64,000 nucleotides of DNA from Bugula neritina (Eukaryota; Bryozoa; Gymnolaemata; Cheilostomatida; Bugulidae): positions 30,899,273 to 30,963,272 of the forward strand of contig OZ037766.1 of NCBI GenBank assembly GCA_964035545.1, in the 5' to 3' direction. The position numbers and the translations under genes are program-made. The stretch's first letter is position 1; every line of letters starts with the position of its first letter. Below are positions 1 to 64,000 of this stretch, piece by piece. Below the pieces are notes generated by a model. It was not told the DNA's origin. It was given only the letters and a program-made list of their open reading frames with translations, and searched no databases.

Positions 1-978
1 AGGACTAAGTTGTTAGCATTGTTGAGCGCAATAGGCAATGATGGTAGAGCCACGTTACAATCTCTTGGCTTTGATTTGAGAAACAATGGGAATGAAGGCT
101 ATGAGCAAGCATTAGGTCTACTTAGGGGCCACTATGATAGATCAGATAGCTTTTATGTTAAAACAATGAGGTTTGTGACAGTGTCACAGGCCATTGATGA
201 GGATGAAAGAGAATACTTGCTGAGAGTAGAAAAACTTAGTAGAGAATTAGGTTTAGGTGCTGGGACCGAGGATGTTAGAAGGAGACTTAGTGTTGCCTTA
301 GCAGTAAATGGCTTGCGCGATACTAATGCTAGGAGACAATTATTGCAAGAACCCGATTTATCCTGGGACGACTTAAATACCAAGCTTAAAGCAAAAAAGC
401 TAGCTAGAGACTCAGACCTACTTTTAAATGAAGCTAGGACAATAGTGGACGTCAAACAAGAAGTCGGGGCTGTAAGTTCTCTTAAGCAGACTAGAAACAG
501 TAGCAGTGACACCTGTGACAGTTATTCTGTTAATAGGGTTTCGAGATCTAGAATAAAGTGGAGACCTTATTTGAGAAGTAGCCTTAGGAATAGTGACCAC
601 TATAGAAGTAGAAGCTCGAGTGGATCTAGTAATAGCTCTGATGATCATAGTAAACGACATTACAATAGTAGGGATAAATTCTGTTCAAGCCAACGAAGGA
701 GGAGGGATGAAAAACCTCTCGTAGATAGACTGAATTCGGGTTACTATCATTCTAAGTCTAAAAGGTTTAGCTCCCCTAGAAGAGAAGGAAATCTTTGCTA
801 TCATTGTAAAAAACATGATCATAGAATTAGGGACTGCCCTGATGTAAGGTGCTTCGTATGTAACTGTCGAGGGCACACCACTAAAGATTGCCCCGAAAGG
901 GAGACCAAACCTTATAGGTCAAGTAGTGGGAGTAGTGATAGGAATAAGGGTTATAGGAGAGTCAGATTTGCAAGCTGA
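1..978 (+). CDS. Retroelement Gag-like protein with two zinc knuckles (5' partial)
   Basis: The frame is open from the first base of the window, so the N-terminus is missing; the stop is TGA at 976-978. The first ~160 residues are charged and helical, as in capsid-like Gag regions. An Arg/Ser-rich stretch follows, then two CCHC knuckles of spacing CX2CX4HX4C (CYHCKKHDHRIRDC and CFVCNCRGHTTKDC) near the C-terminus. Such paired knuckles bind nucleic acid in Gag proteins of LTR retrotransposons. No protease or reverse transcriptase follows in any frame before the next ORF at 1168. A cellular CCHC protein derived from Gag is possible, but the probable LTR at 2531 favours a mobile element. Confidence 0.65.
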   Translation, partial: RTKLLALLSAIGNDGRATLQSLGFDLRNNGNEGYEQALGLLRGHYDRSDSFYVKTMRFVTVSQAIDEDEREYLLRVEKLSRELGLGAGTEDVRRRLSVALAVNGLRDTNARRQLLQEPDLSWDDLNTKLKAKKLARDSDLLLNEARTIVDVKQEVGAVSSLKQTRNSSSDTCDSYSVNRVSRSRIKWRPYLRSSLRNSDHYRSRSSSGSSNSSDDHSKRHYNSRDKFCSSQRRRRDEKPLVDRLNSGYYHSKSKRFSSPRREGNLCYHCKKHDHRIRDCPDVRCFVCNCRGHTTKDCPERETKPYRSSSGSSDRNKGYRRVRFAS

Positions 979-1167
979 CTATATGATGGCAATGACAGCA
1001 AGTTATTTCCTCCTGAACAAGGAGAAATTACGCATACTAGACGGGGGAGACTAAGCAAACCTCCTAATAGACTAAACATGCAGAGGTATAAATAATAATG
1101 TGTTTTTATAGATACCGTTTTAGAAAACTTGAGAAAAACAATATATAGATAGAGAAAGAGACAAACA

Positions 1168-2155
1168 ATGAGCAATAGTGAGAAAGAGAAGGAAGGTATA
1201 GGGGAACCCGACATGGACTCTTGGTCTAAAGCCGGACCCTCAGGAAGACATAAAGAAACGGTAAAAGGGTAAGCCCAAGAATACAGAAGATAAGGCTAAG
1301 CTTAAGAAGCCACATGAGGTATGTGGCAACAAGGGCACAATTAGGTGTGCCATCTGTAGATGCTTCAGGGATCACTCTGCCCGAGACTGTCCCAATAATA
1401 AGTATTACAGGTGTGGGCAGAAGGGTCATTGGGTGGAGAACTGCAGAGAAGTCTATTGCAGTTGGTGTTGTGTCGCAGCCGAGCACAAAACCTCAGACTG
1501 TAGTCACGCACCTTCTAGCTTCAAGCGGAAGGCTGTTGATGGTGTTGACTCTCAAGATCCAGCACCAAAATTAGCCAAGGTTTCAGGTAGTCAGAAATCA
1601 AACTATGCAAGTGTTGCCTCTGGTGGTGTAGCTACATCATCAAGCTATGTTCATGCATTAAAGCCTAAAAATGTTATTGTCAGTGAAGTTTCAGGGTTCC
1701 TGAATGGCTTGACGGGGTGCGACTTCCTGGATGGGGAGGCTTATGCACTAAGGAAAGAGGAATTAAATAGAGAAAAGCAAGAACTTCAACGAAAGTTCAA
1801 CAGGCAAATGGAAGAGATCAGTGAGCGAGAGAGTCTCTTGGAAAAGGAGTATCAGTGCTCAATGGCTATTAAAGTAGCAATCGAAAACTGGGCCAGCGTG
1901 GCCAACGTGCATTCCAGAGGGTTGGGTAGCACAATACTAAACCCTGCAACCACAGTTGCGGAAGGTCCCAGTGGTAACCAGGAGGAGTCAAAGGCCGTAG
2001 AGGAGTCGCCGACCCCAGGTCGCCCTCGGGACGACACTTGGGAGGAGTCAATGGCCGTAGAGCCCCAGACCCCCGGTGTACATGGTGGTTCAGACCTTGG
2101 TCTGAGACCGACCTACAGTCCTAGTCAGCCTCAGGCAACTGAGACTGGGAGGTGA
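1168..2155 (+). pseudogene. Second zinc-knuckle retroelement ORF, frame-disrupted
   Basis: An ATG at 1168 opens a short frame that stops at 1270. A frame shifted by one base is open from 1265 to 2155 with no suitable ATG before 1433, and together they read as one protein with a frameshift near 1265-1270. The downstream frame holds three degenerate CCHC-like fingers at about 1346-1502: CAICRCFRDHSARDC, a copy whose first Cys is Tyr (YYRCGQKGHWVENC), and CSWCCVAAEHKTSDC. After these come a Lys/Ser-rich linker, a charged helical segment likely to form a coiled coil (about 1750-1850) and a Pro/Glu/Ser-rich tail. It resembles an accessory nucleic-acid-binding ORF of a retroelement. Programmed frameshifting cannot be excluded, but decay is simpler. 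Confidence 0.5.
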
Positions 2156-2260
2156 AGATGGAAACATCTTCTAATCCCGAAGCACTGCATTGAGGTTCTG
2201 GTCAGTCTCAGGCAACTGAGACTGAGGGAGAAGAGGGTGGGAACATCCTCCTATCCCAAC
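2112..2260 (+). repeat. Short imperfect direct duplication
   Basis: The sequence around 2115-2175 (CTCAGGCAACTGAGACTG followed by a purine-rich run and ACATC.TC) recurs at about 2202-2257. The first copy carries the ORF stop, so the second lies just after the coding end. Confidence 0.6.
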
Positions 2261-2530
2261 TCACTTACTTACACACTTACCGACACACTAAACAACCTAC
2301 TCACCTAACTTACTCACCTACTTATTTACTCACACACTCAACGACACACTGACTCGCAAACTACTAAATTACAAATAGTTAAAGCTTGTGTTTACAGTTT
2401 CTGGCATATAGAGGTGAGTAAGTTTACCCACAGACATGTGGTACTCATCAGCTTATAGCTTTTAGAAATAGTATGTAATTGAAATGCTTAGTTTTAGCAG
2501 GTGGTCACCAGCCTTTATTGGAAGGGGGCA

Positions 2531-2743
2531 TGTTATAGTGGCACGCTGAGAGTTTAGCTAATGACAACAGCCTATCAGATACTTGAGCTATCGTGTTACT
2601 AAGAGTTGCCCTACCAGCCACCGTATAGCTGAGATAGCTACAAGCTATAGCAGATAAAACCCAGACAAACAGAGTGAACGATCTCTTTCATCTAGCAGCT
2701 TTATCACTGGTAAGACATACTATTACATTGTGGTAATCTAACA
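2531..2743 (+). mobile_element. Probable 3' LTR of the retroelement
   Basis: A purine-rich tract (GGAAGGGGGCA, 2520-2530) is followed directly by TGTTATAG. The segment ends TCTAACA, so it has TG...CA ends and the short inverted repeat TGTTA/TAACA. The 213-bp length, the polypurine tract and the position downstream of two Gag-like ORFs fit an LTR. The 5' LTR would lie outside the window, so this rests on end motifs only. Confidence 0.45.
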
Positions 2744-3061
2744 GGGATTATTTTCTACGTATTTAAATAGTCATTATGTTTGTCCAATAAGGAAAACCAT
2801 AAAAATAATATATTGATGAATATATGAAATGCAATTTTATAATGTCAATGATGCATGTGGTTGTTATACGGTTTGAATTAAAAATTAATTTATGATGAAA
2901 AATAAACTATGTTGAATCATTATCTAGTGATATTTCAGAATATGATGCTCTTTTTTACAAAAAAGAGTTTGTAGAGTTTCATATATAGAACAGAAAGAGT
3001 AGATTATACGTAATATTGAGTAGGAGAATATAAATCCGTGTTTCCAATATAGAAAATTATC

Positions 3062-3155
3062 ATGAAGGTCCTTTTCCTTGTTTCTGTCATTGCTGTTTGT
3101 CGGATGACCTTTGACCCAGGTAATGAGGCAGCTAAAGCTAGGTTATCCTTGCAGT
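3062..3155 (+). pseudogene. Decayed signal-peptide exon of the cysteine-rich peptide family
   Basis: It begins ATGAAGGTCCTTTTCCTTG after an acceptor-like TATAG and an AAAATTATC leader, almost identical to the coding exon 2 of the four intact genes downstream. The reading (start [17 protein letters not shown]) has an Arg inside the hydrophobic core and changed prosegment residues. It runs into a (TA)n microsatellite where the donor and intron should be. No mature-peptide exon was found after it, so it is a fragment marking the upstream edge of the array. Confidence 0.7.
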
Positions 3156-3172
3156 ATAAGTATTTTTATAAC

Positions 3173-5190
<2,018 letters not shown>

Positions 5191-5196
5191 TTAGCA

Positions 5197-5516
<320 letters not shown>

Positions 5517-8230
5517 ATGACACACTCCTGCTCATGCACACAAAAACAAACACGTACACGCACGCACACTCGCATGTAAAAATTATACAATTATTATGTG
5601 TTAGTATTTATTTATTATATGTGTAATATATTAGCATAGCTAACAAGAATAGTTTATAGTATGTGCATTTTATGATTATTAATATTATAATTATTATTTT
5701 ATCAGTGTGCATAAACAAGCTATGTTGCTTATATATAATTTAAATTTCTTGCATAATTCTTCATTTTATTCAGTTTAAAATATATAATAATATATACTAT
5801 GAATTACTCATAAAATTACATTAAATAAGCATAGATTATAGAGTTATGTCTGATGACAAATATTTCAAGTATTTCTTTTTTTTTTCCATGAGTGTACCAG
5901 TTTTTAAAAGAACTCTGTCAGCTCGTAAAAATATTTATAAGCTTTAATTATATCTTTTTGGTGCCTTATGCAATGATGCATTCCGTAGCTTTTATCACTC
6001 TTTGTGTTAACTAAAAGTGTTGAACACTGCAGTTTCCTTTTCAACAGTTTACCTATATACTGAGTTTTAGCTGTGTGATGTTGCACTGATTTTGAAAAAT
6101 AACTTCAGCTCACTTTTCATAAGCAAAAATATTTATGGTTTGGTAAGAGCAGTTTTTAACTTCAATAGAATCAATCTCCTAAATATGCAAACTTATTCCA
6201 ATTATTTTCAAATACTTTATTGGCATCAAAATTGTTTTCTATGCATCTGCTCAAAATGATTGGCTAAAAAAATTTTTTTTTATGATCAATGTGAAACTGT
6301 TGTCAACAAAAAAAACATATAAATATTTTGACACCCATTAAAATTTAAATCAGAAGCCTAGTTGCCAATCAAACCTTTGGTGATTTGATTGATAGAGTGA
6401 CAATGCAATATCTGCGTATGCAATTTGCCCATTTTGTTTTGGCAAAGAACTTTTAAAAATATAATGTTTTTCAAGAAAGTAAATTTGATTGCTTCACTAA
6501 CCCACCAATGTCATCTACCATATTTTTTGACAGAGCATTAATGTATTCAAGTTTTGTCCTATGGAACATTCATGGGTCTAATAAAAGGGCACACTAGAGC
6601 TCAAGTAACTGCTTACAGCTGTAGAAATTACCTTCCAAAAATTTTTTAAGCAGCAATTAAATGAGTGTATAATAATTCGAATTTCACAAAAGCACAGCAT
6701 GCCAATCTGCAAAATATTGCATTCAACAATATAGCTATAGATGAAGTTAGTTGGCAAAGATTTTTGTTTAATGAAAGCTTGACATAAAGCTGGTAAACAG
6801 CTCAATAAAACAGTAAAATCCAAAAAAGTGAGTCACCATAAATACTGCCATCATCTCATTAAATAATTATAGCTTTGTTGAGAAGCAGTTTTACTGACAT
6901 CTGTTTTATTCTCATTTTTATACACATTTTATTTACTAACTTCATATATGGCAGCAATTACATATATAATGAGCGTCTATTCTTTTAAACTTTCAACAAT
7001 AATTCAAATTATATATACTGATACATACACAGATATACTTAACACAGCAGTATTAATAGAAGTTATGTTTTATTTTTAGAAATGGAAGTTAAATAAATTG
7101 TTTTCTATTGCTTTTTATTTTAAACCTAACTAAATTTTAAGTAAAATGCAATGAATGGAAAAATGAAATATCTCAATTGTGCAAGAAAGTATACCTTATA
7201 TTGTAATTACTGTTCCATTTTAAAACTCCACTTCTGTGTTTTGCTAACTAGAAGTAATCTAGTTTTACAAGATTTCTCCACCGTTTTTTTATATCAAATT
7301 GGGAATCAGCACAATTTTTAATGAGCTCTAAAGCAACATCTAATGCATTTTGGTCAAAATTTGAAAACTCGCACCAAATAAAGTGAAATAAACCAGTAGT
7401 CTATATATATTATTAAAGTCATCAAAACTTGCACCAGAATTTTATTTTCTTTAGACATGCAGGTTCCTCCACAAATTTAAATCTGTCAGGTTGATCGCCT
7501 TTGACAAAATGTAAATTTTTTGTTCATGCATGTATTCCAGCAATTATATTGTAAGTTTAGAGGCATATAACATGTATTTGAGGTTAACTTGACGTTAAAT
7601 ACCTAGTACAATAAGAGCATGAATGTTAATGCAATAATCTGCTTAAACGTATAATATGATATTGAGCAGCTTGAATTAAGTTGATCCTATACTTTTCTCT
7701 TTGAAAGCTGAATAAAATCAACTTATAACAGTGGTCCTCTATAAGGCTAAATACTTTATTATGCTATAAAATCTTAAACATATATATATACATGCTATTC
7801 TAAACTATTAAATATACTTGCAATACGACTAATTTTGATCTCCAATGATTTATTACACTTTTCAACTGTGAATGTCATGGGTTGTAATTCTAGCTTAAAA
7901 ATTCAATGTGGACATCCTCGTGGCAAGTGAAATTATAATATGGTAATTATAGCCACTTGCCAAGAAGTTGGCAAAATAGTTTTTATATCTGACTCCTAAC
8001 ATGAAGGAACTGAAATGAGGAAAATATTTAAAGTTGATGTTTAGGCAAAGGAAAAGCTGTGAACACATGTAATCTATGTGTATTAATCTAGGCTAAATTT
8101 AGAATATTAGAGAATATTAGAATATTTCTGAAAAAACCTACTTAGGTGGCGGTATAGGCATTACCTAGGTTTATGACACCACACAAGTAGGTACTACATA
8201 GACATCTACCACCCAAGTTGGGTGTTTTCT
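5517..8230. other. AT-rich intergenic DNA without visible genes
   Basis: Only short spurious frames and A/T runs were seen. No TATA box plus leader of the peptide-family type, no zinc-knuckle or other motif, and no tRNA. Confidence 0.55.

Positions 8231-8233
<3 letters not shown>

Positions 8234-8310
<77 letters not shown>
8234..8310. repeat. (TA)n microsatellite beside ribozyme copy 1
   Basis: Pure TA run of about 76 bp that directly abuts the hammerhead motif at 8311. Confidence 0.97.
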
Positions 8311-8313
<3 letters not shown>

Positions 8314-8368
8314 AATCTGTGGACAGCAGCCTTTTCGGGGTTTGTCCCCTCATCAGCACAGAACAGAG
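8311..8368 (-). ncRNA. Hammerhead ribozyme motif, copy 1 (stem III weakened)
   Basis: On the minus strand the motif reads stem I strand UCUGUG, core CUGAUGA, stem II GGGG-ACAAA-CCCC, core GAAA, a short stem III, the cleavage triplet GUC, then CACAGA closing stem I. Stem II is perfect. In stem III the residues after GAAA are AGG against CUG, which gives an A-G mismatch and a G-U pair, so activity may be reduced. About 20 bp of flanking similarity beyond stem I is shared with the copy at 25.0 kb. Type I hammerheads of this kind are known from Penelope-like retroelements and animal retrozymes. Confidence 0.75.
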
Positions 8369-10444
8369 TACCATGACCCACACCTTCGCAAAAGTAGAAA
8401 CTTATAGTTTTACTAAAGCATATTTAAAAGGTGTGTAAACTTAAGCCAGAGTGCTCAAGTGACTCTAGGGGTCACCTATAGGAGTCACGAGCATTGCATA
8501 TATATATATATGTTTTATTACACCACTATAATTCATCAGTTACCAAAACGCCTTTATTTTTATATTCTCTCGGAAAGCAACTTGAACTATTTTAATCTGC
8601 TTTTATCTAACATTATAAAAGGAAAATCGTGTTTTTGTGTTTATCATAATTACTTTATGTCAAAGTTATCAACCTAATGATATACTGTAAATAGTACGTT
8701 CACTTTACTTCAATTATCAATCAAGGGCTCTAAGTAAAAATATGCTTGTATAATGTTTGTCAAAAATACAATATTTTATTGGTTTAGAGCTTTAAGAGCT
8801 TTTATTGGTTTGAAATATATAAATTTAATAATTTAATTTATTTTGGTTAACAGGGTTGCTATCAATGTTTTTACAGTTTTACAGTTACATTATTTATACA
8901 TTATAAGCATAATACTTATATTTTTCTAATGTATAAAATCTGGTCCATATGTATTATTTAAAGCAAAAGTATTATTAGGCAAATGCAGTAACTTTATATT
9001 ATTCATGCAGTACCAAATAAATTTTAATAATCGATAGCTCTATTAGAATAGTTGTGTTTAAACACACCTGACACTCTCGTGACTAAGTTCTTAATAATGG
9101 GTGTTGTGCAGATCATCTATAGGTCCTATGGTTCACCCCGTTTGCTTACACGTTGCTTTCGTTACAGTTTTATATTTAAGTTCACAATTTGACTAACATG
9201 ACAGATGATTTGTTATTAGAACAGATAAAAATCTGTTGCTAAAAATAAATTGAATATTTTTAATCAAATTGACCAATCAGAGACAAGATATGTTTCTTTC
9301 AACTTATTTGCATCTTTTTAGTAGACGCATAAATCAAATATAATTCAAAGTGGGGCTAATCAATGCCTGTCACTTAAACAAGGAAATTTGATTTGTCAGT
9401 CAACTGTAAAATAGCGATAGACCGTGAAGTACTATAGGAAATACAAAAACAATTACCATTGTAACCTGCCAATTTGCCACAGGCTAAAATACAGTTGAAG
9501 GTACATTTGTATGTACTTCTGAAACTGTTTTATAATTTGCTACATATAATAAGTAAATTAAGCTAGCTTGTTGCATATTTTCAAATGTGTTTTTTAATGA
9601 GTTTTTAAACACATCAGCATTTATTAATTTTACCATTTTATTAAATCCATTGTTGTGTTTATTTATATAAAAAAATTTCAATTTTTTTGAAAGTAATTAA
9701 CTAGCGACAAAATTTGAATGTTACAACAGGCTGAGCAGTTACTTTTTAAAAGTCATGACTGCTTAAAACATTTACATGATGTAACTGTATGTGGTGAAAG
9801 TTTCTGGTTCTGACTTAACATTATAAAAGCATAAATTGCGTGCCTAAGCTACCATGTGCTATAATTCTTCAAAAGCAGCTTATTCATTAATTTGTCTGAT
9901 GAGTCATGTTTGGGAAATGTTATATTATAGTAGCAGATTTGCTTTAAAAATATTTTAGACATAAAAATTATAACTATTGTGCTATCATATTCCTGTAAAA
10001 TATAATATTATTTATTTAATTCAATAAGTTCAATAATCCCACTTATTAACTATCCTAGGCACCATTTTTTTATAACTACAGTCTTTTGCTTTTTGAAGTT
10101 TTGAAGAGATAACACTCCAGTCATTTAGCAACTAAATGGGTATAATATGTATGGAAATTTAAATAGTAATGCTTAGAAAATAACTGAATTAAATATTATA
10201 CTAACAATTGAAAAGCATTTTTTGTATAATATCAAAACATTGCAACACCAATAGAAAGTAAAAGATAGAAAATTTTAAAATTGATAAGAAATTTAAGTGC
10301 CAAAAAAAATCAAAATACTTAAAAAGTGGAGTAGCAGGAAGCGAAAAATTCGCATGCCAAATAAAAACTGCGATGTAAGTATGCACAATAATCAAAATAG
10401 AAACAGGCAAATGCAAAGAAGATTAATTATTTTGTCTTTTTTTG

Positions 10445-10572
10445 CAGAGTCACATGTCTAATGTACGTAGCCAAGCTTTGTTAAATTGCAAAACTTTCTC
10501 AGTATAAAAGCTGGAGATAAACTTGTGAAAGTTATAACTGATAGTGTTTCAACTATAGCACAGTCAAACAAA
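10445..10572 (+). promoter_or_regulatory. TATA promoter and non-coding exon 1 of peptide gene 1
   Basis: TATAAAAG at 10503 is preceded by the array-conserved GAGTCACATGTCTA and TTGCAAAACTTTCTCAG. A conserved 5' leader follows and ends AAACAAA|GTGAGT at 10572/10573, a good donor. The whole block is nearly identical in all four genes, indicating shared regulation. Confidence 0.75.
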
Positions 10573-11366
10573 GTGAGTATTCAACTAGTATTGTAGTTAA
10601 TATACTTTAGACTATAATAATTAAAACTTTAAAATAATTTTCTTTACTTTTATTCAAATCATATTGGATTTAATGCGGTTTGTTTCTCATACAGATACAA
10701 CATTATAAAATGGAAAAAAATAAACCATGAATAATAATAATTTTTGAGCTGGGTTTACTTCATTTCTTTGGTAGTTTTTTCTCATTATTAATCTAAATTT
10801 TAGCTGTTCATTGTCTGATAATTTCAATCGGTATAGCTATTCTGTATAAAATAGTGAATAATCAAACAGGCAACTGTATGAGAAATGAGCTTTTGCTGAT
10901 GAAAATTAATTGTAGTTTATTTTGTTTAGCAAGCCAAAACACTTGCTGAGATCTGTTTTTTACTAGCTTTTTGCAACGAAGTTATTTGGATTTCGGTTTA
11001 AAACTGCGAAATTAAATTTAAAAATTATGAGAGCTTGGCTTTTCAAAAATGTATTTGAATTGACTTATAGAATTGATCATTTTAAATAAAATTTTGACCA
11101 TCACTCAAGCAGCAAATATAATTTAAATAAATTTGAATAAAAAGCATTTGGCATAAAAAACCTCCATGCAAAGAGCGAATGTTTTACTTACTAGAATTAT
11201 CTTGATATTCCTTCCAAATAATTTTAATCACATGATTCCATGTCTGCTGCACAAGAGAAATTGAATTTTTTTTCAACAAATGAAATAAAAACTTTGCTGT
11301 TACAAGTTTACAATTTATATTCGATGTCTTTTAACATTGTATACTTTGTATTTACAGAAAATCATC

Positions 11367-11798
11367 ATGAAGGTCCTTTTCCTTGTTGTTGTCATTGCTG
11401 TTTGTCTCATGACCTTTGCCCCAGCTACTGAGGCAGCTCGCAGATGGGCTCATAAGGGAGTAAGTAACACGTTTATTTACATTCAGAGTTGTCTTTTCGA
11501 GTTGTAAATAAAAGCTAATTGCATGTAGTTTAGTTTTTAACCATTTGTTACAAGATTTCACTTTGGCCTAAGTCTGACGTATTATTATTCTCTAATAATC
11601 AAGCTATAGCATGATTTTACAAAGAAATCTCAACTATTTATCAAAACCTGCATTGCTGTTGGCATATATATCAATCTGGTAATATATAATTGTTTACAGA
11701 GATGTTGCCAGTATAGTGTCAAGAAAGTGTGCTATGGCCACGGATATCAAAGACGTTGTCACAAACAGCAAGTGTGTGTACGCCGTTGCTACCACTAA
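11367..11798 (+). CDS. Secreted cationic six-cysteine peptide, gene 1 (63 aa)
   Basis: Coding exons 11367-11459 and 11700-11798 are joined in phase 0; a non-coding exon lies upstream (acceptor TTTACAG at 11351-11357). Exon 2 encodes a signal peptide starting MKVLFLVVVIAVCLM, ending near ATEAA, plus a short basic linker. Exon 3 encodes the mature region with cysteine spacing CC-X7-C-X8-C-X5-C-X3-C and the signature CxGxGYxx[RK]C. The mature part has eight Lys/Arg and no Asp/Glu, so it is strongly cationic. AATAAA follows at about 11938. Small secreted cationic disulfide-rich peptides in arrays are usually antimicrobial peptides. The exact family is not recognised, and a toxin-like or signalling role cannot be excluded. 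Confidence 0.85.
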
Positions 11799-11959
11799 CT
11801 TGGGCTAACCTATGACCACCAATTCAAACATGGCTCTGGATATGGACTTCGAAACACTAAACAACAAACATTGCTACTAATATTTTGTTAATAACATTTT
11901 GACTATTTTTATATTGATTTGATTTTTGTTGATAAAAAAATAAATGGCATTATAAAACT

Positions 11960-14700
11960 CAGTCGTCAGACCAACTTGCAGTTATCAAATCTACACGAAT
12001 AAAATGTATTGAGCACCTGAAATACAAGGGTATCAAAATATCGAGGAACAGAAAAACTTATGCATGTAGTTTTAATAACAATTAAAACTTCATATCAGCA
12101 ATGTATGCAACATAATATAGGTTTCTTTAAAGTATGTGGATTTCAAATTTTTAAAAAGGTAACAATTTTGATGAAATATATGATTCAATTGCCATTATTG
12201 TTACAATATGGTATAGAACAGCCTATCAATGATATAAGATTTGTGAACAGACAAAATGCTTATACAATTGATAAATTTGCTACACTATCAAGTTTTCTTA
12301 TAAAATATATTGCATTTTGACTATATATATAAGAACATTGGCATTGTATCTCATTATACATATTTATTACATATAGATTGCAAAATCAGCGATACTGCTT
12401 ATAATATAGCTATGTTATAATAATATAGCCAAAATAAATGACATACTAAACATTGTGTTAATGCAAATCAAATAGTTAATGAAACTAGTTTTAAAAACCT
12501 TTAGCCAATTTTTAATAAAAGATATATTTATCATATTACAGCCAGGCATGGCAAAAAATCAGCAGCGAAATAAGTGAATACATTTATATCAGAGGTGCAA
12601 TAACTAGACAACCGTGGGTTGATTTTTTTTTGTTTTCTAGGTAGCTTCTCTATATCTTTTTAAGTATAGTACTCTCTTTTCAGTTTGCAAAAACATTGGT
12701 TTCCAACTGTGCTTTGCAAATTAAAAAAACTTTGCTGTTCCCTACCAGCTGTAATTTTAAAATTTCTACAAACAAGTTGCACAAAGTGCATCAATATAAT
12801 GCTTGAATTCAGCTAGCCGTGCATATCAGTGATAAATATATAAATAGTTAAATTATTATTAAAAACAAGAAAATATTGTACAATATATATATTACATTCG
12901 AAAACCAGCACATTTTTGATGGTAATAATTCTAACTTTCATCTTAAATATACTTTCAAGTTTATAGATCCAATAATATACTGCAAATTATAACTTTATAT
13001 TTTGTTTGAACTATTAATTAAGAGTTTTTTAATAATGCTGGGCAAAAACGGATATATTTTGTTGGTTGAGTACTTTTTATATTGTTTTGAAATATGTAAA
13101 TAAGTTTATTAAGTTATTTTCTTTGGGCCATCTCTCAGTATTTTCAACTAATATGAAAAAGTAGAATTTGAAAAGCTAAAAAAGAAAACAATTTTAGTTG
13201 AGATGCATAATAGTTTTGGATTCATCTAGCAGTAGCCCATGTATAGAGCAACAGCAAATATAATTAGCAAAGCATACTAATTTCATTATTCATGTATTTT
13301 TGATTATAATTAATTATAGTTGTGCTTAAACTCACATCTGACACACTAGTGTGACTGTAGATTATAAATAAGTGTTTATCAGCTAACATTTATGTAGATC
13401 ACTTTTTGCTTTCACTTTGCTTCTTTTACAAATTGTTATTCTAGTTTACGATGAACATAACATTAGATCTGGTTCGTGATCTGATCACATATAACATCTG
13501 TTACTAAACTATTTTAATTGAATATTTTTATTCATATAATCAATCAATCTGAGGCAAGGCAACTTTTTCAAGCTGTTTTTGTGTTTTCTTTTGGTAAACA
13601 CATAAATCAATTATTCAAAGTGGGGCTAGTCAATGCCTGTCACTCAAATTCAAGGAAACTTCACTGTCTATCACTATAAAATAGTGATAGACAGTGAAGT
13701 AGGAAATGCAGATATAACGATTTATTATTGTGACCTGCCAATCAGTCGCAGGTTATAAAAAGGTCAAAGGTACACTTGCAGTTATAAAACTGTTTTTATA
13801 ATTTGCTATTTAATAACTAAAACTTGGTTGTTTCATATATCTTAAAATGTTTTATAATGAGTTGCTATAGTCGCTATATTATATAGACACATTTTTTATT
13901 AGTTTTAAGCAAAAACTTATATATGGGGCAGCAAAGGCTACTAAGCAAGGGTAAACCTCATTTTGATGAATCTATTAATTGTTTTGTTTACTCATAAAAA
14001 ATGCCTCAAGTTTTGAAGCATGATCAAACTAGCAGCAATATTTAAATATCACTGCTGCTTATATATTGAGCGGTCACATAATAAAAGGCAAGACTGCTAA
14101 TTAAAGGCTGACACATAACATAATTGTGTCCTAAATGCTTTAGTACAGCAGTTGAATATGAAAGCATAAAGCATTCCTTTAATTACTATAATAGGGTTTT
14201 TGTCAGAGGTAATATAATATAGTATATTGCTTATAGCTTGGTTCAGCTAGTCATCATATTGAAGAACCAACTAATCCAAAAAATTATGGCCATGCTTGAG
14301 AACTTCAACTATTTTAACAAAATCATCTTCTAAGATATACAATAGGCCTAAATGTAATTAACTTTATTAAACATTTTTCCATTCATGATTAGGCTTATTT
14401 TAGCTTGCGTTTGATTTTATTTCAGTAATGAATAAAAGTTGTAAAAATAAACAGCACTCACAGCTTTATTATTGTAGATACTTATTTGATCAATGATTGA
14501 AATTAAGTGAAAATTTCCAACTAGTATAGGCAACCAAACTATAGAAATTCAAAGCACAATTACTTCAAAAAACTCAGCTGTATTTGAAAAAATTGATCAT
14601 TGATGTCTTTTTTAGCCAAGCATGAAAAATTACAAATTTAAATGGAAGGTAATATGCAGTTTCAAAAAGTGAATTTATAAGCAAAGTTTTATACAGACAG
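11960..14700. other. Inter-gene spacer of the array
   Basis: AT-rich spacer containing the 3' landmark at about 12540 and the upstream block of the next unit at about 13616-13740. No intact gene was seen. Confidence 0.6.
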
Positions 14701-14724
14701 CAATAAATTTTTCTTATATTACAG

Positions 14725-14800
14725 ACATTTTGGCACTAATTTAAAAGGAAAATGCTTGATGTGTCAAGGATGGTATACTTATAGACGGTGCCAAATGTAA
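14725..14800 (+). pseudogene. Decayed mature-peptide exon of the array family
   Basis: After a good acceptor (TTATATTACAG, ends 14724) the frame reads to a stop with KCLMCQGWYTYRRCQM near its end. The segment CQGWYTYRRC keeps the CX8C spacing and the Gly and Arg-Arg of the intact CYGHGYQRRC, but the leading CC pair is lost and the frame stops before the last two cysteines. No signal-peptide exon was found in the preceding 3 kb. Read as a diverged, broken paralogue. Confidence 0.45.
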
Positions 14801-14809
14801 AATAAAAAG

Positions 14810-16430
14810 ACTCGGCATATATATTTTCAATCATTTCGAACTTAAATTTTCAGATTCAACACATGCACGTAAGAGTTTACCGGCAAACAACCTCTTACAT
14901 TAATGTAAATATTCTTGTGAAAATCTATATAGTAATAGTAGATTTGTAAATTCTTAATTTAGGTATATAGCAATCTAAAAGTTATATTAGAATTGCAACA
15001 TCGTTTAGTGACATAAAAAATCGTTTCTATATATATATAACTTATAGCTGAGTTTCCTATTGGTTATTGTTTTTAGCCTATTTCAATTATTAAATATTAC
15101 CAGAGAACCTTCTCTATTTTAGTGCCAAGTTAAGTTATTCTTTTTATTGAGTGCTAACTTAAAATGCTGATAGTTTCATTTTCCCAGCATTTGCAATAAC
15201 ACCTTTAGTTATATTTGAGCTAAAACAATACAAAACTATTGATTAAATGACAAAAACACAGGTTATATTAACTGTGACGATATGGTTTTAATAATTTTTT
15301 TGCAGTACAAAAATAAAAGAAACTATGTTTGCAAGCCGATGGTCTGTGGTACGAATCTCGGTGAGGGCAATTATTTTACATTTTTAAATGGCAATCAACT
15401 AAAAATTTGGCACCAATTAAGATGATTTGGAAAAATTAAAACCGATAGAGTCTTTGTCATAAACAAGCTAAGCATGCAGTTACTATCTGAATTTTTTATG
15501 GTAATGTTTTTAATGGGAGTCATTTTTATCAACTATTTTTCAAAGCATTACTAATTTAAGGTCTTAAAAACATCAAAAAACGAGCTTAAATCTACTCAAT
15601 AAAAAATGCACAAAGCATATTTGTTTTTGGATTATTTTAAAATATTACATACATTCAGATTTTGCTGAATAATTTATTTTAGTTTTACTGTCTACTGTAA
15701 TATTTTTTATTAGCTTATGAAAAGCAGAACTTAACCATGATTATTAGAGAATTTAAAGCAGAAAGCAAATAATATTTGTTCCATTACTCTATTAGAGTGT
15801 TCATATAACAGTTTGGCAAGCAAGAGAGCACAACTCTGCCAGGCCATCAGCAGTTTCAGAAAGACATGATTCCATCTGACGCAGCTGAAGGTTTTTGTAT
15901 AAGCATATCTGCAAAATTTGTGCAAAGAACTACATTTGCAGTATTTTGAATTCAAATTAATTTTAAATTTAAATTTATTTTATCAACTTGTCATATAACC
16001 CATTCTAACTTATAGCTTAGATTAGTGGATCATTTATACAAATTAAAGGCATGTGAATGAAAATTGATCTTCTTTAATTTTAAAGACATTTTCAATGGTA
16101 GTATGTACAATTTTTCCAGTCAAAAATTTGTGTTGGTTTTAATATATAAAGTATTAATTTTACCTGCTCGCACATACCTACAACAAACTTTCATCTTTTT
16201 AAACTTGGGTCATCTGTAGTTGAGTGCTATATATAAAATATTGGAGTTGAGGTCTAAATATTTCAAAATGTTCAAAAGATGACATTCTACCATTTATCAA
16301 CTGAATGGGTATGTGTTAACATTTTAGTAGTAATGCATACAAAGCGTAACATTATGAGATTAAGTTTTACTCAAAACGTAATGAAGTTGAGTCGTAGAGA
16401 AATAGTGAGTAACAATTGTGCATAAATCAT
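14810..16430. other. Extra sequence in the second array unit
   Basis: This stretch has no counterpart in the shorter units; similarity to the region upstream of gene 1 resumes at about 16440. Apart from the 15306 piece, no gene was seen. Confidence 0.45.
15306..15360 (+). pseudogene. Possible displaced C-terminal piece of the decayed peptide gene
   Basis: TTTTTTGCAG precedes a 55-base open segment that ends at GTGAGG. It encodes NYVCKPMVCG, resembling the terminal VCKRPC / VCVRRC of the intact peptides. Splicing it to the piece at 14725 through the only nearby GT puts it out of frame, so the pair does not form a working gene as read. Confidence 0.3.
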
Positions 16431-16733
16431 CAAATTTTTATCCTAAAGTCTGCATAACAATAAAACTATATAATAATATAATATATATAAATATACAACA
16501 GAAGCTAACTGAATTAAATATTTACTATTGTTTTCAAAGCTTTTGTTGTATAATATCAAAACACTAAAAATATCAACAAGAAGGAGCAAAAAACACATAA
16601 CTTTCAAATTCATGAGCAGTAGTAGAAAATGAAAAATCCGCATGCCAAATAAGAACTGCGATGTAAGCATGTATAATAATTAAAATAGAAACAGGAAAAT
16701 TCAAAGAAGATTAATTAATTTGTTTTTTTTTGC

Positions 16734-16858
16734 AGAGTCACATGTCTAGTGTATGTAGCCAAGCTTTGTTCGATTGCAAAACTTTCTCAGTATAAAAGCT
16801 GGAGACAAACTTGTGAAAGTTATAACTGATAGTGTTTCAACTACCACAGTCAAACAAA
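16734..16858 (+). promoter_or_regulatory. TATA promoter and non-coding exon 1 of peptide gene 2
   Basis: GAGTCACATGTCTAGTG, then TATAAAAG at 16791. The leader ends AAACAAA|GTGAGT at 16858/16859, matching the other three units. Confidence 0.75.
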
Positions 16859-17690
16859 GTGAGTATTTAAATACTATATGTTAATTAATATATTGTAAAC
16901 TTATTAAAATTTTATGGTAAAGTTGCAAAATAAAATTACTTTGTTGAGAAAACTGTCAAAATAATTGTTTCACTTTTATCGTAAGTCACCAAAACTTTAA
17001 TCTTTTATTTCACGAAAATACAGTATTGTGAAGATACTAAAATGAAATTTTGATGAAAATAATTTGTTGAGGTTTATTTTATTTATTTGATATATATTTT
17101 TATAGTTATGATTAAAACTTTGGTATTTTGGTAGCTGATACCTTCAACTGGTTGCTTTTTTGTATAACAGAGTGAATAATCAAACTGGTAACTTAGAAAT
17201 GAGCTTTGCCAATAAAAAGTTGATTTTAAATTTATTCTCTTTTATAGCAAACTTGAAAATTTGCGGAGCTATGTTTTTATCAACTTTTTCTACAATAAAA
17301 TTATTTTGATTTTGCTCTGAAACTATAAAAATCAAATTTAAAAAATATGAAAGTTCTATTTTTCTAAAAGATGCATTTGAATAGACTGAAATTGACTTCT
17401 GTGACTAATTTTTTGTCTATAAATCAATCAGCAAAAACAATTTAAATAAATTCGAATAAAAAACACTTGGCACAAAACACCCACAAGACAAATGTCTTAT
17501 TTGCTAAAGTTATCTTGCTACTCCCTTCCCTGAAATAATTCTAATCTCATGACTGCATATTATAGATGCTGCACACAAAAACATGTTTTAAATTGTTCAG
17601 AAAATTAATTAAACACCTTGCTGGAATAAACTTACAATTCAGATTGGATGTCTTCTAACATTTTACGTTTTGAATTTAAAGAAAATCATC

Positions 17691-18127
17691 ATGAAGGTTC
17701 TTTTCCTGGTTGTTGTCATTGCTGTTTGTCTCATGACCTTTGCCCCAGCTACTGAGGCTCGCAGACCGCCTCCTAAAGTAAGTAACATAATTATCTATCT
17801 ACAGAGTTGACGTTTTGGGTTGCAAGTTATAAATAAGCTAATTGCACTTGGTTCAGCTTTGAAATATTTGTTACAAGATCTTAATTTAGCTAAAGTCTTG
17901 CATATTATTCTCTATATTTAATCAAACTATAGCATGATTTTATAAAGAAAGCTTCACTATTTATCTTGACCTGCATTTGTATAGATTACTGCTGGCATAT
18001 ATTCATCTGGTAATATAATTGTTCATAGAGATGTTGTCAGTATGCTTACCGGACAGTATGCCGCGGCTATGGATACTACCCTAGGTGCATCCAAAAGAAA
18101 GTATGCAAACGTCCCTGCTACCATTAA
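17691..18127 (+). CDS. Secreted cationic six-cysteine peptide, gene 2 (61 aa)
   Basis: Exons 17691-17777 and 18029-18127 join in phase 0. The signal peptide is nearly identical to that of gene 1; the linker after it is RRPPPK. The mature region keeps CC-X7-C-X8-C-X5-C-X3-C and the signature CRGYGYYPRC. It has eight Lys/Arg and no acidic residue and is richer in Tyr and Pro than gene 1. AATAAA lies at about 18272. The signal exon is far more conserved than the mature exon, a pattern common in defence-peptide families. Confidence 0.85.
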
Positions 18128-18906
18128 TCTGGGCTAATCTATGACCACCAATTCAAACATGGCTCTGGATATGGACATGGAAAAACTATAAAACAACACA
18201 CATTTCTACTAATTTGTTAATAATTTTTTGACTACTATTTTTATATTGATTAAAGATTTTTCTTGATAAAAAATAAATGGCATTATAAAACTGAAATATA
18301 AGAGTATCAAAAGAAGGAACAGAAAAGTTTATGCATGCAGCTTAGTAACAACTGAAACTTTTAAAAGAGCAATGCCCGCAACATAATAGTTGAGTAGCTT
18401 TGAAAATGTGAAAATTTTTTTGAAATAATGATTCAAGTGCCATTAATGTCAATAAGTCAGATTGAGCAGTCTATCAATGATATAAAATTTGTTAGCAAGC
18501 AAAATATCTATGAAATTATAAAATAGTTGATGGGGCTACTTTTAAAAGATTTTTTTCAATTTTCATTTAAAACATATTCATCATCTCACAGCCAGCAGCA
18601 AAATGGCAACAACTGGTAGATCCATTTATATCAGGGGCCAGGGGGGAGGGTGTTATAACTGGACAAGTGGGTGTTGAGTTTTAAGAAGAGTAAAACTTGA
18701 AAAGCTAAAAAGTAAAAAATAGTCCCACTCCAGATGCATAACAATTGTTGATCTATCTAGCAGCTAGTGGCCCATCTAAAGCAATAATACATTTTAAACA
18801 AGAAAGAGTAAATTCCATAGTTATTACTGTATTTTTGATAGTCATATTAGTTGTGTTTAAACTCAGACCTGATACACTCGTGTTACTATAACATTATATA
18901 TAGATG

Positions 18907-18955
18907 TTTGATTGATTGATCGATCGATTGATTGATTGATAGATTGATTGATTGG

Positions 18956-18994
<39 letters not shown>

Positions 18995-18998
18995 ATTT
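18907..18998. repeat. (GATT)n microsatellite
   Basis: Tetranucleotide GATT/TTGA run of about 90 bp with a few GATC and GGTT variants, in the spacer between peptide genes 2 and 3. Confidence 0.95.
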
Positions 18999-20526
18999 AT
19001 TATATACATATCATGCACAGACATGAAGACACATTGCCAAACTCAGTGTAAACACTGGCCAAAATAACTAGGCATGAACAGAAATAGAAAAAAAATTTAG
19101 AACTCTTTTGGATTATTTAAAATAAACGATCATTCCAAGTATTTACAAGATGTCATAAAAAGCTATCTCTTCTCTGCATGTTCCTTTATGTTTGATGGTT
19201 CAATATCTTCCAGAAGGGCATTGACTCAAACACCCATTGAAAAAATGGCCATCGCCAACTATATATTTGATGGCAATTGCTTTAGTCATAGTTTCTGAAC
19301 ACACAAATCTTTTATATTTCATGATATACCCAAATACCAAATTTAGAGCAGTCTTGGAAAATCTTTATGATAGCTTTTTGTCACTGGCATAGATACAAGT
19401 TAAAAAAATAGGTAAACAATAGGAGATGAGGGACATGATGAAACTTTTGAATGAAATATTTGCTATAAAAGGTTTAGAACTAAAATACACGCAAAGTTAT
19501 CTAAAATTTATGTAGATTATTCAATAATACTTGCACTTTGCTTTCATTGAACAATTAATTTGATATTTTAGGTTACAATTAATCTAACATAACATGTGGT
19601 TTGTGATCCAAATACTGAAATATATAAAACCTGTCGCTAACTTTTATTTGAATATTTTTATTATTATTGACCAATCAGAGGCAAAAAAAATTTTTCTAGC
19701 TATTTGTATCTCTTTTGGTAAAAGATGAATCAAATATTTGAAGTGGGGCTAGTCAATGCCTGTCACCCAAACAAGGAAACCTAACTCTTCAGTCAACTGT
19801 AAAATAGTGATAGACAGGGAAGTAGGAAATGCAGATAATATTTATTATTGTCACCTGCCAATAGTTCACGGCTACAAAACAGTTGAAGGTACACTTGTAC
19901 GCGCCTATATATGAAACTGTTTGCTATATAATAAAGCTTTTTTGTTTCATATGTTTAAATCAGTTTCATAATGAATTATTACAGGCACAGTTTTTATTAG
20001 TTCTTACAAAAGAACTATAATAATGCAAGTTAATGGAAAACCTCATTTTGTTAACGTCATTGCTGTGTCTACTTATCATAAAAATGACTTAAGTTTTTGG
20101 AGCACAAACGAGCAACAAAATTTAAATATCACAGCTGTCTATTTAAGCAGTTACCTAATAAAAGGCACGACTGCCTAAAGGCTAACATTACATAATTATA
20201 CCCTATATATATATATATATATATATATTAACTTTAACGAAGATGTTGCTGTTTGTAGATCACGTATATTTTAGCTTGTGTGTTTGATTTTATGCTGTGT
20301 TAACAAACAGCAAGCACAACTATGTTATAAATATTTAATAGCAATTGACTAAAACTTTAGAACCAAGCTAATTTAGAGAAATCAAAGTTGGAGTTGTTTT
20401 GTTATAAACAAGCTAAGCATGCAGTTATGTTAAATTCACGGGCAGTAGTAGTAGGAGGAAATGAAAAGTTCACATGCCAAATGAAAGCTGCGTGTAAGCA
20501 TGTACAGGGAAATGCAAAGAAGATTC

Positions 20527-20669
20527 ATTAATTTGTCTTTCTGTTGAGTCATATGTTTAGTGTATGTAGCAAAGCTTTATTAAATTGCAAAACTTTCTCA
20601 GTATAAAAGCTGGAGACAAACTTGAGAAAGTTATAACTGATAGTGTTTCAACTACCACAGTCAAACAAA
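20527..20669 (+). promoter_or_regulatory. TATA promoter and non-coding exon 1 of peptide gene 3
   Basis: TGAGTCATATGTTTAGTG, then TATAAAAG at 20602. The leader ends AAACAAA|GTGAGT at 20669/20670. Confidence 0.75.
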
Positions 20670-21477
20670 GTGAGTATTTATAAATACTATGTGATGGTTA
20701 TTATACTGTAAATTTATTAAAATGTTATGATAATTAAAGTTGCAAAATAAAAATACATTTCTAAGAAAACAGTCAAAATAATTGTTTTACTTTTATCTTA
20801 AGCTAACAAAATATTAATTCAGTTTTATTTCCTGAAGATACAATACTGTGAAAATAACAAAATGAAACTCTAATAAATTTTTTTTTGAGGTTTATTTTAT
20901 TTATTTAGTTTATATTTTCATAATTTTAATTAAATCTTTGGTATTTTGGTAGCTGATACCTTCAACTGGTTGCTTTTTTGTATAACATAGTGAATAATCA
21001 AACTGGTAACTTAGAAATGAGCTTTTATGCCTATAAAAATTATTTTTAAATTTATCCTGTTCAGCAAGCCTAAAAACTTGTTGAGTCATACTTTTACCAA
21101 ATTTTTCTGCAATAAAATTCTAATTGCAGTCTAAAACTAAAATCAAATTGAAAAGATTTGAAAATTTAACTTTTTCAAAAATGCATTTGAATTGACTGGA
21201 ATCAATTTTTTTGACTAGGTTTTTGCCTATAACTCAATCAGCAAAGACAATTGATAAATAAATTTGAATAAAAACACTTTTTATAAAATTACCACAAGAC
21301 AAAATGTTTACTTGCTGAAACAATCTTGCTATTTTTCGATCATGCTAGTCTCATGGCTACTATGCAAAAAAAGCTTTTTTTTCAAAAGTTATAAATTAAA
21401 AAACTCGCTGGAAAACCTTGCAATTTACATTTGATATATTCTAACATTTTATATTTTAAATTTGCAGAAAAATCATC

Positions 21478-21909
21478 ATGAAGGTTCTTTTCTTTGTTGT
21501 TGTCATTGCTGCTTGTCTGATGACTTTTGCCTCAGCTAATGGAGCTAATAGACCGCTTCAGCAGACAGTGAGTTTAACATGTAAATATTTATCTTTAGAG
21601 TTGACTTTCAGGTTGCTATTAAAAGCTGATTGTCTTACAATTCAAATATTTGTTACAAAAGTTGAATTTGGCCAAAGTCTGGTATCTCATTCTCTATTAA
21701 ATAAACTGAAAAACGATTTCACAAAAAAGATACCAATATTTATCAAAACCTGCATTTGTGTACATTATTGTTAGCATATATTGATCTGGTAATGTAATTG
21801 TTTACAGAATCGATGTTGTCGGTATGAATACGAAAGATTTTGCCATGGCCTTGGATATGACAGGAAATGTTTTGATAAGAAAGTGTGCATACTCGATTGC
21901 TACCACTAA
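21478..21909 (+). CDS. Secreted six-cysteine peptide, gene 3, acidic variant (63 aa)
   Basis: Exons 21478-21567 and 21808-21909 join in phase 0 (donor GTGAGT, acceptor TTTACAG). The signal peptide starts MKVLFFVVVIAACLM. The mature region keeps the six-cysteine spacing and CHGLGYDRKC, but has seven Lys/Arg against five Asp/Glu, so its net charge is only about +2, against +8 to +11 in its paralogues. No clear AATAAA was found where genes 1, 2 and 4 have one. It may have a changed target or role, or be early in decay; the frame and cysteines are intact. Confidence 0.8.
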
Positions 21910-24504
21910 CTTGGGCTAATCTATAACTAGCAAATCGAACATGGCTCTGGGTATGGGCTTTGAAAAACTAAACAACATACGTTTCTTTTAATTTTCTAAT
22001 AATTTTTAACCATTTTTATATATTGATTGACATGACATTGTATCTCATTACATAGTTGTTACAATATATAACAAATTGCAAAAGTACTATTGCCTATATA
22101 TATTTAAAATAGACAACACTAAACATTTTGCTGCAGATACATGCAAATAGCTGATGAGGCTATACTTTTAAAAGAAACTTTCCCATTTCTATATTAAGAA
22201 TATCCTCATCATATATCACAGCCAGCAGCAAAACTCCTGCAACTGTAAGCAGATATATTTTTATATCAGAGAGGGGGAGGGGTGTGCGTGTTGAGTTTTA
22301 TGTTGTTTTACTACAAAAAAACACTGCAGGAGTTAGGAATACATGCAATGAATTGATAACATGTAAAACTAATCTTAGCTTTAATATATATAGTCCACTT
22401 TTTTGTGTTTTCAAGTATATAACATTCTACTTTCAGTTTGCGAAAGCATTAGTTTAAACTGTACTTTAAGGATTAAGTAATTTCCCTGTTCCTTGCCAGC
22501 TCTAATTTAAAATGTTCTATGGCAGACTTGTACAAAATCTATCAACATAAAAATTAAATGCAGACGTGCATTTCTGTAATAATATAAAAGCTAAATAAAT
22601 TATTGAAAACAAGAAAGATTTCACACTAGAAAACAAGTAACTTTTTGATGGTAGCATGCCAACTTTTATCTCAACTACTTTATGTTAAAATTATAGATCT
22701 AATATAATGCTGCAAATGATAAATTTACTTTGCTTGCATTATTAATTAACATTTTTTTAAAGTGTTGGTCAGAAACAAAATATTTTGTTGGTTGAGTACT
22801 TTTTATATTGTTTTGAAACTTATGAATGAGTTTATTTAGTTTTTTAACTGGGGTACCTTATATCAGTATTTTTTACAAATATAAGAAAAGCAAAACTTGA
22901 TTAAAAGGAAACAGTTTTAGTTGAGATGCATAAATGTTTTTGATCTCTCTAGCTGTGGTCCATGTATAAAGCAACAGTAAATATTAAGCAAAGCATACTA
23001 TTCATGTGGGCCTATTTTTGGTAGTTATTTTAGTTGCGCTTAAACTCACACCTGATACACTACATAGCAATACTATAAGACTGTAAATAAGTGTTCATAA
23101 TCTAAGATTTATGCAGATCATTCATGTTACACTTGCACTTTGCTTTCATTGCAAATTGATATTTCAGGTTATGATTAATCTATAAGCATAACATTTGGTC
23201 CGTGATCCAAATTATACTGAAATATGTATAGAAAACCTTTTACCAAACTGTAATTGAATATTATTATTCAAATTAACCAATCAGAGGCAAGAAAATTTAG
23301 TTAGCCTATATTCATGTATCTTTTTTGGTAAACACAATTATCAAAGATTCGAAGTGTGGCTTATAGTCAATGCCTGTCACTTAAACAAGGAAACTTGACT
23401 TGTCAGTCAACCATGCATGAAATAGTAATAGACCGTGAAGAAGGAAATGCAGATAATGTTTATTATTGTGACCTGCCAATAGTTCACGGGCTACAAAACA
23501 GTTTAACGTACACTTGCAGTAATGAAACTTTTTTGTAATTTGCTACATAATAATTAAAGCTTGGTTGTTTCATATTTTTAAATCTGATTCATAAAGAGTT
23601 GCAAGACACTTTTTTATGAGTTTTTACAGAAGAACTATACTAAGGCAAGTTTGTGCATGGTAAAACTAATTCTATATTAACATCAAATTGTTGCGTTAAC
23701 CTATAATAAAGTATGGCATAGATTTTTGAGTGAAAACTAGCAAAAAAATTTCAGCACCAAAATTTAAATATCACAGCTGTCTATTTAAGCAATTAGCTAA
23801 TAAAAGGCAGGACTGCCTGGGGGCTCACATAACATAATTATACCCTGAACGCTTTAGTACTGGTTTAATATCAAAGGATCAAGCTTTCCTATAAGTTAAT
23901 TATATATAAGCGCTTCTTTCAAATATAAGGCAGTATATATCCACTATTTTGGCTAATCAACATACCAAGTTTGAGAGATGTTATGCTGAAGTAGCATCTT
24001 TGCAAATTCAAAGAATTTGTAGCCATAACACTGTGAATTAATATATACGATCATATTTCTCTAAAATGGAGAAGTCTATTTACATGAATAATTTCAATGA
24101 TTCCACTGCACTATTTAACTCTTTTTATGCAAGTTTTCATGATGACTGAGCTTTCTCTAATTTCATAAATTGCCAGATGATAGTTATGCATCATGTAGGA
24201 ACAGGGTATTGTCAACATTTGATAAGTAACCCTGGGAAATAAGCTGAATTAAATATACTCATGCATGATTGTGAAGAAATTGCTCTATATGTATTAAAAT
24301 AATCCAACATAACAAAAAATTAAAGAAGTAACAGAAAAAAATAAATAGCTCTAAAATTCATGAGCAACCCAAGCGCTGACAAAAGGAATAACTTAAAAAG
24401 GTGGGGCAGAAAATGAAAAATCATAATGCAAAATTAAAACTGGGTGTAAACTTGCATAATAATCAAAAGGGAGGCAGGCAAATGCAAAGAAGATTAATTC
24501 ATTT

Positions 24505-24646
24505 GTCTTCTTGTAGAGTCACATGTCTATAGATCAGTAGAAAAGCTTTCTTTATAGGTTACAAAATTTTCTCAGTATAAAAGCTGGACAGAAACTCAAG
24601 AAAATTATAACTGATAGTGTCTCAACTATAGCGAAGCATAAACAAA
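24505..24646 (+). promoter_or_regulatory. TATA promoter and non-coding exon 1 of peptide gene 4
   Basis: GAGTCACATGTCTATAG, then TATAAAAG at 24576. The leader ends AAACAAA|GTGAGT at 24646/24647. It is the most diverged of the four promoter copies. Confidence 0.7.
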
Positions 24647-24883
24647 GTGAGTATATTCGAATATTCTTCAAGTTAATAAATTTTTTAGTCATTTGAAATT
24701 ATTGATAAGGTTAAGAAGTGCAATTACGTTTTTACAAAATCAAGTATAATAATTTACAAGAATTTTTATACAAGTTGCAGCGATTTTCGGTTCAATTTCA
24801 CTTCATAAAAATGTGATATTTTAAAAATATTAAACAAAAATTAAAAGAAAAATATTTTTTAAAGTTTGTTTCATTTGTTCAAT

Positions 24884-24885
<2 letters not shown>

Positions 24886-24977
<92 letters not shown>
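24886..24977. repeat. (TA)n run on the 5' side of ribozyme copy 2
   Basis: Pure TA run of about 92 bp inside intron 1 of peptide gene 4. Confidence 0.97.
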
Positions 24978-24979
<2 letters not shown>

Positions 24980-25005
24980 CTATTGCGAAGGTGTGGGCCA
25001 TGGTA

Positions 25006-25162
<157 letters not shown>

Positions 25163-25767
25163 CAAATTATTATTTGAAACTTTGATTTTTCATTGTCTTA
25201 CAGATTACAATTTAAACTGGCTGCTATTCTGTATTAGATATAGTGAATAATCAGATGTGCAGCTGAAAATAAGCTTTTGTAAATAAAAGTTAGCTTTAAA
25301 GTTATTTTGTTTAGCAAACTTAAAGTTTTTCTGAAATATATATTTTTACCAATTTTTTTACAATGGATTTATTTTGATTTTGCTATGACACTGAAAGCAA
25401 ATTTAAAAAATAGCAATGTATAACTTTCTAAAAAAACTATATATGAATTGACTGAAGTTGATTTTTGAAAAACATTTTTGTTTATATACTAGCAATTCAA
25501 GTAGCAAAAAGAAACAGTTTCAATAAATTTTGATTAACAAATCTTGGCATAAACTATTTATGCAGATGACAAAATGCTTAGTTGTTAAAACTAAATAAGT
25601 ATGTAGTAAATAGTAACATAACTGCATATATATATAGCTGCTAAATCATGAAAAGTATGATTTTCCAAAAATTAATTACACACATTATTACTGAAATCAC
25701 ACTGCAATTCATAGATCACAATTAATGTTTTATTATATTGCAATGTTTGAATTTACAGAAAATCATC

Positions 25768-26198
25768 ATGAAGGTTCTATTTCTTGTCGCTGTCATTGCT
25801 ATTTGTCTGATGACCTTTGCCCCAGCCACAGGAGATGATACATCAGCTATAACTGAGGAAGGTAGACGAATTCATAGGAGAGTAAGTTATAGTACCATTG
25901 TCTGTCTTCAGAGTTAACTTTTTGTGTCATAAGTAAAAGGTATTAGGTTTTTATTTCTGTGTTGAAAGAGTTGTTATACAAAATCTGAATTTGCCAAAGT
26001 CTGGTGTCTCATTCTCTATGACTACTAAGCAATACAAGCATTTGTATGCATTACTGTTAGCATATATCAATCTGGTAATATAATTGTTTACAGAAATGTT
26101 GTCAGTATGGTGTCAAGAAAGTGTGCTATGGCCAGGGATATCGAAGACGTTGTCGCAAACAGAGAGTGTGTGTACGTCGTTGCTATATATACCATTAA
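25768..26198 (+). CDS. Secreted cationic six-cysteine peptide, gene 4, with acidic prosegment (72 aa)
   Basis: Exons 25768-25881 and 26094-26198 join in phase 0. The signal peptide starts MKVLFLVAVIAICLM. Unlike its paralogues it is followed by an acidic stretch (GDDTSAITEEG) and then a basic RRIHRR, which looks like a charge-neutralising propeptide with a dibasic processing site. The mature region has the six-cysteine spacing, CYGQGYRRRC and eleven Lys/Arg with no acidic residue, the most cationic of the array. The C-terminus is CYIYH rather than CYH. AATAAA is at about 26317. Intron 1 contains the hammerhead repeat. Confidence 0.85.
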
Positions 26199-26339
26199 TC
26201 TGGGCTAACATATGACCACCAATTCAAACATGGCTCTAGATATGGACTTGGAAAAACTGAACAACACACATTTTTTTACTACTATTTTTATATTGATTTG
26301 ATTTTTGTTGGCAAAGAATAAATGCGGCATTATAAAACT

Positions 26340-28800
26340 CAGTCAGCGAGCAAACTTTTATAGTTATTAAAACTACACAAATAAGATACATTGAACACCA
26401 GAAATATAAGAGAAAATAATATAATAATATACTGCTTCAAACCAAACAGCTGTTTGATGGCAGCCATTTTGACTTGCATGGAATACATTGTATTTATTTT
26501 ATAGGCATATTTCAAAATTTGCTATTATGTTGTTTGACACAAGTTACATACATGGTATAGCTTGCATATGATTGCAAGTCATAACTTAAGTTTAAGTCAA
26601 CATTGAGCATCTGACATTTATTGACTTAATTCACAGATAGATTGTTGTTGCTGTATATTTGCTTTAGTTTATTTAATTATAATTAAAAGAGAAATACTCT
26701 GGTCATGTTATGATTATACTATAATACAAATATTTTGCCAGAGAATAATAGTAATTTCTGGTTTAATCTTTTTATCATTATACATTTTAAAATATATTAA
26801 CCTTATTTGAAAGTCAACATTTGTCTATAACAGCTACACTGCTAATTATATTTGTTTGTTGTTTGTTTAATGGTATAAAAAGCTAGTATTTTTTGTGTGT
26901 TTCTTTGGCTCAATTACTTTATGTTGAAAGCGTATAAATCTAAAAATATACTGCATTACTCTGCTTGTATTATAAAATAAGACTTCAAATTAGCAGCCAT
27001 AAAATTTTGGTAAATATCAGTACATTTCTCTATTTAAGCTTGCATTAGGTTAAAGCATATACAATTAGGCTGCTTTTTAAGTTTTTTAAAAGTGATAATT
27101 TTCATTTTGTTTAATTTTGTTATTTAGTGCAGCTATCTTGCACCATTCTTTACAAATCTAAAAATGCAAAAAAGCAAGTAGTTTCATGTCTGATGGTATA
27201 AAATGGTTATAAATTTGTCTAGCACTATCCCATATATAATAAACTCATGCATGGTATTTAATTAGACAAAACTCGGTAATTCTTTTATTCATGAATCTTC
27301 GATAGTCCTATTAGTTGACATACTTTTATGAATAGATTATAAATGAGTTTTTATAGCTTAAGATTTATGCATGCAGATCTTTTATTAGCTTGCAGCTCTT
27401 TTATTGCAGTTTATTATGGTTGGTGATCAGAAAGTGCACTTTATAACCAAAGATATCCCTGCCATGAGCATATACAGTAAAGAACATATTAAAACATTAT
27501 AATTACATTGACCAATCAGATGCAATAAAATTATGCTGATTGTTGGAAGCTATTTGCATTCCTTGTATAAAACGCCTAAATTTAATCAAATAAAAATTGT
27601 TATAGGGTGGGTCAACCCTTATTGCTGTCACCATACCCAACTTTCCAGACAACTATAAAATAGCGCTAGACCATATATAAATATTCAAATGAGTTTATTA
27701 TATTGAGCGCTCAAATGGTCAAGGGTGGCATAAAAAGTAGTTGAAAGGAAACTTAGTTATAATAGGACGCTATACTTGTATAGCTTTTGCTACATAATAA
27801 GTAAAGCTATGTTAGTGCATACATTTAAATTTGTTTTATGATGGGATGGGCGTCGTATTATTCGCTGGATTTCACAGAAACATTTTATTAAACTAAGTTG
27901 ATGGTAAACCTCATTCTATTGAAACTGTTGTAGCGATTACTTATATTGATAAATGGCGAAGATTGTCAAGCGTAAACTATAGAAAACAAGTTTGAATATC
28001 GCTAGTCTAAGTAGTTATCTAATAAAAGGCCCGTCTATTTAAACTTTAAAAGCTGACAAAATAATCTAATCATGTCCTCATTGCTTTAGTACTGATTTAA
28101 TATAAAAAGCTAAAACATTCCTAAGTTACTATATAATTACTAATTGCTTTTGTCTAAAACAATCTATAATATACACACTAAATTGGTTGATCCTGTACGC
28201 CTGTTTCCTGTTGTCTAGTTTATTATATGGAATACAATTATACAATGACATTTCGTGAAAAAAAGATATGCAACTGTTAAAACTTTTCTCTTCTCACTGA
28301 AAACTTGGTGTCTGATATAGGCTATTATATACCTGTATTTCTCTTTAGTTACATAGATATATCCAACATTAAACGACTCACGTATACACTTTTAATCTCA
28401 TTTATAGCAAAGCTCTCTATATAACCACTTTACTTTAAATATATATAGCCACTTAGTAATAATGTGCTATAAATACTTAATGTTACATTTTTTTGTAACA
28501 TTTTAAGCTAAATTAATGTTTTTAAATGGAGTCAGCTAGAAAAATTGAATCGCGTTTAAAGTTTTTTTAGCATGTTTTAAATTGAGATATTAAAAGACTT
28601 TTATCCTTTTGTGTTATATACAAGCATTTATAATTTTATAATTGGGTTTTTATTATAATAAACAAATATCTATACATACATTTTATTTCAGATCTTGACA
28701 TTTATAATAAATCGAATAAAAAGCATTAAAATGTTTGTTCAATGGAACCCACTAGGTTGCTTTAACAAATAAAGTCCCTCAATAGATACATGCACGTTCA
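26340..28800. other. Spacer and gene-less fifth array unit
   Basis: About 27380-28110 carries degenerate array landmarks (GGGTGGGTCAACCC...TGTCACC, then GATGGTAAACCTCATTC and AATAAAAGGC...CTGAC), but no promoter, signal exon or cysteine exon was found. The rest is featureless AT-rich DNA. Confidence 0.5.
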
Positions 28801-28833
28801 TAGAAGCTATACACAACAGTTTTAAATAAAAAT

Positions 28834-31800
28834 TCATCTTTTAGCTTTGAAATGACTGGGATTAACCGGTAACGGTCTTCTGTCAGAGATTCTGCTAGTA
28901 GACATTAGGAATTGAGTTTGGTTAAAAGGTGGAGTATTTACACTCTGTTGAAAGCCACTGTAATCGATGTTGCTGTAGACATCACTTGTATCCCCATCCA
29001 AATACGCTGAGTCATAGTTATCATAAGTGTCGCAATACTCCCCTTCTTTAATCGAATCATACGTTTCGTATTTCACCTTGTCGTATACATTCTTTGACTC
29101 ATTGGTCTTTGCGAGTACGGGCCTTTGCATTGCCATGTGGTTACTCATGCTACCTATTCCACCACTCATGCTTATCGGATTTGAAAGGCGTACCTTACTA
29201 TCAACCAAAGGTCTATCCTGGTTTTCTATGGTGTTATGCCTTACGGTGTTTCCACGGCTCCTTCTTTTTGTTGTCCTGCAACAGGCTCGGCTCACCACTA
29301 CTACCTATAATTTACAGCCAAAGATTTCAAGTTGGGTAGTAAAACAAGTTGTAAAGTTGTTAACAAATATTGTTTACTATTGTTTAGCAATTCAATAAGT
29401 TTCGACTTCTAGGAAAAGTAAAGTAAAACCACGTCGTTTGCTTCATTGCCAAATCTGGTATGTTAAAAAGCAATAACTGGGCGTAGTTGTCAAACAACTA
29501 TGATGGTTTGAGTTTCAAAAAACAAACTATAAACACAAGTGGTCTCTGTATTGCTAAAATATGATTTACAGTAAAGTAAACAGTTTTCTTATTATTTCAG
29601 TATATTTCAGCCAAACATATAGACTAATATAAATATATTAATTATAAATATTACATATATACATCTAAATCTCAACTACCTAATTTGCATAGGTAGTGTG
29701 TATAAATAGAAAAAGTAATGTATTGGTAGAAAAGTTTTAAACCAATTAATTTGTAACCAATTACTTGTGTTAAATATATATCAAGAACATTTTTAAACTT
29801 TTAAATACCAAATATATATGTAAGTACTTTAATTCACTTACTTGGCAATGTATTTGTGACTTACCGCTGTGGCTGCAAATAGAAAGGTAACTCCCGAGAG
29901 TATTAAAATTATTGTGCTGGACGATAGAGATGCCAGCCCTGAAGCAGCTGAAATTAAATAATTACTTATAAATTTTTGAATTAAATTTAAAAAAGCAAGA
30001 CTAATAAGCTCAAGCAAGTTTATAGTTACCATATCTGTGAGAGAACCGGTAATAGAAAGAGTTTTTGTTAAATCGGGCTAAGGACTTATCAAGATGAGGC
30101 ACAGGAGCAATTATGATTGGATGTTTTTTCTAACATCACCAATGGCCTTTGTCAGGGCTCAAACCCATGACTCCGTACACTTACTAGGCAAAATTTCTAA
30201 CCTCAAGACTACGGCTGCTCCCTTAACAAGCGAGACTAGTAGAATTATTATAAAAATACTCAAATACGATTTTTTTGCTGTAAAGTGAGCAAAAATATGT
30301 TTTTTTTTTATAGGTATATTTTTCGATACTTATTTAATAAATTTACTATTTAATAGCTACCAACTCTTGCACACAGCACAGCACTAACATATTTTCTTTA
30401 CAAATAGCTATATTAGGAATTAAAATAAATAGAGTATAATTGAACACCATGCAACTACTTCCTTGCATACATATAAGCAACATGTACTGCAGTTTTAAAT
30501 ATTGACACTGTTATGTAGTATTAGAGAAGTATGCTTACAATTTTATCATCAACATAGCATATACAGGTATTCTTACCAAGTTCAGGAAAATTGGATACTT
30601 GTACTTTTTGGTTGTACCGAGAGTGATTTGATTGGCCAGCTATTTGAACTTGAAATTCAGCGCCAAAAATGTTTTCTGGCAAGTTATCGAAACTCTCCAA
30701 AGAAACTACTAATCTGTATCGAATTTTGACACCTAGTTTTGTGCCGCTATTTTTTTGAGTTTCCACCACTTTTCTAGAACATGCAGTAAAATACAGCATT
30801 TATAAGTTTTATATAGGTATAGAATGCTGTGTTTTTATATGAAATATTTTTGTAGGAAACAATTAAAAGTTGATCAATGTTTAATTTTTAGGTATAGTTG
30901 TACTTAAGCATATCAATTTGTTTTTACATGATAACTTATGATTTTATGTTTGATGCAATTTACCTGCCATCTAGTTGAGTTACTGATCTTCTGACAACAG
31001 AATTATCTGGTAGGAGAGTTAAAGTAATATGGTGAGGAGGTTCAATCTGACGAGTCTCTTCCCACGCCTCAAACACAACTTCTAATTCATTGTTGCTTTT
31101 ATTGTATATGCCTAGGCTTTGTGGAACAATTACAAGCTTTTTACCTACAAGTTTAAAACAAAGAACCAGCCATTATGGCCAAAAAACAAACACATCTCAT
31201 TTAATAAATTTCACAGATCGATCTAAATATACATCTTTTTTGTACAATAAAACTAATATAGTGTATAAATTTAATTCAAACCGCACTTTATTTATTTGAT
31301 GTAACAAATTTTGTGCTTTAAAAGCTGTATGTTGTAATTTACCAGTCAAGAAGAAGTATAAAGGTGGTTCCTTTCTGGGCTGAGATGGTGTCGTAAAGAT
31401 TATTGCGAAATCTAATCGGACGTAGGAGTGAGTGTCTTTATTGTAATTTGGATCTCGAAGATTGAAACTCTTCTCTTCTGTTATCAAAAAGTGAGAAAAT
31501 TAGAACTAATCATGTTTTACATAAATAAAACTCACGCAGGTTTATAGTCGCTATCTTTGTGAGAAACCCCTGATGGAAGGTTTTTTGTTAACTCGACTAA
31601 GGACTCATTTAAATAGGGCACAGAAGCAATTATGACTGGATGCTTTTCCTAACATCACCAATAGCCTTTGTTAGAGCTCAAACTAGTGACAATTTGTGCT
31701 TACTATAAGCAAGCTCTCTAACCCCTAGGGCCTGGACCACAGCTTCTCCTAATTATGTTACATCATGAATAAAAGAGCTATTTGAACTAATGCCTCTTTC

Positions 31801-34800
31801 CATGTTTAATTGGTATTGCTTAATATATAAAGACATTTTATTGTATTGAATACTGATCGATATTTATATACAATTATAGTACGATGCACCTTTGTGCTAT
31901 CAAAGTATTGCATAATTTTTACGAATATAGTGATAGGATTGTACATTTGTCAAACTTTTTCGAGTATAACCTTAAGAATTTTTGAACTTATTGAAGGCTT
32001 CTATGATTTAAGGTATTAAAAACATATGAGATTATATATAAAATATGTATATACATGAATTTGTATATGTATCTTCCCTTTCATATTGTATAAACTTGAA
32101 AATATGTTTTATGTCATATTTTCCTCACATTTGTCGTTAATTCTTACATTGTCTATAATCGATAAGAGGTCTTAAGCTTCAGATGCACAATACTATTATA
32201 ATAATACAGCAATACTTATATTAGATCAATAAAATGCAATAACTGCATGCACACCTAGTTTGAAGTTTTTACTGTAAATTACATCGCTGTTGATGTCGAA
32301 TATCTTTAGTGAAATAGCTTCAACTTTTTGGCAAGAGCCAATGCATAGTCCGTGATACTGGAAATTCCATGACAAAACATCACCTTCTGTTACTTTGACA
32401 TCAAGTTGATAATAGTTGTGTTCACTCAGTCTAAGTAAATAAATCAGATTTGAATTGACCAATTATCTAACTTAAATCAGAACTGAATCGATCAAATACC
32501 TAAAATAAATCAGAAGCGAGTTGACCAAATTTTTTAACATTTTCACATCAACTTCTTAAACACTCAAAAGCTTTAATATGTTACCAAAAGATTAAAACTT
32601 GATTATATACCAATGAACTATTTTAAATGCATTACTAATTTTAATAATGTGTAGTTGTAGAAAATATCTTATACACTGCACATGTTACTACTTAGACTAA
32701 GACTTTAAATAAGTACAAGAGCTAGGTTGATATGTAGACATTCTTTATTTTTAAAAGATGCTGAAGCCGTGTTTTAACAAAAAAAAAAGGAGTGTTAAAA
32801 TTTTCTTCCAGTCAAGTTATATAGGTTTTCAGAAGAACCAATTAATACTAGACCAACTTAAATATATAAATAAAGGTGTTAGCGTGTCAGATAAATGCAT
32901 GTTTATATTATTATACTTGGTAAATGACTCACTCAAGTTCACACCCTTTGGTGCATGTTAGACATGTTTCAGAATCTGTATCTTCTACTGTGTTGGGTGG
33001 GCAGCTTTCGACACAGTGGTTTCTTAGCTTGAGCTTTTTACAAGCTACGCACTGAGTGCTGGACTGCATAAATAGACAATAACACTGAATAACAATTAGG
33101 AACAAAATTTTTGTGTATATAACCGGCTATAAAATGACAATATATCATTGTTTAAATTATAAATTTATCTTACTGTAAATATAATCAGCTATAGTAGCTA
33201 CAGTAACTGTAGGAGACACTGAAGCATTGCTTACCCCTCCAGAACACCCTGATTTACAAGCTGGGTGACAGTTCTTGCAAACCATATCCAGACCTTCCTT
33301 AGCCACGTAATGGTGACCTACACAACTACGCACACACCTTCCCTCTTGCAAGTAGTTTACACAAGTTCTGCAGCTTTTGTCTAAGCAGGACAAACATTGA
33401 TCATCTCCGGGTCCAGTGCAGTCAGTGGCACAACTGGGCGAGCAGGTAGCCCCACTGGAACCTATGAATATATATCATTTCATTACATGCAGCTTTTTTT
33501 AAATAACAGTAATGTAATAATTCCACTCTGAATAAATAATTTTTTAACAATAATTCTCATAGAATATGTACGCTAAAGCCAATAAAATATAATATAAAAT
33601 ATGGATAAATATATCTTGAATAATTAATTAATAACAAAGATAGTCGACAAATGCATTTTTTGCAGGGCAGCAAGTTTTAAATGATCAAACATATTTATGC
33701 AAAGTCATCAAATTTAGCAATAATTGTTTAGGAATTTTATTGAAACTTTTAATTAGTTACTTATAAGTTAGAAATGGTTTCAGTTAGAGAGTCATATATT
33801 TTTCTAATTAAAATAGCAAATTGCTACAATTTTTACTACCACTGACTGACTGACACATGTCACTCACTTTATATAAACATGTGACATAAGCTGTCTTATA
33901 CCACTTACTGACTGACACTTGTCACTCACCTAGACATGTGAACTCTTGAAAAACACTGTTTGCAAAGTTTTTAAAGGAGATAGATTTGATCAAGTTTTGT
34001 TTTGTCGGATGACAGTTATCTGTAACTGCAATCCTAGCTGAGCCACCCACATACTCCAGTTTGTCCAAACCCCAGTAATGATATTCAGGGCCATTGGAGA
34101 TTATTAATAAAGTGTGCCTTGTCCATTCTCTGTATCAACATATTATATTAATTTGTTAAATAATATCTTCACAGGTTAGTAATAATATAATAATTATTTA
34201 TTGATAAAAATGAATAAATAAAGAACTTTTTTTAATTTTCTATTTATTTAAATGAATAAAATAGACTTATATTCTGTGACCACATTCAGATATGTTATCA
34301 AAATAGAAGTTTATTTTATTTATTTAAATAAACAAAGTAGTAAACAATAATGTTTCTCATATATTCATTTTTTATTTTAAGAACTATTATAGATCAAAGG
34401 TTTTGTTGTAATATTGTCTTTTTCAGTGTCTTTCTTGTTGAGACATAGGTATGCATACGAATCAATAAAGTCATAGAGGAAAGGTTTTTGTTGCGTTATT
34501 GCTCAGCATCAAATAATGTTAAATTTTATTTTTATGGTTTTGGTTACAAACTATAGAGTGTTTTAAATTGCTAGTTTCTTAATAATCACAAAAATATTCA
34601 TTCAAAAAACTGCTGAAAGAACTATGCATATTGAAATATCTATCAGTTGTTATATTCTTTACTTTTCCGGCTATACACACACACGCATGCACGCACGCAC
34701 GCACGCACGCACTTACGCACTTACGCATGCACGCACGCACGCACGCACAGACACACACACACACAAATGAATCGAGTAGTTAAATTACGTACTCAGAGCA

Positions 34801-37800
34801 GAGAGGACCTGAAGACTGAATGCAATCAAACTGGGTGCTCCAAGGAACGGATTTTCCTTTTATTCTCTTCAAGTTAGAAAGCTGTGACAAGACGTGATTT
34901 GTGTTTCGACGCGAGTTAGTAATTACCACCAAAGATCCTAAAATTTCCTCTAAAGTTTTTAATTTCTCTTCATGTTCATCAACTAAAACAACACCCTTAT
35001 TTATGTAAACACTTCTTATCATAGTAAAACCAACACAGCTAAATTTATTTATAATTGCTAATATATGAGCATCTGTTTTTTTGTTTCATTTTCTACACTA
35101 ACTTATACAGTTATAGTAGAATAACTGAAACTTTTTTGTTGAGCCAATATTAGCTAGAAAAATTTTTTGTTTAAAAAACTCATTTTTTTGTTTTATTAAG
35201 CATTACTCCCACTGTTTCTATGAGAGCAACCATTCATTATGAAAAAAACCAGATTAAATAAAATTAGCGGCGTCCTAAAGTTTTGAAATACTATACTTCA
35301 ACATGTGCCTATATATACTAACTTTTTCAAAATCGAAAGATGATTTTATGTGCAGTGTACATACATACATATATTTTCAAGCTCATAATTCAGAGCTCAA
35401 GCGTTTTTTAAAACGTATAATAATGTCTTTGTAGAAAATTTTTCTTCTCATAATTTAAGTTTGTCATTAATTGTTCTCTTTTTGTATATAAGATAAAATT
35501 GATAACTTTCAGTTTTTATATAAATATAAATTCCCAAAGTATACAGCGACGTTTAAAAATTATGAGACTAAGTTTTCATGGATAACAATATTTTTGTAAA
35601 AATTAAAATTTAACAATTTTTAACAGCGTTCCTGCAATATTTTACTTAATTAATTTGTCAGCTATAATGTAGTAAAATTATTAGATTTTTATATATGAAA
35701 ATTAGTTGAATTTTTTTTATTTTAGTATAATTAAAAACTTTAATTAGCTTTTCAAATTTTATAATTTTTTTACACGGCTACTATCATAAATTCCTGTGAA
35801 AAGTTTTCATTACATAGTTAACTAAATATTGTTTTAACTTGCTTATATTAGTTTAATTTATATTGGTTTCTTTTATGAAACAAATTAAAAAGTAACATTT
35901 GTTGTAATTTTCTACAATTTCTAATTGATAAAAAAATGTTATAGACAAACGAATAAAAGCACTAAACAACCTGCTTTACAAATGATATTAGGCTGTTAAA
36001 CTTTCCAAATATTTCACGGATTGAGCTACTATCGTGCATTTCTTTAACTAATTATTATTTATCAGTGTGACTGAAAGCATGTAATGTATTTCTATCATTA
36101 ATTTATAAAACATGATTTTTTTTCAAAGTTTGCTGTAGCTAGGCTATATTATTTATTTATTTTAGTTACACCATAATTATGCTTAATTTAGAATTTTTTT
36201 TTTGTACATGCTCTTCTACTTATAATAGAAAATAAAATGAGCCGCAGCCAAAATATTTTAATCTTACTTCCTTCACCAGAAAGCACAATATTTCCTTTGG
36301 CAATAGTGCAGCCTACTTCAGATGGAACTAAACTACCCCTGTCCACGATGGTGAAGCAATCCAGTGGACAAACTGGATCGCATTTTACACAAATCTTATC
36401 TCTTCCTGTAGTCGGACCAAAACCTTGTGGACATGTTTTCACACAAGTGTTCTTATAGGCATAGTAACCACCTGTAATACAATCAACAAGGCTGTAGTGA
36501 AAAATAGAACAACCGAACTTATGCAAAGTATATCTCTATAGACACGCTTTGCCACACCATAGGGCGTAACGCAAAATGTCAGCCATTTTTACAAATGTTT
36601 GTGCTTCTTGTACGGTGTTGCGGTATGTCAGGATCAAGCACAACTTAATTCAAACACGTTGCGTCGAGTTTTTACTAGAGAGAACAAGATTTGCTTCAAA
36701 TGATTAGATATGGATGTTTGGTGAGATGTCATATACCGTACCCAACAGCATACTTCAAGAACTTCAGTCCAGACAAATTAAAATTGGCTGAAATTTTAAG
36801 TTGCAGCCTACGCTGCGGCAAAGTATTTTTAAGGGGTTATATATATAGGTAATACATAGTTCCAATAACTTGTAAATAGTTTACAAAATTTTACACAATG
36901 TTCCTAATAACTTTTATAATCTTTTAAATTAAAACAAAATGTGATACATACTAAACTCATGTAAAGCATTAATTCAACGTTTTTGTTGCATTATTCATAT
37001 CTAAAGCAATATTTAAGTGAGCATCAGTCTTAAATCAAAAGCAGGTTTGCTTATAGTATTAGAAATGTTAAACGTATAAAATTTAGATGTGCCAATAAAT
37101 CATAGCTCTGTACTTCCAAACACAAGATCAACATTTACCTGGACACCTTTCCACACAGAACTTATCTAAATGTTTGTATTCTGGGATTTCTCTCTCAATG
37201 ATTTCATTAGTTTTTATATCATACTTCAATTCCCCACATGCATCAACACAGGATCCATCTAGTCTGTAGAACTTCTTACAACCTCCATACTACATACATA
37301 AGACAAAATAACACATATTTTGCTTTCAAACAACTAATCTATAGGTTGTGCTAAGTCATCATTTAAGTTACTGACTTTCTATACATTTAAGTTTTAAATA
37401 ATTTAGACAACAATTAGAAAACAGAGATGAAGTATAATAAATGAACACCTTAAAGTAAAGATACTGGAACTAGTTTAACTGCTAGACTAGTTAAAACATG
37501 TGCTCTAAAGAAATTTTTTTTATTAAATTGTTACACTTTTTACCTTCTTTACTTAAAAGCTCCTAAAGCAAACTATCAGAAAATTTAAAATATGTGACTG
37601 CAAAACAGAAGTTTTTGGTGAGCTTGAGTTTTTCAGATACTGTTTACATAAAAATGAGTAAGCTGAAATTAATAAATTTTGTTGAAAAAATGCAGATTTT
37701 CTCAAGTTTTAATAGCAGGAGTTACGTAAACGCAGGCATGGTTTGTTAAAGCTGGGCAATGAGCTAAAGTTGCAAAAATATTTTATTCTTAACAAATATT

Positions 37801-38588
37801 AGCAATTAATAACTTATTGTAGCATAGCAGTGCAGCAGGCTATGGCAATGTTGACTCTTTATTTAATAAGATCATCAAAAGCATATTTGAAATGCCTATA
37901 TAATCAAACAAAATATTAAGAGTTGATGAGTAATAATTCAGGGTGTGTCTAAAGTATATGGACAAGATATTGGATTGCTATGAGTTAAAAAACAGAGTTG
38001 ATAATTCAGTGATTGCTTAAGAAAAACATCATTCGCATAGCAATATGCACCTGATACTTTTATTTACAAAAAACTACTTGAATCGTAAAATTTATGAAGT
38101 TTACTTTTCCACATGCGTTTTCTATCTTAGGTCCAGGACAACTATCCAGACACACATTAGGGCAGCAGGTGTTGAGCTTATAATCATCTTCTGATTGACA
38201 GAATGATCTGGGTACGCAAAAACCATACTGGTAGCAATGATCTAAACAGGCGATAAATGGGCAAATCAGCGCTGCAAGAAAAAATAATATATTTACCTTG
38301 TTAATTTACACTCTAGACAAATTATTTTAATTATGAGTAATCAATTGGTTGTACTCAAAAATGTGTTGCAAGTTTGATAGTGTCAGTTCAAGAAAACTTT
38401 AAATTTGAGTTGAAGTTAGTTATAACGTTTGACAGTTAAAAAATAATTCAGAAAAAAGAAAAATTCAATTTTTAGTATTTGCATATTTTTATATTTCTAC
38501 AGAAAATCTTACCTTCACTAGAATAAATAAAAAGATGAAAAATAAAACAGGCTGTTTGCTGTTTACTTTGAGAAAAAAAGTCTAACAT
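28834..38588 (-). CDS. EGFR-like receptor lacking kinase and first L domain (14 exons, 887 aa)
   Basis: Exons, 5' to 3': 38588-38513, 38271-38105, 37289-37139, 36471-36268, 35057-34793, 34129-33930, 33461-33235, 33063-32933, 32430-32255, 31477-31343, 31144-30964, 30773-30577, 29947-29865, 29304-28834. All phases agree, and the total is 2664 bases. Domains: signal peptide 1-26; cysteine-rich block about 28-175 (GGCKKFYRLDGSCVDAC, CVERCP, CVKTCPQGFG) of EGFR/insulin-receptor type; one receptor-L domain about 180-345 (LEYVGGSARI); second cysteine-rich block about 354-473, like EGFR domain IV; about 230 unrecognised residues; membrane helix about 713-735; tail of about 150 residues. No kinase exon lies between the helix and the stop. 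The fifth exon's acceptor is the least certain: a site at 35015 breaks the frame, while 35058 restores it. The role is inferred to be ligand binding, either as a decoy or as an adaptor-coupled receptor. Confidence 0.8.
28960..29085 (-). other. Tyrosine-rich signalling-like segment of the receptor tail
   Basis: Nine tyrosines fall within 42 residues of the cytoplasmic tail (about 805-846). Two fit the pTyr-X-Asn pattern bound by Grb2-type SH2 domains (YDN and YSN), and most are flanked by Asp/Glu, as in tyrosine-kinase substrates. A later RRPLPVNP could be an SH3 ligand. Spacing does not fit a canonical ITAM. Phosphorylation is inference. Confidence 0.6.
29865..29947 (-). other. Transmembrane exon of the receptor-like protein
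   Basis: This 83-base exon plus the first codons of the next encode a hydrophobic run (STIILILSGVTFLFAATA, then VVVV) followed by a basic stop-transfer sequence (RACCRTTKRR). That gives a single-pass type I topology. Confidence 0.8.
30015..30222 (-). mobile_element. tRNA-derived SINE, copy in a receptor intron
   Basis: On the minus strand it starts GGGAGCAGCCGTAGTCTTG. The head resembles a tRNA, with an A-box-like GTCTTGAGG and a B-box region GGGTTTGAGCC, followed by a shared body (CATTGGTGATGTTAG...CTCACAG). Four relatives lie in this window. Confidence 0.7.
31536..31750 (-). mobile_element. tRNA-derived SINE, second receptor-intron copy
   Basis: Same body as the copy at 30015 (ACCAATAGCCTTTGTTAGAGC, GAAGCAATTATGACTGGATG and GTGAGAAACCCCTGATGG on the plus strand). 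The head is more mutated, with the B box degraded. Confidence 0.7.
34673..34765. repeat. (GCAC)n / CA microsatellite in a receptor intron
   Basis: ACGC repeats with CTTACGCA interruptions, ending in CA repeats, about 30 bp downstream (minus strand) of the exon at 34793-35057. Confidence 0.95.
35060..36260. other. Long AT-rich receptor intron
   Basis: No further exon was recognised. Because the flanking exon phases agree only with the acceptor at 35058, a small missed exon here remains possible. Confidence 0.4.
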
Positions 38589-39452
38589 TATAGCTCTAAA
38601 AAATTTTATTTAAACAATAGTCAACAGTAAAACTTAGATGATTGCTAATTCGAAATTCAACAATAGTTTTGTTTCAAGTATATAAAATATTTTACTTTAT
38701 TGACAACTTGCAAAACAAATTGTTGGCACACAGTTTTTATGTTCTGTGCAATAACAGTAATGAAATGGCTTTAATAATAACAATTATTAAAAATTGCCTA
38801 ACTATTAGCTATATTATATAAACACTATAGCATGTCAATTTTAAGATGCTCCACTATGTATAGTGTTTTTTAAAAGTGAATAAATTATTATGAAAACATT
38901 GCGGCCAATCTTAATATTTTAGAATTTTATCGAAAAATTTTGGTTAATTAGAAAATGTGAAAAGTGTTTTAAAAAAGAGCAGTTTGAAGAAATGTTGTAC
39001 ACGATCATAAAGAAAGCTTGTGCAAAGCTGAAGTCAAATTAAAAAAAGGATATGCTGATAGATGAAATTGAAGAAAAAATGGAAGATGATTTAGACATTA
39101 TAGCAGTTGTGCTGTGAGCATATACGAGATTTTCTTCATCAATTAATTGCACTAATGTAAACTACGGCGCATTGAACAAAGACTAAAGTTTTAAAACTTA
39201 TTTAGAATAGAAAGCTATTAAAAGTTCTAGATATATGGCAATTATAGCGAATTTTTTGCTAATCATATTTAAACTTATCGATGTAGACAAAACATTTTAA
39301 AAATCCAACAATCATGCAATAAAGAAGTGTTTGCCTTGTGAAGCAAGAGCAACAGGTTAAAGGATAAGATCTTGAATAGAGTTTAAAATTTAAATTGAAT
39401 AAAATAAGAAAAAGTAATAAAACTAACAATAAAAATAGAATAATTAAGCAGA
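38589..39452. promoter_or_regulatory. Shared upstream region of divergent genes
   Basis: The receptor gene (minus) and the first Bcl-2-like gene (plus) start head to head about 0.86 kb apart. No clear TATA or initiator was identified; A/T runs dominate. Confidence 0.35.
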
Positions 39453-39852
39453 ATGAATCAATGGAGACCAAACCCCCAACATTTCACTAGCATCAAACAA
39501 GCATTTATGGCGATTTTCAACTGCATTATGTGAGTCATATGCTTTGAATAAATAATATTTACTTGTCACAAAATCTATTTGTATATCTTTAGCTAACAAA
39601 ATAATATGTGCTCAATTGTTAAACACACATATGTATATTTATATAATACATATATGCAAGTATATACATGTATACATGTATATATGTGTAATATGTACAT
39701 GTATATATATACATACATGTACATGTGTATGTCATGTATACATGTGCAGGTACACGTACATTTACATGACATACACACACAGGCACACAGGTACACATAC
39801 ACATACACACATATGCATATATATAAATATAAATATATATGCATATATATAA

Positions 39853-39907
<55 letters not shown>

Positions 39908-41948
39908 CGGAGTTGTGTTTACTTGTCAGCCTACCCCGTACAGAGTTAGAGCCTGGTGGTACATGTAGAACCCAGGCAATAAAGCAGGCAATGAAAAGAC
40001 ACAGACTCACAGTTGATATTCACACACTCTTCACACCTACTATGGACTGCATCAAAGAGATTGGTGAGTTGAACATATATCTTGCATATTCAGTTTGACC
40101 CCAAATGCATTGTAAGCTTTGCAAATAAATATCAATTGCAATAAATTGTATAGACAGAACAGTGAAAATATATTTAACTTTTCTATGAACTTAGTAATTT
40201 TAGGTTAAATTGCCTGCGCTGCTTAAAATAATTAGTATTTAACAGTTGTGATTTAACAACAGCATAAATACAGAAACCTATAATGCTGGTAAACCAAAAA
40301 ATAAATTTATAAACATATTATACCTTCTTTTGAAGCTTCTCTGCGTGCACAGGATGTGTGTATGTGGTTTTGTGCAATCATTTAAATGCATTTGTGCTGT
40401 TGTGTGTCTATGCAGTTGTGAATGTGTGTGTAAAATAAATTTCATGCTAATCAGAAAAAAATGTGCGTCTAATAATTTGCAGACAATAAGCTATGCCCAT
40501 GATGCATTGAAACAATTATATTCCAATCTGGTATCAAAATTCATACTGAAGTGCGTGCAACTAGGGTATTGCTATTAGATTTTATTGTAGTCTGCATCTA
40601 TATAAGAAATGCAAGAAGCTCAGATGGGGTAATAGACAGTTCAATACTAAAAAGGATAATGACTGAGAAGAAGTCAACGGCCATGACCTTGTTTTATGAA
40701 TACTTACATAAACTGAGCGTGTGCAGAGAGGATAGAAGTTTTGCAATCCTAATATCTGTAAATTCGTTACCTTTTAAATATTGACATAATAATGTGAATA
40801 TATGAAAATCCTAAAATAAATGTTATAACCAATTTTTAATTTTTTTATAATGCTTTTATATAAATCATACATAATTATCATGTCACATGGAAACTATGCA
40901 AAGAAAGATTATTATCTAAAATAACTTTGGTTTATATAAACAATATTGTAGCACTTACTGTGTGTTGGATTAATGATTGCTCAAGCACTGATAGAGCTGG
41001 AAGAGATAAATTATAACAGACTGTGTCACGTCATAGAGTGGCTCTATCACCATCTTATGTACACCAGAGAACCTTCTTGGAGCAGATATCTGGAAGATCA
41101 CGGAGGGTTTGTAAGTTGATAGTTTGCTCAAATCAAAGTTTAAGTTTGTATTATAGATGTTATATAGCTGCTAAAAGATAACTGCAGCTATATTCATGTA
41201 TCTGATTATTTGCATTGCTCTGTATATATAATAGGTTTTTATTGAACTGACATACTGCAACAAGCCTTTAAAATATGCTGTAGTTTTTTTAACTTTAAGC
41301 ATGCTCAGTTAGTGGTTTAAAAGTTTTGTGAATATCGTTTACTATATAAAACTTTTATACAATAAAATAATTTAAAAACTGATGTGTAGTTTGCAGTAAT
41401 AAAAATGTTTATGCTCAGTTTTCCTTAAATGTTGCATTATATCATTATATTTTCTACTAAATTAAAATTATAAAACATAAATACACATTTTTTGCAAAAT
41501 TAAATTATTTATTATTTTCTGACTAGCAGTTTTTGTTTGACTCTATTTAATCAGATATACTACTTCACATTTAGATGTGGCCTCAATGAATAAGCTACAC
41601 TTTATTTAGTAAACACTACAAAATCTTTAGGCTATGTTGACAAACTTACCAAAAGTGAGAGGAGGGATGACCATCTTCACTCAAGTACCACACTTTGTCC
41701 CAAGATCTGTGTCTAACATGTACCAATCACTGGCAGACGTTGCAGCAGAAATAGACTATCTGATTTCCCGTATGCAGAGCTGTTCCTCCGCTAGCCAACA
41801 GGACTGGAAGCAGTCTAGAATAAATGATGCACCAAACACTGATGACATAGTCACACCGAGGCATTTAATAGAAGGAATGGCTCAATCTGAAGTTGTCAAA
41901 ACTGGTGTGAAGTTTTTAGACGCAGTTTTAGACTCATCTTATAAATAA
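39453..41948 (+). CDS. Bcl-2-like protein 1 of cluster (284 aa)
   Basis: Exons 39453-39529, 39930-40063, 40591-40757, 40952-41110 and 41631-41948; intron phases 2, 1, 0, 0; 855 bases. Exon 4 encodes the most Bcl-2-like part: LLCVGLMIAQALIELEE (alpha5-like), HVIEWLYHHLM (alpha6-like) and WSRYLEDHGGF, matching BH2 WIxxxGGW, with the intron immediately after. Exon 3 ends at the BH1 position (REDRSFAILIS), but the NWGR core is lost. Exon 2 gives a short helical N-terminal region without a clear BH3. The 105-residue last exon is polar with no membrane anchor and matches nothing recognised. A long microsatellite occupies intron 1. Role inferred: regulator of, or scaffold in, mitochondrial cell-death control. 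Confidence 0.65.
39600..39905. repeat. Complex TA/CA/GTATACAT microsatellite
   Basis: Mixed ATGTATAC, CACACA, TATAAATA and pure TA repeats in intron 1 of Bcl-2-like gene 1. All long ORFs here are repeat artefacts. Confidence 0.9.
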
Positions 41949-42363
41949 AATATTATGCCATCAGCAAGTTTTCACAAAACGTCTACAATTCATGGAAAAA
42001 AGAATGTGGAATATTTCTAATTGCAAAACAAAAGAAAGTTAAATAATTTTATTCTTATTTTAATTTTATTTTGAAATTATTGGTTCACAATAAAAGTTTA
42101 AAAATTCATAACAACATTAAATGCTTTTTATAGCTGTTTTATTTATGTTTTGCTTTTCTTTCACAAAAAAGCAAATATACATAGTGCATTAATATAACAG
42201 TTGGTCTTTTTATAAAAGCTTTTACTAAGAAAAGCATTTATTATCAAGCTGGTGCAGAATTTCAGCTGTCATTTTAGTAGAAACATTCTTAGTCAAGATT
42301 TTATTCTGTAGCACAGCTTTGCAAAGAGAAAATATACATTTTTTACTCAAACAAATTGACAAA

Positions 42364-45041
42364 ATGTTGAAAAGGAAAACAATCAAAACAAGCAAGTCGT
42401 GGACAGATTACATTATGGGAAATACAGTAGAAGCCGAGCTAGCTCTGCTAAAGTCTACAATCATTAGTTTGGTGAAACAAATGTACGTATTTATGTATAT
42501 ACATATATATTTATATTATGTACTTTAATAGTAAATGTCTATATGTCTATATGTTTCATACTAAAACTGTCAACATATTCATATAATTTCCTAGTACCTA
42601 TAATTAGTTAACAAACCTTTCCACTAGTTTTTAATATATACCTGCTGAGTTAATTAGCGCTTCCCAGGCTATAATTCAGTTGACTATTATAAATAATTTT
42701 AGGATCATCTCTCATCCTTCTAATAAAATGGGATTGTCTCCCCGATCTGAAAGCGTGCTCAGATGTCTACAGATGTCATCAGACAACCAAATCTCTGCTC
42801 CTCTGACTGTCAAGTTTATGAACATGAGTAAGTATAGTCATGTTAACTTTTGTATGCTATAATTTTTTTATGACACATTTCGTATAAATTCAATATTCAA
42901 GACTTGTGTATTTCTCAATAAATCTATCAACTAAAAATTAGCATCATTATATAGTTTTATAAGATTGATGCAAAATTTAATATTATTTAGATAGCTTAGT
43001 GCATGTGACTAATTATGCTGAAGTTTTTTTAATCACATGTATGGCTTTGTACAACACTGCAAAAGTTTTATATGGCTTGAATTTATTACTTTATTTTATG
43101 CGTTTCTTTACATACCTCATCTTAAAACATTGTCAAATTTGTTTTATATTCTATAATGTTTTATCATAATGAATGATGTATTATATTGTTTTATATTATA
43201 ATATCACTTGGTGTTATATATAGTGTATATTTTATTATGTCATGCTATATCATAATAACATACTATGTTACATATTTTACCACATTCAGTACAGTATGCA
43301 GACATAGACTCAATCAGACCTGTTCTCAACAGAGTAACAGTGACTGGATTCAGCATGTGCTGGTCAGAAGAACGGATTGAAACAGAACTCTGGTACATTG
43401 TAGTCGTCATTCTGCAGTCAACCAGAGAAAGAAAGTGCTTAGAAAAGTTGCTAGCCGTGGGTATCATGCAATTGTCAATTTGAATTATTTACAAATTTTC
43501 AACATTTAGTTATTTGAATTGAAAGACTTTTGCCAAATTAGCTTAGACAAGAAGTGATGATTATAGCAAATTTTAATGAAATATATATATAAACTACATT
43601 TTACATTCAGCATACTATAAGCTTCTTTTAAAAATAAGAAATGATAAAAATTCATAATGCAAACAAATTTGCATAACAAAAAGATTTTGCTATATTAAGT
43701 TATTGCCAACTATTTATTCCTTTAGATTGAAAAGTTTCTATATATGCAGAATAATAATCAAAAGTTGTATTCTCTACCATTATAACATAGCCAAGTCTAT
43801 CAAAGGGGCTAAAATGAAATATAACTAATGTATTGCACAACACCCATTTTAGTAGTCAAGGAGGGCTTTTAGGTTAAACTTGAGAGTGCCAATATAGTGA
43901 AAGCTATTGTAGCCCTTCGTGCAATAGTATATCTTACTGTATTTCTCTACAGATGATAGTATTGGTGATGGATGTGGTAGAAGATATCATAACCAACTAT
44001 CAAGTTCGTACAACTCGCGTCACAGTGTTCCTGAAATTTTTCTTTAAGAATCTTGACAAGGATTCAATTCCAACTTGGCACGAATTTCTACTTGCCTCCG
44101 GTGGTCTGGTTTGTATCAGTTCACCATCCAATTTATAATATAATATAAAATAATATAATATAATAATAATATATCATTTTTGCTCATGATAATGCATTGA
44201 AGAGTTTAAACAAGTTATATATGTTATATTAAGGAGTAACCTAACTAACATTTGCTTATGTAATAAAGATCTTTAACTGATTTTGAAGCATCGCTTAAAT
44301 TGTTGTGACTAAAACATAGTAAATTACCAGCTTTGCTATAACATTTGAAAGCAAAGATCAATTCGAAATGAAGCTATTTTAAATGTTGTTAAACTTTAAA
44401 TTATCAACAAGGTGTAATGGACTATAGAGGTTTTGACCGATAATAATTATAGTTAATTAATATCTTTGTAGAAGTCTTTATTAGAAGTTCCGACATTGAG
44501 TGTCGGTTTGCCGAGTGACGGTTGTTTTGACGTGGGAACTGTAGCCAGCTGGTACTCTCAGCACACCATCTCAAACTGTCACTGTTACAAGTACAATTTT
44601 ATTAACAAACCTAAAGTTTCTTCAGTCAGAACTTCCTGTATTTGCTTTAGCAATATCAACGGATTATTAAATCAAAATCACAATTTAGTTTTTTCAAAAA
44701 ACAATACACTTCACATCTCACCAATTGTTCACCAAAACCCTTATTCACGTAGTAAACGCCCATTGTCAGTTGCGTTAGGGCCAAAGGAGATTGATAAATC
44801 ACGAAAGCACGCTGAAAAAATGTTAAAGGAGTTCCTAACAACTCGCCGTTCTAAAGCAGTCCCAGCTTTCATTGATCATAATTCAGAGGATAATGGTTAT
44901 CTGTATACGAATGGCAAAGTCTTTGAGTTTCCTCATTTCTCGAAAATGACTGTTCATGGAATTGCTTTAAAGTTAAAGAAGGTCGTAAGAGTTCTTAGTG
45001 AATCAGCAAAAGGTAGTGGACACGAAGAAGTGAGTCTATAA
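42364..45041 (+). CDS. Bcl-2-like protein 2 of cluster, with long C-terminal extension (378 aa)
   Basis: Exons 42364-42482, 42703-42827, 43290-43456, 43953-44108 and 44472-45041; phases 2, 1, 0, 0; 1137 bases. The BH2 equivalent is WHEFLLASGGL with the intron straight after GGL. The alpha5-like helix MIVLVMDVVEDII begins exon 4, and VTVFLKFFFKNL fills the alpha6 position. Exon 3, 167 bases as in gene 1, ends in the diverged BH1 region (LEKLLA), using donor GTGGGT. The last exon is unusual: 189 residues, with a Cys/His-rich start (CHCYKYNF, TSCICF), then basic Ser/Lys sequence ending in a helical segment. No domain was recognised in it. Confidence 0.65.
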
Positions 45042-46173
45042 GTATCTTATTCATTGCTGATGTAGAAGCTTCACAAGAAAGCTGAGTATATCACTTGTAG
45101 TGACACTTCCACTCTGACTATTTGTAGTAATCAAATGTTGATAATAAAACTGCTGTTTACTGCTACTATAGTTGATCAGAATGACATTGGAATTTTTTAT
45201 TTTACTTTAACATATTTAGTAGAGGTTTTTTTCAACATGTCCAGTTTTTTCATTGAGCAGCAGTTAGTTTTTGTATTATATTATAATTGCACTCTCATTT
45301 TATGATCATTTGATTTGTATTTGTTTGAATTGGTGATCATGGAAACACAACTGCATTTCTTATAATTTCTACTAATGTAATGCTTTGTCTTTTATAGATC
45401 TGATTTGTATTATTTTAGTAAAAAACTAGCTACAAACTATAAATAAAATAAAATATTTAGGATTATACACCTATCGTGTTTGATTTCTTATTTCTGATAG
45501 CTAAAACAGTGATTCTAAATACAAAAAAACAATTATAGCCTAAATTTTCAAACAACTTCACCTGCATGTGCTAATTTTATTTTAAGTACAAATGCTAATT
45601 ATATAAATAAATTAGGCATATTAATTTATGAAATAATTGAGAAAAGCTAAATTTGACAAATTCTAAAGTTAAAAGTGTCCATTTTGATTTAGGCTATATA
45701 ACTAGAGTGATAGCCAAAATATCTTTAGCTTCAAGCCAATAAAGCTATATTTATATACAGCTTTGATTGCTTTGCTATAACCAACAGCTATATAAGCTAT
45801 ACATGTATGTGTGTATATAAAACCACGTAAGAAATTTTTTGTATATAAAGCTGGTGATCCTCAAATAGATATCATTTATGATTTTATCCAGTGTACGAGG
45901 TATGGACATTTAGTACCTTTTCAGTTAAAGCAGCAGTAGTTAGAATATACTATAATATTTATACAATTTTATAGAATAATTTATACTATGATTATGTTTT
46001 CTTCTAAATATTTAACATTTTGATAAAGGCTTTATTAATTTGCTAATGAAAAAAATTTAAAGCATTTTTCAGTTTGAAATATTTCTATAGAATAGAAATT
46101 AAAAGTAATGCAGCTATGTGTAAAATCATGTTTTATAATATTTTAGCTTTTTTATTAATCTGAAGAAGAAACA

Positions 46174-49014
46174 ATGGCCGACGAGAAAGAACTGAGTTCA
46201 GATTTGGCTTCTTTGTCTCTTCATGATGATAACAGGGAGCATATCGTGATGAAAAGAATGCTGCTTGGATGTCTACATAGAATGTAAGTTTTTTTATGAC
46301 TCGGCATTGTGTATTATAATTGACAATGTAATTTTTAAAGAATTTATTTTTGTAGTACATTGACATGTGCTAGCAATTAGTGTATTTTACCAGTAAACAA
46401 TTGCTTGACAAAACTTATTGCAGTAGGCTAAAGTGCTATTTTTAAATAACTGATGGATTGTTTTAATGCGTACATTATTTTGGTTTTAGCGTTCACTTTT
46501 TGTAGTATTATCATTAATTTTTACGTTAACGATGTGAGCATTTTAAAAAAATCATAATTGCATTATGCTACCATTATATACAATCATTGAAGTTCACATA
46601 TTAATTTTAACTTATAAATACTGATTGTAAAACAGGAAAACTGACTTGCACAAAGCTAATAATTTAATTGAACGAACTTTTAAATAAAGCAAATCCATGA
46701 GCGGCTAAAAGCCAAAAAACTTTTGATAAATAAAAAAAGGTAAAAAATATAAGCCAGAAAATACAAGTCGAGTAATATAAATTATAATGGAATAGAAGTA
46801 ATTAATGTTATTGAATTACTCAAAGAATTTTAAAATTGTTTACCAGAATTATATTACTTCATAAAATATTGGCTGAATAAGTTATAGTTTTGTTCAGCAT
46901 GTGTAAAACAAATGTTGCAGAGTAGATACCTACAAGAGACATTCTCTGGAGCTGGAGGAAAGATATCAGCAAGCTGGTAAAGTTGAAAGTGCACTACAGA
47001 GATTCTGTGAGCTCGATGATGACGACGATTACTGTTTCATACGTCTAATGATACATGCAAGTAAGTTTACCTTTGAAAATAATATCATAGGTAATTGTTT
47101 TTGAAACGATGTACATGTACCTTCAATATATAATATCTTAAGTAACTGCAAATTCAATAATTTAAGTTTAACAAATGTAAATTTATTATTTTAAATTAAT
47201 TTATTAGATTATACAAAAGCAGCTTATATTTATTTAAGTTGAAGATATTGTCACACGAAGTCACTAAATGCCACAAATTCAGTTTCATCTATTTATGGAA
47301 AAAATTTTCAGTGAAGTTTATATTTTAACATTTAAAAAAATTAGTTATGAAATTGCTAAACTATAACAGTTTATTTGCAATTTTATCACTATAATTCTTT
47401 TTGCTAATATAGCAAATGTTGCATTATTGAAAGTCTTAAAAAGAACGATTGGTTTACAAGCACATTAGCTTGAAGAATGATAATTTTGGGTCAACATGTT
47501 CAATAGTTCGAGATGCAGATGTGGTAACTGGAGAGCCTGTCATTAGCCCCATACTGGTAGAGAGGCTTCTTCACTCCCTTGCAAGCTGCGAAGGGCAGCT
47601 GATTTACAATCAGGTGATGGACTCACTAATAGAAAATGACCAGAACCTGTCAGTGGTTGTCACGGTAAGTGAATGTCCTTCTCACAACAGATATTATTGA
47701 TTGGATTGGTAAAAATTGAGGAATAAAGTGTCTATATTTATAAAAAAATATGTATATATATATACATATATATAATTATATTATAATATAATAATTAATA
47801 TTATGTGTTTATATGTAAATTATTTCTTGCTGCGTGGTTTTCGACAAGTTCAAGACAATTCTCAATTTTTTTAATGTGAATCAAATTTTCTACATTGAGC
47901 TACTAAAAAAATTTTGAATCACCTCTTGAGGTATTGAAAATCCAATAATTGTAGTAGACCTACCAATGATTACCATTATACTATATTAGTTTGTTTATTT
48001 TACTACAAATTACAACTTAACTTATTATTGTCTTTTAAATATTAATATTTTTTGTATCCGATACTTGTAATATGCTATGAGAGGAAAACGTATATTTAAA
48101 GCTGCTTAATTTAGGCAATTGCATTTTCAACTCCCAATTCTTTATATAATTGTTTATCTTAGATCACCATAGTGACTGTAGCACTAGCAGAGGAGATTAT
48201 CCGAGACCAAACTGTTAACACGATGCGAGTTTGCTACATAGTGGAATGGTTCTTCAGTTATATACACTGTAGCTCATTGCAACCCATTCTAGAGAGCGGT
48301 TGTGGTCTGGTAAGATGTCTATCTAACTATTGCATAAATATGTTTGTATAAAGCTGATATGCTATTATTGTATCAATCTATAAAAACATTGCATAAATAT
48401 GTCTACACAGTTGTATTAATTCATCTATAATATTGTATAAACCTGTCTATGCTATTGTATAAACCCATCTATGCTATTGTATAAACCCATCTATGCTATT
48501 GTGTGAATCTATTCTAAAAGCTCTCTATGTTAATGTGTATAAAGTGTTTATGCCATTGTAAAAATCTATTCATACTGCTACATATAATACATATCTATAT
48601 TATTTATATTATATTTAATGCATTGTTCTTTTTTTGAAATACCATAAAATGGCAGGTGTCAAACTTAAGTTGATAAGATGTATATTAAGTGTAATTATAC
48701 TGCGTGTTGTATTAAAACAATTTTATCTAACAATTTTTGGCAGTCAACTAAATTTAAGTAATTGTGGTTGGTTTTAATGACACTTATGTTTTTGCTCTGA
48801 GTTCATTATACGGTTTGTGATAGTTATATATAGTAGCTTCAATCTCATGAACCTGAATCTCATAATATTTTAGATAAACTTTATGTTAGATGACTTGGAT
48901 TTCGAAAGTGTAAACAGATCAGCCATTTTGAATACTGTCAACAAACAGATAAAGAAAACAAGAAAATGGCAGCAGAATGTAGAAGAAGAACTCAGAAAAG
49001 AGTTGTGCCAATAA
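46174..49014 (+). CDS. Bcl-2-like protein 3 of cluster (231 aa)
   Basis: Exons 46174-46283, 46921-47060, 47507-47664, 48163-48309 and 48874-49014; phases 2, 1, 0, 0; 696 bases. The exon 3 acceptor TTCAATAG was chosen because it gives the same two-base start and the same IxxAD[IV] junction as gene 2; upstream AGs are alternatives. BH1 region: MDSLIENDQNLSVVVT, then ITIVTVALAEEII in exon 4. The alpha6-like helix is YIVEWFFSYIH. The BH2 equivalent is ILESGCGL, where one Gly is Cys, and the intron follows at the usual place. Exon 2 holds ALQRFCELDD, which loosely matches a BH3 LxxxGD pattern. The C-terminal exon is a charged 46-residue helix without a membrane anchor. Confidence 0.65.
48330..48590. 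repeat. Minisatellite-like tandem repeat in intron
   Basis: Several imperfect copies of a roughly 23-bp unit resembling CTATGCTATTGTATAAACCC, tidiest at 48440-48505, in intron 4 of Bcl-2-like gene 3. Confidence 0.75.
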
Positions 49015-49222
49015 AATATGTATTACTGCTTGTCTGTGTTTGTATATTATGTTTGTATGCCAGATGCAGTTGTTTATATTTTGTATACATTGTCTATTAT
49101 ATATGTCAAACTAAATGATTCACAATATAAAGAATGTAAAAGTTTAATATAACTTATCCTCTTTGCCTACCCTCATTTATCACTACTCTGCCCTGTTTGG
49201 TTGTTGGCTTTATATAATACAG

Positions 49223-49227
<5 letters not shown>

Positions 49228-49283
<56 letters not shown>
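49228..49283. repeat. (TA)n microsatellite
   Basis: Pure TA run of about 55 bp. The flanks were checked for the hammerhead core seen at 8.3 and 25.0 kb; none is present. Confidence 0.95.
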
Positions 49284-49288
<5 letters not shown>

Positions 49289-49410
49289 TATAGTATGAAA
49301 AACATGTATTTTGCATACTAATCATGCACTGATATATTTATTTAGATAAAATCTATTACTAATGCATATATATTTAATTTAATATACTTATATATATAAT
49401 ACGTTTATGA

Positions 49411-49530
49411 GGGGCAGCCTTGGTCTATAGAGGTGAGAGACTGAGTAATTAGTGAACACAAGAATAAGGGTTCAGTCGATCCCAGAACAAGCTATTACTT
49501 GATGATGTTGAGGACAAACAGTCATATATA
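49411..49530 (+). mobile_element. Diverged tRNA-derived SINE head
   Basis: Starts GGGGCAGCCTTGGTCTATAG, matching the SINE heads elsewhere in the window, with a B-box-like GGGTTCAGTCGATCCC. After that it shares only a short TGATGATGTTGAGG with the others, so it is truncated or another subfamily. Confidence 0.5.
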
Positions 49531-50107
49531 TAGTTGCCCTCGTGGCGGCTTGTGACAGCATTATAGAAAGCACAAGTATATTGAACTTACTCAAGAATGT
49601 TTTCTGCATGTAAAACATAATTATAATGACACTGCATAGAATAAGGATAAAAAAATGTTTATACAGTAAATACTCAAGAAGCAAATGGCACCCATGACAT
49701 GTGACCAAAATGCAATACTATGAAACCACCTTTGTCTTGCTGGATGTACTATAATACCAAAAATTTTCATCTATAGCTTTTTTCTGAACAAACTTGCAGT
49801 TATCATTATATGCTGCCAAATTCAATTACCAAGTAACATTTTTAAATGCTAAATACCTATATATATACAGATATGGCAAACTTTATTAAATAAAAAGCTC
49901 TTTTATTAAAAAGTAGACTTACTATATATAATATAATAACTTAGCAATCTTTATAACATCTGCACTTAGTCTAATTTAAAAGATAATGCTTTTGTTCTGA
50001 TAACCGATACTTGATAGACAAAAAAGTCGCCTAAACTTAAATGTTTTCATGCAAAGACAATATTCTAAAAATTTATTTTAAACTTTTATATATAATATAC
50101 TCACTTC

Positions 50108-50478
50108 CAGAAAAATTTGATAATCTAATGCCTATAAAAGCCCAATTCACCACAATTTTCTGTCCAATAATTTTTTTCTAAAAGTGACTGACCATAAACG
50201 CATATAATATTGTGTCTATATATACGGCTAAGATAGGCAAAATATTTTTCATATAATTTGCATAAAAATATTAGTGTGGCATCATTTATAAATGGTTTCA
50301 CATAACTTTCATAAGACATTTCAAAACTCGGAGGTATTTTGTTCAGGCTGGTTTTATCCTTGACACAGAAATGTATTGCCCACAGCAACCGGAGTCCAGT
50401 TGGAAGCCATTTCACCTGTTTGCTGCTCACAACAACACCGAGGAGGGTCAGGTGCAGCAGATAAAGATTATCCTAGTC
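50108..50478 (-). pseudogene. Orphan exon-like segment, unrecognised gene
   Basis: On the minus strand, an acceptor (GCCCGACTAG) opens a frame of about 117 residues (DNLYLLHLTLLGVVSSKQVK near its start, then a tryptophan-containing helical region) with coding-like composition. It reaches an in-frame TAG about 30 bases before a good donor (GTGAGT) at 50107. No partner exons were found on this strand nearby. It may be a relocated or dying exon of an unrelated gene lying antisense between Bcl-2-like genes 3 and 4, or a terminal exon. The family is not recognised. Confidence 0.35.
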
Positions 50479-50573
50479 GGGCTTGTCCGTAGAATGTTGG
50501 TAGTATTCTTGTTGTGAAAACTTGAAAAATTTTACACAGACATGTTCCATATATTGGATTGCCTTTTGCAAAA

Positions 50574-53014
50574 ATGAATTATTTTAAAGATGCTAATTTG
50601 GATATTGCAATTCTACAAAATTTACATAGATATTGCCAAAGGCTTTTGGTCAAGTTTATATTAGTGAATTTACGCTTACACTAACGCAGTAATCGCAATT
50701 GAAATATCTGATATCATAAAATTTAAAAGTTGCAAAATCAAAAAATAGTTCATTGAAAAGTGAAATAATTTGTTTTTAACTTTATGTCACTGTTTTTATA
50801 CAAAACACACCATTGTAAAGTGTGCAGCTGATGTGTGCAGGAGACCATAATAATATTGTGATCATGATCATACAGGGCTGATACCACCATGGTTGATGAC
50901 GAGGGCGAATGCATGTCTCTGCATGCTTACAATGCTATTAATGAGTTAGACAACCAAAATGTTTCACCTTTCTTCTATAAAGCACCACACATTGATGAGA
51001 TGATTAAGTTGGGTAAATTTTTATGGACGTTATTAATATGATAGATATTATAACTATATTATATTATATGTTATTTATACCAATGATGTATTATAGAACC
51101 ATGTTTCTGAATTTGTCAGCTTCTTGGAATCAACAGTTATTATTTTTTGTTGACAATAAAAAATATATGATGTTCCCATTGGTAAATTATATCTTTTACA
51201 AAAGTTATTGAATATAAATAATTATATATATGTTACCAAGTAACTCGATTCTACATGTGATTTCAGATATGCAGTATTTAGCATATACTCTAATATATTC
51301 TTAGATTGCTTTAATCTAGTATAACCTCTTTATATAATTTAAAACAATGCAGTTATAGATGACTACAAAAATAGCTACATTGTAATGCATATAGAGTATT
51401 TTGTAGCTGAGTTTTCTAAACTCGTAGACGTAGCTCCCCTTGTGAGTCAAAACATCAGCAACATTATTCTTCGACATTCAGACGATAAAATATCCAAGGA
51501 CCAGTTTTTTCACATCTTGCAAGTAGCAAATGAAGCATCAGAAGATGGCAATATTGGAGAAATATTTGCTGTAAGTTAAAAAGTTATGGAAAATTTACAT
51601 TATTGAGTAATTTGAAAACTAAGTTTGTCATAAAGATCAAGATGACTATTTAATTTTGCAATTGCAATTGCAGCATGCATATTCTTGAACTTGGTGACCT
51701 TTAGGACAAGTTTGATTAGATTAGGTACAAATTTAATTTAGGCCAATATAACACTATAATTTTTTAAAAGTTTGAAATGGCATTGACTGTGTGATTTATG
51801 ATGCAAAACCCACCTTAATGCTCTCTAAATATAATTACAAAGACAAAACCATAATAATATACTTAATCAATTTCAAGCAGAGATAAAGGGTAAATTGGAT
51901 CAACTTTTAAATGTCTTTTGCACACTTGGTGCAAAAAGAGCATTCATAACTCACTAAAATCTTCACTATTTTCACTTATTATAGCAAATGTTCATCACTG
52001 CCTCATTGGTTGAGACGGCCATAGTGAGCAATGACGTTCCTTGCTACAGAGGAAATGACCTCATTTCCTGGTTTGTTGAGTATCTCAGCTGCGTCCAGAA
52101 AGTTGGCGAAAGTCTTCTAGAAGCAGGAGGTTTTGTGAGTATAAAATTTACCATAGTTTTATTTCGAGAATGATTATTGTATACACAGCAGTTTAATTGT
52201 GAGTTTAAATTTTTTAGACTTCAATGTCTATTATTTCAATAAAGCGGTTCATTGATCTCTACGAGTAAACATTTTTTGAAATTTTTTAAAACTGGCACGG
52301 CTTCAAATTTAGGATTCCTTTATTTGCAAACTTGGTACCAACTATTTCTAGCATGTAAGGAGCTTTATGCTATAATACTTAAACTATATACTAAAGAAAA
52401 CCAGCAGGTTATATAAGGAATGCATATATATAGTTCTAATTAAAATCAAATCCTGTGTTACAGAGAGAATCATATAATGCTTTAACTGTGCATGCTCTTT
52501 GATCAGCTGACTAGGTTATAGAGTATTATGTTTGTCAATAAAAGCTGCAGCATTAGAAGACTATAATACTATATAATGTACATTATATCTAGTCATCGTT
52601 TAGTTGTTTCAGAGTTTCACACAATTTAATGATTTATAAAATCAAATCTACTCTAATTATTATTTAATTACTAACTGCAGTTTTGCAAAAAATTATTTGC
52701 ACCATGTTTTTAGCTAACTTATTAAGTAATCATATTTAAATACTATTTTCTTGCAACTATTCACATGCATCAGTTTTAAAGATTTATTAATTTTTTATGT
52801 TCATAAAATGACGATAAAATTATGCGGCACATACAATACATTTTTTTTTTCTTTTATTTGGTTTTATTTTTTTAATATTTTGCATTCCTTGCTTTAGGCC
52901 TTGATGTTGGAGCCCGGTAATGATTTGTACATTTGGAACTACGCAGAGCAGTTGTCTTCTCATATTGTCCAAGTCATTCAGGAGGTGACTACTAACTCAT
53001 GTCCAAAAGTTTAA
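50574..53014 (+). CDS. Bcl-2-like protein 4 of cluster (215 aa; 184 aa from the inner start)
   Basis: Certain exons: 50876-51012, 51407-51570, 51985-52134 and 52898-53014. A first exon 50574-50653 gives the family's phase-2 junction but uses a weak donor (AA|GTTTAT). The fallback start is the ATG at 50889 in a strong context (ACCACCATGG), giving 184 residues. BH1 is comparatively well kept: SEDGNIGEIFA ends exon 3 where Bcl-2 proteins read DGxNWGRIVA. The alpha6-like helix is DLISWFVEYLS. BH2 is reduced to ESLLEAGGF, with its Trp absent and the intron straight after GGF. Exon 3 contains IILRHSDDKI, the best BH3-like match in the cluster. The C-terminal exon is 38 residues, the shortest, with no membrane anchor. 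Confidence 0.6.
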
Positions 53015-54244
53015 GCCAAACCTCTGTCAATTAGTTTTTTTTTTCTGTATGCATGTTGATGTTTATGATTGATAAAAGTTGTGAAACAATAAATTTTATG
53101 GATTCGTATTTTTTAAAAGTTGTTTGTTTAAGTTATATGATGTAACTTATATCCGCAACATTAAATTAGCAATTATACATGTACATAATTGTTTAGATAA
53201 TAGTATGAATTGTCCTCTCATAAGCCAATTGTAAAAAGTGGAAGGTCAACATTGGGAAAACCAAGTATAGCCTTAAAATATGTGTAACTGCTAAATGGAA
53301 ATTACGTCTTAATACTTTCTTTACTGCATGTAGCATTTTTCAGCTTAATTTGTTATACTTCTATACAGTACGCCAAGAAGTAAGTGCATCTTTAGTGCAA
53401 AATATGCGTATGTTAAGTATAATTTTAAGTTATTGAAGTCATTTTTACAAATTATATTTTAATTGTTTTGAAATCAGAAAAAATTATTTTAATATAATTT
53501 GTACTGAATTGTGTTGCTTACTCACAACTTGTGTATCTTGAAAATAGTTTATGATACAACACTATAATGACACAAAGTGCTGAACATTGTTATAGCAGTG
53601 GCTTGCGAAAGTTTTCCAAAGAATGGGTTGGTAATCACTCAACCAAAGCTGGTGACAAAACTTACACTGAATAACACTCTGTTTCCATTATAGCATTATT
53701 CGTATGAGATTTTTATTTGCCTAATAGAAATATTTATACGTTGAATGAAGCCGCAACTATAAGTTAATGTAAACCATAGTTAATCCATACGAACATTCAT
53801 TTGAATAGTATGCAGTTATGGAAACACAGTGTATATGAAGAAACATATCCTAAACTCAGCCTATATTATAAGTATATTCAATTGTTGTACTTAGCCAAAC
53901 TAACACTTTTAAAGTCCTATTATGCATAAAATATTGTATACTTCTAAGACTTTTATATTTCCAGCAAATTTACAGAACTGATCACATTATAAGCTAACCA
54001 ATCTTGTATAGCAGAAGTAGTATCATTGGAATAATTTATTATAATAAAAGCAAACTATTTTTATTTAAGTATAATATTTCTATAGCAAAATCATGAACAT
54101 AACAAAATATTTCAGACCGAAATGGTTTTATTTTTGGCTTCACATAACTCTATGACAAGCTTCATAAAGGTCCAAAAATACCTCTAATTTAAAAATAAAA
54201 AAAGTTAAGAATTTCAAAGTGCTGGCACAAAAACTTCAATCAAC

Positions 54245-56980
54245 ATGTTTCCGAGCTCAAGATACATCGAGAAGAACCAGCTGTGCCAAGTAGAGCAGCT
54301 GATCATATCTCTGACAGAAATATTGTAAGTTTATTATTGCAGCTTTTAAATTACTTTTTTTAGAATTTCCATTTTTTTAAATTCCTTATTGTATAGCATT
54401 ATATAAATAAGCTTTATTGTGCACAAAAAATGTTAACTGATTGCATCATAGAGACAACAATATGTACATATGCCATAAGCTTTTTCTCTAAAAGCTTGCA
54501 TATCAACAATGCCATAAAATAACACTTAATTAACACATATATATATACATTACATAACATTGAAGTCAAATCTTATTATAGTATTATCATTTTACCATGT
54601 ATACTACTTTAAAGATATACATATGTCACAATCCAAAATTATATAATATATAATTAAGTTTTAGGAAAAATTTACATTATTATGCATTTACCTGCCATTC
54701 TTGTATTTGACTGCTAACAGGTTAAAGAGTTACCGTAACCCTTGCAACCAAACTCAAATAGACTATGTCATATTGCAAGCTACAATAAACAAATCTGTCT
54801 CTCCAGCAGTGGACCCGAAAGTCGTTGGGAGGTTCAGAAGTATTGGTGAGTATAAATATTGTTTTGTGTTTTGTTTTTAAAAATAGGGGCAGCCGTGGTT
54901 TAAGGGTTATAGAGCAATTTTGCTTAGTAAACCCGAATTATGGGTCCATCCGGACAAAGGCCATTGGTGATGTTAAAAAGAGCATGGAGTCATTATTGCT
55001 TTTGTGTCTCATCTTACTAAGTCCTTAGCTCAATTTAACAAACATTCCTTACTCTCAGGTGTTTCTCACAGGGATGGTAAGAAAAAAGTTTTGCGAGTTT
55101 TGTGCTTTAAAAATAGTTTGAACAAGTTTTGAATAAGTTCTTTTGCTAAGTGTGCAGCCTATAAAAAACTTTAACCTTCATCAACCATGACTGCTGTGTG
55201 TAAACGTCTTTACAAGTGTTATTGTTTTACAGTATTCAGCCGAATGATACTGTCTAAAGATGATTCTTATTCCCAGTACATCTCTGAGTCTACTGTAAAC
55301 AGCATCTGCAGAAGCCTGAACATCGAACAAGCGCAGATAAATTACAAAAAGCTCTTAAGTTGTGCAATGGACTTAAACAAGAGAACGCTGAGCTCGCTGT
55401 GTGCTGTACGTATAAACTTGGAAAATTTTTATTTTTATATTTACTCATTAGTGAAAATGTTTAAACATTGCAAATATATCCATTTGTGTGGATACTAACG
55501 AGATTTGAGTTTTTTATTCAGCGTGCTAGCATAATTTGCCTAGTAAAATCTTTTCTTCTACAGGGCTATAAGGTATTATAAAAATATATATTTCAATTAT
55601 TATAACTTAACTATAAAATTAATATTAAACCCAGAAATCGAACATGCAGTCATCCAAATTCCTAATACACAAAATATTGCACAAATTTTAGCCTTTTCAG
55701 GGTCTAAAATTTTTCCTATGTTTACACTTATACTGTAGCTCTAAATATCTACCAAGCTTGCAAACACATTTACACTGTTTTATGCTATAAATATAGTGTT
55801 TTATTACATACCAGTTAGTAAAATTGGAAAGTCAAATAAAACAGTTATAGAACTTTAAAAGTCATGATAGAATTGTCTAGAATATTGAAGGATTCAATTT
55901 AATTGGTTATGCATATTTGTAGAATACGCTTTGTTACTGCGTGTATATGTTTTTGTAAATGAAATCATTTTACTATTTTGCTAAAAGTTTTAAGTTTGTC
56001 ACCATCTCACTTACAGTAAATATTTACATATGTAGGCAATAGCGATGGGGCCATAATAGCGATTATATGTAACTATAAGTTTGTTTAATAAAAACGTAAT
56101 AATAACTCTATACATGTAATTAGACATATAATTTAATTAAAGCATTATACTAGAACTAACTTAACGTTGATTTTTATTCAGCTGCTCGCAATCACAATGA
56201 CATTGATAGAGCAAGTGGCAAAGGATCAGGAATGTCCACAAGACAGAGCATTCAATTTGATTAACTGGTTTAAAGAAGTCATCACAGATGGGCAGCAGAC
56301 CACTTACTGGATTAAATGGCTGCTTTCTATTGGAGGATTGGTAAGTCACATGACTTTGTAGTAGCAAGTAACGAATATAACAATATTGCTGTACGACTAA
56401 CTGAAATTTAGTATAAATACTAAAAGGATATAACGTTGTACTTAAATATTACTACTATAGGAAACTATAACAGTGGTATTAAAAGAACATTCTTTATACT
56501 ACAATATGATTTAACTTATAAATTTTTGAGCACCCGCTATATTAGTTTAATTTTACCAATGTCCCTTGATTGCACAAACCCAATATAATAATTAAAAATC
56601 TCTTTCTTATCGCATTATTTTTCAGGATGTTTCTTTTATAGTGTTTTGTAAATAACAATTTTTCATCTATTTTAAAAAAATAATGTTTTGTTCTAAAAAG
56701 CGACCAATAATCATGATTTCAGAGAACAATATTGAAGCTTCCAGATTATTCTGACTATTGCCAACCTAGCGATCTTTCTGCGGAGTGGTCGACAGAGTGG
56801 TCCATCCAGCAAATTACTAAGAACACAGCTTGTATTATGAGTAAGATGCAAATGGTGCAACGTCAATTGGCTGACAGCCAACAGGTTGGGCAGAGGGTTG
56901 ACGAATCATGTAACGAACAGAAAAGCCTAACAGTAGATGGTATGGCGGCTTTCCATAACTGGTACCAAATGGAATGTTGA
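54245..56980 (+). CDS. Bcl-2-like protein 5 of cluster (264 aa)
   Basis: Exons 54245-54324, 54721-54845, 55233-55405, 56182-56340 and 56723-56980; phases 2, 1, 0, 0; 795 bases. Exon 2 (125 bases) and exon 4 (159 bases) equal the lengths in genes 2 and 1. The alpha5-like helix is LLAITMTLIEQV, alpha6-like is NLINWFKEVIT, and BH2 is WIKWLLSIGGL with the conserved Trp and the intron after GGL. BH1 is badly diverged (AMDLNKRTLSSLCA). The 85-residue last exon is Gln/Ser-rich and helical, without a membrane anchor. A SINE has inserted in intron 2, about 40 bases after the donor. Confidence 0.65.
54886..55083 (+). mobile_element. tRNA-derived SINE in intron of Bcl-2-like gene 5
   Basis: Starts GGGGCAGCCGTGGTTTAAGG, carries the body ACAAAGGCCATTGGTGATGTT and ends GTGTTTCTCACAGGGATGG. 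Same orientation as the host gene. Confidence 0.75.
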
Positions 56981-56999
56981 TCTCAAGATGGAGTGATAA

Positions 57000-58560
57000 A
57001 ATTTTCTATTCAGCTGAGACAACTCTGAGATTACAATAACTGGACACAAGTTTACTAATTTTTATTGCTGTTGCAATAAACAAAACAAAGACATATAGTT
57101 TTTATATAGTATTATATTTCTCAAGTTAAATTATAGTAACTTCACAGTTATTTTAAATATTTTTAATGATATTCTTTTGAAATAGTAGTAAAATAAATGT
57201 TGAAAATAGTGCAATAACTTCAAATTATTTTTTACTAAAATAAAAATCATAATAGAGTAATAATGTATTGCATATTTATGATTGAGAAGCACCAATCTAA
57301 TAATAATAAGATTTTTTTTGTAAAAAAAATTATAAATAAAGTTAAATTCAGGCAAATATGAAACTTTGTGCAATAAAAACATTAATTATATAAGTGCTTC
57401 CAAAATTTGCTGATCAATAAGGTCTGGTGTCTTTTTTTATAGTGCTTTAGCAAACTCAATAAACTATTATTGATATTAAACAATGCCTAAAACAAGCCAA
57501 TCAGAAGAGCTAAAGTATGCAGAAAAGAAAACAAATCCAGAAGATGATGATTATGTATATTAGCTGACCACTGATTGTCAATGTACTGCTACATTTAAAT
57601 AGGTATAGCAGATACTTTAAGAAATGAATTATATATTTTTTATGGTTACAATTTAAAAGATTGAAATTCTATATAGATTGTCACATGTTGGTCAACAAAA
57701 TCACACTTATTTTGCATGCTTAACAAAAAACTAAGTTAAATTGATGCGGAAACTCATCTATTATAGCCAAAGCATCATCTTTTCAATGTGGAATTCTACA
57801 ACCGAATGTCATAGCCTTGGAGGTTGTAATGAAATAAAGCCAATTGAACTTACTGGAAAGCATATAATAATAAGAAAAATTCAAGCAAGTTTATAGTCAC
57901 TTATATCTCTGTGAGAAACCCCTAATGGAAATAAAGGTTTTTGTTAAAGCTGGCTAAGGTCTATAATAATTTAAATGAAGCACACGAAGCAATTATGACT
58001 GGATGCTCTTATTCCTAACATCACCAATGACCTTTGTCCGGCTCGAACCCATGACCCTGTGTTTACTAAGCAAAATCTCTAACCCCTAGACCATGGCTGC
58101 TCCCAAAGGCATATTATAATAAGGTTGAACAAAAAGTCTAAGGCTATGAGAAGAGCTAGTTGTAGTAATCTAAATAGTATAAACAACTAAGATGAACCTG
58201 CTTTGTCTTCAAATTGATGAATTCATAGATTATACATGCTCATTACTATTTAAAAGAATCTAGCTTCATTAAATTATTCTATCGTGCGACATAAAGTTAT
58301 AAAACTTCTAAGGCAAAAAATTTAAATTAAAAGCAAGTTTACTTGAATTACTAATGTTTGATACGATGCCAGTAATTCTTCAATAACCATATATTCAAAA
58401 ATAAGTATAAAGGTAATAAAATTTAACTTTAACTTATATGATTTTGACAACACTTTTGTCTGTTTTGATTTGAAACTGTAGCTTTTTATTATAGTATTTA
58501 AAACATTTTAGTTTAAATTCTTGAACTATCAAGTTATTTTGAAAAATAGTTGATTGCGTG
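57000..58560. other. Intergenic DNA between Bcl-2-like genes 5 and 6
   Basis: AT-rich and without a supported gene, apart from the SINE at 57882-58104. Confidence 0.55.
57882..58104 (-). mobile_element. tRNA-derived SINE, best-preserved copy
   Basis: On the minus strand it starts GGGAGCAGCCATGGTCTAGG, with A-box-like TGGTCTAGGGG and B-box-like GGTTCGAGCC separated as in a tRNA, then the common body, ending ATAAGTGACTATAAACTTGC. About 220 bp. Confidence 0.8.
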
Positions 58561-58572
58561 CCAAATAAAAGT

Positions 58573-60962
58573 ATGGCAGGATGTGCAACTCCTTATACTA
58601 TACGAACAGTCACTGTAGCACTAGTTAGGAGAAGGTAACTCCCTATTTATACAAGTGCACAATGATGTTATATATGCAAAGATTAGAAACCAAGTAATAT
58701 GTTATTCCCTTAAATGCTGCACAGTCACATAAACCCAAATCTTAGTTTTTTTAAGAAACTTTAATCTTTAATCTTCGAGCTTCTGGCTGCCAACTATCTG
58801 CATACAATTAGAAATATACTTTTTAAACAACATGATGGATTTTACCTATCATTTATTCATTTTCACATTGTTAGAAAGCTTAGTACTCTTGTACTTTACA
58901 AAGCAAGGGCATACTTTAATCTAAAACAAGTCCAAAATTCTTATAAGATAAAGATTTACTATGATTGCATCACATCTAAAATTATATACATTTTGAGCAG
59001 CTTTTTGTCAGTCATTTAAAAGATATTGCATTAAGGTGCAAGATATTAGTTGAAGTTTGCACATTTCAAGCTGTCCTGCTGATGAATAAATTACTAGCTA
59101 GGTGGTAAAACTTCTGTACTTATAAAAGTCTGAGTGTTATTGGTTGAAATAAACTATAATCTGATCTACATAAACAAGTTAAGCAGATTGATAGTAAGTT
59201 GTTGTACTATATAGACTGAGAGAGGCAGGACACCTTGCGGGGCAAGGAAGGAACCCTCGACTATTATATGCACTGTGTAAACTTCAGTCCCACGCTATCT
59301 CTGCTGATATAGACAATTCAGATCTCATCAACGCAATACGCTTAATAGGTGAGATATTTTATTTTCTATATATTATGCTTGTTATACATTGTAAGGAATT
59401 GTGGTTCCATCAGAAGTGGCACAACTCCCATATTTTACTTTCTATATATGCTTGCTATTACATATTTTAAGCACTAATTTTGTAACTTCGATTAAACCTG
59501 CCGTGTTTTTTTACAAGAAAAATATCTAGTAGTAAACTCAACTTTTAGAAAACATTTCTCACTTCGATTTTGAGAGAAACTATCTACGTTTTACAAGACA
59601 TATTATATTTACTGGCTGTGAAGATAAAGCTAAGCAAAAACTTATGAATCATTTGGAGAAAATACTACAAAATGGCCTTGGCTGGGATACAGTAGTGTCT
59701 GTAAGTATACTGAAAGAAATGCTGCTTTTATCAATCAAATGCTTTACTAAATTGGTGGCAATCCTTTTGCTCTACACTTGATGTTTATTTAAACTCAGCA
59801 AAATTATGTTTGGAAATATTACCTTTTGTAAAACAATCTAACATTATTATCAATCAATAGCACACAGGTCACATGTGATAAATGATATAAAATACAATAT
59901 ATATTTGTAAATAAATATTTATATGAACAAGTAATTGTTACAGCTGCTGATAAGTGTGAGTGTATTGGCTGAGCAATGTTACACAGTAAACTCTAACAGG
60001 ATGGTGGATATTGTTGAATGGTTTATGACGGAGTCCAGTATTTGTGGAATTGGCAGTGCGAATATAAATCGATGGCTAGAGTTCAAGGGAGGCTTTGTAA
60101 GTGTAAGAGGTGCTCAGCATGGGTTGAGGTTTTCATCTACTCTGAATGGAGAATATACTAATTTTTTATAATGCACTATTTATTGTAATTAATATTCATT
60201 GTTTTAATGGGACAATTTATGTGCTCTTAAAAGTATCTAATCAATACTCTTTCTGCTTTTAAAAATTGTGAAAATATAACCCCTGGTTTAAATCTGTTAT
60301 TAGCCATTATAAGTACATATAAAATAGCTCATTGTATGCACATGAAATAAAATAATTATGGGGATAAAAGAGGAGATAACTTTAAATAATCAAGTGAATT
60401 ACTCGACTGCTTTACTTTGACAATAAATTCATTTGTTGCGCGCAATTTTTGATTGATATTTTGGTAATTTCAAATTTGATTATATTTTGATATTTTATTT
60501 TGAGTGTGCCTCTTTCCATAATATCGTTCAAAATAATGTTTATACTCCCCATGTCAAGCAACATATCTTTCTATGTACAATTATATGCCATGGTATATAC
60601 TGTATTCTTTATAATTTCTATATCCTTGCATTAATTTCGATTTCTGAAACATTTCTATATATCGTTAAAACTTCCACATCTCTATGCAATTCCCTAAATC
60701 TTTTCAATTTAAAGATTGCTCTCATAATTAACTGAATGTCCAGCGTATTCATTTCATCAGCTATCAGTCTGTCACCATTTCAAGCTGAAAGTTGTTCTTA
60801 CAGGAACAGCTGGAAAAGATGCCGGTGGGTTTGCTAGGAGTGGATATGAAAGATTGTGGGGGCAATACCCTGGCTATGATTGCCCATAGAGTTGATGATA
60901 TTTTCACTAATGTACAGGAGATGGCAAGAACTCCTGGCAAAGGTAAAAGAAAATCAAGATAA
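58573..60962 (+). CDS. Bcl-2-like protein 6 of cluster, clearest BH1/BH2 (219 aa)
   Basis: Exons 58573-58634, 59215-59348, 59549-59700, 59944-60096 and 60804-60962; phases 2, 1, 0, 0; 660 bases. This member makes the family assignment clearest. LEKILQNGLGWDTVVS followed by LLISVSVLAEQC aligns with the BH1 pattern (L-F-x-D/S-G-x-N-W-G-R-V-V-A-L-L), keeping the Gly and Trp. The alpha6-like helix is DIVEWFMTESS. INRWLEFKGGF fits BH2 (RWIxxxGGW), and the intron follows GGF directly. Exon 2 is 134 bases, as in gene 1. The 52-residue last exon ends in a basic KGKRKSR tail instead of a membrane anchor. Whether it promotes or inhibits apoptosis cannot be read from the sequence. Confidence 0.72.
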
Positions 60963-60969
60963 TTGCAGA

Positions 60970-61555
60970 TAAAAGATAGTTGGTGCAACTAAAGATTGAG
61001 GCAAATCATTGAGGCAAATGAAGATAAAATCAGAGTCAATATGAGCTTACTGTACTATTATAAACATTTACATCATAGTTGTATGTATGACTAATCACCC
61101 AGGTGCTACACCATCATACAGCGACTAGAAATCAAGTATATTTCAACTTTTTAAAACAAGAAACCTAATAAAAGTAATAACAATGTTGACTTAACAAAAT
61201 TCTCATTACAAAACTTGTAGAAGTAGCAAACCAGCCCTTTGAGGGTCTGAATTAGACAAGAAGACAATTACTCTATAGAATCTTCCTACGTGAAACGCAC
61301 CCATAAACTAGGGTGTGAAGAAAGTCAAATTTTAATACTAAAGGTTTCTATAAGAATGAGATAACATGTGAGCTTTGGCTCCAGTGAGTGACAAGATGTA
61401 ACTTTCAAATTATTAACCACTTCACAATAAATAAAGTAATTGAATCTTTAAGGATCCATATATAAAATCAAATGACTGAAAAAAATTAAGGCCAAAATCC
61501 AATATAAAAATGACTATATTGTTAGGTTTAAAGTTAACTTTTTAACAAAAATAAA
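60970..61555. other. Intergenic region between converging genes
   Basis: Bcl-2-like gene 6 (plus) and ECHDC1 (minus) converge here, about 0.6 kb apart. No gene or obvious repeat was seen. Confidence 0.55.
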
Positions 61556-61560
61556 ATATT

Positions 61561-63719
61561 TCACTTCTTTTTGTGCTTAATATTTGATTTAAAGGCTTGC
61601 AAATTAGACTCGGCACCCCATAAACTTTTGAAAACATTTCTTTCATGCGTCACAGCTTCGGAGTAACTGAGTTTATGACTGTTAATTGCGACACTCTTTA
61701 GGCCACGTATAACGTGAGGTGCTAACCCTTTAAGTTTAGCTTCTATAACCTCCAGTGACAAGTCTAATAGAATGTCATCAGAGAGTTCTCCAGGTGGAGG
61801 TAATAAATAATCTACTAATCCTTTGGATAGGGCCGTGTTGGCATCCATCCCCTTCTCCATAAGCAAGATCTCTAAGGCTTTATGATAGCCCACTTTCTCA
61901 ACCAGATGTACAGCTCCTGCTAGGCCGGGTACTATGCCCATCCTACCCTGTAAACACATTCAATAAACTATTTGACGTCTTTGGCTATGAACTGTTTTTC
62001 TAGACACTCAAGACATGTGCCTTTTGTCACGGGAAAAGTATGCTGCTACTGTTTAAACGTAAAATCCTGCAGCATGCAACGTGTTTATTGTTGACTTATA
62101 GATACAGACTTATAATAATAGTTAAAGTGATATAAAAATAAGGAGATAACTCTACAGTTGCAGTGCATGCGTGTATAATATTTGCAGGCAAAGGGTGTAA
62201 GAAGCATGTTGCGTGAAATAATATTTTCTAAATAATGTAAACTCTGCAAGAGTTGGTAAAATATTTTTTTTCAAAATGCAGTGGTCAAAATAAACTGCAT
62301 ACATACTATATATACATTATATATAAACTATATACATGTATCACATATTACATTAAACTGTTGCTGTAGGTAGATTGAGTTAAATGAAATGTATAAGTAT
62401 AAAATATATAACAAAATCTTTAAAATTACATTTTTAACAGTAGAAAAACTTAGTAAATTGACAGCCGGTGATGTTATAAAGTTGTATAATATACTCGGTG
62501 CTTACAAACCTGAATGAATTGTATGTTAGTCTGTGGTGAGGCTATAACAAAATCACAGGCTACTAGTATCTCAGCACCACCTCCTAGTATGTTACCTACA
62601 TATATTAGTATATTAGTATTATTATATATTCCGAGTAGGTTACCTGCTATATATCATTTTTATGTTTTACTATTATTACTGTATTATTATTCCATTATAT
62701 TATTATTACTGTGTTACTATTTTATTATGTTGAATTATTATTACTGTTATATTATTTTATATCATTACTGTATTAATATTGTATCATTAGTATTATTGTA
62801 ATGTTATCCGATTATACCGTAAATATTATAATTGCATTGAAACTATGCATATTACAAAGAAAATATGAAATCCCTATTCAAAGAAATTACATTAATTGCC
62901 TCCTCAGCTCTAACCCTAATACTAATAATATACTACCATTTAATTACAGCAAGCAACTAAATAATTAGAGCTGAAATTACACTCTAACTGCTAGCTCTTG
63001 GATAGAGGAGGTTAGATCTGCATGCTCTGCTAACTATAATATACCATCACACCTTGTACAGCGGCGTAGGTAGGTGTGGGAAGGTGTCTGAGTGAACACA
63101 ATGTCTCCTGCATGAAATAACTAAACCTCTCCCCATTCGCAGGGTCGGCCATTCTCTTCACCATGTTCAAATCAGCTCCAGCACAGAAATGTCCTGTGAG
63201 AAATGCAAGTGTTTGTAGCTATTTTATCTATTGGTCAGTTGAATATGATTCAGTAGTATTCAGTCAGCGTGTATAGTTTTCCCCAATACAATTTTTTATA
63301 AAAAAATCACTGTAAATACTACTTTTTGGAGTCATGTGCACAAGCAAAGAAATTTTACAATTTTCCTACATATAATAATATTATATATTTGAACATTTTT
63401 GCCTTACTTTTATATTTTTTAAAATTGATTATTATAATGATATTACACATTGTACTTTTCTCTCATTTCAGAATTTCATTAAACTTACTGAATACTTAGT
63501 AAGCAACATTTTTGTGCAGATCAAAGTCAGATTAAGGTGAAATACTCAACATTTATATTTCGCCAAAAACTAAAAGACTACACTTGAATGGCAAATTAGC
63601 TGTCTATTGTTGAATAAGATACCAACACTAACCTTGAAGACCTCTAACAACAACTGCCTTATGCTGCTCGCTAGTAGAAAGTTGGCGTATGATGTCATAG
63701 AGGGACACGCACATGCTTC
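61561..63719 (-). CDS. ECHDC1: Ethylmalonyl-CoA decarboxylase-like, 3' four exons (5' partial)
   Basis: Exons, 5' to 3': 63719-63633, 63193-63053, 62595-62510 and 61947-61561, all phase-consistent. It is a crotonase-fold enzyme. Recognisable pieces are KAVVVRGLQGHFCAGADLNM (the CoA/oxyanion-loop region), VQGNILGGGAEILVACDF (the GGG-A-E motif of the second oxyanion-hole strand), QGRMGIVPG and the C-terminal ERNVFKSLWGAESNLQAF. These match ECHDC1, a metabolite-proofreading enzyme that decarboxylates ethylmalonyl-CoA (and methylmalonyl-CoA), better than generic enoyl-CoA hydratases, which differ at the C-terminus. The 62595 acceptor was preferred to one at 62583 because it restores the VQGxxLGGG motif. 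Remaining 5' exons lie beyond 63720. Confidence 0.85.
62600..62830. repeat. Imperfect TAT/ATTACTG simple repeat in ECHDC1 intron
   Basis: Degenerate TATTATTACTGT repeats. The long frame running through it is low-complexity and not a gene. Confidence 0.7.
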
Positions 63720-64000
63720 CTATAACATGTTTTTAGTGCTAGAGCGTATTACAAAGATATAACTCTAAGTAGAACAGAGTATTGTATAGAATCATGTCAA
63801 ATCATGACGTAAACCTTGACGCAAAAAATGATAAATAAAAGGAAGAATTATTCAAGTAACAAAAATTGACTTAAAATAAGTTTGAAAGTTGAAACCAAGA
63901 TTGAATTACAAGATTTCTTGTTACATGCATAGAATAACCCTTAAGAGAAGGATCCAACTTAGTTAGAAAATCAGATCAGCTGTATATTAGTTTGCTGGTG

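What the first reader, a model, noticed from the sequence alone, without database searches (positions are those of the whole stretch)
39453..60962. Tandem cluster of six highly divergent Bcl-2-like genes
Six head-to-tail plus-strand genes share one plan: five exons, phases 2-1-0-0, with exon lengths recurring exactly (134/134, 125/125, 167/167 and 159/159 bases). The last intron falls directly after GG[FL] of the BH2 equivalent, the same place as the intron of vertebrate BCL2 (after GGW). All have an alpha6-like [IV]xWF or similar helix. Protein identity between members is very low, so ordinary similarity searches may miss them. Such an expansion suggests strong diversifying pressure, for example from pathogens that target cell death.
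Basis: partly seen in the sequence, partly recalled or inferred. Interest (0 to 1): 0.92.

Follow-up and report, generated by a model that had tools for sequence, protein, structure and literature searches.

The report
Bryozoan cluster of divergent Bcl-2-like genes
Six side-by-side genes in a moss-animal (bryozoan) genome are heavily altered relatives of the Bcl-2 cell-death regulators, and they belong to a much larger burst of such genes in this animal that standard searches largely overlook.

Summary
The genome is a bryozoan's: the only database hit to the six is Bugula neritina EB796_024328, which carries the exon 4/5 junction of gene 5.

Pfam Bcl-2 finds only genes 3 and 6, below its cut-off. 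Stronger evidence came from the same genome. A 16-copy array on another contig and nine dispersed loci share the exon 3/exon 4 junction. The array profile matches BAX in the PDB at E 1.9e-12 and the window profile at E 6.8e-6. Alone it scores genes 3-6 above all 300 shuffles each; gene 1 is marginal and gene 2 unsupported.

So the six are probably one clade (support 91/75) of a roughly 30-locus expansion. They lack the BH2 tryptophan (6 of 6), the BH1 tryptophan (5 of 6), a convincing BH3 and a membrane tail. 'Diversifying pressure' is not shown: the one young pair tested, outside the window, gave dN/dS 0.40-0.46. Expression and function are untested.

The parts
39453..41948 (+). Gene 1 (284 aa): exons 39453-39529, 39930-40063, 40591-40757, 40952-41110, 41631-41948
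   Evidence: Splice model, phases 2-1-0-0; no Pfam Bcl-2 hit; array HMM 4.1 bits, 2 of 300 shuffles as high; inside the window clade
42364..45041 (+). Gene 2 (378 aa, longest C-terminal tail): exons 42364-42482, 42703-42827, 43290-43456, 43953-44108, 44472-45041
   Evidence: Splice model; weakest member: array HMM 2.4 bits, 20 of 300 shuffles as high; placed by exon plan and clade
46174..49014 (+). Gene 3 (227 aa): exons 46174-46283, 46921-47060, 47519-47664, 48163-48309, 48874-49014
   Evidence: Pfam Bcl-2 E 6.5e-4, 20.6 bits, cut-off 31.4; array HMM 13.1 bits, 0 of 300 shuffles; exon 4 found by non-window exon-4 HMM at E 3.9e-4
50371..53014 (+). Gene 4 (248 aa): exons 50371-50495, 50876-51012, 51353-51570, 51985-52134, 52898-53014
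   Evidence: Array HMM 5.8 bits, 0 of 300 shuffles; exon 4 found by non-window HMM at E 1.6e-3
54245..56980 (+). Gene 5 (264 aa): exons 54245-54324, 54721-54845, 55233-55405, 56182-56340, 56723-56980
   Evidence: Array HMM 27.1 bits, 0 of 300 shuffles; B. neritina protein EB796_024328 (P0001) has the same exon 4/5 junction
58573..60962 (+). Gene 6 (219 aa): exons 58573-58634, 59215-59348, 59549-59700, 59944-60096, 60804-60962
   Evidence: Pfam Bcl-2 E 5.1e-4, 21.0 bits; array HMM 17.9 bits, 0 of 300 shuffles; only window gene that keeps the BH1 tryptophan

Best explanation
The six genes are divergent members of the Bcl-2 superfamily in a bryozoan (Bugula neritina or a very close relative). They arose by tandem duplication within a five-exon Bcl-2-like family of about 30 loci in this genome. 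Exon 1 carries the start of helix 1, exon 2 runs into the BH3 region, exon 3 runs to BH1, exon 4 is the helix 5/helix 6/BH2 core, and exon 5 is a variable tail (the helix assignment is inferred from alignment). Compared with the rest of the family they have lost both hallmark tryptophans (gene 6 keeps one), the arginine that in Bcl-xL pairs with the BH3 aspartate (recalled), any convincing BH3 and the membrane anchor. Most likely mechanism, inferred, about 35% likely: they make soluble Bcl-2-fold proteins that work as cytosolic regulators, binding amphipathic helices of other proteins (BH3-like or new partners) rather than forming pores or sitting on mitochondria, comparable with the soluble Bcl-2-fold proteins of poxviruses. 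The confidence given is for the identity and origin, not for this mechanism.
For: Shared five-exon plan, exact exon lengths, intron straight after GG[FL]. Pfam Bcl-2 for G3 and G6, E 6.5e-4 and 5.1e-4. Same genome: 16-copy array at C8 9,874,256-9,942,874 with exon 4 of 141 nt in 14 of 16 and an exon 3 of phase 1 to 0 modelled in 14 of 16; nine of 13 dispersed loci examined show the same exon 3/4 junction. Array profile: PDB BAX 1.9e-12, all 60 chains shown (of 207 matched) are Bcl-2 family; Pfam Bcl-2 at E up to 10 in 11 of 12 members, best 9.9e-11. Window profile against array profile: probability 84.6, E 6.8e-6 over helix 4 to BH2. Non-window exon-4 HMM finds G3, G4 and, more weakly, G5 among the window's frames. 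Tree: the six form one clade, 91/75, in 92% of 200 bootstrap trees. Loss of W, R, BH3 and tail. AlphaFold model of array-type protein P0002: best Foldseek match Bcl-xL, probability 0.90.
Against: No Pfam match of the six reaches the curated cut-off. G1 and G2 score near chance against the array HMM; the non-window exon-4 HMM gives G1 0.76, G6 0.84 and G2 7.7, and an unrelated frame at 5030-5134 (0.011) beats G5 (0.016). PDB search with the window profile alone gave no Bcl-2 chain, only spurious PPR and designed repeats. The model of P0001 (half of G5) matched nothing; that of P0002 has Foldseek E 0.18, and four designed proteins stand above Bcl-xL in the second look. The window clade is not a starred branch and the bootstrap had not settled. 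No expression data; only one of six genes has a counterpart among the annotated proteins found. Nothing here tests function.
Confidence: 0.85

Rival explanations
1. The six are decaying Bcl-2-like genes: a tandem remnant drifting without function, which explains the very low identity and lost motifs.
For: Hallmark residues lost in most members; five of six have no annotated counterpart among the proteins found; a member of the C8 array (c07) does look decayed.
Against: All six keep five open exons, 24 of 24 GT-AG introns and the phases, 1,620 residues without a stop. G5 exon 4 differs at 2 of 53 residues from P0001 while its tail differs at 9 of 85.
Confidence: 0.1
2. They are canonical, membrane-anchored BH3-binding survival or killer proteins (Bcl-2, Bak, Bax or Bok orthologues) that only look odd because of fast evolution.
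For: Gene structure with an intron after BH2, as in mammalian Bcl-2 genes; array members with W, R and hydrophobic tails exist. The ITWGK-like BH1 of some relatives and an intron around BH3 recall BOK.
Against: No hydrophobic tail in any of the six, BH1 W in 1 of 6, BH2 W in 0 of 6; separate canonical Bcl-2, Bax-like and Bak-like loci exist in this genome.
Confidence: 0.1
3. Some of the models (G1, G2) are not homologous genes but helical open frames fitted to the plan of their neighbours.
Against: They share exact exon lengths with other members (G1 with G2, G5, G6; G2 with G1, G5), the GG[FL] junction and phases, and fall inside the window clade (long branches).
Confidence: 0.1

Closest known systems
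Canonical Bcl-2 family (Bcl-xL, BAX, BAK, BOK)
   Same: Intron directly after the BH2 GG-x position (GGW boundary in print, PMC8998228 passages); helix 5/6 core; the array relatives match BAX in the PDB at 1.9e-12.
   Different: Window genes lack the BH2 W (6 of 6), the BH1 W (5 of 6), a convincing BH3 and a tail anchor, and have an extra phase-0 intron at the start of helix 5 that the two canonical Bcl-2 loci of this genome do not have.
BOK gene structure
   Same: BOK has five exons, and skipping exon 2 removes BH4 and parts of BH3 (PMC7523462 passages), so an intron interrupts BH3; the exon 2/3 intron here also seems to fall around BH3.
   Different: Exact intron positions and phases of BOK were not compared; by profile the array is nearer BAX than BOK (1.9e-12 against 1.4e-6).
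Poxvirus Bcl-2-like proteins (vaccinia N1 and kin; starts of abstracts seen, otherwise recalled)
   Same: Soluble Bcl-2 folds without recognisable BH motifs (recalled).
   Different: Viral, intronless (recalled); no comparison with them was made here.
Bcl-2 sets of Hydra and Acropora (11 members each, PMC8998228 passages)
   Same: Large invertebrate sets of the family.
   Different: Described there as near vertebrate types; here about 30 five-exon loci, 16 of them in one tandem array, plus canonical members.
IAP expansions of bivalves (PMC7831173, PMC8917759; listings only)
   Same: Expansion of a cell-death regulator in a lophotrochozoan.
   Different: A different protein family.

Membership tests
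Bcl-2 superfamily (window genes) | Detectable sequence homology to Bcl-2 proteins | tested here: met
   Indirect chain: window profile to array profile E 6.8e-6, array to BAX 1.9e-12; direct Pfam only G3, G6 under cut-off. G1, G2 not individually.
Bcl-2 superfamily (window genes) | Intron directly after BH2 GG-x | tested here: met
   6 of 6, phase 0 (G3 has CGL); GGW boundary from PMC8998228.
Bcl-2 superfamily (window genes) | BH1 motif (NWGR) | tested here: not met
   W in 1 of 6 (G6); R two places on in 0 of 6 (G2 has K). This lowers 'canonical BH3 binder', not homology.
Bcl-2 superfamily (window genes) | BH2 motif with GGW | tested here: not met
   W replaced by F or L in 6 of 6; GG kept in 5 of 6, CG in G3.
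Bcl-2 superfamily (window genes) | BH3 motif LxxxGD | tested here: not met
   No L...[GAS][DE] in G1, G3-G6; two unconvincing matches in G2. A simple pattern that most array members also fail, so weak BH3s could be missed.
Bcl-2 superfamily (window genes) | Eight-helix fold with central helix 5/6 hairpin | tested here: inconclusive
Bcl-2 superfamily (window genes) | C-terminal membrane anchor (common, not universal) | tested here: not met
   Best 19-residue hydropathy of exon 5 is 0.15-0.86 in G1-G6, against 1.2-2.3 in six array tails picked by eye.
Bcl-2 superfamily (window genes) | Regulates cell death | not testable with these tools
   No functional data.
Bryozoan five-exon Bcl-2-like family (this report) | Phases 2-1-0-0 with the exon 3/4 junction just after BH1 | tested here: met
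   Window 6 of 6 for phases; array exon 3 phase 1 to 0 in 14 of 16; dispersed 9 of 13. Exons 1 and 2 of the array were sought only in these phases.
BOK subfamily | Closest to BOK by sequence | tested here: inconclusive
   BAX ranks above BOK by profile; the tree held no BOK and did not resolve the canonical rows.

The most novel reading that the evidence does not exclude
A bryozoan has turned the Bcl-2 fold into a large, diversified gene repertoire (about 30 five-exon loci besides the canonical members), and the window's six-gene clade is a soluble branch that has shed nearly all BH-motif hallmarks and the membrane anchor and taken on a new, possibly non-apoptotic signalling role, for instance in immunity, allorecognition or the recurrent polypide degeneration of bryozoan colonies (the last recalled). 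It would be an animal parallel to poxvirus Bcl-2-like proteins.
Probability: 0.3. Interest if true: 0.85.

Novelty: new variant of a known kind. Interest (0 to 1): 0.66.

Why it matters
The largest invertebrate Bcl-2 sets in the passages I saw have 11 members (Hydra, Acropora; PMC8998228). A genome with about 30 more, one branch nearly stripped of BH hallmarks yet keeping the gene structure, would show how far the fold can drift inside an animal. It offers a natural series to test which features are needed for BH3 binding and membrane insertion. It also shows that counts of Bcl-2 genes from Pfam cut-offs can be far too low in fast-evolving lineages.

Tried and rejected
PDB search with the window profile alone returned designed PPR and alpha-solenoid repeats, sums of sub-threshold repeats; rejected as spurious. 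Own-genome searches with G6, G3 and G5 found only themselves; G1, G2 and G4 were not searched. NCBIfam TIGR00865 found 13 exon matches, all at loci also found by Pfam, none over its cut-off. A Bok origin was considered; gene structure hints at it, the profile ranks BAX first, so left open. Positive selection: the c06/c07 pair gave dN/dS 0.40 (exon 4) and 0.46 (357 nt of exon 5); no DNA from a second Bugula genome was available for the window genes. The P0001 model matched no fold. The canonical Bcl-2 search meant as a control for divergence between B. neritina lineages gave a 100% identical and a 68% identical unnamed protein, so no control. In the joint alignment of P0002 with exon-3 pieces most exon 3s were misplaced, so all but that of c06, and the short exon 4 of c03, were left out of the model's alignment. 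Array members left out of profile A3: c05, c07, c13, c15 (12 of 16 used). Left out of the tree: c07, c13, dispersed L019, L021, L032, L033, L037, L038, L034 and the Bak-like locus. Three of the 16 array copies (c07, c09, c11) have exon-4 HMM E of only 0.23-0.81 and were accepted by eye for their position and GGW before GT, while other frames at similar E were rejected. c13's exon 2 to 4 join was out of frame. Literature: in the titles and abstract starts listed by searches I saw no report of a bryozoan Bcl-2 expansion (one search listed 10 of 458 papers); subscription papers and preprints are not held.
Full report
WHAT IS THERE. I rebuilt all six genes from the raw sequence. Each has five exons, phases 2-1-0-0 and GT-AG introns of 194 to 776 bases. 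The proteins are 219 to 378 residues. Exon 4 ends in GGF, GGL, CGL, GGF, GGL, GGF (genes 1 to 6), always followed by a phase-0 intron. CDS is 41.1% GC, introns 26.2%. Pairwise identity is 17-28%.

WHOSE GENOME. The window lies on contig C2 of a 216 Mb genome in 295 contigs. A profile of the six found one protein at E up to 1 in a database of 5.8 billion: Bugula neritina EB796_024328, 144 residues. It covers exons 4 and 5 of gene 5, with the same junction and 11 differences in 138 residues: 2 of 53 in exon 4, 9 of 85 in exon 5. A second protein of the same annotation, EB796_023536, matches an array gene described below. The window is therefore B. neritina or a close relative, a cheilostome bryozoan.

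DIRECT TESTS OF BCL-2 HOMOLOGY. Pfam Bcl-2 is the best hit of gene 3 (E 6.5e-4) and gene 6 (E 5.1e-4), both under the curated cut-off; the other four have no Bcl-2 match. The PDB search with the window profile gave only spurious repeat proteins. On direct evidence alone the case would be suggestive.

THE REST OF THE GENOME. Pfam Bcl-2 over the whole genome at E up to 10 returned 28 exon matches, none in the window. Two are ordinary Bcl-2 genes with BH3 to GGW (or NGW) in one exon (L001, L002). One pair of exons is Bax-like (L003, L008) and one Bak-like (L004, L023) by my reading of the motifs. Of the 28, 16 further matches end in GGW, NGW, QGW or KGW directly before GT (L008 among them), most of them covering only profile positions from about 50-65 to 100: the same unit as the window's exon 4.

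THE C8 ARRAY. I fetched contig C8 9,850,200-9,955,899. I count 16 such exon 4s between 9,874,256 and 9,942,874, 14 on plus and 2 on minus; three of them have weak HMM scores (E 0.23-0.81) and were accepted by eye. In the 20 kb to the left and the last 10 kb to the right nothing scores better than E 0.27, so a weak copy could be missed there. Exon 4 is 141 bases in 14 of 16 and 129 in two. An exon 3 entering in phase 1 and leaving in phase 0 was modelled for 14 of 16; in 9 of 16 it was the top-ranked candidate with the entry phase left free. Exon 2 and exon 1 were sought only in the window's phases: exon 2 was modelled for 13 of 16, of which 12 joined in frame, and a short ATG exon was plausible by eye in 11 of 13. 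So the exon 3/4 plan is found independently, and the front exons are consistent with the window's plan. Nine of 13 dispersed loci examined have the exon 3/4 junction with the BH1 tryptophan as sixth-last residue of exon 3; L037 fits partly, L019, L032 and L033 do not, and one of the nine (L031) has no GT after its GGW. Counting 6 + 16 + 9 gives 31 loci; at least one (c07) looks decayed. The genome search states that counts of large families are lower bounds.

PROOF OF FAMILY. The profile of 12 array cores (exons 2-4) matches BAX in the PDB at 1.9e-12; 207 distinct chains match at E up to 10, and the 60 shown are all Bcl-2 family. At E up to 10, 11 of 12 members match Pfam Bcl-2, best 9.9e-11. 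The window profile then aligns with the array profile over 69 columns from helix 4 to BH2 at E 6.8e-6, probability 84.6. Against the array HMM, which contains no window gene, G5 scores 27.1 bits, G6 17.9, G3 13.1, G4 5.8, with 0 of 300 shuffles as high for each; G1 4.1 (2 of 300) and G2 2.4 (20 of 300) are not individually convincing. An exon-4 HMM from 19 non-window sequences, run against the frames of the window and 50 kb more, finds G3 (3.9e-4), G4 (1.6e-3) and G5 (0.016), but an unrelated frame at 5030-5134 scores 0.011, and G1, G6 and G2 come only at 0.76, 0.84 and 7.7. In a 31-row tree the six form one clade, support 91/75, present in 92% of 200 bootstrap trees; the branch is not starred, the bootstrap had not settled, deeper branches are unresolved and several rows are long.

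WHAT IS DIFFERENT ABOUT THE SIX. Of the 22 other five-exon rows in the tree set, 22 keep the terminal W of exon 4 and 20 have the BH1 W in register (c10 lacks it, c11 is one residue off); array copy c13, not in that set, ends in VN (read by eye where the pattern missed c01 and c02). In the window the BH2 W is F or L in 6 of 6, the BH1 W survives only in gene 6, and the R two places on is in none of the six (gene 2 has K). No convincing BH3 pattern is present, but the same simple pattern also fails in most array members. Exon 5 has no hydrophobic tail in any of the six (best 19-residue mean 0.86), whereas six array tails, picked by eye from predicted exons, reach 1.2-2.3. So this clade seems to have lost membrane anchoring and the classical BH3 groove chemistry. 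That is inference from sequence.

SELECTION. The only young pair I tested, c06 and c07 in the array, gives dN/dS 0.40 in exon 4 (141 nt) and 0.46 in 357 nt of exon 5: constraint or relaxation, not positive selection, and c07 may be decaying. The window genes are too diverged from each other for this test.

MECHANISM. Shown: homology of the cluster, gene plan, motif loss. Inferred: soluble Bcl-2-fold proteins that bind helices of partner proteins and tune death or immune signalling. I put that at about 35%; decay, canonical function and misjudged single members are listed as rivals.

IN PRINT. The GGW exon boundary is known, and Hydra (as many as 11) and Acropora (11) have large sets (PMC8998228, passages). 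BOK has five exons, and skipping exon 2 removes BH4 and parts of BH3 (PMC7523462, passages). PMC10192318 (passages) concerns cnidarian losses. In the titles and abstract starts listed by searches I saw no report of a bryozoan Bcl-2 expansion.

Noticed in passing
G000:C8:9874256-9942874 (loci L045-L053): Sixteen tandem Bcl-2-like copies in about 69 kb with the window's exon 3/4 plan; by predicted exon 5s several later members have hydrophobic C-terminal tails, while some earlier ones have long polar tails.
   Followed up: yes
L049 around 2853-5482 (array copy c07): Copy c07 looks decayed: only a degenerate exon 3 was found and there is a stop inside its exon 5 stretch, beside c06.
   Followed up: partly
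L033 and L038 (C8 5.106 and 5.137 Mb): Two exon-4-like units, one difference in their last 28 residues, in which GGW is followed by AGACAACT instead of a GT donor in L033 (a near-identical AGACAACT in L038), so a different gene structure or a duplicated processed piece.
   Followed up: no
L019 and L030 (C6 10.887-10.890 Mb): A further Bcl-2-like gene that may be split inside BH1 (NWG), unlike the five-exon family.
   Followed up: no
window:1-2152 +: Two open frames with CCHC zinc knuckles (Pfam zf-CCHC; the second under its cut-off), probably gag-like pieces of a retroelement.
   Followed up: partly
window:33160-36535 -: Exons with weak matches, under cut-off, to growth-factor-receptor cysteine-rich domains (GF_recep_IV, Furin-like), perhaps a receptor gene upstream of the cluster.
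   Followed up: partly
window:61564-61959 -: Enoyl-CoA hydratase/isomerase exon just downstream of the cluster, on the other strand.
   Followed up: partly
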